From NCBI RefSeq assembly GCF_004798705.1, contig NZ_CP039290.1, positions 682,001 to 746,000 on the forward strand: a DNA stretch of 64,000 nt, read 5' to 3'. A program made the position numbers and the translations under genes. Position 1 is the stretch's first letter; every line of letters begins with the position of its first letter. The DNA comes from Arthrobacter sp. PAMC25564 (GTDB taxonomy: Bacteria > Actinomycetota > Actinomycetes > Actinomycetales > Micrococcaceae). The notes beneath the pieces are model-generated. The model made no database searches and was not told where the DNA came from. It saw only the letters and a list, made by a program, of their open reading frames with translations. Of the stretch, positions 1 to 64,000 are shown in pieces.

Positions 1-216
1 GATCGCGACCAGCCGGATGATCGGGTATCCGGCCTCCCCGTTGGGGCCGCCGCGCGGCTTGGGGTACCTGGCCCGGTTGGCCTCGGTGTCGGCCACGGCC
101 ATCTGCGTGCCGTCATGGCCACGACCAGCCGGCCAGCGAACCGGGTCATCTGCCGGGACCCGCACACCGCAGGGCCCTTGAGAAGGGTGAACAGCTCACG
201 CAGCGGGGCCGTGTGT
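1..216 (-). pseudogene. IS4-type transposase fragment, frameshifted
   Basis: Read on the minus strand, two pieces of an IS4-family transposase are visible in different frames. Around 110-216 the frame gives PLRELFTLLKGPAV, typical of the N-terminal side. Around 1-121 another frame gives GHDGTQMAVADTEANR, then YPKPRGG and a segment ending IRLVAI, matching the region around the first catalytic Asp (DGT). The change of frame falls near 115-125. The fragment runs off the window start and stops before the neighbouring IS21 element, so it is a broken remnant. Family assignment is from memory of the motif pattern. Confidence 0.6.
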
Positions 217-1826
217 GATCGACTATCTGTAGGCCGTTTCAGCCAGGAATTTGAGCCAGGTTGGTGGCTTGTTTCAGGCCAAAAGAGCGGTAAGAATCAG
301 GCCAGTCTTTTCTCCTGAAAATCGTTGTTTCGGGGGCTGGCTTGGATAGAGATCACCCGGTGGCCGGGGCCCTTCCTAGAGTGTCAGGGACATGGGCCCG
401 CCACCTCCCGGATAGGTTCCTTACGGCGCTGCCATTGCGAAGCGTATGCGCCGGAAGGGCTGGAAAGCAGATGACGGTACCCATGTCCGTACAAGAAAAT
501 ATCAGAAGGCTCGATTCCCAGGGAGTCCCGGTGCGTGAGATCGCCCGCACGTTGGGCGTCAGCCGTGCTTCGGTGGCCAAGTACGCCGAGCAGGAAGACT
601 TCTCCCCGGCGGCGCCGGCACCGCTGGCCAGGCCCGGCGCCTCGGTGTTGACAGGGTTCGATCACATCATTGAGCGGTGGCTGGGCGAGGACCAGCGCCG
701 GCCGCGCAAGCAGCGGCATACGGCCAAGCGGATCTTTGACCGGCTCGTGGATGAGCATGGTTTCAGCGGCACGTATTCCCCGGTGCAACGCCACGTGAAG
801 AAGTGGACGGCCCGGAACCGGCAGGCCGGGGAGGGCTTCACCGAACTGGTGTGGCCGGCCGGCACCGTGCAGGTCGACTTCGGGCAGGCCGAGGCCATCA
901 TCGCCGGGATCCGGCAGGTCCTGCACATCCTTGTGGCAACCTTCCCGTTCTCGAACATGCGCTTCGTCCAGGCATACCGCGGCGAGACCGCCGAATGCGT
1001 CTGCCACGGGCTGCGCAGGGTGTTCGAGCATGTGGGGGCCGTGCCGAGGCATATGGTCTTTGACAATGCCACGGGTATCGGACGCCGCATCGGGACCAAG
1101 GTCGTGGAGACCAAACTCTTCGGCGCGTTCAAGCTGCACTACCGGGCAGAATCCAGGTACTGCAACCCGTATTCGGGACATGAGAAAGGGAACGTGGAAA
1201 ACGCTGTCGGGTTCCTGCGCCGCAACCTCATGGTCCCCGAACCCGAGGCGGCCACGTTGGCCGGCCTCAACGAAGTTCTGCTGGCCCGGTGCGACGCCCT
1301 GGCCAGCAACACGCACTATCGCAAGGGCCTGCCGCTGGGTGAACTGTTCGCCCAGGACGTGGCGGCATCCCTGGAGTTGCCGGGGGTAGGGTTCGACCCG
1401 GTCCGCTACGAGTCCCGGAAGGCCGACAAGACCCGGAACCTGCTCATCGACGGGAACACCTACGCCGCCGGGCCCTCCTTCCATGGGCGGATGCTGACCG
1501 TGGGGTTGCGCCACGACGTCATCGAGATCCTTGACGAGCATTCCGAACCCGTGAGGTCTTTCCCGCGGGCTTTCGGCCGGCAGACCGAGACGATCTTTGA
1601 ACCAGCGTCTCTGGTCCCGTTGCTGGTGACCAAGCCCGGTGCGTGGTCCCATTCCCCGCTGCGGGCCCTGGTCACCGATCCGGTGCGCGACTGGCTGGAT
1701 CAAGCCACTGCCACGGATCGGCGGCGGCTGCTCAACGCGGTGGATGCCGCGTCCGGATCCGCCGGCTTCGACGCCGCAATGGCCGCTGCCGACACGCTGA
1801 TCCGGCGCGGGGACGCCCCTGACATG
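217..1826 (+). mobile_element. IS21-type element A, left part (truncated)
   Basis: This stretch carries a single IS21-type istA and, upstream of it (about 220-340), a non-coding segment with several short CAGGCCA/TTTCAG-like repeats of the kind that bind transposase at IS21 ends. The exact left end cannot be fixed. The element is cut on the right at 1826 by an IS3-type element and its istB is not found; the istB further right belongs to a different IS21 type. Confidence 0.55.
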
Positions 1827-1856
1827 TGTCAAGCCCCGGGTTTGATGGAGACATTT

Positions 1857-1877
<21 letters not shown>
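471..1877 (+). pseudogene. istA: IstA transposase of IS21 element A, C-terminus replaced
   Basis: Reads as an IS21-family DDE transposase. An N-terminal helix-turn-helix (VPVREIARTLGVSRASVAKY) is followed by an rve-type catalytic core with Asp in VQVDFGQAEA, a second Asp in MVFDNATG and the Glu in HEKGNVENAVGF. The C-terminal domain runs to IRRGDAPD, where the IS3-type element begins at 1827. The last ~17 codons to the stop are therefore foreign, and the usual C-terminal tail is missing. I chose ATG 471, preceded by GGAAAG; ATG 483 is an alternative. Because the tail and istB are lost, it is probably inactive. It normally acts with IstB in cut-and-paste transposition. Confidence 0.8.
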
Positions 1878-3084
<1,207 letters not shown>

Positions 3085-3127
3085 CCTTCCGGGTAACCGA
3101 TGTCTCCATCAAACCCGGTGCGATTCA

Positions 3128-3284
3128 CGAGTCCACCGGCCCTGGATCACCGAGCCGGGGATGTGGGATGCAGTACGACGTCGATGACGGGCCACGGATC
3201 GGCGGGGTGAAGACCGTCACCACCGCCCATGTTGCCGGGGTCGCGTTGCGGAACCAGCGGACCCTGGACTTCGCCCGCTACTAC
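3128..3284 (+). pseudogene. istA: IS21 element B istA, 5' remnant
   Basis: The plus strand holds broken pieces of a second IS21-type IstA that differs from element A. RVHRPWITEPGMW is followed, after a one-base shift, by MQYDVDDGPRIGGVKT, which fits the region around the first catalytic Asp. It jumps at once to VTTAHVAGVALRN and TLDFARYY. In full-length relatives roughly 100 residues lie between these blocks, so an internal deletion is inferred. Coding stops abruptly after the codons for Tyr-Tyr at 3284 and resumes at 7055. Confidence 0.7.
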
Positions 3285-3362
3285 CCGTTTACTGAACTAC
3301 GACACGCGTTTGTGCTGGTTGACGCTTAGTTTCTGGTTCGGTGTCTACGGTCTTGTTTTGTG

Positions 3363-4583
3363 ATGAGCGAAGACGTGGACAGAGACCTGGCTCGACTGTC
3401 GGTGCCGTTGGTAGGGGCGGTTGAGAGCACAGGGGACCCGTGTCGGCCGTGTCGGCTTGTTGATGCCGGAGGTGCGCCGATCGCGGCGGTGTCGGCGTTC
3501 TTCGACGAGTTGCAGGCGGCGGGCAGATCGGCCTCGACGCTGCGTTCCTACGGGATGGACCTGCTGCGGTGGTTCCGCTTCCTCTGGGCGGTCGACGTCG
3601 ACTGGAACCGGGCGAGCCGTGTCGATGCCCGTGACTTCGCCCGCTGGATGCTGGTGGCGGGCAAGCCGCAACGATCGCATTGGCGCAGGCCCGATGAGTC
3701 GGTGCGGCGTTGGTCGAAGCCGGTCCCGTATTCGCCGGCGGTCCGGGCGCACAGCGAGACGGTGCTGCGCCGGTTCTACGACTTCCATCTCGAGACCGGG
3801 ACTGGGCCACTGCTCAACCCGTTGGAGAGTTCACGGCGCGGGGGTCGTGCGCATGCCCATCACAATCCAATGGAGCCCTACCGGAACGAACGGAGCGGCT
3901 TGTTCCGGCCGCGACTTGCCTCGAGGATCCCGCGCAGCATTCCTGACGAGAAGTTCAACGAGATCTTTGCTCGCCTGCCCTCACACCGGGATCGCGCGAT
4001 GGTCGCTTTCTATGTCTCGACGGGGGCCCGGGCCTCGGAGCTACTGTCGGCCCTGCGCAGCGGCGTTGATCCTGGCAGGCAGGTGATCACGGTCATCCGC
4101 AAGGGCTCGGGGGCGAGTCAGGAACTGCCGGCTTCACCTGATGCGTTCGTCTGGCTGCGGCTCTATGAGCTCGAGATGCAAGGGCGTCTGCCAAAAGGAC
4201 GGTCGCAGCCGGTCTGGTGGACGCTGCGGGAGCCCTATCGTCCACTGACCTACCATGCGGCGCACCGAATGTTCGAACGGGCGGTCCGCGCGGCAGGGAG
4301 TGATGCGACGCTCCACGCACTGCGGCATACCGCGGCCTACCGGATGGCTGAGGACCCGAACCTGCCATTGACCGATGTCCAGTTCGTGCTCGGGCACGCG
4401 CTGTTGACGACCACGCAGATCTACCTGAGTCCGCGGAAGCAGGAAGTGATCCGGCGCGTCTTGGACCACCACGAGCAACAGACCCGCCAAGCCCCGCGGC
4501 GGGCGGCTCCAGTTCCAGCGCCGGGCTATGCGCCCGAGACCCTGCAAGTCCTGTTCGGAGGGTCACCATCATGCCTGTCCTGA
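3363..4583 (+). CDS. Tyrosine recombinase (first of pair, about 406 aa)
   Basis: A site-specific recombinase of the phage-integrase family, expected to cut and rejoin DNA at the ends of its own element. The N-terminal SAM-like core-binding domain (about residues 35-110, STLRSYGMDLLRWFRFL) precedes a catalytic domain with Arg in STGARASELL, the HALRHTAAYRM box (His-x-x-Arg), the GHA motif, and the nucleophile Tyr in TQIYLSP. All key residues appear present. The start is ATG 3363; GTG 3360 directly in front is also possible, and the ribosome site is weak. The gene overlaps the next recombinase by 13 bases, so the two are probably co-translated. The size and pairing resemble TnpA of Tn554-like elements. 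Confidence 0.85.
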   Translation: MSEDVDRDLARLSVPLVGAVESTGDPCRPCRLVDAGGAPIAAVSAFFDELQAAGRSASTLRSYGMDLLRWFRFLWAVDVDWNRASRVDARDFARWMLVAGKPQRSHWRRPDESVRRWSKPVPYSPAVRAHSETVLRRFYDFHLETGTGPLLNPLESSRRGGRAHAHHNPMEPYRNERSGLFRPRLASRIPRSIPDEKFNEIFARLPSHRDRAMVAFYVSTGARASELLSALRSGVDPGRQVITVIRKGSGASQELPASPDAFVWLRLYELEMQGRLPKGRSQPVWWTLREPYRPLTYHAAHRMFERAVRAAGSDATLHALRHTAAYRMAEDPNLPLTDVQFVLGHALLTTTQIYLSPRKQEVIRRVLDHHEQQTRQAPRRAAPVPAPGYAPETLQVLFGGSPSCLS

Positions 4584-7006
4584 TCACCGACGATCCCCAA
4601 ACCCAAGACGGTATCTCCGCCGCGCCTGCGCCACTGCTGAGCGGGTCGCTTCGGGCCCGAGCGGCCGACACCGACTGGCCCGCAACGATGCTGGACCGGC
4701 CGGAGGCCTTGACCCGCATGCGATCGCGGCATGCCGAGGCGAGCGATCATATGAGCGTCCCGCGTCAGGGCAGCCGATGGGTTCTCGACTGGCTCGGCGA
4801 ACATCCGGGCGCGACCTGGCAGGAGCGGTGGTTGGCGTCCGGCGTCGAAGCAGCGGGTCGGCCCTGGCGGCAGATTCCCCTGGCCTGGCTGCGAAGCCTC
4901 GGCCGGGAGAGCCGCTGGGATGAGGAGCAGTTCTTCCGTTCCCTTCACATCGTGTTCGGCGCCGACCTGATCCGCCCCTCGCTTGCCTGGTTGAGCGTCG
5001 CGGCGTTCGGGGCCGGATCACTGGGCCGAACGATGGCGGCCATGCGTGATCCCGACGGATTCGCCGAACTGCGGGCCCGATGCTCAGCCGACCCGAAGGT
5101 CGCCCAGGCGGCACTGACCCGTAACCTTTACCGCGCCGCGGCTTTGGTCTCGGCAAAGGGCGGGACGATCAAGGACATCACCCCTGGTGATGTCCTGGAG
5201 ATGTTGGACGCCGAAGCCGACGCGCGCGGCACCAATGTCGGCTCGACCGGCCTGTTCTACCGGCTGCTGCACGAGATGGGCTCCTTCGGACCCGACGCAC
5301 CAGCCACATTGCGTCACTTGCGCGTCGCCGGACAGAAAACCCCTGAAGAGTTGATCGACCAGTACCAACTCTCCTCCCGTCACATCCGCGATCTCTTGGT
5401 CGCCTACCTCAAGGAACGCCAGCCGACTCTCGACTACCGCAGTCTGACCTCGATCGCTTACCATCTGGCCGGCCTGTTCTGGGCCGAGGTGGAGCGCCAT
5501 CACCCCGGCATTGACAGCCTCGTCCTCCCCGCCGGCGTCGCCGGTGCCTGGAAGCGGCGGCTGCGCACCATCACCCGTACCGTCACCGGCCCCGACGGAC
5601 GCAAGCGAAACATCGAAGTCGAGCGGGTCAACTACCGCGAATGCCTGACTCCTGTCCGTGCGCTCTACCTCGACTTGGCACAGTGGGCCCTCGAGGACCC
5701 GGCCCGCTGGGCGCACTGGGTCGCTCCCTGCCCAATCGGAAGGGAGGAGATCGACCGCCGCAAGTCCAAGCGCCACCGCAAGTCCCGCATGGACGCCCGC
5801 ACGCGAGAACGACTGCCGGTACTGCCCGTCCTGGTCGAGAGCGTCAACCGGCACCGGAAGGACGCCGCCGCGCTGCTGGAATCGGCAAACGAGGCTGCCC
5901 CCGGAACGATGTTCACCGCGGCCGGTCAGACACTGATGCGAGTGGCTCCCTCACGATCGGCTGCCGCGAAGATCTGGGCGGTCGACCCCGACACCGGACA
6001 GTGGCGCGATCTGGGCCACGAGGAAGAGCACGCGTTCTGGGCCTTCGCTGCAGTCGAGGTCCTTCGGGCCACCGGGATCCGCGTCGAGGAACTAACCGAG
6101 CTGTCCCACCACAGTCTGGTCCAATACCGGCTGCCCACCAGCGGAGAGCTCGTTCCTTTGCTGCAGATCGCCCCGTCCAAGACCGACACCGAGCGGTTGC
6201 TGGTGGTCAGTCCCGAACTGGCCGACGTCCTCAGCCTCATCATCCGCCGCGTCCAAAACCCCAAGTCCGGAGCCGTTCCGCTGGTCGAGGCATACGACCA
6301 GCATGAGCGAATCTGGAGGCCAGCCGCACCGGTCCTGTTCCAGCGCAGCGACGTGGGCGAGCAGCGGGCGATAAACCCAGGACTGATCCGCGATCTGCTC
6401 ACCGAAGCCCTGGAACAGTCGGGCCTGACCGACCCGGTCACCGGCAAGCCGCTGCACTTCACACCCCACGACTTCAGAAGGCTGTTCATCACCGACGCGG
6501 TCCTCAGCGGGCTGCCGCCGCACATCGCGCAGATCATCGCCGGACATCGCGACATCAACGTCACCATGGGCTACAAGGCTGTCTACCCCACCGAGGCTGT
6601 CGACGCCCACCTGGCGTTCCTGGCCCGCAGACGATCACTTCGGCCGAGCGAGGAGTACCGCACCCCCACCGACGAGGAATGGGAGGAGTTCCTCGGGCAC
6701 TTCGAAAAACGCAAAGTCGCGACCGGGACCTGCGGGCGAGCATTCGGAACCCCCTGCATTCACGAGCACGCCTGCATCCGCTGCCCGATGCTCTGGCCCG
6801 ACCCTGCCCAGCACGACCGGCTCCTCGAGATCCGCGACAACCTCCTCGCCCGCATCGCCGAGGCCGAACGCGAAGGCTGGCTCGGCGAGATCGAGGGCTT
6901 GCAGGTCAGTCTCGCCGGAGCCGAGGACAAACTCGCCCAAGCTCAACGTCGCCGCACAGGCCAACCGACCGTCTCTCTCGGGTTGCCCTCCACCAAGAGA
7001 AATTGA
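4571..7006 (+). CDS. Large tyrosine recombinase (second of pair, 811 aa)
   Basis: This partner recombinase is much longer than ordinary integrases. The catalytic domain lies in the last third: Arg in ATGIRVEELTEL, the box FTPHDFRRLFITDAV (His-x-x-Arg), AGHRDINVTMGYK with the probable Tyr nucleophile. After it comes a Cys/His-rich patch (TPCIHEHACIRCPML) that looks like a zinc-binding site, then a Gln/Glu-rich coiled coil to the C-terminus. The first ~450 residues are not recognisable beyond being conserved in style with such partners. A good GGAGG sits 9 bases before ATG 4571. Only 45 bases separate the stop from the element end, so no third TnpC-like gene follows. Confidence 0.85.
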   Translation: MPVLITDDPQTQDGISAAPAPLLSGSLRARAADTDWPATMLDRPEALTRMRSRHAEASDHMSVPRQGSRWVLDWLGEHPGATWQERWLASGVEAAGRPWRQIPLAWLRSLGRESRWDEEQFFRSLHIVFGADLIRPSLAWLSVAAFGAGSLGRTMAAMRDPDGFAELRARCSADPKVAQAALTRNLYRAAALVSAKGGTIKDITPGDVLEMLDAEADARGTNVGSTGLFYRLLHEMGSFGPDAPATLRHLRVAGQKTPEELIDQYQLSSRHIRDLLVAYLKERQPTLDYRSLTSIAYHLAGLFWAEVERHHPGIDSLVLPAGVAGAWKRRLRTITRTVTGPDGRKRNIEVERVNYRECLTPVRALYLDLAQWALEDPARWAHWVAPCPIGREEIDRRKSKRHRKSRMDARTRERLPVLPVLVESVNRHRKDAAALLESANEAAPGTMFTAAGQTLMRVAPSRSAAAKIWAVDPDTGQWRDLGHEEEHAFWAFAAVEVLRATGIRVEELTELSHHSLVQYRLPTSGELVPLLQIAPSKTDTERLLVVSPELADVLSLIIRRVQNPKSGAVPLVEAYDQHERIWRPAAPVLFQRSDVGEQRAINPGLIRDLLTEALEQSGLTDPVTGKPLHFTPHDFRRLFITDAVLSGLPPHIAQIIAGHRDINVTMGYKAVYPTEAVDAHLAFLARRRSLRPSEEYRTPTDEEWEEFLGHFEKRKVATGTCGRAFGTPCIHEHACIRCPMLWPDPAQHDRLLEIRDNLLARIAEAEREGWLGEIEGLQVSLAGAEDKLAQAQRRRTGQPTVSLGLPSTKRN

Positions 7007-7054
7007 TCATCACCGACACCTCCGAGCATCCCCTTGGGCGAGTTCAGAGAATAC

Positions 7055-7936
7055 GCGGTGACCGTGCTGACCTGCCAGCAAGCGGACCCAGCAACAAAGG
7101 GCGGGGTGAAGCGTCCGTGAAGCTCGCCAAGGCCGACACCGTGCCGAAGGACACCAACCCCCGCGGCGAATAAGCCTCGTTCGCCGAACTGGAGGCAGCC
7201 CGAGCGGCATTCGTGGACGAGGTGAACAACCGTGAGCATCGGGTGACCCGGCGCAAACCGTCGGCCATGCTGGCCGAGGAGGCCCCGCGGTTGCACCTGA
7301 TCCCCAGTACCGCCCGCACGGTCGTGTTCGGGCTAGCCCGCACGGTTCCGGAGAACACCCCGACGGCCGCGTTCGAGAATGCCAAATACTCGGTCCCTGC
7401 GCATCGGTTCGGGGCCCGGGTGTTCGTACGCAGCCATGCGCCCGGGCCCGGCGAGCAGGTCATCATAGTCCACCATGGCACTTCCGGCCAGGTTGAAGTC
7501 GCCTGCCACGACAGGGCACGGCCCGGCAGCCCTGCCATCAACGATGAGCCATTCTCCGCGGCCAAGACCCGAATCTTCGGCGAGCATGACGTGAGGGCCC
7601 GCAGCGCGGACGAGGCCGCCATTCCTTACCATCGGCGAGGGCGCTAGGGCCTGGCTGCCGAGGCCGCCGTGGCCGGGACGGCAGGGATCAACGTGAAAAT
7701 GGCCGAAGCCCTCACGATGGCTAAAGACGCCAACATTGCCCAGATCGACCGGGCCCGGGGCGACGCTGCACTGCCCGGCCGCTTCGCCACCCGGACCCGG
7801 CCTCGATCCTGAACGTCAACATCCGCCGCACCACCACGCACGTCGCCAACGATGCGACCTCCCTGACCCAGGCAACAGGCGCCTGGGCAGCGATCGGCGA
7901 CCCAACCGCCAGCAATGCCACCGCGGAGGATGCCCG
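7055..7936 (+). pseudogene. istA: IS21 element B istA, 3' remnant
   Basis: Continues the istA interrupted at 3284. Pieces in changing frames read AVTVLTCQQADPATKGG, EASVKLAKADTVPKDTN, then after a stop FAELEAARAAFVDEVNNREH and RRKPSAMLAEEAPRLHLIP, on to a long open frame to 7647, and finally a piece with INVKMAEALTMAKDANIAQ. These are the C-terminal half of an IS21-type IstA, including the glutamate region. At least one in-frame stop (7171) and several shifts make it non-functional. Confidence 0.75.
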
Positions 7937-8562
7937 ATGGGCCGGGTCACCACGACCAACACCGCCGCTCCACGACTGCCCGCGGATCTGGAGGTCCTGA
8001 TGCGGTCCCTGAAAATGACCCCTGCCCGGGCGCTGGCCCCGGAACTGATCGCGGCTGCCCGGGCGCAGCGCCGGGAACCGGTCGAGGATATCAAGGCACT
8101 CGTCGCCGAAGAAGCCGCCGGACGGGCCCGGTCCATGCTCGCCTCCCGCCGGAAGGCCGCAGGCTTCCCGGCCGGGAAAACCTTCGACGCATGGGACCCC
8201 GCCGTATCCTCCGTCCCGGCCCCGATCCGGCAGACGTTGGGGGCCGTGGAATGGATCACCCGGCGGGAGAACCTCATAGTCTGCGGCGGCTCCGTCACCG
8301 GGAAGACGTTCTTTCTCGAAGCCCTCGGCGTCCTGATACGGGTCCACCGCGCCGATGACAGCGTCACCCGGGCTGTGTCCTGGATCCTGCGCGCCGAGCT
8401 TGTGGTCATTGACGATATGGGCCGGTGGCAATGGACGCCGGCGAAGGCCTCTACAGGGTCGTTGACCGGCTGCTGCACCACGCACACGTGTGTCAGACCA
8501 GCGGCGATTCCGTCCGCCTCACCCAGGCCCTCGCCCGAAAGGGAGTAACCCGGGTGAACTGA
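7937..8562 (+). pseudogene. istB: IS21 element B istB, degenerate
   Basis: The frame from ATG 7937 matches the IstB helper ATPase: LPADLEVLMRSLKMTPARAL, RRKAAGFPAGKTFDAW, then a P-loop region reading CGGSVTGKTFFLEALG. The family norm is GPSGTGKT, so a conserved Gly has become Val. The Walker B segment LVVIDDMG is present, but the following part is collapsed and shifted (a piece reading VVDRLLHHAH appears in another frame), ending near 8562. IstB would assist IstA in target selection; this copy cannot. Confidence 0.8.
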
Positions 8563-9678
8563 CCAGCCCAACGATGGCCAACCCCGCCGGCACCCGGGGT
8601 CATTCCCGCGACAGGATCGCAGTGATGTTCGCCCCCGGTCAGCGCTGTGGGGCAAACACGCGTCCGGTCGACGCTGCCCGTCTACAGCAGATGGTTCAAC
8701 AGCGGAAGCAGTGCACGGCCCTCCTTCTTGTTGCCGATATTCCAGTTCGACTACTTCGCGGAAGCACTGTTGGTCCCGCAATCGGGCCCCCACCACGGAA
8801 ACTCTGCTGACGTCAGAGCGCCCGCCGGGACGACAAAACCCAGAACCATCGTTTCAACCGGCGGCCCGCGATTGCCTCGGCATAGGCGCAAGCTGGACTA
8901 GATCGATTAGGAGCAGGCTGTTTTGGCGTAGCTTTACCAGTTCCTGTGCGAGTTTCCCTCGAGAATGGGCCCCTCCTGCAGGCGGGCCACGCACCCGCTC
9001 GCAGGGCCGAAGAGGACCCCGGGATTGGCGGCCTTGGCGGCCTTGATCCGCAGCCGGGAGGCCTCGCGTTGGGCGAGTCTTCACGGGAGAGGAAGGGATC
9101 AGATCTTCCTCGTGCGACCAGACTGCGTCCCGGGAATGGTCCCCCAGCCGACCGAATCCACCGCTGACGTTCCGGCGCATCATCGCGACCCGGACCACTC
9201 GGACGGGATCTGTCACCGCCGGGTGACGGCCCGGATCCGGACGCAGCCGCGATGAGCACCCCGTTGGGTTCCAGCCCCAGGGATCCGGCGAACGCGGCCC
9301 CGGGTTCTGTGGGTCGACGGTGGCAGATGCCGGATTCGTTGTCAGAGCAGTTTGGATGGCTCGGCCTGCGGGCGCTGCAGGCTGGCCCTCGTTGGGAGTG
9401 TGGCCGTGGTTCCGTCATGGGCTGGCGTTGGGGAATGTTCAGACGAACCGGGATAGCCCGCAGGAGTGCTACCAGGGTGTCCGCGGACCTGTCCCCCGGA
9501 CGTTGGGCCTGGTGGAGACATCATCGGGGCTGCGTCGTAACCTCTGTTGCTGTCCCTGTCCGATGGGCTGACTGCCCGAAGTCCACGTTGATTTAGGGTG
9601 GGCGGCAGAGGCATCTAAAGGACATCCGATCGGCACGCGCCGGGTCTGGCGTGAGCGGGAATATCCGGAGGATATTTC
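8563..9678. other. Stretch without a supportable gene
   Basis: No frame here has a recognisable domain, a good ribosome site and consistent codon use. The left part (to about 8820) may contain the right end of IS21 element B. The remainder could be decayed mobile or intergenic DNA. Several open frames of 80-200 codons on both strands look like GC-rich noise. Confidence 0.5.
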
Positions 9679-9699
9679 TGTGGATAACTGTGTGGATGG
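9679..9699 (-). promoter_or_regulatory. DnaA-box-like pair
   Basis: TGTGGATAA (9679-9687) is a perfect complement of the DnaA box TTATCCACA; TGTGGATGG (9691-9699) has two mismatches. They are 12 bases apart start to start. Confidence 0.45.
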
Positions 9700-9788
9700 G
9701 TTTTCCCGCGGCAGTATCGGAGGCAGTTGCGCGGGCATTCCGTTTCACGGCCGTTGTGCTGTCACGGCAGCTTCTTCATGTCGCTTTG

Positions 9789-9804
9789 GGTTTCACGTGA
9801 AACA
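9789..9804. promoter_or_regulatory. parS: parS site 1
   Basis: GGTTTCACGTGAAACA matches the bacterial parS consensus TGTTTCACGTGAAACA at 15 of 16 positions. parS is the ParB binding and loading site for chromosome segregation. Confidence 0.85.
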
Positions 9805-10050
9805 TGGATATGCCGGGGTTACCGCCATACTGCTCGAGCCCTGCCGCTAGCTGAGTCCACGTCAGCGGGCCAATTTTCCCCGAGATCTCGCGGTTTTCTG
9901 GGTTTTCGAACGTTACTCATTACCTCGCGGCTTCAGCACCAAACGGGCGCTCCGATACGTGGTCCGGTTCACCCTATTAGGCCCGCTTGGCAATGGGCGC
10001 GCGGGCAACGGACCCACGGTCACACCGGCTGTGAGCAATACCTCAATACC

Positions 10051-10084
10051 TGTGGATAACGGTGTGAATAACTTCTGTGGAGAA
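10051..10084 (-). promoter_or_regulatory. DnaA-box-like triplet
   Basis: TGTGGATAA (10051-10059, perfect), TGTGAATAA (10063-10071, one mismatch) and TGTGGAGAA (10076-10084, one mismatch) follow one another at 12-13-base spacing on the same strand. This regular spacing suggests real DnaA binding. Whether the site is part of oriC or a titration site cannot be decided here. Confidence 0.5.
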
Positions 10085-10393
10085 CTCGAGGAAGCAGTCC
10101 CTGAAGATACGGTGATTAACTGGAGAACGAGCCGGATTGCCGGAGCATACGAGTGTGAATCCCTTTCTTCACGGTTCCCCACTCGGCAGCAGCCCCTTGC
10201 CCCTCAGAGAGCGGGCGACCAGCCAACAGGTGCCCCGGGACGGCACTGTGGCTGGTCCGCCAATGACATAGAGCCAGATCGGGCAGGAGGCACGGCCACT
10301 CGGGAGAACGGCAAGTGCAGTCCGGTGGCCGGGCGAGCGGCTTAGGCGACTTGTAATGGTCCATGTTTCCTAAGAGTTCCCGGCCCTGCAGCA

Positions 10394-10409
10394 TGTTTCA
10401 CGTGAAACG
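10394..10409. promoter_or_regulatory. parS: parS site 2
   Basis: TGTTTCACGTGAAACG, 15 of 16 consensus positions. Confidence 0.85.
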
Positions 10410-10566
10410 GAACGTCACGCGGCATACGAGTCAACCTCGGCCTGGACAGAATATGATAGGAATATTTCAGATAGTGCTATTGAGCGACATCCAGCCCAGA
10501 GAGATAGTCCCCTGTCGTGAAGCGAGGAACCGGCCGATGTCTTGGCCGGAGAGAGCCGGCAAAGAA

Positions 10567-10582
10567 GGTTTCACGTGAAACA
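10567..10582. promoter_or_regulatory. parS: parS site 3
   Basis: GGTTTCACGTGAAACA, 15 of 16 consensus positions. It sits at the start of the first 121-bp tandem repeat. Confidence 0.88.
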
Positions 10583-10687
10583 TGTGCCGGGCGTGCTGGC
10601 CACACCGGCCCCCCATGACTAAGCGGCTTGCAGAAACTCGAGAGGCCGGTCTGCAATTGCGGTGATGCCCGCACCTCCGCCGTCCGG

Positions 10688-10703
10688 TGTTTCACGTGAA
10701 ACA
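10688..10703. promoter_or_regulatory. parS: parS site 4
   Basis: Perfect 16-base parS palindrome, 121 bases after site 3. Confidence 0.93.
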
Positions 10704-10808
10704 TGTGCCGGGCGTGCTGGCCACACCGGCCCCCCATGACTATGCGGTTCACAGAAACTCGAGAGGCCGGTCTGCAATTGCGGTGATGCCCGCACCTCCG
10801 CCGTCCGG

Positions 10809-10824
10809 TGTTTCACGTGAAACA
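10809..10824. promoter_or_regulatory. parS: parS site 5
   Basis: Perfect 16-base parS palindrome, 121 bases after site 4. Confidence 0.93.
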
Positions 10825-10929
10825 TGTGCCGGGCGTGCTGGCCACACCGGCCCCCCATGACTAAGCGGCTTGCAGAAACTCGAGAGGCCGGTCTGCAATT
10901 GCGGTGATGCCCGCACCTGCGCCGTCCGG

Positions 10930-10945
10930 TGTTTCACGTGAAACA
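10930..10945. promoter_or_regulatory. parS: parS site 6
   Basis: Perfect 16-base parS palindrome at the end of the tandem repeat block, 121 bases after site 5. Confidence 0.93.
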
Positions 10946-11117
10946 CTGCCGCCTCCCGGAGAATCTCGCCGGATCCCCTGCCGGCCCTGGTTGGCCTGGC
11001 TGCGGTCCTCCATCAGGAACCGGCGGTATCGGGTGCAATCCCGCAAACGCCGAATCGGCGTCGTCAGGACCGGCGCCCACCCGCCCTGGGCCATCGGAAT
11101 TTGGTCCCGTTCACTGG

Positions 11118-11133
11118 TGTTTCACGTGAAACA
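11118..11133. promoter_or_regulatory. parS: parS site 7
   Basis: Perfect 16-base parS palindrome. It is the site closest to trxA. Confidence 0.93.
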
Positions 11134-11350
11134 TCCCGGAGCCACATAATCCGGCCCAGTGGAAGCGATTTTCCCCCAACCCCAAGTAGGGGATGGTGCT
11201 GGTCAACAAGCCAATCCCGTTGATTGAAAAACCAGGCGGCACACAACCAGAAAGAGATGCTTTTGTGAATATTAGTGCCCGGGGATCCCCCGGCACCGTA
11301 ACCAATTATCGGGCAACCCGGCATCGCCAGGACGAGCACAAGACAGCGGC

Positions 11351-11377
11351 GGCCCCCACTTCCAGGAAGTGAGGGCC
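11351..11377 (-). terminator. Probable terminator of the trxB-trxA unit
   Basis: Inverted repeat GGCCCCCACTT (11351-11361) and AAGTGAGGGCC (11367-11377) with a 5-base loop lies about 40 bases after the trxA stop. No strong U-tract follows, as is common in high-GC actinobacteria. Confidence 0.6.
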
Positions 11378-11414
11378 ACCACTCAGTCCGCGCGGCTCAC
11401 GGACCTAAACAAAA

Positions 11415-11741
11415 CTAGGACAACACGTCCGCGAATTCCTTCTCGAAGAACTGCTTCGGCCTGGCGCCAATGACGGTGCTCTTCACTTCGCCGCCCTGGA
11501 ACAGGTAGACCGCCGGGATGGAAGTGATGCCGTACTGCGCGGCGATCGCCGGATTGTCATCGACGTTGACCTTGACGACGTTGACCTTCTCGCCGTACTC
11601 CACGGAGATCTCGTCGAGGATGGGACCAAGTTTGCGGCACGGGCCGCACCATTCGGCCCAGAAATCCACGATGACCGGCTTGTCGGCGGCCAACACATCA
11701 GTGCTGAAGCTTGCGTCTGTTACGTCTTTTGCGTTGCTCAT
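11415..11741 (-). CDS. trxA: Thioredoxin
   Basis: A cytoplasmic dithiol oxidoreductase of 108 aa, the normal length for thioredoxin-1. The active site WCGPC is at residues 31-35 inside FWAEWCGPCRKLGP. The cis-proline loop reads TSIPAVYLF, with Ala where E. coli has Thr. It accepts electrons from thioredoxin reductase and reduces protein disulfides, ribonucleotide reductase and peroxidases. The reductase gene lies 38 bases upstream on the same strand, so the two are probably one transcript. It is the first clear gene beside the parS cluster, as expected from conserved actinobacterial gene order. Confidence 0.97.
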   Translation of the reverse strand: MSNAKDVTDASFSTDVLAADKPVIVDFWAEWCGPCRKLGPILDEISVEYGEKVNVVKVNVDDNPAIAAQYGITSIPAVYLFQGGEVKSTVIGARPKQFFEKEFADVLS

Positions 11742-11779
11742 AACCTTGTCTCTCTCTTCGGTTGGTTGCTGCGCGCCGT

Positions 11780-12736
11780 TTAGGCGTGGAAGTCTGCGAG
11801 GTAGTGTTCGACGTCGAGGGCGGCCACACAGCCGGACCCGGACGCCGTGATCGCCTGGCGGTAGGTCGGATCAATGACATCACCGGCTGCGAAGACCCCC
11901 TTGATGCTGGTCTTCGAGCTGCGCCCCTCGACGGCGATGGTTCCCGCCGGGGTCAGGTCCAGCTTGTCCTTGACCAGATCAGTGCGCGGATCGTTGCCGA
12001 TCGCCACGAAGACGCCGGTAACGGGCAGTTCAGACTCGGTGCCGTTCACCAGATTCTTCAGCCGCAGGCCGGTGACCTTGTCCTGGCCGATGATGTCCTC
12101 CACGCCGGTGTTCCAGACGAAGTTGATTTTCTCGTGCTCCTGGGCGCGGTCGGCCATGATCTTGGAGGCCCTGAGGGAGTCACGCCGGTGCACCACCGTG
12201 ACGGACTTCGCGAACTTGGTCAGGAACAGCGCCTCTTCCATGGCGGAGTCCCCGCCGCCAATAACGGCGATGTCCTGGCCCTTGAAGAAGAAACCGTCGC
12301 AGGTTGCGCACCAGCTGACGCCGTGGCCCGAGAGACGCTTTTCGTTCGGCAGGCCCAGCTCGCGGTAGGCGGATCCTGTGGACAGAATGATCGAGCGGGC
12401 TCGGAAGGTCTCCCCCGTCGCGATCGTCACGGTCTTGATGTCGCCGTCGAGATCCAGTTCGGTGACATCCTCGAACTGGATGTCAGTGCCGAAACGGGCA
12501 GCCTGTTTCTCGAAGTTCTCCATCAGGTCCGGTCCCATGATTCCCTCGGGGAATCCGGGGTAGTTCTCGACGTCGGTGGTGTTCATCAGTTCGCCGCCGG
12601 CGGTAACGGACCCTGCCAGGAGCAGCGGCTTCAGGTTGGCCCGTGCCGTGTACACCGCGGCGGTATAGCCCGCCGGGCCGGAGCCTACGATGATGACATC
12701 ACGTACTTCGGACGCGGTGTTTTCTGCGTTGCTCAC
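11780..12736 (-). CDS. trxB: Thioredoxin-disulfide reductase
   Basis: An FAD enzyme that passes electrons from NADPH to thioredoxin. With a GTG start at 12736 (purine-rich AGGAAGAGG about 11 bases upstream) the product has 318 aa, the family norm. An ATG at 12790 would add 18 residues without a better ribosome site. The FAD motif GSGPAG is at residues 18-23, the redox centre CATC at 143-146, the NADPH motif GGGDSA at about 160-165, and the second FAD contact FAAGDV near the C-terminus. It forms a unit with trxA. Confidence 0.97.
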
Positions 12737-12911
12737 TGAACGGTGAACCTCTTCCTTTGTCGATGCGCCCGCCTGCGTGGCCGGCCACATGGCACAACTG
12801 ATACTTGGTGCTGAATATTCCGCCGGACGCGGGCGTCGCGGAAGCCCGCCACCATTCAGGATACCGGCTCCCCTCCGGAGACCGCCGGGGATTGAGGCTT
12901 GTTACGGCTGC

Positions 12912-14534
12912 CTACTGGACCTTGATCTCGGCCAGCCGGAGGCCATATCCATAGCGGGTCTTTGGTGCTGCCAGCTTCGGGAGCGTCTTGATGGAGACGA
13001 TCACGTACTGTGCCGTGACAGGTTCCGGCAAGGGCATCGTGAGATCCGGGGATGTGAAGCTGTTGCTGCCCACCTGCTTGGCTCCATCCAGGGCGGGACG
13101 GTCGTTGGTGAACACGCTGATGCTTCCGCCAGACGCTCCCAACTGGCTCAGCGTCACCGAAGAAACCTTTGAAGGGCCCTTCAGCTTGACGACCAGGGGG
13201 ACTTCGGTGGCGAGGCCGCCCCAGTTGTCCGTGGCGAACTCCATGTCCGACCAGTAGCTGGCCCCATTCCCGTCGAACGTCTTGACAAGGTCCCCGTCAT
13301 ACGTCCCCGCGAAATCGAAGTTCCCCAGCCGGGTGACGCCTTCGATCACCGGCGGCCCCGCCACCGGTGCCGAACTGGCGGTGCCGGATGGCTGTGCAGA
13401 GGTCTCAGCCGGGGAGCTGGCGGAGCCTGCTCCGGCGTTGGGCTGCGGGCTGCTCTTGAAGAGGCTGCCCAGGTTGGTGACGGCGAAGATCAGGCCGACC
13501 ACCAGGACGGCGGCGAGGAGGCCCCCGACGAGCCAGCGCATGGACCGCGGCTCGCGGCTTTGCTCTTCGTCCTCGTCGTAGAAATCCTCGCCGGAGTCAT
13601 TGCCCCGGGTGCCGTCATTGCCCCGGGCGGAAGCCGGGAAGTTGCCAGGGGCGCGGTCAAAGGTGCCCCGGCCGGCACTGGCTGCCGCGGCGGGCTCCGC
13701 AATGTAGCCTTGCTCAGCCGGGTGAGCCGGCTGCTCGACGGCGTCGTAGTCGTAGTCTTCGTCGGACCACAGGGACACCTTGGGCGGCTCGGCCGCAGCG
13801 GGAGCGGTTGCCGGCCCGGCCGGATGGTCCGCGGCGCCGTTCTGGATCGGCTGGGGCGCCGTCGTATGCGGAGTCGCTTCCTGGGGCGCGGTATCGGGAG
13901 AATCCGAGGCGGCGGCCGCAGCGTACCCAGCCGCACCTGCCCCCAGCCCTGCTGCGCCAAGGGCGGCAGCACCGTTGCCCGCGGAGGGTGCCGGGGGCGC
14001 GGCCTCAGACGCCGGCGCAGGCGCCGGCACCCGGGAAGGCGGAACAGGCGGGGCGGTCGGCTGCCGTCCTGGCTGCTGCGGTTGGTTCTGGCCGTAGCTG
14101 ATGTACCCGGCGTCGACTTCCTCGTCGTCGTAGAGTCCGTCGTATGTTTCGGGCTCCTGCGAACGGGCCTGCCCAAAGATTTCACTGCCCAGCGTGTCCG
14201 TGAAGAACGGCTCCACATAGGGCGGGTTGGCGGACACCACGAGGTCCAACAGATCAGCTGCCGAGGTGTGGTTGGTAATGAGGTACGTCGTGGAGTCACT
14301 CAGGCCAAGGTCCAGGATCTGCACGTGCCCGGGACGCTCGCCCGTGGCCACCTCGCGCGCGCTCTGTGCTACCTGATCGGCGTTTCCCGGGCCGGCGACA
14401 AGGATGCTCACGGCACGGTTCAGTACCTGGTCCACACCATCCAGCACCAGATCCTGGTCATGCGAGGTCAGTACGGTGGCAGTGACCTTGTAGCGGCCGC
14501 CAAGTACTGATCCGACATCGATCGGATGGGACAC
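12912..14534 (-). CDS. Membrane pseudokinase with extracellular discoidin-like domain (540 aa)
   Basis: The first ~110 residues (VLGGRYKVTATVLTSHDQD, then HVQILDLGLSDSTTYLI) resemble the N-lobe of a serine/threonine protein kinase but stop before any catalytic loop. A Pro/Ala-rich and acidic linker (about 130-330) leads to one membrane helix at 333-355. Outside, residues ~395-540 look like a galactose-binding, F5/8-type domain (VSSVTLSQLGASGGSISVF, ending RYGYGLRLAEIKV). In M. tuberculosis the MurJ protein Rv3910 carries a pseudokinase and a similar outer domain as a C-terminal extension. Here the same parts are a separate gene next to murJ, suggesting a regulatory partner of lipid II flipping. 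Function is inferred. Confidence 0.75.
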   Translation of the reverse strand: MSHPIDVGSVLGGRYKVTATVLTSHDQDLVLDGVDQVLNRAVSILVAGPGNADQVAQSAREVATGERPGHVQILDLGLSDSTTYLITNHTSAADLLDLVVSANPPYVEPFFTDTLGSEIFGQARSQEPETYDGLYDDEEVDAGYISYGQNQPQQPGRQPTAPPVPPSRVPAPAPASEAAPPAPSAGNGAAALGAAGLGAGAAGYAAAAASDSPDTAPQEATPHTTAPQPIQNGAADHPAGPATAPAAAEPPKVSLWSDEDYDYDAVEQPAHPAEQGYIAEPAAAASAGRGTFDRAPGNFPASARGNDGTRGNDSGEDFYDEDEEQSREPRSMRWLVGGLLAAVLVVGLIFAVTNLGSLFKSSPQPNAGAGSASSPAETSAQPSGTASSAPVAGPPVIEGVTRLGNFDFAGTYDGDLVKTFDGNGASYWSDMEFATDNWGGLATEVPLVVKLKGPSKVSSVTLSQLGASGGSISVFTNDRPALDGAKQVGSNSFTSPDLTMPLPEPVTAQYVIVSIKTLPKLAAPKTRYGYGLRLAEIKVQ

Positions 14535-14706
14535 GGGCTCCTCCTAGACTGTCCGGGAGTTACTGACCGTGACCACCTCATCAGTGTCCGCACGTCCCCC
14601 GGTAAGCCGGTTGACCCCTGGTCTGCAACTCCCCTTGTTAGTCTTCGATCCTAGCCGATGCGGTGTCCGGGCCACGCGGGCACCGCGCAGCCGAACCTGC
14701 AGGCCG

Positions 14707-16764
14707 CTATTTTTTCTTTTTCCGGCCGAACGGGAAATACGGATTATGACCGGCCGGGCCTTGGTAGGTCCTGCGTCCCGGCAGCGGGATGTCCTCCCGT
14801 CCCAGTCCGCCCTGGGCGGTGTTGGGAACGTCCTCGGAGGGGAGGTAGCCGCCTTCCGGGCCGGAGGGGCGTCGATCGAAGAATTCCTCCCGGCCCCGAA
14901 GATCCGGGCCGGCGCGGAACGACGCCGCGTCGAATTCACCGGAGATCCTCGGAATCAGGCCGGTATCCACCGAGACGGTGGCACGTTCCGGCGTCGCATG
15001 TGCCGGAACGGCGCCTTCCGGGCGGGGCCCGGGTTCGGCGGCCGGGCCGCGCCCCAGCCGGCCCAGCAAAGGCCGCAGCAGGTCCCGCAGTTCCGTCACG
15101 TGGAAGATCTTCAGGAGAAACAGGTAGGCGGCCAGCATGATGGGCCCGACGATGACGATGGTCACCAGGGCTGCGATGCGGTTGCTCCAGGCGAATCCGT
15201 CCGGGTTGTAGCTGCCCAGCAGCCACAAGGCCACGGTCCCGGCGATGGCGGACCCGAGCGCCGCATAGCCCATCCGGATATACGAGTTGGCGATGCGGGG
15301 ACCGTCCAGGTGTCCCAGGAGCCGGCGGAGGAAGAACGCGCTCACTATGACGGAGAGGATGTTTCCGCCCGTGTACAGGATGGCGATCGCGAAGATGATC
15401 TGGTCGAAGGGCAGGAACTGGATCAGGAAGGCGGAAACGACGTTGACCAGGGCCAGCACCAGCTGGATGAAGAACGGCGTCCGTGCGTCCTCATTGGCGT
15501 AGAACACCCGGGACATCATGAAGTTGGCGCTCATGAACGGTGTGCTCAGCGCCAGGATCGTCAGCGTCTGGGCCAGCATAACGCCGTCCTGGCGCAAGCC
15601 GCCGGAGAAGAACATGCCCAGCGGCCCGGCGAGGGCAAACAGCGCCAGGGCCCCGAAGACGGTGGCCACGGCCATGGTCCTCAGGCCGTGCGAGAGGGCG
15701 TTCCGCAGTTCGTTCCTGTTTCCGTCCTGCGAAGCCCTGGTCATCCGGTTGAAGAGCACGGTGGCCAGCGAGAGCGCGATGATGGAGTGCGGCAGGAGGT
15801 AAAGCTGGCTGGCCACTTCCAGCACGGCGTTGCCCGGCAGGCTTGACGCCGCCGGGTCCCCGGCGTGCTCCAGGCGGAGCCGTTCGGCCCCCGGGATAGT
15901 GGCGATGCGCATGACATACAGGAAGGCGAGCTGCCCGACGGCGGCAGTCGCCAGGGTCCAGACGCTCAGCCTGGCAGCCTGGCCCAGTCCCACACCCCGC
16001 CAGCCAAAGCGCGGCCGTAGGCCCAGCCGGAGCCGGAGCACGGGGATCAGCAGGATGGCTGTCTGGGCGATGACACCGATCGTGGAGAACCCGGCTACGA
16101 GGAAGGTCTGGAAGGAACCCCAGTTATCCAGCGTGTGGGGGTTGGCAACGTTGGCGCCCAGGATGCCGATAAACATGCCCAGCCCGGCGATCGCCACGAT
16201 GTTGTTCAGGATCGGCGCCCACATGGCCGGCCCGAAGGCTCCGTTGGCATTCAGGATCTGGGTCAGCAGGGCGTACAGGCCGTAGAAGAAGATCTGCGGG
16301 AGGCACCAGAACGCGAAGGACACGGCCAGGGACTTCTGCTGGGGCGAGTAGCCCTGCGTGGTCAGTTCAATCACCCAGGGCGCCAGCAGGGTCACCAACA
16401 GCGTTAATGTCAGCAGCACCAGTACGGCGAGGGTCAGCAGCCGGCTGATGTAGTCCGCTCCCCTGTCCGGGGCCTTGCTCGCCTTGATGATCTGGGGAAC
16501 CAGGACGGCGTTGAAGACGCCGCCGGCCACCAGCAGGAAGATCAGGTTCGGCAGGTTGTTGGCGTTGATGAAGGTGTCATTGACGGTGGAGCCCAGGCCA
16601 AGCGCGGCGCCCAACATCCAGGTCTTTCCGAACCCCAGGAAACGTGAAACCAGGGTGCCGGCGGCCATGATGGCGCTGGAACGGGCTTCTCCGGGATGGG
16701 CAGCCGGGGAATTGGCGGCGCCGGAGGATGCGGGGGTGGGTTTGGCTGATGACATTGTCTTCAT
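14707..16764 (-). CDS. murJ: Lipid II flippase MurJ (MviN), 685 aa
   Basis: An integral membrane protein of the MOP superfamily that moves lipid II to the outer face of the membrane for peptidoglycan synthesis. After a short soluble N-terminus come the characteristic helices starting SSAIMAAGTLVSRFLGFGKT and NANNLPNLIFLLVAGGVFNA, then further hydrophobic segments totalling about 13-14. The last ~110 residues are a charged cytoplasmic tail rich in Gly, Pro and Arg, ending in four lysines. Such tails are common in actinobacterial MurJ. It lies 172 bases upstream of the pseudokinase gene on the same strand and 60 bases after the NUDIX gene. Confidence 0.93.
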   Translation of the reverse strand: MKTMSSAKPTPASSGAANSPAAHPGEARSSAIMAAGTLVSRFLGFGKTWMLGAALGLGSTVNDTFINANNLPNLIFLLVAGGVFNAVLVPQIIKASKAPDRGADYISRLLTLAVLVLLTLTLLVTLLAPWVIELTTQGYSPQQKSLAVSFAFWCLPQIFFYGLYALLTQILNANGAFGPAMWAPILNNIVAIAGLGMFIGILGANVANPHTLDNWGSFQTFLVAGFSTIGVIAQTAILLIPVLRLRLGLRPRFGWRGVGLGQAARLSVWTLATAAVGQLAFLYVMRIATIPGAERLRLEHAGDPAASSLPGNAVLEVASQLYLLPHSIIALSLATVLFNRMTRASQDGNRNELRNALSHGLRTMAVATVFGALALFALAGPLGMFFSGGLRQDGVMLAQTLTILALSTPFMSANFMMSRVFYANEDARTPFFIQLVLALVNVVSAFLIQFLPFDQIIFAIAILYTGGNILSVIVSAFFLRRLLGHLDGPRIANSYIRMGYAALGSAIAGTVALWLLGSYNPDGFAWSNRIAALVTIVIVGPIMLAAYLFLLKIFHVTELRDLLRPLLGRLGRGPAAEPGPRPEGAVPAHATPERATVSVDTGLIPRISGEFDAASFRAGPDLRGREEFFDRRPSGPEGGYLPSEDVPNTAQGGLGREDIPLPGRRTYQGPAGHNPYFPFGRKKKK

Positions 16765-16824
16765 CGTCTCATCCGGGCGTGGTTTTGCGCGCCACCGCGG
16801 CCGGCGGCGGCGCCTTCCGTACGC

Positions 16825-17382
16825 TCAGTGGTGTCCGGGAAGCACTTCTTTGGCGAGATCCGCGATGCGGCGCTCGTTGGGGAAGGAGAGCTTGCGTGCG
16901 AGTTCATGGATGGGAACCCAGGCGACATCCACGGCTTCTTTGTCCGGATCGTTGTCAATCGTGAGTTCCCCGCCGGTGGCCTGCAGCAGGTAGTGGTGCA
17001 CGGTCTTGTGGACACGGTGCCCGCTGACGGTGAACCAGTAGTCGATGCTTCCCAGCGGCGCGAGGATATCGCCCTCAATCCCGGTTTCCTCCGCGATTTC
17101 GCGCACGGCGGCTTCCTCGTTGCTTTCCTTGCCCTCCGGGTGGCCCTTCGGCAGGCACCATTCCAGGCGCCCCCCGCGGTTGAGGCGGGCGATGATCGCG
17201 ACCCGGAGTTCGGCGTCGGACGTGTCCACAACGACGCCGCCGGCGGAGATTTCCTCCACGGTGGGCAGGGAGGCCTGTCCCGAGTGCTGGACGGGCGCGA
17301 CATTGGCACCGATTGCCGACGGCAACGGTGCGTTTGTCCTCCTGCCGGGAGCGCTCGGTACGGGATGGGCCATGAAGTCCAC
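16825..17382 (-). CDS. NUDIX hydrolase (MutT-like)
   Basis: A 185-aa pyrophosphohydrolase. The Nudix box is complete: GHPEGKESNEEAAVREIAEE followed by TGI, matching G-x5-E-x7-REUxEExGU. It sits in the conserved neighbourhood between pcnA and murJ, where M. tuberculosis has MutT4 (Rv3908). The substrate cannot be read from sequence; relatives hydrolyse nucleoside triphosphates or dinucleoside polyphosphates. The gene is divergent from the CCA-adding enzyme across a 173-base region that must hold both promoters. Confidence 0.9.
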   Translation of the reverse strand: MDFMAHPVPSAPGRRTNAPLPSAIGANVAPVQHSGQASLPTVEEISAGGVVVDTSDAELRVAIIARLNRGGRLEWCLPKGHPEGKESNEEAAVREIAEETGIEGDILAPLGSIDYWFTVSGHRVHKTVHHYLLQATGGELTIDNDPDKEAVDVAWVPIHELARKLSFPNERRIADLAKEVLPGHH

Positions 17383-17555
17383 TCTAACTACTCTTGCACG
17401 CTGTTGATGACCTAAACGTGGCTGGAAAGTGGACTGCGGGGAAAGTGGATTGCCGCCGCCGGCCCACTGACGGAACCAGCAACCGGACCCACAAAGGGAT
17501 TCACGAACGGTTTCGGTGTGGTGCTGGCCCGGTTTTCTGACAAGCTTAAGAGACT

Positions 17556-19085
17556 ATGGCGCACGCACATCACAAGATCGACTCCCACACCGTTGACTTC
17601 CAGGTGGATCCGGTGGTGCTGGAGCTTGGGCAGCGGTTCGTCGAAGCCGGCCATGAACTCTCCCTGGTGGGCGGGCCCGTCCGCGACCTCTTCCTGGGCC
17701 GGGCAGCCCTGGACCTGGACTTCACCACGGATGCCACTCCGGACCAGACCGTCGCGCTGATCAGGAAGTGGGCGGACAACTACTGGGAGATCGGGCGCGC
17801 CTTCGGGACCATCGGGATGCGCAAGGCCGGGTTCCAGATCGAGATCACCACCTACCGGGCCGACGCCTATGATCCGGAGTCCCGCAAACCGGTGGTGGCG
17901 TTCGGGCACTCACTCACCGACGACCTCCTGCGGCGGGATTTCACCATCAACGCCATGGCCCTGCGCCTGCCGTCGCTCGAACTCGTGGACCCCTTCGGCG
18001 GCGTCCGGGACCTGCACGCCTCGGTCCTCGCCACGCCGGGAGCGCCCGAAATCTCCTTTTCCGATGACCCGCTGCGGATGATGCGCGCCGCCCGCTTCGC
18101 CGCCCAACTGGGTGTGGCGGTCCGGGACGACGTCCGTGAGGCCATGACCCGGATGGCCGAACGGATCACCATCATTTCCGCGGAACGCGTGCGCGATGAA
18201 CTGGTCAAGCTCATCTGCTCGGCCCATCCGCGGGCGGGGGTGGACCTGCTGGTGGATACCGGGCTGGCCGAGTTTGTGTTGCCTGAAGTGTCCGCCCTGC
18301 GCCTCGAGTCCGACGAGCACCACCGCCACAAAGACGTCTACCAGCACTCGCTCCAGGTCCTGGAGCAGGCGGCCGGCCTGGAAACGGAGGCGGACGGCCC
18401 GGTTCCGGGCCCGGACTTTGTGCTGCGGTTCGCCGCGCTGATGCACGACGTCGGCAAGCCGGCCACGCGCCGCTTCGAGCCCGGCGGCGCCGTCAGCTTC
18501 CGGCACCACGACATGGTGGGCTCCAAGCTGACCGCGAAGCGGATGAAGGCCCTCCGCTTCGACAACGACACCATCAAGGCCACGGCCCGGCTGGTGGAAC
18601 TGCACATGCGGTTCTACGGCTACGGGGACGCAGGGTGGAGCGATTCCGCCGTCCGGCGTTACGTCACCGACGCCGGGCCCCTGCTGGAGCGACTGCACCG
18701 GCTCACCCGCTCGGACGTGACCACCCGCAACCAGCGCAAGGCGGACCGGCTCTCCTTCGCCTATGACGATCTCGAGGCCAGGATCGCGGCCCTGCGTGAG
18801 CAGGAATCCCTCGAGGCCGTCCGTCCCGACCTCGACGGCGGGCAGATCATGGTGCTGCTCGGACTCAGGCCGGGCCCCGTCGTGGGCCGGGCCTACAAGT
18901 TCCTGCTGGAGGAAAGAATGGAGCACGGCCCGCTCGATCCGGCCGTCGCCGAGGCCAGGCTGCGTCAGTGGTGGGCAGCGCAGCCTGAAGCAGCTTCACC
19001 GGCGGGAATGTCTGAGACAGGCACGTCACACGGGGCCGCCACCGTGGCCGCCGGCGTCGAACCTTCCACCACCGAGGAGTCCTAA
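17556..19085 (+). CDS. CCA tRNA nucleotidyltransferase / poly(A) polymerase family
   Basis: Class II nucleotidyltransferase with an HD domain, 509 aa. The head has GGPVRD (residues 39-44) and DLDF (53-56) for metal and nucleotide binding, then the RRDFTINAMAL segment. The central HD domain carries HRHKDVYQHSLQVLEQA and MHDVGKPATR. It adds or repairs the 3'-CCA of tRNAs. Annotated as pcnA or cca in actinobacteria; the two activities cannot be separated here. The extra C-terminal ~40 residues are disordered. The stop TAA is followed immediately by the GTG of the next gene, so they are likely co-transcribed. Confidence 0.93.
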   Translation: MAHAHHKIDSHTVDFQVDPVVLELGQRFVEAGHELSLVGGPVRDLFLGRAALDLDFTTDATPDQTVALIRKWADNYWEIGRAFGTIGMRKAGFQIEITTYRADAYDPESRKPVVAFGHSLTDDLLRRDFTINAMALRLPSLELVDPFGGVRDLHASVLATPGAPEISFSDDPLRMMRAARFAAQLGVAVRDDVREAMTRMAERITIISAERVRDELVKLICSAHPRAGVDLLVDTGLAEFVLPEVSALRLESDEHHRHKDVYQHSLQVLEQAAGLETEADGPVPGPDFVLRFAALMHDVGKPATRRFEPGGAVSFRHHDMVGSKLTAKRMKALRFDNDTIKATARLVELHMRFYGYGDAGWSDSAVRRYVTDAGPLLERLHRLTRSDVTTRNQRKADRLSFAYDDLEARIAALREQESLEAVRPDLDGGQIMVLLGLRPGPVVGRAYKFLLEERMEHGPLDPAVAEARLRQWWAAQPEAASPAGMSETGTSHGAATVAAGVEPSTTEES

Positions 19086-19670
19086 GTGATTGCACCTTCC
19101 AACGGTCCCCGTCCGCAGCTCTGGATCCTGCGGCATGGCGAGACTGAATGGTCCAAGAGCGGGCAGTACACCGGCCTCACCGATCTTCCCCTCACGGTGG
19201 AGGGCGAGCAGCAGGCCGTGGAGGCACGCAAGGTGCTGGAAACCGTCGATTTTGACCTCGTGCTGAGCTCTCCCCTCCGCCGGGCGCGGCGGACGGCGGA
19301 ACTGGCCGGCTATCCCGACGCCCAGCTCGAACCGCTCGCGGTGGAATGGGACTACGGCGACTATGAGGGCATCAGCTCGGACCTGATCCGCAAGGACAAT
19401 CCGGATTACCTGATCTGGACCCATGGCGTACCAAACGGCGAATCCCTCGACGACGTTGCCGCGCGGGCAGACAAGATTGTGGCCCGGGTGCTCGAATCCG
19501 GCCTCGACAACATCCTGATCGTGGCGCACGGCCACTTCTCCCGGATCCTGACCGCCCGGTGGCTCGGACTCGATCCCCACGAGGGCCGCCACTTCATCCT
19601 CGGGACCGCGAAAGTCTGCACGCTGGGCTGGGACAAGAAGACGCCTGCGATCGTCCGCTGGGGCCTGTAA
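19086..19670 (+). CDS. Histidine phosphatase family protein (phosphoglycerate-mutase-like)
   Basis: A 194-aa single-domain enzyme. The catalytic motif LRHGETEWS (His17 is the phospho-acceptor) is at the N-terminus, followed by QYTGLTDLPLT; the second His is in ILIVAHGHFSRI. Family members remove phosphate from sugars, nucleotides or small metabolites; the substrate is unknown here. The GTG start abuts the stop of the CCA-adding enzyme with no gap, which points to translational coupling. After the stop a GC-rich inverted repeat (GGCCGGG and CCCGGCC, about 19680-19711) may end the transcript. Confidence 0.9.
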   Translation: MIAPSNGPRPQLWILRHGETEWSKSGQYTGLTDLPLTVEGEQQAVEARKVLETVDFDLVLSSPLRRARRTAELAGYPDAQLEPLAVEWDYGDYEGISSDLIRKDNPDYLIWTHGVPNGESLDDVAARADKIVARVLESGLDNILIVAHGHFSRILTARWLGLDPHEGRHFILGTAKVCTLGWDKKTPAIVRWGL

Positions 19671-19730
19671 ACACCACCCGGCCGGGCTTCCTCCGCCGGC
19701 AGCCCCGGCCTCACCGGTAAGCTCGAGACC

Positions 19731-21200
19731 ATGCAGGAGACAAAGCCGGCGGAGCACCGCAAACGGGCCCGACTGGTCATTCCGAGCCGCAGCGATCTGT
19801 TGCTAAGGAACTTCACCGAACTCATCGGCGGGCCGATGGGCCACCGCTCGGCACCTGGCATCGTCTCGCCGGGCTTCTTCACCGTTGAACGGGTCCTCAT
19901 CCTGCTCACCATCCTGGCTGCGCTGCTCGGGGTCCTGATCAAGAACTATTGCCGGAGCAACGGCTGGGAATCTCCCGGCCAGTTTTACGCGACGTGCTAC
20001 TCGGACTTCCCGGAGCTGTTCAGGAACCGGGGACTCGGCGACGGCGTCTTCCCCTTCGTTACGCACGGAAGCTTCTTCGAATACCCCGTCCTGATGGGGT
20101 TCATCGCGGGCGCCACCGCACTGCTGGTGCCCGGCGACGGCGCCAGCGCCCCCCGCGTCCTGGCCTACTTTGACATCAATGCCACCCTGATCGCTGCCGT
20201 CTGGATCGTCACGGTGGTGGCGACGGCCCGGATGACCCGCCGGCGCCCCTGGGACGCGGCCATGGTGGCGCTGGCCCCCGGCATTGTCCTGGCAGGAACC
20301 ATTAATTGGGACATGTGGGCCGTCGGGCTGCTTGCCGTCGGCATGTACTTCTTTTCCCGGAACAAACTGGTCCTTGCAGGCATCTTTATCGGCCTGGGGA
20401 CGGCAACCAAGCTCTACCCGCTGCTGATCCTGGGCGCCATCCTGCTGCTGGCCCTGCGCACCGGCCGCATCCGGGCCCTCGTGGTCACCGCCGGTGCCGC
20501 CGTGGTTGCGTGGCTTGCCGTCAACCTCCCCGTTGCCGCGCTCAACCCCGAGGGCTGGAAGTACTTCTACCAGTTCACCGAGGAGCGCCCGGCCGGCTAC
20601 AGCTCAGCCTGGTTCGCCTACAACCTGGTGGCAGGGCGGCTCGGCTGGACACCGCTGGAGTCCGAAGCCATCAACGCCCTGGCCCTGGACCTGTTCCTCC
20701 TGGCCTGCGTCCTGATCGCGGTGCTGGCCCTCACGGCTGCCCGGCGGCCCAGGATCGCGCAGCTGGCCTTCCTGATCGTTGCCGCGTTCATCCTTACCAA
20801 CAAGGTGTACTCCCCCCAGTTCGTCCTGTGGCTCATTCCGCTGCTTGCCCTCGCCCGGCCCAGATGGCGGGATTTCCTGATCTGGCAGGCCATTGAAGGC
20901 CTGCACTGGGCTGCCGTCTGGATGTATCTGGGACAGGTGACCAGCGGCGGCGTCGCCCAGCACAACATCGACATGCCCTACTACGTCCTGGCCGTCGTCT
21001 GCCACATGATCGCTATCGGCTACCTCATGGCGCGGGTGGCCTGGGACATCTGGGAGCCGGAGTACGACGTCATCCGCCGCCACGACCTGGACGATCCTCA
21101 CGGGGGACCGTTCGACCGCGCCCCGGACTGGTTGCGGCTGGACCTCCTGCGGCCGTCGGCGTCGCTGCTGCCCTGGCGGAAGGCCGCGGCCGATGCCTGA
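19731..21200 (+). CDS. GT87-type polyprenyl-phosphate mannosyltransferase-like membrane protein
   Basis: A 489-aa polytopic membrane protein of the DUF2029/GT87 style (about 10-12 hydrophobic segments). The early loop contains NYCRSNGWESPGQFYATCYSD and FPFVTHGSFFEYP, typical of this group, and later segments read GIFIGLGTATKLYPLL. In actinobacteria such enzymes use polyprenyl-phosphate sugars to decorate lipoglycans on the outer face of the membrane. Donor and acceptor are not known. The gene overlaps the next one by 8 bases. Confidence 0.75.
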   Translation: MQETKPAEHRKRARLVIPSRSDLLLRNFTELIGGPMGHRSAPGIVSPGFFTVERVLILLTILAALLGVLIKNYCRSNGWESPGQFYATCYSDFPELFRNRGLGDGVFPFVTHGSFFEYPVLMGFIAGATALLVPGDGASAPRVLAYFDINATLIAAVWIVTVVATARMTRRRPWDAAMVALAPGIVLAGTINWDMWAVGLLAVGMYFFSRNKLVLAGIFIGLGTATKLYPLLILGAILLLALRTGRIRALVVTAGAAVVAWLAVNLPVAALNPEGWKYFYQFTEERPAGYSSAWFAYNLVAGRLGWTPLESEAINALALDLFLLACVLIAVLALTAARRPRIAQLAFLIVAAFILTNKVYSPQFVLWLIPLLALARPRWRDFLIWQAIEGLHWAAVWMYLGQVTSGGVAQHNIDMPYYVLAVVCHMIAIGYLMARVAWDIWEPEYDVIRRHDLDDPHGGPFDRAPDWLRLDLLRPSASLLPWRKAAADA

Positions 21201-22632
21201 CGTCGCCGTCGTCGGCTCCGGTCCCAACGGACTGGCCGCGGCCGTGACGATGGCGCGGGCCGGACTCAAGGTGCATGTCTACGAGGCAGCCCCTACACCG
21301 GGCGGCGGTCTGCGCACCGCGGAGCTGATGGAGCCGGGGCACTTCCATGACGTATGCTCCGCCGTGCATCCGATGGCTCTGGCGTCGCCCTTTTTCCGGC
21401 AGTTCGAACTGTCGCGGCGCATCTCTCTCACCGTGCCGGAGATCTCCTATGGCTCTCCCCTGGTCGGCGGCCGGGCGGCCCTGGCCTACCGCTCGCTTGA
21501 GCGGACGGCGGCCGGGCTGGGGCGCGACGGCGGCGCGTACCACCGGCTGATGGCCCCGCTGGTGCGGCGTGTGGAAGGCATCACGGAACTGACCCTGAAC
21601 CAGTTGCTGCGGGTGCCGCGGGATCCCGTGGCGGCGGCGGTGTTCGGCCTCCGGACGCTGGAACAAGGCACAAGGCTCTGGGATGCGAGGTTCCGGGAGG
21701 ACCTGGCCCCGGCCTTGCTGACCGGGGCCGCCGCACATGCCGTCGCGCCGCTGCCGGGACTCGCTCCCGCCGGCGCCGGCCTCATGCTGGGGACACTTGC
21801 CCACGTAGGCGGCTGGCCGATCCCGCAGGGCGGATCGGCGGCGATAGCCCGGGCCATGGTGGCGGACATCGAAGCGCACGGCGGCGTCGTCGAGACGGGG
21901 GCCCGGATCGGCTCCCTGGCCGAATTGCCGCCGGTCCGCGCCACCCTGCTGGACGTGGCCCCACCTGCTCTGCTCCGGCTGGCGGGCGGCAGGTTCCCGG
22001 GCCGCTACCGACGGGCGCTTGAAGCGTTCCGGTTCGGAAATGCGGCCTGCAAGGTCGATTTCATTCTCTCCGGTCCGGTGCCATGGTCCGCGCCCGGACT
22101 GGCCGACGCCGGAACCGTCCACGTGGGCGGAACGAGGGAAGAAATGGCCGAGGCGGAGAACCTCGTGGCCGCCGGCCGCCACCCGGAGCGGCCCTATGTC
22201 CTGGTCTCCCAGCCCTCCCGTTTCGACGCCGGACGCGCCCCGGACGGCCGGCACATCCTTTGGAGCTACTGCCACGTCCCGGCCGGGTCCGGCGTGGACA
22301 TGGCCGAGGCGGTCATGGCGCAACTGGAGCGCTTCGCCCCGGGATTCCGGGACGTCGTGATCCAGCACCGGACGACGACGGCGGCCGGGCTGGCGGAGTA
22401 CAACGAAAACTACGTGGGCGGCGACTTCGGTGCCGGCCTGATGGACATCCGGGGCCTGCTGCGGCGGCCCGTGCTGAGCCCGGTGCCGTGGCGGACTCCG
22501 CTGCCAGGGGTATACCTGTGCTCCTCCTCGACACCGCCGGGGCCCGGGGTGACCGGCATGCCCGGCTTCCACGCGGCGAAATATGCCCTTGCGGACATAT
22601 TCAAGCTTCCCGTTCCGGAGCTGGCGCCCTAG
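21193..22632 (+). CDS. FAD-dependent oxidoreductase, phytoene-desaturase-like
   Basis: A 479-aa flavoprotein. The Rossmann dinucleotide motif VVGSGPNGLAAAVTMARAG is at the very N-terminus and is followed by the acidic residue in YEAAPTPGGGLRT. The C-terminal FAD contact reads PGVTGMPGFHAAKYAL. It belongs to the broad NAD(P)/FAD-dependent phytoene dehydrogenase/amine oxidase group often annotated only as oxidoreductase. No carotenoid genes are near, so pigment synthesis is not indicated. The ATG lies inside the end of the GT87-like gene (ATGCCTGA), so translation is coupled. Confidence 0.85.
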   Translation: MPDVAVVGSGPNGLAAAVTMARAGLKVHVYEAAPTPGGGLRTAELMEPGHFHDVCSAVHPMALASPFFRQFELSRRISLTVPEISYGSPLVGGRAALAYRSLERTAAGLGRDGGAYHRLMAPLVRRVEGITELTLNQLLRVPRDPVAAAVFGLRTLEQGTRLWDARFREDLAPALLTGAAAHAVAPLPGLAPAGAGLMLGTLAHVGGWPIPQGGSAAIARAMVADIEAHGGVVETGARIGSLAELPPVRATLLDVAPPALLRLAGGRFPGRYRRALEAFRFGNAACKVDFILSGPVPWSAPGLADAGTVHVGGTREEMAEAENLVAAGRHPERPYVLVSQPSRFDAGRAPDGRHILWSYCHVPAGSGVDMAEAVMAQLERFAPGFRDVVIQHRTTTAAGLAEYNENYVGGDFGAGLMDIRGLLRRPVLSPVPWRTPLPGVYLCSSSTPPGPGVTGMPGFHAAKYALADIFKLPVPELAP

Positions 22633-22642
22633 CCCTTCGAGG

Positions 22643-23344
22643 TCAGGACGCAGCCGGACTCAGCATCCGGACGGCGGACAAGCGTCCGTCCCGCATGCTT
22701 GCGACCGCGTCCGTCAGCGGGACAAACTCCGTGTCATGCGTGACCATCACCGTCGCGACCTGGAATTCGTCGGTGACCTGGCGCAGCAAACGCACCACCG
22801 CTTCACTGCGTTCGTGGTCCAGGGCCGCCGTCGGCTCGTCCACCAACAGCACCGCGGGACTTCCCATCAGCGCCCGGGCAATGTTGACGCGCTGGCGCTG
22901 GCCGCCGGAGAGCTGATGCGGCCGCTTGTCCAGGGCCGGCCCGAGGCCCACCAGTTCGAGTAAATCGGCGGCGCGCCTGGCTGCCTTCCGGGCCGGCTTG
23001 CGGCGCAGGTGGTCGCCGATCACGAGCTGTTCGACGGCGGTCAGGGAGGGCAGCAGGTTGGGCTGTTGGAAGATGACGCCGATCTTGTCCCGGCGGAGCG
23101 AGGTGCGGTCGGCGTCCGAGAGAGCCCCGGCGTCCCTTCCATCGATGACGAGCAGCCCCGCGGTGGGCCTGATCAGGGTGGCGGCTACTGCCAGCAAAGA
23201 GGACTTTCCGGAGCCCGAGGGACCCACGAGGGACAGGAACACCCCCGGATCGAGTTTGAGGCTGATCCCATCGAGGGCCTTGAGGGTGCCATCCCCGTCC
23301 GGGTATTCGAGCGTGACGTTGACGAGGTTGAGAGCGGTGTTCAT
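22643..23344 (-). CDS. ABC transporter ATPase, MacB/LolD type
   Basis: A 233-aa nucleotide-binding subunit. Walker A GPSGSGKSS (residues 41-49), Q-loop FQQPNLLPSLT, signature LSGGQRQRVNIARALMG, Walker B VLLVDEPTAALD and the switch His in MVTHDTEF are all present. This subfamily drives FtsX-like permeases in lipoprotein release, antimicrobial peptide resistance or cell-envelope signalling. GAAAGG lies 8 bases before ATG 23344. The permease gene is 45 bases upstream. The gene converges with the oxidoreductase, with only 10 bases between stops. Confidence 0.93.
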   Translation of the reverse strand: MNTALNLVNVTLEYPDGDGTLKALDGISLKLDPGVFLSLVGPSGSGKSSLLAVAATLIRPTAGLLVIDGRDAGALSDADRTSLRRDKIGVIFQQPNLLPSLTAVEQLVIGDHLRRKPARKAARRAADLLELVGLGPALDKRPHQLSGGQRQRVNIARALMGSPAVLLVDEPTAALDHERSEAVVRLLRQVTDEFQVATVMVTHDTEFVPLTDAVASMRDGRLSAVRMLSPAAS

Positions 23345-23389
23345 TAAGTATGCCTTTCGCAGAATGTTTCAGGGAAGAGCCGGCGGGCG

Positions 23390-24511
23390 CTAGTTGCCGC
23401 CCAGGGCCAGGAGCGGATCGACCCGGGTGATATTCCGGACCGCCAGCGCTGCCCCGGCCAGACCCAGCAGCACGATGCCCGTGATCGGCACAAGCGTGGT
23501 CTGCGGGGTAATGAGGAAGGGTGCTGCTTGAGCGGCCAGGAAACCGCCCAGCACACCCATCCCGCCGCCCGCCGCGGCACCGGCGACCAGGACGATCACG
23601 GCCTGGACCATGGCGTCCTTGAGGACATAGCCGGAGGAGCCGCCGAGGGCCTTCAGCACCGCGATGTCACGGGTTCGCTGGACCGTCCAGACCGTCAGGA
23701 ACGCGACGATCACGAGCGCCGAGATCCCGTAGAGGAACGCCTGCATGAGCAACAGGGAGCCGTTCTCGCTCCGGTAGGATCCCAGGGCCTGGAAAGATCC
23801 CTCCCGGCTGGCGCTCACCGTACCGGCCGCAGCGTTGGCGGCGTCGGCGTCGGCCGTTGCCCCGGCGTCGTAGGTGACGGCGATAACCGTCGCGGCGGCT
23901 TCGCTGCCCGTGATGTGGGCGAGCTTCCGCCACTCGCCCAGCGAGGTCCAGACCACTCCGGTGTGGGAATACCACTGGTCCGGAACCACGGCGGACACGG
24001 TCAGTTCGGAGCCGCCGACGGTGGCGCGGCTGCCGGCCCGGAGGTCCAGTTCCTTGGCCACGCCTTCGCCGACCACGACGGTTCCCTCGGCGACCGGTGC
24101 GGGGGCGATTCCGCGGGGAGCTGTTTCTTCGGGGCCGAATGGTTCTTCGGTGCCGAAAACGGCAACGTTTGCGGTGCCTGCCGGGACACCACCGGCGCCG
24201 ATTGCCTGGAAACGGCTCTGGGTGATTCCCAGCAGCTCGGCGCTTGCGACGTCCCCACGTCCTGCCCAGTCCGCGAGCTGCCGTCGGGTGACCTCGGATT
24301 CGGTGAACGATGCCTTGGGGCTGCTCCCGGCCGGGGCGCCGAAAACTATCTGGTCAACGGGGAGGGCGGCGATGGCCGACGTCGACTGGTTGCCCAGGCC
24401 GGCGGTGAGGCCGGAGAGCAGAACGAGCAGCAGGGTGATGAGCGCGACCACCCCGCCCATCAGGGCGAATCGACCTTTTGCGAAGCGGATATCGCGGATT
24501 GCAAGAAACAT
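23390..24511 (-). CDS. ABC transporter permease, FtsX/MacB-like
   Basis: A 373-aa permease. An N-terminal membrane helix (ALMGGVVALITLLLVLLSG) is followed by a large extracytoplasmic domain of about 190 residues and three C-terminal helices, with the cytoplasmic turn DIAVLKALGGSSGYVLKDAM typical of FtsX-fold permeases. The start is ATG 24511, with AAGGAC 7 bases upstream; an open frame continues to 24628 but has no ribosome site and would add an unlikely charged leader. Together with the ATPase it forms a complete exporter, transcribed away from a two-component system. Confidence 0.9.
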   Translation of the reverse strand: MFLAIRDIRFAKGRFALMGGVVALITLLLVLLSGLTAGLGNQSTSAIAALPVDQIVFGAPAGSSPKASFTESEVTRRQLADWAGRGDVASAELLGITQSRFQAIGAGGVPAGTANVAVFGTEEPFGPEETAPRGIAPAPVAEGTVVVGEGVAKELDLRAGSRATVGGSELTVSAVVPDQWYSHTGVVWTSLGEWRKLAHITGSEAAATVIAVTYDAGATADADAANAAAGTVSASREGSFQALGSYRSENGSLLLMQAFLYGISALVIVAFLTVWTVQRTRDIAVLKALGGSSGYVLKDAMVQAVIVLVAGAAAGGGMGVLGGFLAAQAAPFLITPQTTLVPITGIVLLGLAGAALAVRNITRVDPLLALGGN

Positions 24512-24615
24512 GATTGTCCTTTTCGGGGGATTGTGTCCGTGTTTCCACTCTCCCGCGGCGCTGCGCCGCTGCCATCGGGCGGGCGGTTGGTCCCCGGGAA
24601 CGCGATGGATGATCC

Positions 24616-24641
24616 GGCTGTCAACCAATAGGTTGATAGCC
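24616..24641. promoter_or_regulatory. Inverted repeat between exporter and two-component genes
   Basis: GGCTGTCAACC (24616-24626) and GGTTGATAGCC (24631-24641) form a near-perfect inverted repeat with a 4-base centre. It lies in the 186-base divergent region and is a good candidate binding site for the neighbouring LuxR-type response regulator. A second palindrome, GCGGCG/CGCCGC, is at 24555-24569. Confidence 0.5.
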
Positions 24642-24697
24642 GCGGCGCCGTGCCGTTTTCGGGCGGATTGGCCGCGACCGGGGACTACGCTGAAGCC

Positions 24698-26041
24698 ATG
24701 GATGGCAAAGCCGGGAGTGCGGACGTGGAGGTTTCAGGTTCTGCCGTTGAACCGACCGGTGCTGCCGGGATCCTGCGGGTGCTGCGGGTCAGCCTCCACG
24801 TCGGTTTCGCGGTGCTGCTGCTGGTGGCGGTGGTCCGGCTGCCCGGGGCCGGAATCCACGGCAACGGACCGCTGACGTTGGCCACGGCCATGATTCTGGC
24901 GGCCGTCTACGTGGCGGGCACGGTGCTGGAGAAACGCCATGCCCAGGACCCGTCCCGCTTCGACCCGGCACCGTTCGCCGCATGTTGGCTGGCTGCCGCC
25001 TGCCTGCTCTGGCTGCTCCTCATCTGGTCCAGCGCCGACTTCGTGTGGCTGGCCTTCCCGCTCTTCTTCTTGCAGCTGCACGTGCTGCCCCGGCGCCTGG
25101 CCCTGCCGGCGATCGTCCTCAGCACGGTGCTGGTGATCGTGGCGCTGTGGTTCCACAATCGCGGAACGGCGGATGCCGCCCTCCAACTGCCGATGGTGCT
25201 GGGCCCGGCCTTCGGGGCGGCGTTCGCCGTGGTCACCGGCCTTGCCTACCGGGCGCTCTACCGTGAGGCGGAGCACCAGCGGCGGGCGGCCGAAGAGCTC
25301 CGCCGGACCCGCGCCGAACTCGCCCGCAGCCAGCACGACGCCGGCACCCTCGCCGAGCGGGCGCGGCTGGCCCGCGAGATCCACGACACCCTGGCCCAGG
25401 GCTTGTCCAGCATTGTCCTGATGGGCCGCTCGGCCGAGAAGGCGCTCGACGACGGGGACACCGTCACCGCGCGGGACAGGCTCCGGACCGTCCAGGAGAC
25501 GGCCTCCGCCAACCTCGCCGAGGCCCGCAACTTCGTCCGCGGCCTGCAGTCCCCGGCGCTGGAGGAGAGTTCGCTGGTGAACAGCCTGCGCCGGCTCTGC
25601 GAAAGGACCGAGACCGAGGCGGCCGCGCACGGCACCGGGCTTCGGTGCCGTTTTGACCTGGAAGGCACGCCGCTGGAGCTCCCCAATCCGTACCGGACCA
25701 CCCTGCTCCGGGCCGCGCAGGCGAGCCTCGCGAACGTGTGGGTGCACGCGAAGGCGAGTACCGCCGTCGTGACCCTGTCCTTCCTCGGCAGCGAGGTTGC
25801 GATGGATATTTACGATGACGGCGTGGGGTTCGATCCCGCCGGTGTGGCCCGGCGGCGCCCGGGCGGTTCGGGCTATGGGCTGAAGTCCCTGCGCGAACGG
25901 GTGGCCGCCCTGGCCGGCAGGATGGACATCGAGTCCGCGCCGGGGGAAGGAACGGTGGTGGCCATCCGGCTGCCGCTGGCGCCCGCGGCGGCAGGCACCG
26001 GCCACCCGGATGGCCGCCTGGATAAGGAACAACAACAGTGA
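24698..26041 (+). CDS. Sensor histidine kinase, NarL/LiaS-type
   Basis: With ATG 24698 the product is 447 aa; an upstream GTG (24650) is possible. About five to six membrane helices fill the first ~180 residues with little outer domain, so it probably senses a membrane state or its partner exporter. A short coiled coil leads to the HisKA_3 box AREIHDTLAQGLSSIVLMG, whose His is the phosphorylation site. The ATP-binding domain has an N-box variant (AQASLANVWVHAKAS), then DDGVGFD and GYGLKSLRERVA. The stop overlaps the GTG of the response regulator (GTGA). Confidence 0.92.
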   Translation: MDGKAGSADVEVSGSAVEPTGAAGILRVLRVSLHVGFAVLLLVAVVRLPGAGIHGNGPLTLATAMILAAVYVAGTVLEKRHAQDPSRFDPAPFAACWLAAACLLWLLLIWSSADFVWLAFPLFFLQLHVLPRRLALPAIVLSTVLVIVALWFHNRGTADAALQLPMVLGPAFGAAFAVVTGLAYRALYREAEHQRRAAEELRRTRAELARSQHDAGTLAERARLAREIHDTLAQGLSSIVLMGRSAEKALDDGDTVTARDRLRTVQETASANLAEARNFVRGLQSPALEESSLVNSLRRLCERTETEAAAHGTGLRCRFDLEGTPLELPNPYRTTLLRAAQASLANVWVHAKASTAVVTLSFLGSEVAMDIYDDGVGFDPAGVARRRPGGSGYGLKSLRERVAALAGRMDIESAPGEGTVVAIRLPLAPAAAGTGHPDGRLDKEQQQ

Positions 26042-26694
26042 ATGACATCCGCGTGCTGCTGGTCGACGACCACCCCGTGGTCCGGGCCGGGCTGAGGGCG
26101 ATGCTGAGCGATTTTGAGGGCATTACGGTTGCCGCGGAAGCGGCCGACGGCGGCGCCGCGCTGGCGGCGCTGAACCGGCTCCGCACCCTCGGCGAGCCGG
26201 TCGACGTCGTGCTCATGGACCTGCAGATGGGCGCTGGAATGGACGGCGTTACGGCGACCGGCAGGATCAAGGCGGGCGAGGCCGGGCAGCCCGCCCCGCC
26301 GGTGCTCATCCTCACCACCTACGATTCCGACGCCGACATCCTTGCCGCGGTGGAAGCCGGCGCCAGCGGGTACATGCTCAAGGACGCGCCGCCCGGGCAG
26401 ATCCGCCAGGCGGTGCTCTCCGCAGCCGCGGGCCAGACGGCCCTGGCACCGGAGGTGGCCGCCCGGCTGTTGGGCAGGATCCGGAATCCGGAGCCGGTCC
26501 TGTCCGGCCGGGAGATCCAGTTGCTGGAACTGCTCGCCAGCGGCCTGGGCAACCGGGCTATCGCGAAGCAGCTGTTCATCTCCGAGGCAACTGTCAAGAC
26601 CCATCTGGTGCACATTTACGGGAAGCTCGGCGTGGACAACCGCACCGCCGCGGTCTCCGTGGCCACGCGGCGCCGGATTATCCGGCGCCACTGA
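26038..26694 (+). CDS. Response regulator, NarL/LuxR family
   Basis: A 218-aa two-domain regulator. The receiver domain has acidic pocket Asp10-Asp11, phosphorylation site Asp61 (VLMDLQM) and the conserved Lys in YMLKDAPPGQ. The C-terminal GerE HTH reads LSGREIQLLELLASG, IAKQLFISEATVKTHLVHIY and GKLGVDNRTAA. It overlaps the kinase gene by four bases and is its cognate partner. The likely target is the divergent ABC exporter promoter, which contains an inverted repeat. Confidence 0.95.
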   Translation: MNDIRVLLVDDHPVVRAGLRAMLSDFEGITVAAEAADGGAALAALNRLRTLGEPVDVVLMDLQMGAGMDGVTATGRIKAGEAGQPAPPVLILTTYDSDADILAAVEAGASGYMLKDAPPGQIRQAVLSAAAGQTALAPEVAARLLGRIRNPEPVLSGREIQLLELLASGLGNRAIAKQLFISEATVKTHLVHIYGKLGVDNRTAAVSVATRRRIIRRH

Positions 26695-26760
26695 ACGCCG
26701 GTTCGGCGGACCGGATGGCATGACAAGCGCATTGTCCGTGGCTCGAGGCATAATGGCGCG

Positions 26761-28749
26761 GTGGGGAACTCATCGAAACTTTCACTTGCCCTTGTCGGAC
26801 TCATTCTTGGCGCCTCGCTTGTGGCCTGCGACGACGGCCGCGCCGGCGCGCAGGATGCCGTGAAGCAGCTTGCCGCCGCGGTTGCCGCGCTCGACGTCGG
26901 CTCCGTCGCCTTCGAGGGCAACGACTCCGGCGCAGCCAACGACCAGCTCAAACAGGTATTCAAGGCCCTTGAACCGGTTAAGCCATCGGTGCAGGCCGGC
27001 GAGCTGAAGCTGGAATCCGGTGTGGCCACCGTCCCGTTGGCCTACAGCTGGAAGATCGGTTCGGATGAGTGGAAGTACACGGTATCCGCCCAGCTCAAGA
27101 AGTCCGGCGATAAATGGCTGACCGTGTGGAACCCGGGCATCCTGGTGCCGGACCTGGCGGAGGGGGAGGTGCTCAGCAGCTCCGTCGAGCCCGCGCAACG
27201 GGCCGCCATTCTGGGCGCCGGAGATGTACCACTGGTCACCTACCGCCCCGTCGTCAATGTCGGGATCGACAAACCCCAGCTCGGCGGGGCCGACGCGGCG
27301 GACTCCGCCACCAAGCTGGCCCAGCTGGTGGGCGTGGATCCCGCCGTGTACGCCGCGCAGGTCGCGGCGGCCGGCCCCGCGGCGTTCGTCAGTGCCATCA
27401 CGCTGCGCGACGACGGCACCCGGACCATCACGGACGGGCAGATTTCCGCGATTCCCGGCGGCCGGGCCGTCAAGGACATGCTGCCGCTCGCACCCACCCG
27501 GACCTTCGCACGCGCCCTGCTGGGCACCGCCGCCGAGGCCAGCGCGGAACAGATCGAAAAGTCCGGCGGTGTCCTCAAAGCCGGCGACACCACTGGGACC
27601 GGCGGCCTCCAACAGCAATACGACGCGCAGCTGCGCGGCACCGACGGCATCACGATCCGGGCACAGAAGGCCGGGCTCACGGCCGAAGAAATCAAGGCGG
27701 CCTCCCCCGACCCGCGGAGGCTCCTGTTCCGGGTGGACATCAAGGCCGGAACCCCGCTGAAAACCACCCTGGATCCGAAACTCCAGCAGCTGGCCGAGGA
27801 CGTGCTGGGCAAGGTCGGGCCGGCCTCGGCCATCGTGGCACTGCGCCCCTCGACCGGTGCAGTCCTCGCGGCCGCCTCCGGGCCGGGCAGCAACGGCTAC
27901 GACACCGCCATGCTGGGCCAGTACGCCCCCGGCTCCATCTTCAAGATCGTGGATTCCCTGGCCATGTTCCGCAACGGGATGACCCCGGATTCCAAGGTCG
28001 ACTGCCCGGCCACCCTCACCGTGGACGGCCGGACCTTCAAAAACGCCGAAGGCTACCCTGCGACCTCCCTCGGCTCCGTGACCCTGCGCGACGCCTTCGC
28101 CCACTCCTGCAACACGGCCTTCATTAACGCCCGCGACGGCGTCAGCCAGGCCCAGCTCGAAGCCGCGGCCACCTCGCTGGGCGTCGCCGCCGAGGCGCCG
28201 GCGCTGGGTGCCGGGGCCTTCCTCGGCTCCGTCCCCGGCGCGGCCGAGGGTACCGAGCACGCCGCCTCCATGATCGGCCAGGGCAAGGTGCTCATGTCCC
28301 CGCTGGCGGCCGCCATCATGGCAGGCTCGGTCGCGAAGGGATCCCCTGTTTCGGCCCAGCTCGTGCTGAATCCGGACGCCGGTACCGCTCCGGCAGCTCC
28401 GGCGGGGGCGGACCCGACGGCGGCGGGCGCCTCGCCGTCGTCCTCCGCCGCTCCCCCCGCCACGGGCTCCGGTACGCCGCTGACCGCCGCAGAAGCCGCC
28501 TCGCTGGCCGACATGATGCGCGCCGTGGTGACCTCCGGGCATGCCGGGTTCCTCGCCTCCGTCCCGGGCGCACCCGTGGGGGCCAAGACCGGAACAGCGG
28601 AATTCGGCAACGACAACCCGCCCAAGACGCACGCCTGGATCGTGGCCGTGCACGGGGACCTGGCCGTGGCGGTGTTCGTCGAGGACGGCGGGCTCGGCGC
28701 CACCACGTCCGGCCCGCTGCTCAAGGAGTTCCTCACCGCCGCCGGCTGA
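26761..28749 (+). CDS. Penicillin-binding protein, lipoprotein transpeptidase
   Basis: A 662-aa class B-type PBP. The signal peptide ends in a lipobox (ASLVAC, Cys23), so it is probably anchored as a lipoprotein rather than by a helix. Residues ~30-150 look like the MecA_N (NTF2-like) domain, then a PBP dimer domain, then the transpeptidase. Catalytic motifs are S392-IF-K395 in APGSIFKIVDS, SCN (Ser449-Asn451) and KTG at 609-611 (GAKTGTAEFG). An Ala/Pro-rich insert (about 545-570) precedes the KTG. It cross-links peptidoglycan outside the cell. The start is GTG 26761. Confidence 0.9.
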   Translation: MGNSSKLSLALVGLILGASLVACDDGRAGAQDAVKQLAAAVAALDVGSVAFEGNDSGAANDQLKQVFKALEPVKPSVQAGELKLESGVATVPLAYSWKIGSDEWKYTVSAQLKKSGDKWLTVWNPGILVPDLAEGEVLSSSVEPAQRAAILGAGDVPLVTYRPVVNVGIDKPQLGGADAADSATKLAQLVGVDPAVYAAQVAAAGPAAFVSAITLRDDGTRTITDGQISAIPGGRAVKDMLPLAPTRTFARALLGTAAEASAEQIEKSGGVLKAGDTTGTGGLQQQYDAQLRGTDGITIRAQKAGLTAEEIKAASPDPRRLLFRVDIKAGTPLKTTLDPKLQQLAEDVLGKVGPASAIVALRPSTGAVLAAASGPGSNGYDTAMLGQYAPGSIFKIVDSLAMFRNGMTPDSKVDCPATLTVDGRTFKNAEGYPATSLGSVTLRDAFAHSCNTAFINARDGVSQAQLEAAATSLGVAAEAPALGAGAFLGSVPGAAEGTEHAASMIGQGKVLMSPLAAAIMAGSVAKGSPVSAQLVLNPDAGTAPAAPAGADPTAAGASPSSSAAPPATGSGTPLTAAEAASLADMMRAVVTSGHAGFLASVPGAPVGAKTGTAEFGNDNPPKTHAWIVAVHGDLAVAVFVEDGGLGATTSGPLLKEFLTAAG

Positions 28750-28800
28750 GGACACCGCCGGCGCGGGGTCTGAGGGCGCAACCGTGGGAAGATTGAACGC

Positions 28801-30483
28801 GTGGCTCATATTGACGTTTCCGGCATCGACTACTACCTCTCCGACGGCACCCAGCTCCTGAACGGGGTGAGCTTCAAGGTCCCGGACGGCACCAAGACGG
28901 CGTTGATCGGGCCGAACGGAACCGGCAAGACGACGCTGTTCCGGATCATCTCCGGCGACCTCATCCCGGATGAAGGCGTGATCGGCCGTTCCGGCAACAT
29001 GGGCATCATGCGCCAGTTCGTCGGCCAGGTCCGGGACGATTCCACGGTCCGTGACCTGCTGGTCTCAGCTGCCCCGCCCGCGCTGGCCGCCGCCGCGCGC
29101 GCCGTCGACGAGGCCGAACTTGCGATGATGGAGTTCGACGACGAGCCCACCCAGATGAAATATGCCCAGGCGATCGTGGACTGGGGCGATGCCGGCGGCT
29201 ACGACGTCGAGACCGTCTGGGACGAGGTCTGCATGGCCGCCCTGGGCCTGCCCTTTGACCGGGCCCAGCACCGCCCGGCGTCGAGCCTCTCCGGCGGCGA
29301 GCAGAAGCGCCTGGTGCTCGAGGCGCTCTTCGCCGGCCCCGATGAGCTCCTGCTCCTCGACGAACCGGACAACTACCTGGATGTCCCGGGCAAGCGCTGG
29401 CTCGAGGCCAGGCTCAACGAGTCAAAGAAGACGGTGTTCTTCATCAGCCACGACCGCGAGCTGCTCAATAACGCCGCGGGCCGGATCGTCACGCTCGAAC
29501 CGGGCATCAACGGTGCCGGGGCTTGGGTCCACGGTGGCGGTTTCGGCTCCTACGTGGACGCCCGTGCGGACCGGAACGCCCGCTTCGAGGAGCTGCGCAA
29601 GCGCTGGGACGAGGAGCACGTGAAGCTCAAGGAACTCGTCAACATGTACAAGAACAAGGCCGCGTTCCGCTCCGACATGGCCAACCGGTACCACGCCGCG
29701 CAGACCCGGCTGGCGAAGTTCCTGGAAGCCGGTCCGCCTGAGGCGCTGCCGATCGAACAGAATGTCCAGATGCGGCTCAAGGGCGGCCGGACCGCCAAGC
29801 GGGCCATCGTGGCAGAGAAGCTGGAACTGACCGGCCTGATGAAGCCGTTTTCCACCGAGGTGTGGTTCGGGGACCGCGTCGGCGTCCTGGGCTCCAACGG
29901 CTCCGGCAAAAGCCACTTCCTGCGCCTCCTCGCCACCGGCGGCACCGATCCGGAGCGGGAGCACCTGCCCGTGTCCGACATCGACATCGCTGAGGTTCCG
30001 CATGAGGGCACGGTGAAACTTGGCGCCCGCATCCGGCCCGGCTTCTTCGCCCAGACGCACGTCCGGCCCGACCTTTTGGGCAAGACGCTGCTGGAGATCC
30101 TGCACCGCGGCGACGAACACCGTTCCGGACTGGGCCGCGAGGCCGCGGCCGGCGCCCTGGACGGCTACGGCCTGGCCGGGCAGTCCGAGCAGAAGTACGA
30201 GTCGCTCTCCGGCGGCCAGCAGGCCCGCTTCCAGATCCTGCTGCTGCAGCTCTCCGGCGCCACGCTGCTGCTGCTGGACGAGCCCACCGACAACCTGGAC
30301 CTGCACTCGGCCGAGGCGCTGGAACGGGCGATCGACCACTTCGAGGGCACCGTCCTGGCCGTCACCCACGACCGCTGGTTCGCCCGGACCTTCGACCGTT
30401 TCCTGGTCTTCGGCTCCGATGGCAAGGTCTACGAGTCGGAGGAACCCGTCTGGGACGAGAAACGAGTGGAGCGCACCCGCTAG
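28801..30483 (+). CDS. ABC-F family ATPase
   Basis: A 560-aa protein with two ATP-binding cassettes and no membrane segment. Cassette 1 has GPNGTGKTT, LSGGEQKRL and LLLLDEPDNYLD; cassette 2 has GSNGSGKSH, LSGGQQARF and LLLLDEPTDNLD. The linker between them (about 240-310) is basic and helical, as in ribosome-binding ABC-F proteins. Members act on translating ribosomes in translation control or antibiotic protection; which applies cannot be told. The start is GTG 28801. An inverted repeat follows the gene. Confidence 0.92.
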   Translation: MAHIDVSGIDYYLSDGTQLLNGVSFKVPDGTKTALIGPNGTGKTTLFRIISGDLIPDEGVIGRSGNMGIMRQFVGQVRDDSTVRDLLVSAAPPALAAAARAVDEAELAMMEFDDEPTQMKYAQAIVDWGDAGGYDVETVWDEVCMAALGLPFDRAQHRPASSLSGGEQKRLVLEALFAGPDELLLLDEPDNYLDVPGKRWLEARLNESKKTVFFISHDRELLNNAAGRIVTLEPGINGAGAWVHGGGFGSYVDARADRNARFEELRKRWDEEHVKLKELVNMYKNKAAFRSDMANRYHAAQTRLAKFLEAGPPEALPIEQNVQMRLKGGRTAKRAIVAEKLELTGLMKPFSTEVWFGDRVGVLGSNGSGKSHFLRLLATGGTDPEREHLPVSDIDIAEVPHEGTVKLGARIRPGFFAQTHVRPDLLGKTLLEILHRGDEHRSGLGREAAAGALDGYGLAGQSEQKYESLSGGQQARFQILLLQLSGATLLLLDEPTDNLDLHSAEALERAIDHFEGTVLAVTHDRWFARTFDRFLVFGSDGKVYESEEPVWDEKRVERTR

Positions 30484-30490
30484 TCCACAA

Positions 30491-30553
30491 CAACGCGGGG
30501 TCAGATATCGCCCAAGCCGGGGAGTTTTATGGGCGCGGAGTGACCCCGCGTTG
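30491..30553. repeat. Intergenic palindrome (REP-like or terminator)
   Basis: CAACGCGGGGTCA (30491-30503) and TGACCCCGCGTTG (30541-30553) form a perfect 13-base stem around a 37-base loop just after the ABC-F stop. It could terminate transcription, but the long stem and loop look more like a dispersed palindromic repeat. Confidence 0.6.
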
Positions 30554-30614
30554 CTGGTGGAGGTGGCACCTGGCAGCGGCAGGCATGTCCGGGGGCTGTC
30601 GCTAGAGTGGTGGC

Positions 30615-31811
30615 ATGACAGCGCTCTCCCCGGCAGCCCGCACGGCCCAGCTCAAGGCCGCAGCCGCGGCGACGTTCCTCGTTTTCGGGATCAACGGCCT
30701 CGTGTTCGCCAGCTGGGCGGCGCGCATTCCGGCGGTCACCGAGCTTCTGCATGTCACGTCCGGCCAGATGGGGACCCTGCTCTTATGCCTGGCGGCCGGC
30801 TCGCTGATCGCCCTTCCCACGGCCGGGTTCGTCGTGGGCCGGATCGGCACCGCCAATACGGTGCGGAGTGCCGGACTCTTTGCTGCGGCGGCCGGTGTCG
30901 GCGTGGCGTTGTCCCTGATGGCGGCCTCCGTCCCGGGGACGGCCATTTCGCTGTTCCTCTTCGGGATCGGCATCGGTTTATGGGATGTTTCCCAGAACAT
31001 TGAAGGGGCCGACGTCGAGCACCGGCTCGGGCGCACCATCATGCCGCAGTTCCATGCGGCCTTCAGCGCCGGCGCCTTTCTGGGCGCCCTGATCGGGGCC
31101 GGACTGTCGAACCTCGGCGTCGGACTCCCCGCGCACCTGCTCGTCATCGCCGGCGTCGTGGCCGTGCTGACCATGCTGGCCCCGCGCTACTTCCTGCCCC
31201 ATATCCCGGCAACCGCCCCGCTGGCCGGGGAAACGGACGAAGCCAGGGGCCGCCCGGCCTGGACCGATGGACGCACCCTGCTGATCGGCGTCGTTGTCCT
31301 CGGCGCCACGCTGACCGAAGGCGCCGGCAATGACTGGATCGCGAAGGCCGTCGTCGACGGCCTCGGGGCCTCGCAGTCCACGGGTGCCCTCTTGTTCGCG
31401 GCTTTTGTGCTGGCAATGACAGCAACTCGCTTTTTCGGCGGCCGGGCCATCGACGCTTACGGGCGGGTGGCGGTCCTGCGTGCCAGCATGGCCGCGGCCG
31501 CTGCAGGGCTGGGGCTCTTTGTGCTGGCCGGCAACATCTGGCTCGCCACGGCCGGTGCCGTCCTGTGGGGCGTCGGCGCCGCCCTCGCCTTCCCGGTGGG
31601 CATGTCCGCCGCGGCGGACGATCCCAGGCGTGCGGCTGCCCGGGTGTCCGTCGTTTCCACGATCGGCTACGTCGCGTTCCTCGCCGGGCCGCCGCTGCTC
31701 GGCTACCTGGGCGACGCCACCGGAATCAGGCCGGCGCTGCTGGCCATCGGGGTGCCCATCCTGGGGGCGCTGCTGCTCGCCGGCGCCGCGAAGCCCTTGC
31801 GGGCCGACTGA
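30615..31811 (+). CDS. MFS transporter
   Basis: A 398-aa major facilitator protein with 12 predicted helices. The first helix and loop read FLVFGINGLVFASWAARIP, and the loop before helix 3 holds FVVGRIGTANTVR in place of a strict GxxxDRxGRR. A second-half signature is FFGGRAIDAYGRVAVLRA. It resembles the FucP/YbjJ-like inner-membrane MFS group; the substrate is unknown. It stands alone between an intergenic palindrome and the PAP2-kinase fusion gene. Confidence 0.85.
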   Translation: MTALSPAARTAQLKAAAAATFLVFGINGLVFASWAARIPAVTELLHVTSGQMGTLLLCLAAGSLIALPTAGFVVGRIGTANTVRSAGLFAAAAGVGVALSLMAASVPGTAISLFLFGIGIGLWDVSQNIEGADVEHRLGRTIMPQFHAAFSAGAFLGALIGAGLSNLGVGLPAHLLVIAGVVAVLTMLAPRYFLPHIPATAPLAGETDEARGRPAWTDGRTLLIGVVVLGATLTEGAGNDWIAKAVVDGLGASQSTGALLFAAFVLAMTATRFFGGRAIDAYGRVAVLRASMAAAAAGLGLFVLAGNIWLATAGAVLWGVGAALAFPVGMSAAADDPRRAAARVSVVSTIGYVAFLAGPPLLGYLGDATGIRPALLAIGVPILGALLLAGAAKPLRAD

Positions 31812-31865
31812 TACAGCCGCGCGTCTGCCGGCCCTGGAGCGGCTCGCCGGCAGTAATGTGGTCAG

Positions 31866-33368
31866 ATGAAAAGCATGCTGAGGAAAGCGCCGGGCCCCCT
31901 GTCGAGATTGGACCGCAAGCTGGTGCGGGCTGTCTCGGCCTTCCCAAGCGGGCGCCACGATGACTTCTTCCGGCAACTGTCGGCGGCCGCGAACAACGGC
32001 AGCCTATGGCTGGGCATCGCCTCCGTTCTTGCGCTCTTTCCGGGGAAGACCCGGCGCGCGGCCCTCCATGGCGTCCTGGCACAGGGGGTGGCTTCCGGTG
32101 TGACCAATCTGGTGTTCAAGACACTCCTCCCCCGGGCGCGTCCGCTCCCCGAACAGCTGCCCGTTTTCCGTTTCGTCCGTCCGCAGCCCACGAGTTCCTC
32201 GATGCCCTCGGGCCATTCCGCCTCGGCTGTCGCCTTCACGCTGGGGGTTGGAATGGTCCGCCCGGCACTGGGTGCGGCGCTGGCTCCCGCGGCGGCGGGC
32301 GTCGCCTATTCCCGGGTCCACACCGGGGCGCACTGGCCCTCCGATGTGCTGATCGGATCGGTGATCGGCGCCGGCGCGGCCCTGCTGACGCGGAAATGGT
32401 GGCCCGTCCGGCCGCCCTTCCCGGAGACCAGCCGCACCGGCGTGCATGCCCCGGAACTTGCCGACGGGCAGGGATTGGGGATTGCGGTGAACACTCTCGG
32501 CGGCTCCTACGCCGACGAGACCGCGGACGCCCTCCGCAAAGTATTCCCGAAGGCGTATATAAAGGAAATTGGTCCGGAGGAGGATGTTGCCACCGAAATC
32601 GACGCCGTCGCGTCCCGCCCAGGCGTCGTGGCCCTGGGCGTCTGGGGCGGCGACGGGACGGTCGGCACCGCAGCCGTAACCGCCGTCGAACACTCCCTCC
32701 CGCTGCTGGTGCTGCCCGGCGGGACACTGAACCACTTCGCCCGCGACGCCGGGACGCCCACCCTCGCCGCGGCAGTCGAAGCGGCCTCCACGGGCGGGGC
32801 CGCCCTGGCGGACGTCGGCCACGTGGCCGTGGAACGCGGCCTTCAGGAGAGCCCCGAGAGACTGGAACTGGCCATGCTCAACACGGCAAGTATCGGCCTC
32901 TACCCGAACCTGGTCCGACGGCGGGAACAGCTCCAGCCGGCGCTTGGCAAACCACTTGCGGGCGTCGTGGCGATGTTCCGGACCTTCGCGGCCGGGACGC
33001 CCACCTCGCTGATCGTGGACGGGGTGCGGCACAAGGTCTGGATCATGTACGTGGGCCGGGGCCGCTATTATCCCCGGGACCACGCACCCCTGGTGCGTCC
33101 GGTGCTGGACGACGGCGTCCTGGACCTGCGGATGATCACCGCCGACGAGCCGTTTTCCCGCTTGCGCCTGCTCTGGGCCGTGCTGACGGGCACCATGGCC
33201 ACCTCCCGGATCACACACCTCACGGAAACCACCAGCATCCGGGTGGAGCCGGCGGACTCGACCATGGTCCTGGCGGTGGATGGCGAAGTCATGCCGGGGG
33301 TCCGCGCCGCCGAATTCTCGGTGAAGCGTGGCGCGCTCAAGTATTACTCGCCACTGCCTGGGAGTTGA
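31866..33368 (+). CDS. PAP2 phosphatase-diacylglycerol kinase fusion
   Basis: A 500-aa two-domain enzyme. The N-terminal half is a membrane PAP2-type lipid phosphatase with KTLLPRARP (85-93), PSGHS (114-118) and SRVHTGAHWPSD (149-160), which holds the catalytic His. From about residue 200 a soluble diacylglycerol/lipid kinase catalytic domain follows, with LGVWGGDGTVGTA and LPGGTLNHFARDAG. The two activities oppose each other on lipid phosphates such as phosphatidate or undecaprenyl phosphate. The fusion occurs in actinobacteria; the real substrate is unknown. Confidence 0.88.
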   Translation: MKSMLRKAPGPLSRLDRKLVRAVSAFPSGRHDDFFRQLSAAANNGSLWLGIASVLALFPGKTRRAALHGVLAQGVASGVTNLVFKTLLPRARPLPEQLPVFRFVRPQPTSSSMPSGHSASAVAFTLGVGMVRPALGAALAPAAAGVAYSRVHTGAHWPSDVLIGSVIGAGAALLTRKWWPVRPPFPETSRTGVHAPELADGQGLGIAVNTLGGSYADETADALRKVFPKAYIKEIGPEEDVATEIDAVASRPGVVALGVWGGDGTVGTAAVTAVEHSLPLLVLPGGTLNHFARDAGTPTLAAAVEAASTGGAALADVGHVAVERGLQESPERLELAMLNTASIGLYPNLVRRREQLQPALGKPLAGVVAMFRTFAAGTPTSLIVDGVRHKVWIMYVGRGRYYPRDHAPLVRPVLDDGVLDLRMITADEPFSRLRLLWAVLTGTMATSRITHLTETTSIRVEPADSTMVLAVDGEVMPGVRAAEFSVKRGALKYYSPLPGS

Positions 33369-33384
33369 TCGTCCGCGAGGATTA

Positions 33385-33412
33385 CCCTGATTCAACCCTG
33401 AATCATCCCTGA
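33385..33412 (+). promoter_or_regulatory. Three CCCTGA repeats at 11-base period (operator candidate)
   Basis: CCCTGA starts at 33385, 33396 and 33407, exactly one helical turn apart. A TAGCGT hexamer at 33437-33442 could be the -10 element of the ABC exporter promoter, so the repeats would cover the -35 region. Phased repeats of this kind are typical binding sites for response regulators. Confidence 0.6.
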
Positions 33413-33513
33413 GACCGGCGGAATCCGCCGCCAGCCTCTGTAGCGTGGGGTGTGCACACCGAGTCGTGTCCACGACGCTCCGCACATCCCCTGCTACGCA
33501 AAGGAACGCTTCC

Positions 33514-34464
33514 ATGATCGAAGCAAGAGGCCTGACCAAGGTCTACGGCGATAAAACCGCCGTCGCCGGAGTCAACTTCACCGTCGAAGCCGGCCGGGTC
33601 ACCGGCTTCCTGGGCCCCAACGGTGCCGGCAAATCCACCACCATGCGCATGATCATGGGACTGGACCGTCCGACGTCGGGCTCCGTCACCGTCAACGGTG
33701 CCGCGTTCGCCAGGCACACCGCTCCGCTGCGCGACGTCGGTGCGCTGCTGGATGCCAAGGCCGTCCATACCGGCCGTACCGCGTACAACCACTTGCTCGC
33801 GATGGCCGCCACGCACAGCATCCCGAAGAAGCGCGTGCACGAAGTCATCGAGATGACCGGACTGGCGGAAGTGGCCAGGAAGAAGGTCAAGGGCTTCTCG
33901 CTGGGCATGGGCCAGCGGCTGGGAATCGCCGCGGCGCTGCTGGGCGACCCGCAGACAATCATCCTGGACGAGCCGGTCAACGGCCTCGATCCGGAGGGTG
34001 TCGTCTGGGTCCGAAACCTGGCCAAGTATCTGGCCTCTGAGGGGCGCACCGTGTTCCTGTCCAGCCACCTCATGAGCGAAATGGCCGTCACGGCGGACCA
34101 CCTCATCGTGATCGGCCGCGGCAGGATCATCGCCGACGCCCCGATCGAGGAGATCATCAACGGCAAGGGCCAGAGCCGCACGCGTGTCCGCACCGACCAG
34201 CCGGAACGGCTCCTGCAGCTGCTGGCCGGTACCGGCGCTTCGGTGGTGGTCCAGGAGCGCGAGCTCCTCGAAGTCAAGGGGCTGGACCCGCGGCAGATCG
34301 CCAGTGCCGCGCTGGACAACCACGTCATGATCTACGAACTCACCCCGCTTCAGGCCAGCCTCGAGGAGGCCTACATGGAACTGACCAAGGATGAGGTCGA
34401 ATACCACTCGCTGATCACCACGGGCGCTGCCGCTCCCGTCCAGTCCGGAGGCAACCAGGCATGA
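33514..34464 (+). CDS. ABC-2 type transporter ATPase
   Basis: A 316-aa nucleotide-binding subunit of the drug/bacitracin exporter type. Walker A GPNGAGKST, signature FSLGMGQRLGIAAALLG (Gly-Met in place of SGGQ), Walker B TIILDEPVNGLDPEG and switch LSSHLMSEM are visible, with a C-terminal regulatory extension. The start is ATG 33514, with AAAGGA 9 bases upstream; the frame is open further left but lacks a ribosome site. The permease gene overlaps by four bases (ATGA). Substrate unknown; the pair may extrude a toxic peptide or drug. Confidence 0.93.
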   Translation: MIEARGLTKVYGDKTAVAGVNFTVEAGRVTGFLGPNGAGKSTTMRMIMGLDRPTSGSVTVNGAAFARHTAPLRDVGALLDAKAVHTGRTAYNHLLAMAATHSIPKKRVHEVIEMTGLAEVARKKVKGFSLGMGQRLGIAAALLGDPQTIILDEPVNGLDPEGVVWVRNLAKYLASEGRTVFLSSHLMSEMAVTADHLIVIGRGRIIADAPIEEIINGKGQSRTRVRTDQPERLLQLLAGTGASVVVQERELLEVKGLDPRQIASAALDNHVMIYELTPLQASLEEAYMELTKDEVEYHSLITTGAAAPVQSGGNQA

Positions 34465-35360
34465 GCTCCACCACCCTCGAACCCATCCCCTCACACCGCG
34501 GCGCGCACACCGGAACCGACGTCAGGCCCCCGTTGTCCGGCAACGGCACAAGCACCGGCGCGGGCCCAAGCTTCCTACGCGTCCTGAATTCCGAATTCAT
34601 CAAGTTCCGCACCCTGCTGTCCACGCTGATCCTGCTCGGCTCCACGATCGTCGTCATTGTGGGCGTCGGCGCCCTCGCGGCGTGGGGAATCGGCCAGGCA
34701 CTGCAGGCCTCCGGCGCGAATCCGCAGCGGGCCGCTGCCATGGCAGCCCAAGGGGACATCGCAGCTTCGGCGCCCAGCGCCGGGATCTCCTTCGCGCAAC
34801 TGATTCTCGGGTCGCTGGCCGTGCTGATCATCAGTTCCGAGTTCACCACGGGCATGGCGCGTTCAACGTTTACGGCCGTGCCGAAGCGGACCCCGGCCTT
34901 CCTCGCCAAGCTCCTCGTCGTCGTGGTCGCCGCTTTCCTGGTCACGGCTTTTTCGCTCTGGCTGGCCGGCCTCGTGGCAGCGCCCATCCTCGACCAGTAT
35001 GGGCACACCCTGGACATCTCCAGCGGCCACTACGTCCGGACGCTGGTGATCAACAGTGTCTACGTTGCCGCCGTTGCCGCCATCGGCATGGCCCTGGGCG
35101 CCCTGATCCGTAACTCCGCGGGCGGCATCATGAGCCTCGTCGGGATCTTCTTTGTCCTGCCGATTGCCCTGCAGATTATCCAGGGCGACTTCGTCAAGGA
35201 ACTCCGCAAGTTCATCCCGGACAGCACCCTGGCGCCCATGACCGCCGCCGACCATGTCGCCGACACCCTGGAGGCGTGGCAGGCCGGTCTGGTCCTCGGC
35301 GCCTGGGTTGTCATCCCGGTGCTCTTGGCCGCCGTGCTGCTCAAGAAGCGCGACGTTTAG
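34461..35360 (+). CDS. ABC-2 type transporter permease
   Basis: A 299-aa membrane subunit. About 40 disordered N-terminal residues precede six hydrophobic segments: LLSTLILLGSTIVVIVG, FAQLILGSLAVLIISSEF, LLVVVVAAFLVTAFS and so on, with the conserved SSEFTTGMARSTFTAVPKR loop of this permease group. It partners the ATPase encoded just upstream. The transcript probably ends at the hairpin 40 bases after the stop. Confidence 0.9.
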   Translation: MSSTTLEPIPSHRGAHTGTDVRPPLSGNGTSTGAGPSFLRVLNSEFIKFRTLLSTLILLGSTIVVIVGVGALAAWGIGQALQASGANPQRAAAMAAQGDIAASAPSAGISFAQLILGSLAVLIISSEFTTGMARSTFTAVPKRTPAFLAKLLVVVVAAFLVTAFSLWLAGLVAAPILDQYGHTLDISSGHYVRTLVINSVYVAAVAAIGMALGALIRNSAGGIMSLVGIFFVLPIALQIIQGDFVKELRKFIPDSTLAPMTAADHVADTLEAWQAGLVLGAWVVIPVLLAAVLLKKRDV

Positions 35361-35401
35361 GGCTGGGCCTCCGCCCTCTGGGCACAGAACATGTTTGATG
35401 C

Positions 35402-35444
35402 AGTGAAGGACGCGCCGGCCCGCCAAGCTGACGCGTCCTTCACT
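35402..35444 (+). terminator. Hairpin after the ABC exporter pair
   Basis: AGTGAAGGACGCG (35402-35414) pairs perfectly with CGCGTCCTTCACT (35432-35444) around a 17-base loop, about 40 bases after the permease stop. There is no U-tract. Confidence 0.7.
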
Positions 35445-35493
35445 ACTTCACCGCCCGGAGTCCTGAAGCAGTGGTTTCAGGCACATGTCATAA

Positions 35494-35508
35494 TTGCCTC
35501 TGAGGCAA
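35494..35508. promoter_or_regulatory. Palindromic operator candidate before the permease gene
   Basis: TTGCCTC-T-GAGGCAA is a perfect 7-base inverted repeat, with a further half-like TTGCCT at 35515-35520. It lies about 110 bases before the likely -10 (TAGGGT, near 35604) of the amino acid permease. The rest of 35361-35687 holds the upstream hairpin and nothing else recognised. Confidence 0.4.
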
Positions 35509-35687
35509 CTTCTATTGCCTTCTTCGCCGCTTTTTGGAGTACCGCACGGTCTTCCGGTGCGTCATTTGTGGAACTGCACAGGACGGACCATCACCGGCCC
35601 CGTCTAGGGTGAAACGACCATGTGGCCCGGAACACAACACACCCCGCTGCATCCGGGCCCGCACCATACACGAAGGACGGCGCTTCA

Positions 35688-37136
35688 ATGCACGCTGACC
35701 AACAGCTTTCAAAATCCCTGAAACCCAGGCACCTGTCCATGATCGCCATCGCCGGCGTGATCGGCGCCGGACTGTTTGTCGGGTCCGGGGCCGCCATCCA
35801 GCAGGCCGGCCCCGGCATCCTGGTCGCCTACGCCGCGGCGGGACTCGTTGTCATCCTGGTCATGCGCATGCTCGGCGAAATGGCTGCCGCGAACCCGGAG
35901 ACCGGCTCGTTCTCCACCTACGCGGACAAAGCACTCGGCCGCTGGGCGGGATTCAGTATCGGCTGGCTCTACGCCTGGTTCTGGATCATCGTGCTGGGGA
36001 TCGAGGCTACGGCAGGAGCCGCGATCATGCACCGCTGGGTGCCGGGCATCGACCAGTGGGTCTGGGCGCTCCTCCTGATGGTGCTGCTGACCCTCACCAA
36101 CCTGGGCTCAGTGAAGTCCTTCGGCGAGTTTGAATTCTGGTTCGCCTCCATCAAGGTGACCGCGATCGCGCTGTTCCTGCTCTTCGGCGTGGCCGCCATC
36201 CTCGGCCTCGTCCCCGGAGTTCCCGCCCCGGGCTTGAGCAACCTGATCGACAACGGCGGTTTCATGCCCAACGGCCCCGGCGCGGTGCTGGCCGGCATCC
36301 TGGTGGTCGTCTTCTCCTTCTTCGGAGCCGAAATCGCGACTATCGCCGCCGGCGAATCCGAGAACCCGGTCGACGCCGTCAAGAAGGCCGTGAAGTCTAC
36401 CGTCTGGCGCATCCTGGTCTTCTATATCGGCTCCATCGCCGTTGTGGTCACCCTGCTGCCGTGGAACTCGGCCTCCGTGGCCAAGAGCCCGTATGTCGCC
36501 GTGATCGAGCTCTTCGGCATCCCGGGTGCCGGCACCATCATGGACATCGTGGTGCTGACCTCCGTGCTCTCCTGCCTCAATTCCGGCCTCTACACTGCCA
36601 GCCGCATGCTGTTCTCGCTTTCCCGCCGCGGCGACGCCCCGCGCTCCTGGATGCGCATCTCCAAGCGGGGGGTCCCCGCCGCCGCCGTGCTGGCCTCGAC
36701 CGTGGTCGGCTTCGTCACCGTCGGCCTGAACTACATCGCGCCGGACACGGTCTTCCTGTTCCTGGTCAACACCTCGGGAGCCATCGCCCTGTTCGTGTGG
36801 CTTGTGATCGCAGGCTCCCAGCTGATCCTGCGCCGCCGGATGGGTGCCGCTGCCAAGGACCTCCAGTTGAAGATGTGGCTGTTCCCCTACCTCACCTGGC
36901 TGGCCATCATAAGCATCGTCGCCCTGCTGATCGGCATGGTGATCCTCGAAACCACACGGGAGTCGCTCGTGCTCTCACTGGCCCTTGCCGCCGTCGTAGT
37001 CGGCATCGGTCTGTGGCGCTACCGCAAGAACGGCGCGAAGGCCTCGCGTCTCTCCAACGCCGATATTCCGGCCGAGTCCACCCTCCAGGACGCCAGCCGC
37101 CAAGAGGCCATTGTCGGCGGCGGACCCGCGTCGTAA
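35688..37136 (+). CDS. Amino acid permease (AAT/GabP-like APC family)
   Basis: A 482-aa, 12-helix transporter. The first helix has the substrate-binding signature HLSMIAIAGVIGAGLFVGSG, with GAGLF, and helix 6 carries FFGAEIATIAAGESENP, the AAT-family hallmark seen in GABA and aromatic or proline permeases. It imports an amino acid with protons; which one is not clear. The start is ATG 35688, with AAGGA 10 bases upstream; the frame extends 22 codons further left without support. The C-terminal ~25 residues are polar. A palindrome lies upstream. Confidence 0.92.
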   Translation: MHADQQLSKSLKPRHLSMIAIAGVIGAGLFVGSGAAIQQAGPGILVAYAAAGLVVILVMRMLGEMAAANPETGSFSTYADKALGRWAGFSIGWLYAWFWIIVLGIEATAGAAIMHRWVPGIDQWVWALLLMVLLTLTNLGSVKSFGEFEFWFASIKVTAIALFLLFGVAAILGLVPGVPAPGLSNLIDNGGFMPNGPGAVLAGILVVVFSFFGAEIATIAAGESENPVDAVKKAVKSTVWRILVFYIGSIAVVVTLLPWNSASVAKSPYVAVIELFGIPGAGTIMDIVVLTSVLSCLNSGLYTASRMLFSLSRRGDAPRSWMRISKRGVPAAAVLASTVVGFVTVGLNYIAPDTVFLFLVNTSGAIALFVWLVIAGSQLILRRRMGAAAKDLQLKMWLFPYLTWLAIISIVALLIGMVILETTRESLVLSLALAAVVVGIGLWRYRKNGAKASRLSNADIPAESTLQDASRQEAIVGGGPAS

Positions 37137-37151
37137 TCCTCTCAACCACCA

Positions 37152-37235
37152 CCGGACATGCCCAGTGCTGGCGCTCAGGGAGTGGACATAGGGGCACCAT
37201 GCCCACTCCCTGCCGCCGCGAGAGGGCATGTCCGG
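37152..37235. repeat. Nested intergenic inverted repeats
   Basis: An outer pair CCGGACATGCCC (37152-37163) and GGGCATGTCCGG (37224-37235) encloses an inner pair CAGGGAGTGG (37176-37185) and CCACTCCCTG (37203-37212). The cruciform-like layout follows the permease stop by 16 bases. It may be a terminator or a member of a dispersed repeat family. Confidence 0.65.
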
Positions 37236-37302
37236 GGAGGGCAAACCACAGCTCACAGCGGCGGACTGGCTCCGGCATAGCGTGCGGGGGTTCCATAGAG
37301 CC

Positions 37303-37731
37303 ATGAACCCATCCCCGCAGCCCCCGCACCCCAACCACGACCGCGGGCTGGAATTCGATCTCTCCACCCTGATCAGCCGCCGTTCCCTGGGCATGTTCCT
37401 CGGGGCCGCCAACGGCCAGGTCACCTTCACGACTATCTACCCCGGCGCCTACAGCGGCCGCTGGCCGCACATCCACTTCGAGGTCTTCGAGTCCATGAGC
37501 AATGCGACGGCGGCCGGCCAGGTCCTTGCGGTCTCCCAGATCGCGCTGACCGAGGCGGCTTGCAAGGAGCTCTATGCCTCGGCCGGCTATGAATCCAGCG
37601 CGCGGAACTTCCCCCGCACCACGCTGAAGTCCAACAACGTGTTCGGCAACGACGGCGGGATCTACCAGCCGGCGACGATGACGGGATCGGTGTCCGCGGG
37701 AAACACAGCCGGGCTGAACGTCACCGTCTAG
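37303..37731 (+). pseudogene. Intradiol dioxygenase remnant with internal in-frame deletion
   Basis: The frame from ATG 37303 starts like an intradiol-dioxygenase-type protein (HDRGLEFDLSTLISRRS) and ends like its C-terminus (GQVTFTTIYPGAYSGRWPHI, then HFEVF and about 85 residues typical of the extracellular or cytosolic non-characterised group). The 142-aa product lacks the middle that normally lies between FLGA and ANGQV, about 100 or more residues, including the Tyr iron ligands. Two His of the HIH motif remain. The join is in frame with no stop, so it would be translated but cannot bind iron normally. Function lost is an inference. Confidence 0.7.
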
Positions 37732-37778
37732 GTCTTGGTGCGCGAAGCCCAGGATCGGGCGGGGATAGACTCGGAGCC

Positions 37779-39098
37779 ATGCCGACACAGAGCCCCGCCG
37801 CAGACCACATCCAGGACCTCGGGGCGTACGTCACCGCGTCGCCGTCGAGCTTCCATGCCGTCCATGAGGCCGCCCGCCGGCTGGATGAGGCGGGCTTCAC
37901 CGGCCTCGATGAGCTGGAGCCGTGGGACGGTGCCGCCCCCAAAAACGGTGCCGGAAAGCACTACGTGATCCGCGACGGCGCCCTGATCGCTTGGGTGGCG
38001 CCTGGCAGCGCCGGGCCGGCCAGGGGGTTCAATATCCTGGGAGCGCACACGGATTCGCCTTCCTTTAAACTCAAGCCCAAGCCCACCACCGGCAAGTTCG
38101 GCTGGCTCCAGGCTGGCGTCGAGGTCTATGGCGGACCCCTGCTGAACTCGTGGCTGGACCGCGAACTCCAGCTCGCCGGGCGGCTCGTGATGCTGGACGG
38201 CACACAGCACCTCACCGCCACCGGGCCGCTGCTGCGCTTCCCCCAGCTGGCCATCCATCTGGACCGCTCCGTGAACGAGGGCCTGGCGCTGGACAAGCAG
38301 CAGCACATGAATCCGGTCTTCGGGCTCGGTGACCCCGCGGGTGCGGACCTGCTGGGGCTGCTGGCGGGGCGCGTCCGGGGCGGAGGCGTGGATCCTGCGC
38401 AGATCGGCGGCTACGACATCGTCGTCGCGGACACCCAGGCGCCGGCAGTGTTCGGCGCCAAGGGCGAGTTCTTCGCCTCCGGGCGGCTGGACAACCTCTC
38501 CGCCACGCACGCCGGTCTGGCGGCGCTGATCGCGCACGCATCAAGACCGCTGCCCGAGGGCGCCCCGATCGCCGTGCTGGCCGCCTTCGACCACGAGGAA
38601 ATCGGCTCCGCCTCCCGCTCCGGCGCCTGCGGGCCCGTCCTCGAGGACATCCTGGTGCGCATCTCCGACGGCCTGGGCGCCTCGGCGAGCCAGCGGCGGC
38701 AGGCGTTCGCGGCGTCGTTCTGTGTCTCGGCGGACGCGGGCCACGCCGTGCACCCCAATTACGCCGAGCGGCATGACCCGGCCAACCGTCCGGCCCTGAA
38801 CGGCGGACCGCTGCTGAAGATCAATGCCAACCAGCGCTACGCCACGGACGCCGCCGGCGCGGCCCGCTGGGCGCGGCTGTGCAGCGCGGCCGGCATCCCG
38901 TACCAGGAATTCGTGTCCAACAACGTGATGCCCTGCGGCTCCACGATCGGCCCGCTGACGGCAACCAGGCTCGGGATCAGGACAGTCGACGTCGGAGTGC
39001 CCCTGCTCTCGATGCACTCCGCACGCGAGCTCTGCGGCGTCGAGGACCCATACCGGTTGGCGAAGGTGACCGCGCTGTTCTTCCGTACGGCGGCGTAA
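37779..39098 (+). CDS. M18 family aminopeptidase
   Basis: A 439-aa zinc aminopeptidase of the aspartyl/M18 group, usually a large cytosolic homo-oligomer. Metal-binding motifs are GAHTDSPSFKLKP (His and Asp), the DHEEIGS box (Glu pair) and the C-terminal PLLSMHSARELCG (His). A conserved early segment is GVEVYGGPLLNSWLDRELQ. It trims N-terminal residues from peptides in protein turnover. The ATG follows the dioxygenase remnant by 47 bases. The gene stands before the surface-glycan region and is not obviously part of it. Confidence 0.93.
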   Translation: MPTQSPAADHIQDLGAYVTASPSSFHAVHEAARRLDEAGFTGLDELEPWDGAAPKNGAGKHYVIRDGALIAWVAPGSAGPARGFNILGAHTDSPSFKLKPKPTTGKFGWLQAGVEVYGGPLLNSWLDRELQLAGRLVMLDGTQHLTATGPLLRFPQLAIHLDRSVNEGLALDKQQHMNPVFGLGDPAGADLLGLLAGRVRGGGVDPAQIGGYDIVVADTQAPAVFGAKGEFFASGRLDNLSATHAGLAALIAHASRPLPEGAPIAVLAAFDHEEIGSASRSGACGPVLEDILVRISDGLGASASQRRQAFAASFCVSADAGHAVHPNYAERHDPANRPALNGGPLLKINANQRYATDAAGAARWARLCSAAGIPYQEFVSNNVMPCGSTIGPLTATRLGIRTVDVGVPLLSMHSARELCGVEDPYRLAKVTALFFRTAA

Positions 39099-39148
39099 CA
39101 GCAGGTCAGCGGGTGGTTGAGCGGAAGCCTGCAGACCCACATAGATCC

Positions 39149-39209
39149 TGTGGATACCCACAAAGTTGACTCCAGCCGTCTGGTGGTGCCCCGGGAGCGG
39201 CCCTAACGT
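39149..39209 (+). promoter_or_regulatory. Promoter block of giant gene 1
   Basis: A TGTGG/CCACA palindrome (39149-39162) is followed by AAAGTTGACTCC and, 32 bases later, a probable -10 TAACGT (39204-39209). The whole arrangement is repeated before giant gene 2. TTGACT is too far from the -10 to be its -35, so the upstream block may be an activator site. Confidence 0.55.
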
Positions 39210-39421
39210 TCAAAGCGTATGGAAGCCCCGTAGGCAGGTGGTCCAGGTTCCGGACTGCCGCGGAGAGTCACCTCGACGTCTCCACCTGCAGCTGGCTTCA
39301 AGACAATTGGATAGCACCAAACAGCGGGACTCCGAGGTATCGGCGTCCTCGTCAGGCCAAGGTGGTGCAGACACCGCGGCCGCGCCCTTGAGTGATCGCG
39401 CCCCCGACCATGGAGTCCACC
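39210..39421 (+). promoter_or_regulatory. Conserved structured 5' leader of giant gene 1
   Basis: About 205 bases lie between the proposed start site and the ATG. Blocks GCGTATGGAAGCCCCG, CAGGTTCCGGACT, CCGCGGAGAGTCACCTCGAC and GTCTCCACCTGC are nearly identical in the leader of giant gene 2. GCAGGTGG (39234-39241) can pair with CCACCTGC (39282-39289), enclosing GTCC/GGAC (39241-39255). I could not match it to a known riboswitch. The remaining 39099-39148 shows nothing notable. Confidence 0.55.
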
Positions 39422-42400
39422 ATGAAGTCTGCACATGCCTTCTTGCCCCGCCGGATTGTCCGGCCGACAGTTTCCGCCGTGATTACGGCCCTCCTCGCCG
39501 CCACGTTGTCGGTCTTCGCAGTCCCGACGGCGAATGCGGCCGGACCGTGCACTGCCCCGATTGTGAGCAAGGTGGCCTGCGAAAATACCCAGCCGGGTAA
39601 CCCGGCCTCGGAGTGGCAGGTCACCGGCGCGGGCGACAGCACTATCCAGGGGTATGCGACGTCCATGAGCGTCAATGTCGGCGGCACCGTGAATTTCAAG
39701 GTCAAGACGCCGTCCACCTCATACCACATCGATGTGTACCGTCTTGGCTACTACCAGGGGCTGGGCGCCCGTAAGGTCGCTGCCAACGTGCTGCCGAGCG
39801 CCGTGCTTCCGCAGTCCCAGCCGGCGTGCGCCACTTTCTCCGCCACCGGGCTGATCGACTGCGGCAACTGGGGCATCTCGGCCACCTGGCAGGTCCCGAC
39901 TTCGGCCGTCTCTGGAGTTTACCTAGCCCGGCTGGTGCGCAATGACGCGACGGCCGCGAGCGTGATTCCTTTTGTCGTCCGCGACGACGCGGCCCACTCA
40001 GACGTCCTGTTCCAGACTTCGGATACCACGTGGCAGGCGTACAACACCTACGGCGGCAACAGCCTCTACTCGTGTACGGTGTCCTGCCCTCCGGGTAACC
40101 CGATGGCGTATAAGGCGGCGTTCAAGGTCTCGTACAACAGGCCTTTCAACTCCGCGGCGGACGACCAAGGACGAAGCTGGCTGATGTACGCCGAATATCC
40201 GATGATCCGATTCATGGAGGCCAACGGCTACGACGTGAGCTACATGAGCGGCCTGGACGTTGCCACCAAGGCTCCTTTGCTGTTGAACCACAAAGTGTTT
40301 ACGTCTGTGGGGCACGATGAATACTGGTCCGGGGACCAGCGGGCCAATGTCGAGGCCGCCCGGGACGCCGGCGTGCATCTGGCCTTCTTCAGCGGCAACG
40401 AAGCCTTCTGGCGCACCCGCTGGGAAGCCAGTGCCGACGGCACGAACACCCAAGGACGCACCCTGGTGGCCTACAAGGACACCCACTTCAACGCACCCAC
40501 CGATCCCGTGTCGTGGACCGGGACCTGGCGCGACCCCCGTTTCGGGACCGCCACGGGAGGAGGAAATCCTGAGAACGCCCTGACCGGACAGTTCTTCCTG
40601 GTCAACTCCGGTACCACCGATATCACTGTGCCCTCCGGTTTCAGCAAACTGCGGCTGTGGAGAAATACCACGATTGCCGGGCTGGCCTCGGGGGCCACGG
40701 CGACTTTGGGAGCGGGGTTGGGCACGCTCGGCTATGAATGGGACAGCGATTCGGACAATGGGTTCAGGCCTGCAGGGTCCTTTAAATTGTCGCAAACGAA
40801 CAGCACATCGGCGGAGGTCTTCACCGACTACGGATCCAGCACGATGAACGGCCAAGCCGCAACACATAACCTCACGATCTACAAGGCCGCAAGCGGCGCT
40901 TTGGTCTTCGGTGCCGGCACCGTGCAGTGGTCCTGGGGACTGGACGGCTTCACGACCGGTAAGGCGGTGGACAAGAATATGCAGCAGGCCACGGTCAATC
41001 TCTTCGCCGACATGGGGTCACAGCCGGTGACCATCATCTCTGGCCTGTCCGCTGCCCAGGCCTCAACGGATACTACTCCGCCGACGTCGGCCATCACCTC
41101 ACCAGCGGGGGGAGCCACCATAACCGATGGCACGGTGGTGACGGTCAGCGGCACCGCTGCCGACACCGGCGGAGTCGTTGCGGGCGTCGAGATTTCGACC
41201 GATGGCGGTAAGACGTGGCGTCCTGCCACCGGCACAACAAACTGGACCTTCAGCTGGAACGCGCATGGAAGTCCAACATCCACGTTACGGTCCCGTGCCG
41301 TTGACGACAGCGGGAACATCGAATCACCCGCCCCCGGTCTCGTAACGAACATTTCGTGCCCATGCTCACTGGTGGGCGTTCATACCGCACCGGCGGCCCC
41401 CGATTCCGGCGATGCCAATGGCGTTGAGGTCGGTGCGAAGTTCTACACGGACGTGGCCGGAACAATCAGCGCCCTACGGTTTTACAAGGCCGCCAAGAAC
41501 ACCGGCACGCACATCGGAAACATCTGGAGCATGTCCGGGCAACGCCTGGCCACCGCCACGTTCAGCGGTGAATCCTCCAGCGGTTGGCAGACCGTCACCC
41601 TCTCTCCGGCTCTGGCGGTAACCGCCAACACCATGTACGTGGTCTCGTACTATGCGCCTGCCGGCCACTATTCCCAGGACTCGGGATTCTTCTATAACCA
41701 CCCCTCCGGACCGCCTGCGGGAAATAACAGTACCGACAGCGCCCCGTTGCATTTCACCCGCAGTCTGCCGGGCACTCCCAACGGTTTCTACCGCTACGGC
41801 AGCTCGTCCACCTTCCCCAACCAGATCTACGACGCGGAATACTACTGGGTGGACGCCGTCTTTAGCCCGTCGGCTCCGGCGGCGCCGGCGGTGTCGTCGG
41901 TGTCTCCGGTGAATGCGGCGACGGGTGTGGCGGTGTCCGTGAAGCCTGCTGCGACGTTCAATCAGTCGGTGACTGGCTCGTCGGTGGTGTTCACGGTGAA
42001 GGACAGCGGCGGTGCTGCGGTGGCGGGGACGGTTGCGTATGATGCGGCGGGCAACACGGCGACGTTTACTCCGGGGAGCGCCCTGGCGTACGGCATCACG
42101 TACACGGCGACGGTCAGCGGTGCCACGAACAGCACGGGTCAGGTGATGGCGGCTCCGTATTCGTGGTTGTTCACCACGGCCGCGGCTCCGACGGCGCCGG
42201 CTGTGTCGTCGGTGTCTCCGGTGAATGCGGCGACGGGTGTGGCGGTGTCCGTGAAGCCTGCTGCGACGTTCAATCAGTCGGTGACTGGCTCGTCGGTGGT
42301 GTTCACGGTGAAGGACAGCGGCGGTGCTGCGGTGGCGGGGACGGTTGCGTATGATGCGGCGGGCAACACGGCGACGTTTACTCCGGGGAGCGCCCTGGCG

Positions 42401-44107
42401 TACGGCATCACGTACACGGCGACGGTCAGCGGTGCCACGAACAGCACGGGTCAGGTGATGGCGGCTCCGTATTCGTGGTTGTTCACCACGGCCGCGGCTC
42501 CGACGGCGCCGGCTGTGTCGTCGGTGTCTCCGGTGAATGCGGCGACGGGTGTGGCGGTGTCCGTGAAGCCTGCTGCGACGTTCAATCAGTCGGTGACTGG
42601 CTCGTCGGTGGTGTTCACGGTGAAGGACAGCGGCGGTGCTGCGGTGGCGGGGACGGTTGCGTATGATGCGGCGGGCAACACGGCGACGTTTACTCCGGGG
42701 AGCGCCCTGGCGTACGGCATCACGTACACGGCGACGGTCAGCGGTGCCACGAACAGCACGGGTCAGGTGATGGCGGCTCCGTATTCGTGGTTGTTCACCA
42801 CGGCCGCGGCTCCGGCCGGATGCCCCTGCAGCGTGTTCAGTTCGACTTCGGTGCCGTCCACCGTCACAGTCAACGACTCCAATGCCGTGGAGTTGGGGAT
42901 GAAGTTCCGTTCCGACGTGGCAGGGACTGTCACGGGTGTCCGGTTCTACAAGGGAAGTAGCAATACCGGGACCCATACGGGCCATTTGTGGTCCGCTTCC
43001 GGGACGCTGCTGGCCTCGGTGACGTTCGCGGGTGAGTCCGCCTCGGGCTGGCAGCAGGCCTCCTTCTCGAGCCCGGTGGCCATCACGGCCAACACCACGT
43101 ACGTGGTTTCGTACCAGGCGCCGAACGGGTTCTATTCCGCCAACGGAGGCTACTTCGGCAGTGCCGCGGACAACGCGCCGCTGCATGGCCTGGCCAGCGG
43201 GACCGACGGCCTTAACGGCGTCTACCGGTACGGCTCCACTGCCTTCCCCAGCGACAGCTACAACAACGCCAACTACTGGGTCGACGTCATCTTCGCCACG
43301 AATTCGAATGCGGCGCCGGCGGTGTCGTCGGTGTCTCCGGTGAATGCGGCGACGGGTGTGGCGGTGTCCGTGAAGCCTGCTGCGACGTTCAATCAGTCGG
43401 TGACTGGCTCGTCGGTGGTGTTCACGGTGAAGGACAGCGGCGGTGCTGCGGTGGCGGGGACGGTTGCGTATGATGCGGCGGGCAACACGGCGACGTTTAC
43501 TCCGGGGAGCGCCCTGGCGTACGGCATCACGTACACGGCGACGGTCAGCGGTGCCACGAACAGCACGGGTCAGGTGATGGCGGCTCCGTATTCGTGGTTG
43601 TTCACCACGGCCGCGGCTCCGGCCGGATGCCCCTGCAGCGTGTTCAGTTCGACTTCGGTGCCGTCCACCGTCACAGTCAACGACTCCAATGCCGTGGAGT
43701 TGGGGATGAAGTTCCGTTCCGACGTGGCAGGGACTGTCACGGGTGTCCGGTTCTACAAGGGAAGTAGCAATACCGGGACCCATACGGGCCATTTGTGGTC
43801 CGCTTCCGGGACGCTGCTGGCCTCGGTGACGTTCGCGGGTGAGTCCGCCTCGGGCTGGCAGCAGGCCTCCTTCTCGAGCCCGGTGGCCATCACGGCCAAC
43901 ACCACGTACGTGGTTTCGTACCAGGCGCCGAACGGGTTCTATTCCGCCAACGGAGGCTACTTCGGCAGTGCCGCGGACAACGCGCCGCTGCATGGCCTGG
44001 CCAGCGGGACCGACGGCCTTAACGGCGTCTACCGGTACGGCTCCACTGCCTTCCCCAGCGACAGCTACAACAACGCCAACTACTGGGTCGACGTCATCTT
44101 TAGCTGA
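39422..44107 (+). CDS. Giant secreted protein 1: DMFase-beta-like domain, DUF4082 and Big_5 repeats
   Basis: 1561 aa. ATG 39422 is chosen because GGAG lies 6 bases upstream and the paralog starts at the matching codon. The signal peptide ends at about ANA-AGP (residue 38). Residues ~40-535 form an N,N-dimethylformamidase-beta-like domain (DMFA2_C) with YRLGYYQGLGARKVA and the hallmark SVGHDEYWSGDQR, then FFSGNEAFWRTRW. Next come a bacterial Ig-type domain (~547-645), DUF4082 (~645-817), three identical Big_5 domains (821-1132), DUF4082 (1133-1297), Big_5 (1298-1400) and DUF4082 (1401-1561). It has no membrane anchor, so it is exported to wall or medium. Amidase activity is unproven; binding or modifying the glycan encoded next door is inferred. 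Confidence 0.85.
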   Translation: MKSAHAFLPRRIVRPTVSAVITALLAATLSVFAVPTANAAGPCTAPIVSKVACENTQPGNPASEWQVTGAGDSTIQGYATSMSVNVGGTVNFKVKTPSTSYHIDVYRLGYYQGLGARKVAANVLPSAVLPQSQPACATFSATGLIDCGNWGISATWQVPTSAVSGVYLARLVRNDATAASVIPFVVRDDAAHSDVLFQTSDTTWQAYNTYGGNSLYSCTVSCPPGNPMAYKAAFKVSYNRPFNSAADDQGRSWLMYAEYPMIRFMEANGYDVSYMSGLDVATKAPLLLNHKVFTSVGHDEYWSGDQRANVEAARDAGVHLAFFSGNEAFWRTRWEASADGTNTQGRTLVAYKDTHFNAPTDPVSWTGTWRDPRFGTATGGGNPENALTGQFFLVNSGTTDITVPSGFSKLRLWRNTTIAGLASGATATLGAGLGTLGYEWDSDSDNGFRPAGSFKLSQTNSTSAEVFTDYGSSTMNGQAATHNLTIYKAASGALVFGAGTVQWSWGLDGFTTGKAVDKNMQQATVNLFADMGSQPVTIISGLSAAQASTDTTPPTSAITSPAGGATITDGTVVTVSGTAADTGGVVAGVEISTDGGKTWRPATGTTNWTFSWNAHGSPTSTLRSRAVDDSGNIESPAPGLVTNISCPCSLVGVHTAPAAPDSGDANGVEVGAKFYTDVAGTISALRFYKAAKNTGTHIGNIWSMSGQRLATATFSGESSSGWQTVTLSPALAVTANTMYVVSYYAPAGHYSQDSGFFYNHPSGPPAGNNSTDSAPLHFTRSLPGTPNGFYRYGSSSTFPNQIYDAEYYWVDAVFSPSAPAAPAVSSVSPVNAATGVAVSVKPAATFNQSVTGSSVVFTVKDSGGAAVAGTVAYDAAGNTATFTPGSALAYGITYTATVSGATNSTGQVMAAPYSWLFTTAAAPTAPAVSSVSPVNAATGVAVSVKPAATFNQSVTGSSVVFTVKDSGGAAVAGTVAYDAAGNTATFTPGSALAYGITYTATVSGATNSTGQVMAAPYSWLFTTAAAPTAPAVSSVSPVNAATGVAVSVKPAATFNQSVTGSSVVFTVKDSGGAAVAGTVAYDAAGNTATFTPGSALAYGITYTATVSGATNSTGQVMAAPYSWLFTTAAAPAGCPCSVFSSTSVPSTVTVNDSNAVELGMKFRSDVAGTVTGVRFYKGSSNTGTHTGHLWSASGTLLASVTFAGESASGWQQASFSSPVAITANTTYVVSYQAPNGFYSANGGYFGSAADNAPLHGLASGTDGLNGVYRYGSTAFPSDSYNNANYWVDVIFATNSNAAPAVSSVSPVNAATGVAVSVKPAATFNQSVTGSSVVFTVKDSGGAAVAGTVAYDAAGNTATFTPGSALAYGITYTATVSGATNSTGQVMAAPYSWLFTTAAAPAGCPCSVFSSTSVPSTVTVNDSNAVELGMKFRSDVAGTVTGVRFYKGSSNTGTHTGHLWSASGTLLASVTFAGESASGWQQASFSSPVAITANTTYVVSYQAPNGFYSANGGYFGSAADNAPLHGLASGTDGLNGVYRYGSTAFPSDSYNNANYWVDVIFS
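41881..42816 (+). repeat. Three tandem 312-bp repeats (Big_5 domains)
   Basis: Units start at 41881, 42193 and 42505 and are almost base-for-base identical; a fourth copy starts at 43312. Each encodes 104 residues beginning APAVSSVSPVNAATG and ending SWLFTTAAAP. Codons in the unit end in G or T (gcg, tcg, gtg, ggt) more than the C-rich codons of the flanking gene. Confidence 0.95.
42505..44107 (+). repeat. 807-bp repeat (Big_5 plus DUF4082), two copies
   Basis: 42505-43311 and 43312-44107 repeat the same Big_5-DUF4082 module with almost no differences; the GGCCGGATGC block is at 42814 and 43621, 807 bases apart. Confidence 0.93.
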
Positions 44108-44237
44108 CAATAGCCGGAGGCCTCGTACATCGAGGGAGTCCGGATGAGAACAGCTCCGAGTCCCCTCATGACCGCGGTTCCCAGGGTCCCTCTGCGATTG
44201 GACGCCGGACCCGCAAATTGCACATCCACATGGATCC

Positions 44238-44297
44238 TGCGGATACCCACAAAGTTGACTCCGACGCCCTGGCAGGGGTTCCGGGGGCGCTTAGAGT
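44238..44297 (+). promoter_or_regulatory. Promoter block of giant gene 2
   Basis: TGCGGATACCCACA (44238-44251), AAAGTTGACTCC and, 31 bases on, the -10-like TAGAGT (44292-44297) repeat the arrangement before giant gene 1. Conservation against a diverged background supports function. The preceding 44108-44237 shows only weak inverted repeats that might end the giant gene 1 transcript. Confidence 0.55.
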
Positions 44298-44506
44298 TCA
44301 AGGCGTATGGAAGCCCCGCAGGTTGGTGATTCAGGTTCCGGACTACCGCGGAGAGTCACCTCGACGTCTCCACCTGCGATCGGTTTGAAATAGCTGGATG
44401 GCGCATAACTGCAGGACTCCGGTTTGTCGGCGTCCTTGAGGGGCCAAGGCAGTACAGACGCCGCGGCTGCGCCCTTGAATGATCGCGCCTGAGTCGGGAG
44501 TACATC
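44298..44506 (+). promoter_or_regulatory. Conserved structured 5' leader of giant gene 2
   Basis: About 205 bases, aligned with the leader of giant gene 1. CGCAGGT (44317-44323) can pair with ACCTGCG (44372-44378), so the outer stem is kept although flanking bases changed. The inside block TCAGGTTCCGGACTACCGCG is almost unchanged. Further conserved islands (GGACTCCG, TCGGCGTCCT, GCGCCCTTGA) reach to the start codon. Confidence 0.55.
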
Positions 44507-47500
44507 GTGAAGTCCGCACACATCGTTTGGCCCCGCCGGTTGGTCCGGCCGACAGTTTACGCCGTGATTACGGCCTTGTTGGCTGCTGCCTTGTCTGTCT
44601 TCGCTGTTCCGGCGGCGGATGCGGCCGGACCGTGTACGGCACCGATCATGAGCAAAGTAGCCTGCGAAAACACCCAGCCCGGTAGCCCGGCGTCGGAGTG
44701 GCAGGTCACGGGGGCCGGCAGCAGCACAATCCAAGGCTATGCCACGTCCATGAGCGTCAATATCGGCGCCTCGATCGAGTTCAAGGTCAACACGCCGTCC
44801 ACTTCGTACCACATCGATGTCTACCGGTTGGGCTACTACCAGGGGATGGGCGCCCGCAAGGTCGCGGCGAACGTGCTGCCGAGCGCCGCCCTTCCGCAGA
44901 GCCAGCCGGCGTGTGCGACGTTCTCCGACACAGGTCTGATCGACTGCGGAAACTGGGGAGTTTCGGCCACTTGGCAGGTTCCGGATACCGCGGTTTCCGG
45001 CGTTTACCTGGCCCGGCTGGTACGCAATGACACTAGTGAAGCAAGCGTTGTTCCCTTTATCGTCCGCGATGACGCCGCGCATTCCGCCATGCTCTTCCAG
45101 ACCTCTGATGCCACGTGGCAGGCCTACAACACCTACGGCGGCAATAGCCTGTACAGCTGCACCGTGGCCTGCCCGGCGGGAGAACCACTCACATACAAAG
45201 CCGTGTTCAAGGTCTCGTACAACAGGCCTTTCAACTCCGCCGCGGACGACCAAGGTAGAAGCTGGCTGATGTACGCCGAGTACCCGATGATCCGTTTCAT
45301 GGAGGCCAACGGCTACGACGTCAGCTACATGAGCGGCGTCGACGTCTCCACCCGGGGCCCGTTGCTGCTGAATCACAAGGTCTTTATGTCAGTGGGCCAC
45401 GACGAATACTGGACAGGGGATCAACGGGCCAACGTGGAGGCTGCTCGCGACGCCGGCGTGAACCTGGCGTTCTTCAGCGGGAACGAAATGTTCTGGAAGA
45501 CACGGCTGGAACCAAGCTCCGACGGAACGAACACACCGGACAGGACTCTGGTGGCCTACAAAGACACGCACTTCAACGCACCCACCGATCCCGTGTCGTG
45601 GACCGGGACCTGGCGGGACCCGCGTTTTGGGACAACCGGTGGCGGGGGTAACCCGGAAAATTCCCTGACAGGCCAATTCTTCATGGTCAATTCCGGAACC
45701 ACCGACATCGTGGTCCCGGCAGCGTACAAACAGCTCAGGCTATGGCGGGGGACCTCGATTGCGAACTTGGCCGCCGGCGCCTCGGCCACCCTGGGGGCCG
45801 GAGTCGGCACCCTTGGCTACGAGTGGGACATCGACGCCGACAACGGGTTCCGGCCAGCTGGTTCGTTCAGGCTTTCCAACACAGTCAGTTCCTCGGCGGA
45901 AGTCTTCACAGACTACGGGTCCAGCACGATGAACGGCCAAGCCGCAACCCATAACCTCACGCTCTACAAGGCTCCCAGCGGTGCCCTCGTCTTCGGCGCC
46001 GGCACGGTGCAATGGTCCTGGGGGCTGGACGGCTTCACCACCGGAAAAGCAGCTGACAAGAATATGCAGCAAGCCACCGTCAACCTTCTTGCTGACATGG
46101 GCACGCAAGCTACGACGATCACGGCTGGCTTGGTGACCGCGTCGGCGTCGACAGACTCGACGGCTCCGACTTCCACCATCGTTTCGCCTACAGCAGGATC
46201 AACTGTTTCGGATGGCACGATTGTCACCGTGACGGGGACCGCCGCCGATGTGGGCGGCGTGGTTGCCGGCGTCGAGGTCTCGACGGATGGCGGTGCAACC
46301 TGGCGCCCGGCAACGGGCACCTCGAATTGGACCTTCAGTTGGAATGCGCACGGGAGCCCGACGTCTACTCTGCGTTCCCGGGCCGTTGATGACAGCGGCA
46401 ATATCGAATCGCCCACGGCCGGCAGGGTCACGAACGTGTCATGTCCGTGCTCCATGATCGGGACTAACGTCAGCCCGGCTGTTCCTGACGTCGGCGACGG
46501 CAGTGGAATCGAGGTCGGGGCCAAATTCTTCTCCGACGTCGCGGGAACCATCAGCGCCTTGCGGTTCTACAAGTCCGCCAAGAATACCGGCACCCACGTA
46601 GGCAGCGTCTGGAGCGAATCCGGGCAACGGCTTGCCACGGTCACTTTCAGTGGGGAATCGGCGACTGGCTGGCAGAGTGCCACCCTGTCTCCGCCTCTCG
46701 AGGTCACCGCAAATACGAATTACGTGGTGTCCTACTTTGCTCCGGCCGGTCACTATGCCCAAGACACCGCCTATTTCTACAACCATCCCTCGCCGGCACC
46801 CGCAGGGAACGGCAGCACGGGAGGCACGCCGCTTCACTTCACCCGGAGCGTGCCTGGCAGCCCGAACGGCTTCTACAGGTACGGCGAGTCGTCTTCATTC
46901 CCTGATCAGGTGTACGACGCAGAGTACTACTGGATGGACGCTGTCTTCAGCCCGTCGAGCAGCCCAGCACCGGCAATTTCATCGGTATCACCGTCCAACA
47001 ATGCGACAGGTGTCGATGTGGCGGCGAAGCCTTCCGGGACGTTTAATCAGGGCGTGACGGCGTCCTCGGTGGTGTTCACAGTGAAGGACATGGCAAACAC
47101 TGCGGTCCAGGGGACGGTGGCATACGACTTGGCCACGAACACGGCTACGTTCACCCCTGGGACGTCCCTGGCCTTCAGCACCAGCTACACGGCCACGGTG
47201 AGTGGTGCCACGAATTCCGCGGACCAGTCCATGGCGGCGCCGTATTCGTGGACGTTTACGACGGCCGCGCCGCCGGCGGCGCCGACGGTGGCGTCGGTGT
47301 CGCCAGCGAACGGCGCCGTTGGCGTCGACACAGGAGTGAAGCCGTCCATGACGTTTGATCAGGCGGTGACGGGGTCCTCGGTGGTGTTCACTGTGAAGGA
47401 TGCGGGGGGTGCTGTGGTGGCGGGTACTGCCGCGTATGACGCGGCGGCCAGGACCGCGACGTTTACTCCAGGTGCGGCCTTGAGCCCCGGGACCACCTAC

Positions 47501-49693
47501 ACTGCCACCGTCAGTGGGGCTGCCAACACCACGGGCCAGACCATGGCGGCGCCCTATTCGTGGACGTTCACCACGGCCGCTGTCGTCACCTGCCCGTGTA
47601 ATATTTTCAGCTCAAACTCCGTGCCAACAACTGTTTCCACCAATGATCCGAATGCCGTGGAGTTGGGGATGAAGTTCCGTTCGGATGTGGCGGGGACGGT
47701 CACGGGGGTCCGGTTTTACAAGGGCGGGGCGAACAGCGGAACCCATGTCGGGCATCTGTGGACGGCTACCGGGACGCTCCTGGCGTCGGTGACGTTCACG
47801 GGGGAAACGGACTCGGGCTGGCAGCAGGCGGCGTTCTCCACGCCGGTACCGATCTCGGCGAACACCACGTATGTGGTGTCCTACTACGCCCCGAACGGGT
47901 CGTACTCCGCTGACGGCGGCTACTTCAACAACGCGGCGGACACGGCGCCCTTGCATGGCCTCGCGTCGGGCACCGACGGATCCAACGGCGTCTACCGGTA
48001 TGGCACCTCCACGGCGTTCCCCACCGACAGCTACAACAGCACCAACTACTGGGTCGACGTCGTTCTCGCCACCACGGCCCCGAACACGGCGCCTGTTGTT
48101 TCCTCGGTGTCGCCGGCGGACAGTGCTTCGGCTGTCGATGTGGCGGCGAAGCCTGCTGCGACGTTTGATCAGGCGGTGACGGGGTCCTCGGTGGTGTTCA
48201 CTGTGAAGGATGCGGGGGGTGCTGTGGTGGCGGGTACTGCCGCGTATGACGCGGCGGCCAGGACCGCGACGTTTACTCCCGGGAGTGCTCTGGCGTTCAG
48301 CACCAGATATGGGGTCACGGTCAACGGTGCGACGAATGTGACGGGGCAGACCATGGCGCCCTATTCGTGGACGTTCACCACGGCGGCGGCTCCGTCATCG
48401 TGTCCGTGCACCGTGTTCAATCCGACGTCGGTGCCTGCGACCCTGGTAGCCAATGATCCGAATGCCGTGGAGTTGGGGATGAAGTTCCGTTCGGATGTGG
48501 CGGGGACGGTCACGGGGGTCCGGTTTTACAAGGGCGGGGCGAACAGCGGAACCCATGTCGGGCATCTGTGGACGGCTACCGGGACGCTCCTGGCGTCGGT
48601 GACGTTCACGGGGGAAACGGACTCGGGCTGGCAGCAGGCGGCGTTCTCCACGCCGGTACCGATCTCGGCGAACACCACGTATGTGGTGTCCTACTACGCC
48701 CCGAACGGGTCGTACTCCGCTGACGGCGGCTACTTCAACAACGCGGCGGACACGGCGCCCTTGCATGGCCTCGCGTCGGGCACCGACGGATCCAACGGCG
48801 TCTACCGGTATGGCACCTCCACGGCGTTCCCCACCGACAGCTACAACAGCACCAACTACTGGGTCGACGTCGTTCTCGCCACCACGGCCCCGAACACGGC
48901 GCCTGTTGTTTCCTCGGTGTCGCCGGCGGACAGTGCTTCGGCTGTCGATGTGGCGGCGAAGCCTGCTGCGACGTTTGATCAGGCGGTGACGGGGTCCTCG
49001 GTGGTGTTCACTGTGAAGGATGCGGGGGGTGCTGTGGTGGCGGGTACTGCCGCGTATGACGCGGCGGCCAGGACCGCGACGTTTACTCCCGGGAGTGCTC
49101 TGGCGTTCAGCACCAGATATGGGGTCACGGTCAACGGTGCGACGAATGTGACGGGGCAGACCATGGCGCCCTATTCGTGGACGTTCACCACGGCGGCGGC
49201 TCCGTCATCGTGTCCGTGCACCGTGTTCAATCCGACGTCGGTGCCTGCGACCCTGGTAGCCAATGATCCGAATGCCGTGGAGTTGGGGATGAAGTTCCGT
49301 TCGGATGTGGCGGGGACGGTCACGGGGGTCCGGTTTTACAAGGGCGGGGCGAACAGCGGAACCCATGTCGGGCATCTGTGGACGGCTACCGGGACGCTCC
49401 TGGCGTCGGTGACGTTCACGGGGGAAACGGACTCGGGCTGGCAGCAGGCGGCGTTCTCCACGCCGGTACCGATCTCGGCGAACACCACGTATGTGGTGTC
49501 CTACTACGCCCCGAACGGGTCGTACTCCGCTGACGGCGGCTACTTCAACAACGCGGCGGACACGGCGCCCTTGCATGGCCTCGCGTCGGGCACCGACGGA
49601 TCCAACGGCGTCTACCGGTATGGCACCTCCACGGCGTTCCCCACCGACAGCTACAACAGCACCAACTACTGGGTCGACGTCGTCGTCAGATAA
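44507..49693 (+). CDS. Giant secreted protein 2: paralog with four DUF4082 and four Big_5 domains
   Basis: 1728 aa, GTG start with GGGAG 6 bases upstream. The signal peptide (VITALLAAALSVFAVPAADA) and the first ~640 residues closely match giant protein 1, including YRLGYYQGMGARKVA, SVGHDEYWTGDQR and FFSGNEMFWKTR. Then follow DUF4082 (~645-818), two divergent Big_5 domains (~820-1028), DUF4082 (~1029-1193), Big_5, DUF4082, Big_5 and DUF4082 to the end. The last part is a 810-base tandem repeat. It is followed after 28 bases by the glycoside hydrolase gene and so heads the plus-strand glycan operon. Catalytic role unknown; the repeats likely act as spacer and carbohydrate- or wall-binding stalk. 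Confidence 0.85.
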   Translation: MKSAHIVWPRRLVRPTVYAVITALLAAALSVFAVPAADAAGPCTAPIMSKVACENTQPGSPASEWQVTGAGSSTIQGYATSMSVNIGASIEFKVNTPSTSYHIDVYRLGYYQGMGARKVAANVLPSAALPQSQPACATFSDTGLIDCGNWGVSATWQVPDTAVSGVYLARLVRNDTSEASVVPFIVRDDAAHSAMLFQTSDATWQAYNTYGGNSLYSCTVACPAGEPLTYKAVFKVSYNRPFNSAADDQGRSWLMYAEYPMIRFMEANGYDVSYMSGVDVSTRGPLLLNHKVFMSVGHDEYWTGDQRANVEAARDAGVNLAFFSGNEMFWKTRLEPSSDGTNTPDRTLVAYKDTHFNAPTDPVSWTGTWRDPRFGTTGGGGNPENSLTGQFFMVNSGTTDIVVPAAYKQLRLWRGTSIANLAAGASATLGAGVGTLGYEWDIDADNGFRPAGSFRLSNTVSSSAEVFTDYGSSTMNGQAATHNLTLYKAPSGALVFGAGTVQWSWGLDGFTTGKAADKNMQQATVNLLADMGTQATTITAGLVTASASTDSTAPTSTIVSPTAGSTVSDGTIVTVTGTAADVGGVVAGVEVSTDGGATWRPATGTSNWTFSWNAHGSPTSTLRSRAVDDSGNIESPTAGRVTNVSCPCSMIGTNVSPAVPDVGDGSGIEVGAKFFSDVAGTISALRFYKSAKNTGTHVGSVWSESGQRLATVTFSGESATGWQSATLSPPLEVTANTNYVVSYFAPAGHYAQDTAYFYNHPSPAPAGNGSTGGTPLHFTRSVPGSPNGFYRYGESSSFPDQVYDAEYYWMDAVFSPSSSPAPAISSVSPSNNATGVDVAAKPSGTFNQGVTASSVVFTVKDMANTAVQGTVAYDLATNTATFTPGTSLAFSTSYTATVSGATNSADQSMAAPYSWTFTTAAPPAAPTVASVSPANGAVGVDTGVKPSMTFDQAVTGSSVVFTVKDAGGAVVAGTAAYDAAARTATFTPGAALSPGTTYTATVSGAANTTGQTMAAPYSWTFTTAAVVTCPCNIFSSNSVPTTVSTNDPNAVELGMKFRSDVAGTVTGVRFYKGGANSGTHVGHLWTATGTLLASVTFTGETDSGWQQAAFSTPVPISANTTYVVSYYAPNGSYSADGGYFNNAADTAPLHGLASGTDGSNGVYRYGTSTAFPTDSYNSTNYWVDVVLATTAPNTAPVVSSVSPADSASAVDVAAKPAATFDQAVTGSSVVFTVKDAGGAVVAGTAAYDAAARTATFTPGSALAFSTRYGVTVNGATNVTGQTMAPYSWTFTTAAAPSSCPCTVFNPTSVPATLVANDPNAVELGMKFRSDVAGTVTGVRFYKGGANSGTHVGHLWTATGTLLASVTFTGETDSGWQQAAFSTPVPISANTTYVVSYYAPNGSYSADGGYFNNAADTAPLHGLASGTDGSNGVYRYGTSTAFPTDSYNSTNYWVDVVLATTAPNTAPVVSSVSPADSASAVDVAAKPAATFDQAVTGSSVVFTVKDAGGAVVAGTAAYDAAARTATFTPGSALAFSTRYGVTVNGATNVTGQTMAPYSWTFTTAAAPSSCPCTVFNPTSVPATLVANDPNAVELGMKFRSDVAGTVTGVRFYKGGANSGTHVGHLWTATGTLLASVTFTGETDSGWQQAAFSTPVPISANTTYVVSYYAPNGSYSADGGYFNNAADTAPLHGLASGTDGSNGVYRYGTSTAFPTDSYNSTNYWVDVVVR
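47640..49693 (+). repeat. 810-bp tandem repeats (DUF4082 plus Big_5), about 2.5 copies
   Basis: Matching points at 47645, 48455 and 49265 are 810 bases apart, as are 48091 and 48901. Long stretches are identical between copies, pointing to recent duplication or gene conversion. Confidence 0.93.
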
Positions 49694-49721
49694 TAGTCGT
49701 GAAGGGGAAAGTGGAACACAT

Positions 49722-51167
49722 ATGAGAGCCGTTGGACGCTTCGGGGCGGCTGTGGTCGTCGGGTGCCTGGCGCTGATTACCGCGTGTTCCGGCAGCGTCG
49801 CAGACGCTCGGCGGGACGTTGCGTCCCAGCAAGCGCCCGGCGGCCCGGCAGTGCAGCCGGACAGCCCCAGCCCCGACGGTCCGGAGCGTTTCCAGACGGT
49901 CTCAGGCCTGGGGGTTAATGCGAACGTGCACAGCTGGGACAACGGCCGGCTCCGGCCGGCGATCGACATGATTGCCGATCTGGGCGAGGTCAGCTGGCGC
50001 GTGATCATCGACAAGGCCGACTGGGTGGCGGAAAGGGACCCGTCTGATCCAGCCACCATTGATTGGTCCCGCTACACACCCATTTATGAACGCGGCAAGA
50101 TGGCCGATTTGTGGAACACCATCGAGTACATCTCGTCCAAGCCCGGACAACAGGTCATGGTCAACGTTATGGGGGGCGTGCCGGAGTGGATGGGTGGCAA
50201 CCACATCGACCCGGCAGCCGAGGACCAGTGGGTCCGCATGATTGCTTCCATGGTCGCCTACGGACGGAATGTCCGGAGGCTGGACTTCACCTTGCTTAGC
50301 CCCATGAACGAGACCGACTGGAACGGGATCGAAGGACCCCATGTGGAGCCGGAGCAATATGTGAGGCTCCTCCACAAGCTTGTGGTCCGTCTGGACGGCC
50401 TGGGCCTTCGCGATATGCGGCTCGTCGGGCCGGACACGGCGTCCGCAGCCAAGGCCAGCTCCGAATACCTGAAGGCGCTGAACGCGGATTCCCTGGTCAT
50501 GTCCCGGATGGCGCATTTCGGGATCCACAGCTACGACGGTGGCTCCGGAGGCGCGGCGGAGGCGCTGGCCAAGTCCTCCCATCCTGGGCTGGACTACTGG
50601 GTGACCGAGTTCTCCGGCCCCTGTCCGGGCTGCGACACGGGGTCACCGAACCCTGCCGACTGGTCGTCTGCCGCGCAAACAGCTTCCCTGGCCATCAGAC
50701 TCCTCCAGGAGGGCGCCGCCGGGCTTATGCAATATGACGCCTGGGACGGCTATTACGAGCACCACGAAAGCACCGGCTACTGGGGACTTCTCGCCTATGA
50801 CTCCGAAAAGGGTACTTACAGTCCACGCAAAACGTACTACGTCCTCCGGCAATTGATCCGTTACGTGCCTCGCAATGCTGTCCGCATTGCGGCGTCGTCC
50901 AGTGAAGAAAGCGTCGAGATCGTGGCCTTCCAGGACCCCGCGTCAGGATGGGTGTCGGTTTTCGGACGGAACAGTTCCGACTCACCGGTGAAGGTGACGG
51001 TGCGGCTTGCGGGACTGAGCGGGACGATACGGCTTTCAATGTTCACCACCGATTCCGAGCGTGACATGGAGGCCGTCGAAGGCCCGCTAATGGCCGCGGG
51101 GATAACAAACCTGACGGCCCTACCGAACTCGGTTTTCACTCTGACCGGAAGTGCGACGAAAGGTTGA
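49722..51167 (+). CDS. Lipoprotein glycoside hydrolase (clan GH-A, GH30/39-like)
   Basis: 481 aa. The signal peptide has a lipobox (ALITAC, Cys22) followed by a Pro/Ser-rich tether, so it is anchored outside the membrane. The TIM-barrel core carries the acid/base motif LLSPMNETDWNG (Glu197) and the nucleophile motif DYWVTEFSGPC (Glu296), both in the positions expected for retaining clan GH-A enzymes. The C-terminal ~90 residues form a beta-sandwich. It probably trims or releases the locus polysaccharide; the exact linkage is unknown. The start is ATG 49722, 28 bases after giant gene 2; the stop overlaps a TTG before the next gene. Confidence 0.8.
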   Translation: MRAVGRFGAAVVVGCLALITACSGSVADARRDVASQQAPGGPAVQPDSPSPDGPERFQTVSGLGVNANVHSWDNGRLRPAIDMIADLGEVSWRVIIDKADWVAERDPSDPATIDWSRYTPIYERGKMADLWNTIEYISSKPGQQVMVNVMGGVPEWMGGNHIDPAAEDQWVRMIASMVAYGRNVRRLDFTLLSPMNETDWNGIEGPHVEPEQYVRLLHKLVVRLDGLGLRDMRLVGPDTASAAKASSEYLKALNADSLVMSRMAHFGIHSYDGGSGGAAEALAKSSHPGLDYWVTEFSGPCPGCDTGSPNPADWSSAAQTASLAIRLLQEGAAGLMQYDAWDGYYEHHESTGYWGLLAYDSEKGTYSPRKTYYVLRQLIRYVPRNAVRIAASSSEESVEIVAFQDPASGWVSVFGRNSSDSPVKVTVRLAGLSGTIRLSMFTTDSERDMEAVEGPLMAAGITNLTALPNSVFTLTGSATKG

Positions 51168-51172
51168 GCGAC

Positions 51173-52099
51173 ATGGATGTGTCTGATTCTTCGGGGTCCA
51201 ATGTGGATCATGTGCTGCTGACCCGTTTCAACCTGCCGACGGCGGGCAGGGAGAGCCAGGTCCGCGCGCAGGAGGGCTGGCTCAGGAACAGGGTTGACCT
51301 CTTCGAGCGATTCTGCCTGCCGTCTGTCCGGGCACAGACTTCGGGGGACTTCCGCTGGATTGTCTATTTCGATCCCGAGAGTCCGACATGGCTGAAGGAG
51401 AGGATCCCACAGCTGGCCGGCGATGGCGGCTTTGTGCCGATCTTCAGGGCGAGCGTCGACCACGATGAGCTGGTGGCGGATCTGATCAAGGTTGTGGGAA
51501 AACCGCGGAAACGATTGGTAACGACAAATCTTGACAATGATGATGGATTGGCCGTGGATTTTGGCGAAAGACTTCAAATGCAGGCCAGTATCCCGAGCGT
51601 CCGGACGGCGATTTATTTTTCCCGCGGCTTGATACTGGCCGGAAAAGACCTTTACTCACGAATCGACCGCCGAAATGCGTTTTGTTCAGTGGTCGAATCG
51701 TGGGAGGAGCCGGTCACTTGCTGGGCGGACTGGCACAATCTCCTCGGTAAAAGCATGCCTGTCCGGGAGATTGCTGGATCCCCGGCCTGGTTGCAGGTAG
51801 TTCACGGAGGGAATGTCAGCAATCGGGTTCGCGGAAGAATGGTTTCGTCCCTGCTTAATGTGAAAAATTTTCCGGTTATTCCACCCGATACCGGCTATCC
51901 TTCTGACAGAGAACTGCGCTGGGAAAACCTGGTGGTAGCTCCCGCTCGATATCTGGGCGAACATGGCAGATCGACAGTTAAATGCCTCATGATAATGGTC
52001 TTGGGCAAGGACGGTCTTAGCAGGGTCAAGGAAGTGCTGTCTGCCAGAAAGGCAGGCCCTGTAAGGGGGGAAGCGGATGCGGCTGAAGGAACTTATTAG
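51173..52099 (+). CDS. Putative rhamnosyltransferase (PF11316-like)
   Basis: A 308-aa soluble glycosyltransferase-like protein. The pattern HVLLTRFNLP, FERFCLPSVRAQTSGDFRWI and TTNLDNDDGLAVDF (a DxDD-like donor-site motif) matches the putative rhamnosyltransferase family. ATG 51173 has AAAGG 9 bases upstream; the TTG at 51164 overlaps the previous stop but lies too close to that site. Codon use from about 51500 to 51960 is distinctly richer in A and T than its neighbours. A paralog lies at 54852-55715 on the other strand. It overlaps the next gene by 23 bases. Confidence 0.75.
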   Translation: MDVSDSSGSNVDHVLLTRFNLPTAGRESQVRAQEGWLRNRVDLFERFCLPSVRAQTSGDFRWIVYFDPESPTWLKERIPQLAGDGGFVPIFRASVDHDELVADLIKVVGKPRKRLVTTNLDNDDGLAVDFGERLQMQASIPSVRTAIYFSRGLILAGKDLYSRIDRRNAFCSVVESWEEPVTCWADWHNLLGKSMPVREIAGSPAWLQVVHGGNVSNRVRGRMVSSLLNVKNFPVIPPDTGYPSDRELRWENLVVAPARYLGEHGRSTVKCLMIMVLGKDGLSRVKEVLSARKAGPVRGEADAAEGTY

Positions 52100-52865
52100 G
52101 AGCCTCGCAAGACGCTGGTACGTGGTGCTGGCCGGTCTCGTTCTGACCGCAGGTATGTGTTCTGTGGTGTACGTGAAGGTTCCGGCGACATATGAAGCCA
52201 GCGGCAGCCTCGTACTCATGCCTCCGTCGGCGACGGTGGGGGACACCGGTAACCCTTACCTCTACCTCGTCGGAATGTCGCAGGCACTTGACGTCCTGAC
52301 ACGACGGGCGAATGCAGCCGAGGTGCGAGATCCTGTCCTGAATCAGTTTCCGGGCATGACCTACAGCATCGACGCGGACCGATCCACGAGCGGGGCAATA
52401 GTTGTTGTGAAGGTTTCGGGCCCTGATCCAGGCGCAACGATGGGCGGCCTGAAAGCCGCCTTGGCCACAGTCCCGGCCACACTCAAGACCATGCAGGACG
52501 AACTTTCCGTCGCGGACTTCTCGAGGATTAACCTGAAGACGATAGTCGTGGCTCCCGAGCCAACCAGGGAGAACAAGGCCCAGCTTCAGCTCATGATCGT
52601 CGCCGCGGGAGTTGGCGTCATAGGCACTGTGCTGTTGGCCAGAATGCTGGACGGGCTGCTCCTTGCCAGAGGAATCGCGCGCAGAAACCTGGAGCGTCCG
52701 GCCCCTGGGCGCCCGGGCGGAACTCCAGACCCATCCCTGCGTCGACGGCAGTTGCGGTCTGGAGTGTCAAAGTCATCCCTGTCCCAGCCGCTCGCCCCGG
52801 ATCCGGGGGATGAGGATTCGGCCGAACCAACCGAGAAGACCGACGTTCGCGCCATGCTCCCATGA
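52077..52865 (+). CDS. Chain-length determinant-like membrane protein (Wzz/PCP), first copy
   Basis: 262 aa. A first membrane helix (WYVVLAGLVLTAGMCSVVYV) at residues ~14-33, an extracytoplasmic region with the YEASGSLVLMPPS start typical of polysaccharide co-polymerases, and a second helix (LMIVAAGVGVIGTVLLARML) at ~178-198, then a basic Pro-rich cytoplasmic tail. No Walker or tyrosine-kinase domain is fused. Such proteins set polymer length together with a Wzy polymerase, which is encoded two genes downstream. Its stop overlaps the next ATG (ATGA). Confidence 0.75.
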   Translation: MRLKELIRSLARRWYVVLAGLVLTAGMCSVVYVKVPATYEASGSLVLMPPSATVGDTGNPYLYLVGMSQALDVLTRRANAAEVRDPVLNQFPGMTYSIDADRSTSGAIVVVKVSGPDPGATMGGLKAALATVPATLKTMQDELSVADFSRINLKTIVVAPEPTRENKAQLQLMIVAAGVGVIGTVLLARMLDGLLLARGIARRNLERPAPGRPGGTPDPSLRRRQLRSGVSKSSLSQPLAPDPGDEDSAEPTEKTDVRAMLP

Positions 52866-53569
52866 CCATGGCCAAACTGCTCCGTCTATTGGGGCGACGC
52901 TGGTACGTGGTCATCGCGGGGGTTGCGTGCACGGCGCTTGCCTGTGCAGTTCTCATGCTCACGCCCCGCGCCTATGCGGCGCAGATGGATGTTGTTTTTG
53001 TCGTGCCAGGAGGGGTGGCGTCGTCGAGAACTGACGATGCGTTCGCGGAACCCCTGATAAATTTCACCAGCGTGGTGGCGGTAAGGACCAACGCGATACG
53101 GCCCTCCGTGAAGCTTTCCTCGCCGACGGCCGAGTTGTACGGACTCGGTGTCCGGGAAGGAGTGTCCGTCACGTTGGCTGATGCCGGTGGGCAGTGGGGA
53201 AGCATCTTCAATGCGCCCGTCATCCGGATCCAAGCGGTCGATTCCAGCCCCGAACGCGTGGCTGCTGCCTTGGATGAAGTCGTTGCCGACATTTCTTCGG
53301 CGTCGACTTCCATTCAAGATGAAAGTGGGGTCGCACGGAGTGCAAGGATCGGTATGGAGACCGTGCCTCTACGGCCGGAGGTCTTCGTCTACACCCGCAA
53401 TCGAACGAGTGAAGCCAAAGCCACTGCCGCGGCTTGGGTATTGGGCCTGAGCCTCACCGTCTGCGCAGCGGCCCTCTCTGACAGATGGGCACGATCACGT
53501 CGTCGCCGCTCGGAAAGGACGAGGCACCGTGCCACTGAAATTGCGCCGCAGTCCGCGGCCACAGCCTGA
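52862..53569 (+). CDS. Chain-length determinant-like membrane protein, second copy
   Basis: 235 aa with the same plan as its neighbour: helix WYVVIAGVACTALACAVLML, an extracytoplasmic domain of about 150 residues, a second helix (AAAWVLGLSLTVCAAALS) and a short Arg-rich tail. The N-terminus KLLRLLGRRWYVVIAG closely echoes KELIRSLARRWYVVLAG of the first copy, so the two arose by duplication and have since diverged. It also lacks a kinase. It overlaps the polymerase gene by 41 bases, implying coupled translation. Confidence 0.7.
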   Translation: MTMAKLLRLLGRRWYVVIAGVACTALACAVLMLTPRAYAAQMDVVFVVPGGVASSRTDDAFAEPLINFTSVVAVRTNAIRPSVKLSSPTAELYGLGVREGVSVTLADAGGQWGSIFNAPVIRIQAVDSSPERVAAALDEVVADISSASTSIQDESGVARSARIGMETVPLRPEVFVYTRNRTSEAKATAAAWVLGLSLTVCAAALSDRWARSRRRRSERTRHRATEIAPQSAATA

Positions 53570-54833
53570 GATTGACCAGGGGAGGCGTTCCGGATGGGAC
53601 GCTGCCTCATTTCTGACGGTCTACCTGGTGCTTGTCTGCGCGCTCCCGTCATACCTGACTATTCCGGTGCTGGGGTCAGCAGGCCGGCCCTCCACACTCT
53701 GGGGCCTGGTGGGCCTTCTCTGGTGGATCTGGAACAGGGTGGGGGTAGTTGTTCCTTATAAGGGAGGTTCCGGAGTTATCCGGACGGCCTTGCTGGTGTT
53801 CGTCGGGTGTGTTCTGGCCAGCTATGCGTATGCAAACTTCCGTGGCCTGCCGGGTTCGGAATCGAGTCCGGCCGACAGCGGAATGCTGCGGCTGGCGGGA
53901 TGGGTCGGCATTGCTTTGATTGCCTCCGACGGAATCGAAACGCGAGAACGCCTGCAAACTTTGCTCCGGCGCGTCGTGATGGCGGGCGCCCTGATGGCCT
54001 CATTGGGACTCGCCCAGTTCTGGACGGGAGAATCATTAATCGAATGGATCTCTTTGCCTGGGTTTGCCGTGGATTCCTCCCTTTCCGGAGTCGAGGGCCG
54101 AGGAGGGTTCATCAGGCCGCAAGGAACGGCGGCCCACCCGCTGGAATATGGGGTGGTGCTATGCATGTCACTGCCGCTTGCGATCTCTTTGGCCATGACC
54201 GAAACCAAACGCGGCATGTTGCTTCGATGGCTTCCGGTGTCGGTGATCATGTTCGCCTCCCTGCTTTCGGTCTCGCGCTCGGCACTTCTTGGCGTTCTCG
54301 CTGGCGTTCTGGTTCTTTTACCCCGCTGGCCGGCGCGAGTCCGTTTGTATGCCGTTGTTGCGGCAGTCGGTTTGGGTGTCATCATGTATTCGGTTGTCCC
54401 CGGCATGGCAGGAACGCTGAAGGGAATGTTCCTTGGCGTAGCCGATGATTCGAGCACGGTGTCGAGAACGAATTCATACGCCGCTGCTTTTGATATAGCT
54501 CAGCGGAGCCCGTTCGTGGGTCGGGGATTCAGCACTTTCCTGCCGCAGTATTTGATTCTTGATAATCAATTCTTGGGCTTGTTGATCGAGGTCGGCGTGC
54601 TGGGTCTCGCCGCATTCCTGGTTCTTGTGGCGATGTCAATCATCATTCCGTGGACTGCTACCCGCCGATCCACCGATGCAGGCCTCCGCCAGTTAGGCGC
54701 GGCGGTCTCCGCGTCCGTGGCGGCCGCTGCCCTGACGTTCGCATTCTTCGACGGTCTGGGCTTCCCAATGTCCGCAGGGCTGCTGTTCATGATGTTGGGG
54801 ATATCAGCTTCATTGGTGCGATCGGCGCGTTAG
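53529..54833 (+). CDS. O-antigen polymerase/ligase family protein (Wzy/WaaL-like)
   Basis: A 434-aa membrane protein with about 11 hydrophobic segments. The large outer loop includes GGFIRPQGTAAHPLEYG, the GT-xx-HP pattern of Wzy_C ligases and polymerases, and later SRSALLGVLAGVLVL and PFVGRGFSTFLPQYL. It would join undecaprenyl-linked repeat units or transfer the glycan outside the cell. The GTG start at 53529 lies inside the end of the PCP gene; a later start is possible. The gene ends 18 bases before the stop of the oppositely oriented operon. Confidence 0.8.
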   Translation: MPLKLRRSPRPQPEIDQGRRSGWDAASFLTVYLVLVCALPSYLTIPVLGSAGRPSTLWGLVGLLWWIWNRVGVVVPYKGGSGVIRTALLVFVGCVLASYAYANFRGLPGSESSPADSGMLRLAGWVGIALIASDGIETRERLQTLLRRVVMAGALMASLGLAQFWTGESLIEWISLPGFAVDSSLSGVEGRGGFIRPQGTAAHPLEYGVVLCMSLPLAISLAMTETKRGMLLRWLPVSVIMFASLLSVSRSALLGVLAGVLVLLPRWPARVRLYAVVAAVGLGVIMYSVVPGMAGTLKGMFLGVADDSSTVSRTNSYAAAFDIAQRSPFVGRGFSTFLPQYLILDNQFLGLLIEVGVLGLAAFLVLVAMSIIIPWTATRRSTDAGLRQLGAAVSASVAAAALTFAFFDGLGFPMSAGLLFMMLGISASLVRSAR

Positions 54834-54851
54834 CCGCGAATGTTGCAAGGC

Positions 54852-55715
54852 TCAGTTCCGGCTGATTCCCTTGGCGAACGTCGCCCGCCAAAGCTCGGTG
54901 ACTCGAGACGGCTTTCGCGCAATGCGCCAAAGAATACGGGCCGTTCCTTTGGAGACCTCTGTGAACAAGTCGACAAAACTGTCATTGAAGTCGAGGCCGC
55001 AGTTAAAGAATCGGGCAATACGATGCCCTGGGACCCGGAGTCCGACAATTTCATTCAGGACATTCCCGCCATGGATGACTTGGAGCCACATGGGATGTGC
55101 GGTGCGAATATTTCGCACCGGGCCGCGTTCATCGACGCGGTAATGATGTTCTACGAATACGGTCTCCGGCGCGGCCGTTCCTGCAGCCTCGACGAGGGAC
55201 AGGAAAGGATTCTTGGTGTATGGGCGCAAGTAGACCCTCCCGTCGGCATACTGGGCGCCGTTGACGAGGTTGATGAACTCGAAGTCCTGTCGTTGGAAGC
55301 AGTTCTGGATCGTTTGAACGAAGTCCCGTGCGACGGCGTCGTCGTTGTCCACCCTGGTTGTCAGAATGTAAGGGGCATCCGTTCGAGCCGCCACGGCTTT
55401 CGAAACGGTCTTCGAGGTGAATGCTCCGGAGACGAAAACTGTTTCGAATCTTCCCCGTGCATCCTTTTCGATTTCCTGCCGGAACCACTGCGGGCTTTGA
55501 TCATCAACGAAGACCAGCCATAGAAACTGTGCGGACGACTGGTCGGCCAACGCGGGTAAACAATACTGGCGGAACAGCCGCAACCGCTCGCGGAGCCACG
55601 CATCAGTCGGTTCGGACGCATGGTAGAACGAGCGCACGTTGAAGCGCGTAAGGACGAAATGAGACGCTTCGCCGCCGGCTATTTTGGGCGCTGTAGTGAG
55701 GTCACCGTTCAACAT
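54852..55715 (-). CDS. Putative rhamnosyltransferase (PF11316-like), paralog
   Basis: 287 aa from ATG 55715 (AGGAG 9 bases upstream; the GTG two codons earlier is too close to it). It shows HFVLTRFNVRSF, LFRQYCLPALADQSSAQFLW and TTRVDNDDAVARDF, the same family pattern as the gene at 51173, with the DNDD motif conserved. It is the last gene of the minus-strand operon and overlaps the preceding WsaF-like gene by 14 bases. Confidence 0.78.
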   Translation of the reverse strand: MLNGDLTTAPKIAGGEASHFVLTRFNVRSFYHASEPTDAWLRERLRLFRQYCLPALADQSSAQFLWLVFVDDQSPQWFRQEIEKDARGRFETVFVSGAFTSKTVSKAVAARTDAPYILTTRVDNDDAVARDFVQTIQNCFQRQDFEFINLVNGAQYADGRVYLRPYTKNPFLSLVEAAGTAAPETVFVEHHYRVDERGPVRNIRTAHPMWLQVIHGGNVLNEIVGLRVPGHRIARFFNCGLDFNDSFVDLFTEVSKGTARILWRIARKPSRVTELWRATFAKGISRN

Positions 55716-56967
55716 GTTCACTTGCTCCTACTGGTTTTGAATGCGCCGACCCGCAGCCATAGCAGGCGCGCTCGAGTTCGCCCGCGACAACGTGCTGCGC
55801 TGGTTCCCACCCGGAGCGCACACTCGCCGCGATCATCGCCAGCCGTTCTGCCGATGGAGGCTCTTCCACCGCGCTACACAGGGCGGCAGCGAGCCCGGCT
55901 GGTGTCGGGTTGGCCCAGTTCACGTGAGAATTGCTCAGGCCCATCCGGGCCAGGGGCGAGTCGTTGACTACCGGCGTCGTGCCGGCCGCGAGCATTTCCT
56001 CGGGGACGAGGGAAACGTTGGTGAAGGAGAGCGCGAGTCCGGCAGCGGACTGGTTGTAAAGCCTGTTGAGATCAGACGGCGAGAGCTTCCCTGCATGGAC
56101 ATGGGGGACATCCCAGTTCTCCGGGCGGTCCCCATAGCTCGTGATCAACTGCTCGGGATGCCTGGCGTGAAATTCCTCCAGCGCCAACTTGGCCAGCAGG
56201 AAACCCCGCCGGTCCACGTCAGGGCGCGAAAAGAACACGACTCCAGTGCGTGGTCCGGTATTATCAAGGCGATACACGCCGGTGTCGCAGCCAAAGGGGG
56301 CGACGACGGAAGCCGCCCCGGTTTCGTCGTTGATCAGGTGCTGGACCATGTGTCCGACGGCGATGTGCCGAAAGCCGAACCTGTAGGTGTCCTCGGCCAA
56401 CGCGTACAGACTTCCGCGCGGGTAGAAGTAGGGCTCGAAGTCTTGCACGAAGTAGAACCTGTGCTGCGCGGCGGTCCCCCTCGTGGCCAGTACGTGGGCT
56501 GTCTCCCAGGAGCTGGCCACGGTCGCGTCATATCCCTCGATTTCGGCAGGTACGTAGCGAATGTCTGCGCGGAGCCATGGCCAGTGCTGGCGTATCACAG
56601 CGGCGTGGTAAGGGAGTTCGGATCCATGGCGGTTGTAGAGCAACAGGGTGCAGGCGTGGCCGCGCCGTTCCAGTTCCTGGACCATGCGGAAGAGCGTCGT
56701 ATGGCCTCCGCTCCCAGGCCCGGGAGGAGTGCAGATCCAGGCAATCCGGAGGGGCTCCTCAGACGGGAGCGATTGAGGGGTCGGCAGTTGCAAGCCCGTC
56801 GAGTTGGCGATATCGGCATACAGCAGCGGGAAATCCAGCTCTGCGGTCCGGAACGTCGTCGAGATCTTCCTGGCCGTGCGTTTGGCAAGTCGCTGGGCGA
56901 CGTCCCTCGCGCCGTTGGTCCGCAACCTGGCACTCAAGCGTTGAATCGAGGTCCACTGCTTCTGCAC
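55702..56967 (-). CDS. WsaF-like glycosyltransferase (GT4 type)
   Basis: 421 aa using GTG 56967, two bases after the stop of the upstream GT2 gene and 9 bases after GGAG. The frame is open much further left, but that part overlaps the GT2 gene. The segment PPGPGSGGHTTLFRMVQELE and the block FYFVQDFEPYFYPRGSLYAL, then TYRFGFRHIAVG, resemble the rhamnosyltransferase WsaF of S-layer glycan assembly. The C-terminal nucleotide-sugar domain has NRLYNQSAAGLALSFTNVSL and VPEEMLAAGTTPV (Glu contact). It likely adds rhamnose to the repeat unit; the sugar is inferred. Confidence 0.75.
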   Translation of the reverse strand: MQKQWTSIQRLSARLRTNGARDVAQRLAKRTARKISTTFRTAELDFPLLYADIANSTGLQLPTPQSLPSEEPLRIAWICTPPGPGSGGHTTLFRMVQELERRGHACTLLLYNRHGSELPYHAAVIRQHWPWLRADIRYVPAEIEGYDATVASSWETAHVLATRGTAAQHRFYFVQDFEPYFYPRGSLYALAEDTYRFGFRHIAVGHMVQHLINDETGAASVVAPFGCDTGVYRLDNTGPRTGVVFFSRPDVDRRGFLLAKLALEEFHARHPEQLITSYGDRPENWDVPHVHAGKLSPSDLNRLYNQSAAGLALSFTNVSLVPEEMLAAGTTPVVNDSPLARMGLSNSHVNWANPTPAGLAAALCSAVEEPPSAERLAMIAASVRSGWEPAQHVVAGELERACYGCGSAHSKPVGASEHVER

Positions 56968-56968
56968 C

Positions 56969-58069
56969 TTAGAACACTCCGTTTCTGTGCCATTTGCGCC
57001 AATTCCTGTTTGTGCGGATGCGGCCCCTGACGCGGCGCAGCAAAGGCAGCACGTTGGCGCCCGCAGCGGGAGCGGGGTTGTTGATCCTTCGGGACAGAGT
57101 TTCCCACAGGGCCGATCCCTCGATTTCGGGATCCACATCTTTCGCGAACGCACGGTACGCCGCGAACAGGGCCGGATCGGGCAGGCCTCGGTCGAGTTCC
57201 AATCCCGCCGTGTAAAGCGCCTCGTTGACCAGCGCCGTCCGGGCATCGCGAAGGAGCTCCTCGGCCCCGGGTATCTGCCCGGCTAAACCCCCGAAGAGGG
57301 TTTCGAAGACTTCATACCGCTCGCCAAGATCCAGGCAGCCGTCCACTTCCTTGGCAGACATGCTGTTTGGATGGTCCCGATGCCAGGCTTGGTCAGCCCC
57401 GTGGATGTAGGCGACGTCCGCAAATGCGGAAATACGAAACCACAACTCCATATCCGGTGTATGGCGGAGCGGCGCCTGATACCCGATGCGTTCAACAACG
57501 GAACGGCGCATGAGCGCCTCCGGTGACGTGATGACGTTCTGCGCGGAGCGGCACCGGTCCCTCAGCCAGTCCTGCCCGGGCCAGATGGTCCACGCCGACG
57601 CCTGGCTCCGGGCCTCCGGCAGGCTCTCGGTGGAAAAGTGAATCGGGTGACCGTAGACGAGTCCGACGGACGGGTACGCCCCGGCCAGCTGCGTTGCACG
57701 GGCAAGGGACCCGGGAGTGAGCAGATCGTCCGCGTCGAGCCGCACCAGGAACTCTCCCGTGGCTATTTTTGCTCCGTCATTGAATGTCGCCACCATCCCC
57801 TTGTTTCGCTCGTGCGACAGCACAGAGACATTCGGGTTCGTTGCGGCTAGGCCTTTGGCGACTGACAGGCTGGAGTCCGTGGAGGCATCGTCGACGATGA
57901 TCACGTCGACCTCAACCTCTTCCTGGGCAAGGCAGCTGTGGACGGCCTGGGGAAGGAAGTTCGCGTAGTTGTAACAAGGAACCACGACCGTCACAGTTGC
58001 CGGCGGCTCCGGTACGGCCCGGGGCTTGACCCGGATCCGTCGATCAACGCTTTGCACCGTATTCTCCAT
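56969..58069 (-). CDS. GT2 family glycosyltransferase
   Basis: 366 aa from ATG 58069, with GGAGAAG upstream inside the end of the aminotransferase gene. The GT-A fold starts TVTVVVPCYNYANFLPQAV; VDVIIVDDASTDSS holds the first Asp pair, and LVRLDADDLLTPGSL is the DxD metal site. The C-terminal half (about 200-366) is helical. It is paralogous to the GT2 gene at 60688-61773, sharing the PCYNYA start and the tail pattern near SALWETLSRR. It transfers a sugar from a nucleotide donor in the cytoplasm. Confidence 0.88.
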   Translation of the reverse strand: MENTVQSVDRRIRVKPRAVPEPPATVTVVVPCYNYANFLPQAVHSCLAQEEVEVDVIIVDDASTDSSLSVAKGLAATNPNVSVLSHERNKGMVATFNDGAKIATGEFLVRLDADDLLTPGSLARATQLAGAYPSVGLVYGHPIHFSTESLPEARSQASAWTIWPGQDWLRDRCRSAQNVITSPEALMRRSVVERIGYQAPLRHTPDMELWFRISAFADVAYIHGADQAWHRDHPNSMSAKEVDGCLDLGERYEVFETLFGGLAGQIPGAEELLRDARTALVNEALYTAGLELDRGLPDPALFAAYRAFAKDVDPEIEGSALWETLSRRINNPAPAAGANVLPLLRRVRGRIRTNRNWRKWHRNGVF

Positions 58070-58074
58070 TTTTC

Positions 58075-59190
58075 TCACTTCTCCAACGACGTACGCAGTT
58101 GCTCGGCGACGAATTCCTGCTGGGACGCCGTGATTCCCGGATAGAGGGGAAGGGACAGTATTTGCTGGGAGTGTTTCTCGGCCTCGGGAAAGGATCCCCG
58201 ACGGTGGCCCAGGAACTCATAGGCCGGCAGCAGATGGACGGGCAGGGGATAGTGGACCCCGGCTCCAACGCCGCTTTCGTTCAGCCGGGCGACAATACGG
58301 TCGCGGTCGCGCCCGGGAACACGGACGACGTACAGGTGGAAGACGTGTTCGTTGCCTGGCGTGGTGGCCGGCAGCACGACGTCGTCAAGACCTTCCAGCA
58401 GCGTGGCGTACAGCTCCGCAGCCTCCGCCCGCTGCTGGTTCCATTGATCCAGGAGCGCGAGCTTGGCGGACAGGACCACCGCCTGAAGGGAATCCATCCG
58501 CGAGTTGAAGCCGATGTCACCGTGCTCATAGCGGGTTGTTCCGCCGTGGTTGCGAAGCTTGCGGAGTTGATCGGCAATTGCCGCCGAGCTCGTCATGACG
58601 GCCCCGGCATCCCCGTACGCTCCGAGATTCTTCCCCGGGTAGAAGCTGGTGGCGGCGACGTCGCCCAACGACCCTGCGCGGGCACCGAAGCGTTGTGCGC
58701 CCTGGGCCTGGGCCATGTCCTCAACGAGGGCCACGTCCGCGTTCGTCGCACGGCGAAGCAGTTCCATGGGAGCCGCCTGGCCGAACAAGTGGACGCCTAT
58801 AACAGCCTTGGTCCGCGATGTCAGCTTTTCCGCGACGCTCCCGGGCTCCACCAGGAAATCGGTGTCGCAGTCCGCGAGGACAAGTTTGGCGCCCGCGCGC
58901 ATGACGGCGCCTGCCGTGGCAACGAACGTATTGGCCGGCACAATCACTTCATCTCCGGGCTTGACGCCGGTTGCCCGAAGGGCGAGCTCGATGGCGTCGG
59001 TCCCGTTTCCCACGCCGACGGCGAACTGGGCGCCGCAGTACCTTGCCCAGGCCTCTTCGAACTCCCCGACTTGGGGTCCGAGGACGAAGCTGCTTTCCGC
59101 GATGACCCGGTTGAAGCCCTCACGAATTGTGTCGTTGATCTGCCGCTGTTGTTGGGCCAAATCGACCAGTGGCACGCGATGAGTAGTCAT
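58075..59190 (-). CDS. DegT/DnrJ/EryC1/StrS family aminotransferase
   Basis: A 371-aa PLP enzyme that aminates a keto-sugar nucleotide. The start is ATG 59190 with AAAGGA upstream. Motifs are FVLGPQVGEFEEAWARYCG, NGTDAIELALRATG (cofactor phosphate), HLFGQAAPM, the Asp in VEDMAQAQGA, and the lysine in TSFYPGKNLGAYGDAGA; FNSRMDSLQAVVL follows. Together with the NeuD/PglD-like acetyltransferase it suggests an N-acylated amino sugar (for example a 3- or 4-amino-deoxyhexose). The dehydratase needed before it is not in the window. Confidence 0.93.
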   Translation of the reverse strand: MTTHRVPLVDLAQQQRQINDTIREGFNRVIAESSFVLGPQVGEFEEAWARYCGAQFAVGVGNGTDAIELALRATGVKPGDEVIVPANTFVATAGAVMRAGAKLVLADCDTDFLVEPGSVAEKLTSRTKAVIGVHLFGQAAPMELLRRATNADVALVEDMAQAQGAQRFGARAGSLGDVAATSFYPGKNLGAYGDAGAVMTSSAAIADQLRKLRNHGGTTRYEHGDIGFNSRMDSLQAVVLSAKLALLDQWNQQRAEAAELYATLLEGLDDVVLPATTPGNEHVFHLYVVRVPGRDRDRIVARLNESGVGAGVHYPLPVHLLPAYEFLGHRRGSFPEAEKHSQQILSLPLYPGITASQQEFVAEQLRTSLEK

Positions 59191-59200
59191 GATGTTCCTT

Positions 59201-60691
59201 TCAGCTCGTCGATGCTGGAGTTTCCGATACTTCTTTGCCGCGGTCCGGTGTTTCGGTGTCTGATGCCCAACGGGCAGCGGCACGCACTTGTCTGCTGAAC
59301 CACCGGGCCAGCAACAGAATGTAGACACCTGTGCCGGCGGCGCCCCCGGCAAGGAGTTGGGTCAGCGGCGTCGGGAGCAGGGATATCGTGACCATCGCGG
59401 CGGCAGCCGCCGGTATGGCCGCGGCCAGGGGTGGCCAGAGCTTGGAGGCCACGGCCCGCAGGTCTGCCCCGCTGCGCTTCAGGGACACGGCGTAGGCCGG
59501 ACAAACTACAAGAAGGGCTGTTGCCAGGTGGGCTGCGGCCACTCCGGCCGTTCCATCCAGGCTGATGCCGAGCAGGACGGCGGGTATGAGGCCGGCGATC
59601 CAGGCAACTTGAACGAACAGCGTGACCCGGGCTGCTCCCCGCGCGAGGAGATACGAAGCTGAAAGGTCAAATAGGGTTCGGAGTGCCCCGAAGATTCCAA
59701 GCCAGCCCAGGATCAATGACGCGGGCAGCCATTTGGGCCCGTAGACGAGTTGCACCACAGGTCCGGCCAAAACCGCCAACATAAGACCGGCTAGCAAGGA
59801 GACGGCCCACACCGGTCCAAGCATGGCCGCGAAGCTCTGATCCGACCGTCCCCGTGCCAGTCTGGCAAATGCTGGAATAGAAACGGAACGAACCACCTGG
59901 CCGAGTGCGCTCATCGGCCAGTTCGAGATATTGAATGCCAGGAAATAGAATCCGAGCGCCACGGGCCCGGCAAGACGTGAGATGGCGACGGTGTCAACGT
60001 TCAACAGCGCCCAGGACAACATATTTGCACCCGCTACGGGCAGACCGTAGTCCAGGACTCCAGGGGCCACGTGCCGGTCAAAACCGAATCGGGGGCGTTC
60101 CCCGGATAGGACAAATTGAAGGACCAGCGAAACTGCCTGGGAGGAGATCCGGGCAACGGCCAGGCCCATGACCCCCCACCCGGCAAGCACGAGTGCGATA
60201 GTCAGCGATGTCCCAACAACGAATTCTACGCACGAGATGCCAAAAATCTTCTTCTGCGCGAATAGCCGCTGCAGGGCCGCGTACGGCACCACACCGAGGC
60301 TGGCGAGCAGCAGGGAGAGGGACATGACTGCAATGACGGGGCCGGCCTCGTGGCTACCCAGAAGATCCGCCAGTCCTTGGGCCGACGCCGCCATCGTCAC
60401 CGTCAGTACGGTTCCCGAGACGGCGGCAAGGCTGGCGACGGTGGGCGCTTTACGGACAGGATCCTCTGAGCGGACGAGGTCTGCGCTCATTCCGAGATCG
60501 GCCAGCGATATCAACACCGCCTGAACGCTCAGAGCCACGGCGAAAACCCCGAATTGGGCAGGCGCCAGGAGCCACGCAAGGACGATGCCCACAGCGAAAC
60601 TGCTCAGGCGGAGAACGAGGCTGTTGACGCTGCTCCAGGCGAGTCCGTGTCCGATGCGTTGCCGGAGTCCGGGGTATGCGGTTGCCGTCAT
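59201..60691 (-). CDS. Wzx-like polysaccharide flippase
   Basis: A 496-aa membrane protein of the MOP superfamily with about 12-14 helices. It starts GHGLAWSSVNSLVLRLSSFA, with AWLLAPAQFGVFAVALSV, the classic N-terminus of Wzx/RfbX-type exporters, and continues with SRLAGPVALGFYFLAF. It flips undecaprenyl-linked repeat units to the outer face for the Wzy-like polymerase. ATG 60691 overlaps the preceding stop (ATGA). The ~25-residue tail is charged. Confidence 0.88.
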   Translation of the reverse strand: MTATAYPGLRQRIGHGLAWSSVNSLVLRLSSFAVGIVLAWLLAPAQFGVFAVALSVQAVLISLADLGMSADLVRSEDPVRKAPTVASLAAVSGTVLTVTMAASAQGLADLLGSHEAGPVIAVMSLSLLLASLGVVPYAALQRLFAQKKIFGISCVEFVVGTSLTIALVLAGWGVMGLAVARISSQAVSLVLQFVLSGERPRFGFDRHVAPGVLDYGLPVAGANMLSWALLNVDTVAISRLAGPVALGFYFLAFNISNWPMSALGQVVRSVSIPAFARLARGRSDQSFAAMLGPVWAVSLLAGLMLAVLAGPVVQLVYGPKWLPASLILGWLGIFGALRTLFDLSASYLLARGAARVTLFVQVAWIAGLIPAVLLGISLDGTAGVAAAHLATALLVVCPAYAVSLKRSGADLRAVASKLWPPLAAAIPAAAAAMVTISLLPTPLTQLLAGGAAGTGVYILLLARWFSRQVRAAARWASDTETPDRGKEVSETPASTS

Positions 60692-61773
60692 ACGCCAAAT
60701 CGCCTCCAGCGGCGCCACCGCAACGACCAGCGCCAGTTATCCACCCTGCCGGACAGCCGACGCCGATAGGCGGGCATCCGGCCCTTCCCGCGAATGCGGT
60801 ATGCCCTCCACGGCGCAGAGCCCGTAATGCCGGCATCAGTTTCCACCGCGAACTTGGCCAGCTCCTCTGCGGCAGCCGCGTTCATCCCGCCTTTGTCGAG
60901 GGCCTGGTTGGCGGCGCGGACTGCTTCAACTGCCAGTGCGTGCCGTGCCATGCGCAACAGTCCGGGGTGACGGTTCAGGGCCGATCCCGGCATACCCGCT
61001 AGATCTTCGAAGACATGGCGCCGCGCCTGGATGTCCGCGAGTCCCCCACCGAAATCCGTCAGGTGCATGTTCAGTCCATGGACCCGGTAGAAGGCTTGAA
61101 CGATTCCGTTGACTCGTCCGACTGAACCAATCTCCGCGGCGCGCAGCCAAAGCTCCATATCCGCCGAATGCGGCATGTCCGGCCTGTAGCCGCCGAGCCG
61201 ATCCATGACGGAACGGCGCAGTACCGCCTCTGGATTCACGATGATATTGGACCCTCGCCGGCACATTATCCGGGTCCATTCTTCGCCGGTCCAGAGCGAC
61301 CACGACTTCCTCATCTCCCCGGTCGGCGGTACCTTGTCGTGAAATTCCTGGGCATAGCCGTAGGCCAGCCCGACTTCGGGGTGGGCTTCCAACAGGGCTG
61401 TGGATCGAGCCAGAGATCCGGGTGCCAGCAAGTCATCCGCTGACAGCAGGACAACATACTCGCCTCGGACCCGCGACAGGCCGTCGTTGTAGCTCGCAAT
61501 GTGCCCCAGGTTTTGACTATGCAAAACCACGCTGATTCGCTCGTCCCCGGCGGCAAGCTCCCTCGCAACCCGCGGACTGGCATCGGTTGAGGCGTCATCG
61601 ACAATGATGACGTCCAGATCGACGCCCTCCTGGCTCACGACGGACGCCACAGCCTCTGTGAGGTACCGGGCGTAGTTGTAACACGGGATGACGACCGAAA
61701 CCACCGGGCGACGCAACAGTGCCGTCGGTTTCTGATGATTTCCGAACCCAATCCGGATTGCCGCGCGGTTCAC
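60688..61773 (-). CDS. GT2 family glycosyltransferase (paralog)
   Basis: 361 aa from GTG 61773, which overlaps the acetyltransferase stop (GTGA). The GT-A domain has VVSVVIPCYNYARYLTEAV, DVIIVDDASTDASP and VVLLSADDLLAPGSLARS (here SADD serves as the DxD-like site). The helical C-terminal half ends in an Arg/Trp-rich stretch. It is similar along its length to the GT2 gene at 56969-58069, suggesting duplication followed by donor or acceptor change. The likely role is addition of one sugar to the lipid-linked repeat unit. Confidence 0.87.
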   Translation of the reverse strand: MNRAAIRIGFGNHQKPTALLRRPVVSVVIPCYNYARYLTEAVASVVSQEGVDLDVIIVDDASTDASPRVARELAAGDERISVVLHSQNLGHIASYNDGLSRVRGEYVVLLSADDLLAPGSLARSTALLEAHPEVGLAYGYAQEFHDKVPPTGEMRKSWSLWTGEEWTRIMCRRGSNIIVNPEAVLRRSVMDRLGGYRPDMPHSADMELWLRAAEIGSVGRVNGIVQAFYRVHGLNMHLTDFGGGLADIQARRHVFEDLAGMPGSALNRHPGLLRMARHALAVEAVRAANQALDKGGMNAAAAEELAKFAVETDAGITGSAPWRAYRIRGKGRMPAYRRRLSGRVDNWRWSLRWRRWRRFGV

Positions 61774-62429
61774 AGCTGAGCCGCCGCTCCGTTGACGCCA
61801 CCGTGGTTGAGCTGATGTGCCGGGACGCCCACCCACGTTTCGCCGTCGGGGACGTCACTCAGGACCGCGGCACCCATGCCGACCGTAGCGTACGAGCCAA
61901 TCAACGTCCGTTCCCGCACACTGGAATTCATGCCAAGGTGGGCGGCGCGGCCTATCCGGACCCCGCCGCCAAGAGTGGTCCCGGCGGCAAACGTCGCGAA
62001 GTCCGCCACGGCGTCGTCGTGCGTAAACGTGACCCCGGGCATGGCCACCACGTGCGAACCTAAGGTGACAGAGGCCGTCAGTGTCACGTTCTGCAGCAGG
62101 ATGCTGCCCCGGCCGATACGGCAACCCTCAGGCATCCGGACCGACGGGTCGATCACTGTGGCATAGCGGTTGCTGCCAATGCCGAGAGCACTCAGACGTT
62201 CAACCAGGGCCTCTCGGGGACGGCCGGCATCCAGGCAGACCAGAAAGAAGGCGTGCGTGTAGTGGACAGAGTCATCGATGGGTCCAAGGACGGGCGCTCC
62301 GTCCACATCGCTCCCGATCATCTCGGCGTCATCAAGGAATCCGACGACGTCGTAGCGTCCGCTGCTGCGAACGGTGGCCAGGACCTCACGGGCCAGGCCG
62401 GTGGCGGCGATCAGCAAAAGCTCGCTCAT
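61770..62429 (-). CDS. NeuD/PglD-like sugar O- or N-acyltransferase
   Basis: A 219-aa two-domain enzyme. The N-terminal Rossmann-like part (LLLIAATGLAREVLATV) binds the sugar nucleotide; the C-terminal left-handed beta-helix has hexapeptide repeats (GRGSILLQNVTLTASVTLG) with the catalytic His in GVTFTHDDAV. The usual GxGG near the N-terminus is AATG here. It acylates an amino sugar made by the DegT aminotransferase in the same operon. It is the first gene of the minus-strand operon. Confidence 0.85.
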   Translation of the reverse strand: MSELLLIAATGLAREVLATVRSSGRYDVVGFLDDAEMIGSDVDGAPVLGPIDDSVHYTHAFFLVCLDAGRPREALVERLSALGIGSNRYATVIDPSVRMPEGCRIGRGSILLQNVTLTASVTLGSHVVAMPGVTFTHDDAVADFATFAAGTTLGGGVRIGRAAHLGMNSSVRERTLIGSYATVGMGAAVLSDVPDGETWVGVPAHQLNHGGVNGAAAQL

Positions 62430-62504
62430 CTGGTCACCAGCCCGATTTTCGGGAAACCGGCGCAGGGCTGCGGAGCCCTCCCGGTAGACACGGGGGTGAG
62501 GTTG

Positions 62505-62552
62505 GCTGGCAGCATCCGGACTCGGGTTCCGTCAGCTCCGGATGCTGCCAGC
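62505..62552. terminator. Strong 16-bp hairpin, terminator or attenuator
   Basis: GCTGGCAGCATCCGGA (62505-62520) pairs perfectly with TCCGGATGCTGCCAGC (62537-62552) around a 16-base loop. It lies 76 bases before the first gene of the minus-strand operon and about 410 bases after the regulator stop, so it may lie inside the operon leader. Confidence 0.6.
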
Positions 62553-62589
62553 TCCTGTTCGCGGGTCGGTTGTGCAGCAACAGACCCGG

Positions 62590-62615
62590 CAATCCGGCCG
62601 GTAATGGCCGGATTG
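62590..62615. other. Second hairpin in the same region
   Basis: CAATCCGGCC (62590-62599) and GGCCGGATTG (62606-62615) form a perfect 10-base stem with a 6-base loop. Confidence 0.55.
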
Positions 62616-62964
62616 AATCTGTGACGGGCGGCCGCGGCCCGTGCGACGCGACGCTCCGCACCGGACGCCGGTCGGTTCCCGCTGGATTGCCTGTCCCGAC
62701 GTGCAACTGGCCAAACCGCCATCCCCCACCTTCTCTCTCGCCGAACCTTCGCGGCGCGGCGCCGATTCTTTGCGGAACCTGCCGGCGGATACCGGCGACA
62801 TGGACCCGGTTCAGCAGTTCGCTCGGTGGGCCTAGGGAAAAGCTAGCCCCGACGGGCGGGGGAAAACCGGAAACGGGGAGCCGATGTGGTTCAAGCGCGG
62901 GAAGTATGCGGGATCTGCGGGATCCGCGGGATCCGGATCCGGGGCCTCAGCCGCAGACAATCCG

Positions 62965-64000
62965 TCAGACGGCCACCGGGGACGTCTCGCGGGCCGGCTC
63001 CGGCGCCGGCAACGGTTCCCTGGCAGATATCAGGGAGGTGAGCTGGGACCGTGATTGGACTCCCAACTTCCGGTAGATCCCCGTCAGGCGCACCTCTACC
63101 GTTCGAACAGATACGAACAGCGATGCGGCGATTTCCTTGTTGCGCCGGCCCCGGGAGACCAGCTGCACCAGTTCGCGTTCGTGGTCCGAGAGCAGCAGCA
63201 GGGCCGGGTTTTGAATCTCCGGCACCACTGCGACGCGGCCGCCGAGGAGCAACGTGTCCACTTGCTGCGTCCATGCGGCAGCGCCGACTTCCTCGAAAAG
63301 CGCTTTTGCCCTCAGGAGTGAGTCCTTCGCATCCTTGGGCCTGCCGGAGGTCTTCAGGCGCTCGGCATAGCAGAGCAGCGTCCGGGCCCGGTCGAATACA
63401 GAATCGCCTTTCTGCCACGCCTCCAATGCCTGGGCGAAGAGCCCCAAGGACTGGTCACCCTCCGCCACCAGGGCCCTTGACCGGGATACGGCCATGCGCA
63501 GCCACCGGGATTTCAGGCCGGTTGACCGGTATTCCAGCCGTGCCAGCGCCCGGGTGGCTTCGCGGCGCCGGCCAAGCCTGACCAGTACTTCGACCAGATC
63601 GGACTCACAGCGCAGAAGTGCGGGATTGGGGAAGTCCAGGCCTATCTCCGAAGCCCGGGCGAGCATGGCCGCGGCCTCCGCAAGATCGCCGCGCATCAGC
63701 GCAAACTGGCCCTGGCAGGCAACAAGTTGCGCTGTGGCTTGCGCCGGGGTGTCAGCACTGGCGAACCGTTGGGCCTCGGCGAGGCGCGACTGCGCCTCCA
63801 CCTCGTCCCCCGCCGCATGGGCGCGCCAGAGGAGCAGGTTGTTCCGCAGGCCACGGTGATAGTGCTGGCTCGTTGGCGAACCGGCGATTTCGTCAATCAG
63901 CGCGATCGCAGAGCGGAAATTCCCGGCACGGATTTCGTTGTCGGCTGCGAAGTAGCGGGCGGTTTCGCTCCAGTTGGCATCGCTGGCCGCGTTCAGATTC
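62965..64000 (-). CDS. LuxR-family regulator with TPR-like repeats (5' end outside window)
   Basis: The frame stays open to the window edge, so the N-terminus is missing. The visible 345 residues consist of helical pairs resembling TPR/MalT-type repeats (for example ARYFAADNEIRAGNFRSAIA, LLLWRAHAAGDEVEAQSRL) followed by a C-terminal GerE helix-turn-helix (LSDHERELVQLVSRGRRNKE, then ASLFVSVRTVEVRLTGIYRK). This is the plan of LAL/MalT-like activators, which often carry an NTPase domain further upstream. Its position suggests it controls the glycan operons; that is inference. Confidence 0.8.
   Translation of the reverse strand, partial: NLNAASDANWSETARYFAADNEIRAGNFRSAIALIDEIAGSPTSQHYHRGLRNNLLLWRAHAAGDEVEAQSRLAEAQRFASADTPAQATAQLVACQGQFALMRGDLAEAAAMLARASEIGLDFPNPALLRCESDLVEVLVRLGRRREATRALARLEYRSTGLKSRWLRMAVSRSRALVAEGDQSLGLFAQALEAWQKGDSVFDRARTLLCYAERLKTSGRPKDAKDSLLRAKALFEEVGAAAWTQQVDTLLLGGRVAVVPEIQNPALLLLSDHERELVQLVSRGRRNKEIAASLFVSVRTVEVRLTGIYRKLGVQSRSQLTSLISAREPLPAPEPARETSPVAV

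Follow-up and report, generated by a model that had tools for sequence, protein, structure and literature searches.

PgaB and PelA are enzymes of the CE4 type. Together with Agd3, the founder of CE18 (PMC7229062), they are polysaccharide deacetylases (PMC5933820, PMC12022489, PMC7229062), namely de-N-acetylases encoded for the polysaccharide that they modify, which PgaB and PelA also cleave. A similar relationship is proposed here for two proteins, A and B, of Arthrobacter sp. PAMC25564, which belong to another family and probably have another fold than these three carbohydrate esterases.

The solved relatives share approximately 21% identity with the catalytic domain of A and B. The best-matching of these, also at ~21%, is the N-acetyl-(R)-β-phenylalanine acylase (PDB 8huy, 8i59, 8i5a); its alignment to our proteins skips acylase residues ~54–320, its substrate is a small molecule judging by the name, and no paper on these structures was found in the open-licence literature. 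Dimethylformamidase, the large subunit of which has been solved (PDB 6lvb), requires a small subunit, prefers formamides, does not act on acetamide, and has a core fold in common with ThuA-like proteins of the glutamine-amidotransferase group (PMC7686228). Unlike dimethylformamidase, A and B have a putative signal peptide (recognised by eye), a stalk and glycan-gene neighbours, and they are devoid of its pentraxin-like domain II, the profile alignment jumping from approximately residue 40 to 330 of the chain.

In the open-licence literature, we found no described activity or function of DUF4082-bearing members and no link of DUF4082 or the dimethylformamidase beta subunit to exopolysaccharide; the dimethylformamidase-like literature found there concerned DMF-degrading Paracoccus and a chemistry review. 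Elsewhere, a DUF4082 protein is predicted to be secreted (PMC4257694), dimethylformamidase is mentioned in another context (PMC10308929), and neither term occurs in the main text of PMC11801797. A and B probably trim chemical groups from the polymer outside the cell, a role not yet described for the rare amide-cutting DMFA2_C family.

We propose, with a probability of about 0.5, that A and B are exported metal-dependent amidohydrolases which N-deacylate amino sugars of the polymer of their own locus. They would be exported, multidomain members of the DMFA2_C family, whose genes head an exopolysaccharide locus. In the DMFA2_C domain, two tyrosines and one glutamate form the metal site, accompanied by His, Asn and Glu; most likely, this domain would remove acetyl or formyl groups N-linked to amino sugars in the polymer made by the adjoining Wzx/Wzy/glycosyltransferase genes, and the DUF4082/Big_5 stalk would hold the enzyme on this polymer or in the matrix. 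The reading draws on predicted secretion, the intact amidase site, the adjoining N-acyl amino-sugar genes and shared control.

Two tandem proteins at the head of a glycan locus

The window, i.e., the whole 64,000-nt stretch of DNA that was analysed, carries the following genes around A and B:

37779-39098, upstream of A: M18 aminopeptidase
39422-44107, plus strand: protein A, 1561 aa, with signal peptide (by eye), DMFA2_C, Big_7, three DUF4082 and four Big_5 (ORF and Pfam)
44507-49693, plus strand: protein B, 1728 aa, with signal peptide (by eye), DMFA2_C, Big_7, four DUF4082 and four Big_5 (ORF and Pfam)
49722-51167, plus strand: GH30-like glycoside hydrolase with lipoprotein-type N-terminus (PDB AcXbh30A, E 1.6e-7; lipobox by eye)
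51164-52099, plus strand: putative rhamnosyl transferase (PF11316, Pfam E 5e-47)
52077-52865, plus strand: unclassified protein, no Pfam match (profile matches in 33/123 loci)
52862-53569, plus strand: unclassified protein, no Pfam match (profile matches in 31/123 loci)
53529-54833, plus strand: Wzy_C polymerase/ligase-type membrane protein (53.6 bits, cut-off 31.7)
54852-55721, minus strand: second rhamnosyl-transferase-type gene (Rhamno_transf, E 2.9e-21)
55702-57246, minus strand: WsaF-type glycosyltransferase (profile)
56969-58078, minus strand: GT2 glycosyltransferase (profile)
58075-59352, minus strand: DegT-family sugar aminotransferase (best NCBIfam relative PseC, below cut-off)
59201-60718, minus strand: Wzx-type flippase (Polysacc_synt_3, profile)
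60688-61836, minus strand: GT2 glycosyltransferase (profile)
61770-62429, minus strand: PglD/NeuD-type sugar acetyltransferase (TIGR03570, 166 bits, cut-off 160.8)

Both tandem ORFs of the initial annotation are present at their place and of the size given there, and Pfam agrees with the composition that it had read from the letters (dimethylformamidase-like domain, DUF4082 and Big_5 stretches, the latter two numbering 3/4 and 4/4 in A/B). The glycoside hydrolase said to follow B at 28 bases was likewise recovered, with its start at 49722; its two Pfam matches both fall slightly below the cut-off. The polymer assembly genes expected after B are found in part on the same strand (the rhamnosyl-transferase-type and Wzy_C genes), whereas the Wzx, DegT, GT2 and WsaF-type genes occupy the convergent strand. 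Upstream, positions 24650-39098 hold a two-component system, a PBP, transporters of the ABC and MFS types, a permease for amino acids and the M18 aminopeptidase, and the window ends in the start of a large AAA_16/LuxR-type regulator. No Gfo/Idh/MocA gene was found in the own locus, which leaves its acylated sugar uncertain; Polysacc_synt_2 has six matches elsewhere in the own genome. Two ORFs were set aside, one of 878 aa at 41474-44110, antisense and taken as a putative GC-rich artefact, and one on the plus strand at 54840-55523, probably antisense to the minus-strand Rhamno_transf gene.

The start of A was placed at the ATG at 39422 by alignment to the GTG of B at 44507. Both proteins have, in order, a Sec-type N-terminus with AxA (by eye), DMFA2_C, Big_7 and the DUF4082/Big_5 modules, with no sortase motif or membrane anchor seen at either C-terminus on inspection by eye. 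Their catalytic domains are 84.7% identical over 541 aa and are the only DMFA2_C matches in the own genome. The genus genome with the closest catalytic domain (G082) has a single gene at the corresponding place, the product of which is 89.6% identical to B and 83.5% to A over the same 541 aa. In A, the four Big_5 units of 300 nt do not differ from one another at the DNA level, so its stalk was recently amplified or homogenised.

The DMFA2_C assignment (PF20254) has E-values of 1.4e-100 in A and 5.4e-102 in B, at 337.8 and 342.4 bits against a curated cut-off of 27. The fold match to the dimethylformamidase/acylase group stood well above unrelated rows; only profile searches recovered acylase or dimethylformamidase structures, and a single-sequence PDB search with the catalytic region returned neither. 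The six dimethylformamidase-type site residues (Tyr, Tyr, Glu plus His, Asn, Glu; Y207, Y216, H298, E300, N326 and E439 of B) align and are conserved at the sequence level. Of 128 segments, 127 or all 128 retain each of them, H298 and E300 having been partly selected by the search pattern in the wider locus set. Nine short relatives at 28–33% identity likewise retain Y207, Y216 and N326; these relatives were taken from 9 of 20 loci as the longest ORF with HxEY, a choice that selected H298/E300 and excluded the other 11 loci. Sequence alignment points to Y207 and Y216 as the putative metal ligands; Y238 had been considered as the second tyrosine ligand and was replaced by Y216, since it is Phe in all nine short relatives (in the ninth within SFERP) and aligns elsewhere. 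The fold and the metal site around GHDEYW, suggested at the outset, are therefore borne out by the profile and alignment checks. Amide hydrolysis by A and B is likely, and, by analogy, the metal is likely to be Fe(III).

Distribution and glycan neighbours

Enzyme matches occur in 66 of 150 genus genomes, a few of them only weak. Forty places in the genus were examined, comprising 21 loci of group A (66–90% identity) and 19 of group B (54–58%; L062–L080). The trait of the de-N-acetylase class, being encoded with polysaccharide synthesis genes, is found in the window and, by glycan markers, in 16/21 group A loci, and in 0/19 of group B. Four of the five unmarked group A loci have contig ends downstream, and the fifth (L061, where G089 carries its second copy) is a genuine exception, adjoining CTP-synthase and phage-integrase-type genes. 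Near the group B enzymes, mutM-type (17/19), coaD-type (17/19), rnc-type (14/19) and smc-type (13/19) genes recur, clusters that were named by Pfam in L071 only, and group B lies at a housekeeping site; epimerase matches in 6/19 of these loci were not counted as a marker. An enzyme copy on plasmid p232 of Arthrobacter sp. Rue61a lies beside copper and cytochrome genes, with no glycan support.

The wider set consists of the best 80 of at least 592 confirmed loci, from six phyla, some sharing genomes with L041–L080. A Microvirga record carried no annotation. In one search, 4580 of the 7994 candidates scored passed as homologues at E 0.001. A locus counted as marked when it matched one profile of the glycosyltransferase, Wzx, Wzy, WecG, WsaF or Rhamno kind, or two or more amino-sugar profiles, and 51 of these best 80 loci had markers, Bacillota and Chloroflexi contributing one marked locus apiece (L101, L160). 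Among loci of at least 20 kb, 40/56 were marked versus 2/40 random 20-kb regions (Fisher 1.3e-11, kinship ignored); the neighbour profiles had been iterated on the foreground loci, which favours these, and the random regions came from 20 genomes, all Actinomycetota. In a test with a background independent of our profiles, Pfam DegT lay inside the locus in 15 of 39 whole genomes, drawn from 40 of the 80 loci, with 1.62 expected (P 1.3e-11, kinship ignored). The fold, the conserved site residues and the placement in glycan loci of several phyla are direct results of the computation. Gfo/Idh/MocA, DegT, hexapeptide acyltransferase and epimerase genes recur as neighbours.

The expected co-occurrence with glycan genes holds for group A and for the loci pooled from six phyla and fails for group B, which supplies the refuting case named beforehand, relatives without any glycan genes; 16/56 wider loci of at least 20 kb are also unmarked.

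Palindrome and structured leader RNA

The upstream DNA of A and B matches at 79%, with an 82-nt block at 91%; a search of the own genome with 296 nt of it gave 21 matches, none of them convincing apart from the two copies themselves. It contains:

39149-39162: 14-bp palindrome TGYGGRTAYCCRCA upstream of A (pattern search)
39197-39367, plus strand: structured leader RNA of A (model R2, 126 bits; training-set member)
44238-44251: 14-bp palindrome upstream of B (pattern search)
44285-44454, plus strand: structured leader RNA of B (model R2, 109 bits; training-set member)

Of the promoter and leader that the two genes were said to share, no sigma-70-like promoter was found in either leader, and the palindrome and a covarying leader RNA are common to both.

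The palindrome, TGTGGATACCCACA at 39149 and TGCGGATACCCACA at 44238, opens each leader. Its pattern has three sites in the 4.17-Mb genome; the third lies inside an ORF and was taken as chance. Because 61 genus genomes hold 37 sites versus 20 for the reversed control, it is meaningful mainly by position: an exact copy lies 262–287 nt before the gene in 8/21 group A loci versus 0/1000 random 600-nt windows and, with at most one mismatch and up to 290 nt, the counts are 11/21 and 1/1000. In L058–L060, it precedes a WecG-GT2 gene which itself precedes the enzyme gene; in the other 7/21 group A loci, it was not found.

In the common fold of 14 leaders, 93.4% of cells are paired, and 16 of 36 pairs changed on both sides, with 8.5 in shuffles (0/500 as high) and at most 7 when slid; the fold was derived from the same alignment in which the changes were counted, and the sequences are related. 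Folding a piece of each leader alone was not striking (z −0.94 and −1.37); the signal comes from the alignment only. The covariance model R2, built from 13 leaders, matched outside its training set at the start of the WecG-GT2 gene in L057–L060 (117–129 bits) and, in L086, at a further copy ahead of a GT28-type glycosyltransferase; L056, among the 14 aligned and not the 13 modelled, scored only 15.6 bits. Within 44 sources, R2 had no match in group A loci L043, L049, L050, L052, L055 and L061 nor in the loci given from Sinomonas, Cryobacterium, Pedococcus, Actinoplanes and further distant relatives, which confines the leader to a subset of the genus; no score passed 14 bits in 65 sources comprising controls and others.

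At 40 bits or more, a threshold that excludes two weaker matches (22.6 and 23.5 bits), R2 occurs in 17/101 genus genomes, all 17 of which carry the enzyme versus 43/101 overall (P 5e-8, kinship ignored); the 101 genomes are assumed to be G000–G100 (62 without listing), with enzyme status from strong genus matches. Eleven of the 17 have a group A and six a group B enzyme. In these six, the leader follows the same M18-type aminopeptidase as in the own locus, no enzyme gene is present in the stretch examined beside it, and the next gene is a WecG-GT2 fusion (L241, L244, L245, L246) or a GT28-type glycosyltransferase (L242, L243), after which Wzx, Wzy or DegT genes come in L241–L246. The other 23 group B genomes of the 101 gave no leader match. 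Since the group B leaders precede glycosyltransferase genes without an enzyme gene, the leader belongs to the glycan locus, and in group A the enzyme gene stands under it; palindrome and leader RNA are, in this genus, shared with glycosyltransferase genes of the locus. The leader gives direct access to the control by which production of such polymers starts.

The EAR element of Bacillus eps operons, too, is a structured RNA attached to an exopolysaccharide operon; in the comparison through Rfam, the present leader gave no match. No known riboswitch or leader family in Rfam matched either leader at the gathering threshold, and the E-value mode gave none for A and one chance-level match for B, on the other strand (E 2.7). 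The term EAR occurs in PMC7858274.

Substrate and role

We infer the own polysaccharide as the substrate and, likewise, the identity of the acyl group removed. Several points count against N-deacylation: the lack of glycan markers in group B and part of the wider loci, the position of L061 away from glycan genes, the formamide preference of dimethylformamidase and its inaction on acetamide, the low identity of the solved relatives, and the small subunit needed by the characterised enzyme. The enzymes may, alternatively, cut another bond of the same polymer or matrix, such as a peptide-like cross-link, a uronamide or the amide of an amino acid carried by a uronic acid. The core fold in common with ThuA-like proteins of the glutamine-amidotransferase group (PMC7686228), the amide-cleaving site of the relatives and WecC-type uronic-acid genes in 6/123 loci would suit such a bond, which we regard as unlikely given that the name of the closest-matching solved structure is that of an N-acetyl acylase and that amino-sugar genes recur nearby (at least two markers in 31 of the best 80 wider loci).

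A nutritional role, directed at small external amides or N-acyl amino acids with the glycan neighbours reflecting a common variable genomic region, would accord with the small amide substrates of the known relatives, the housekeeping site of group B and the p232 copy; it is of similarly low probability in view of the long stalks with polymer-binding-like folds, the recurrence in glycan loci of six phyla and the leader RNA common to enzyme and glycosyltransferase genes. A main role as adhesins of the matrix or as scaffolds resembling lectins, with binding as the task of the enzyme domain, is very unlikely, as the six site residues are almost invariant in the 128 segments and three of them persist in the distant short relatives. 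Among the roles named initially (modify, bind or anchor), modification is the one that the intact catalytic site favours, polymer binding by the DUF4082 stalk is plausible from its fold alone, and no anchor was seen. DUF4082 has no PDB sequence relative at a useful E-value.

Under the N-deacylase reading, the enzymes of group B could work in trans on a polymer of this kind, although the six genomes of that group with a glycan locus had been picked by leader match. Somewhat below even odds, we would place the broader suggestion that extracellular N-deacylases of polysaccharides form a new class which uses the iron-dependent dimethylformamidase/acylase fold in place of the known carbohydrate-esterase folds, occurs in glycan loci of at least six phyla and, in Arthrobacter-type bacteria, is under a new palindrome-plus-leader-RNA control element shared with glycosyltransferases. 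If tied to N-acylated polymers, these enzymes would add new chemistry for biofilm and capsule tailoring, would explain a large family annotated after a solvent-degrading enzyme, and would give it a testable substrate.

In Rhizobium phaseoli, the enzyme also forms a tandem pair, with a GTPase after each copy, the first of which resembles the zinc metallochaperone ZigA closely (565 bits against a cut-off of 600), and the Gfo gene there has UDP-GlcNAc 3-dehydrogenase as its best NCBIfam relative, at a score under the cut-off. The pair recurs in R. leguminosarum, with annotated type I secretion genes downstream.

Structured leader RNA

A structured leader RNA, for which covariation was seen in the alignment, precedes the genes of proteins A and B, the two secreted DMFA2_C enzymes with DUF4082/Big_5 stalks, at the following positions:

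39197-39367, structured leader RNA
44285-44454, structured leader RNA

No family corresponding to this element was found in Rfam. Covariance-model matches place the leader at glycosyltransferase genes in related bacteria as well as at the enzyme genes. An additional, weaker match of 50 bits was observed in L243, a locus of genome G098, where its coordinates place it right upstream of that locus's GT2 gene; so, with two leader matches within it, a single locus can hold two leaders.

Stalk and relatives of the enzyme

In the gene of protein A, four Big_5 units of 300 nt each (41880-43610) are identical DNA, and this identity at the sequence level suggests recent amplification of the stalk or gene conversion.

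The subfamily of 54-58% identity (L062-L080) occupies a housekeeping site, with a mutM-type gene nearby in 17 of its 19 loci and an smc-type gene in 13; the covariance-model search did not find the leader RNA at this site. Stalkless short relatives of about 550 aa are present in other Actinomycetota (L169-L188). At E 1e-20, a match was obtained in 46 of the 396 phylum genomes, including the window's own.

Neighbours of the enzyme gene in other genomes

Downstream of the DMFA2_C/DUF4082 genes of Rhizobium come genes for CobW-type GTPases (17398-18579 and 24094-25326 in locus L195, the second copy being assigned by annotation only; 19222-20406 in L083), one of which closely resembles the zinc metallochaperone ZigA by profile comparison. 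In loci of Arthrobacter and Pararhizobium, a gene for an FAD-dependent oxidase lies immediately upstream of that for the enzyme (L050, 4493-5698, DAO by Pfam; L085, 12414-13622, L-2-hydroxyglutarate oxidase by annotation).

Other elements in the window

2684-2799, minus strand, ALIL pseudoknot (RF01497, 94 bits)
62968-64000, running on past the window end, large AAA_16/LuxR-type regulator

The regulator lies where the glycan locus ends, on the side away from the enzyme genes, and may control it. ALIL pseudoknots are frameshift elements characteristic of insertion sequences of the IS3 family.
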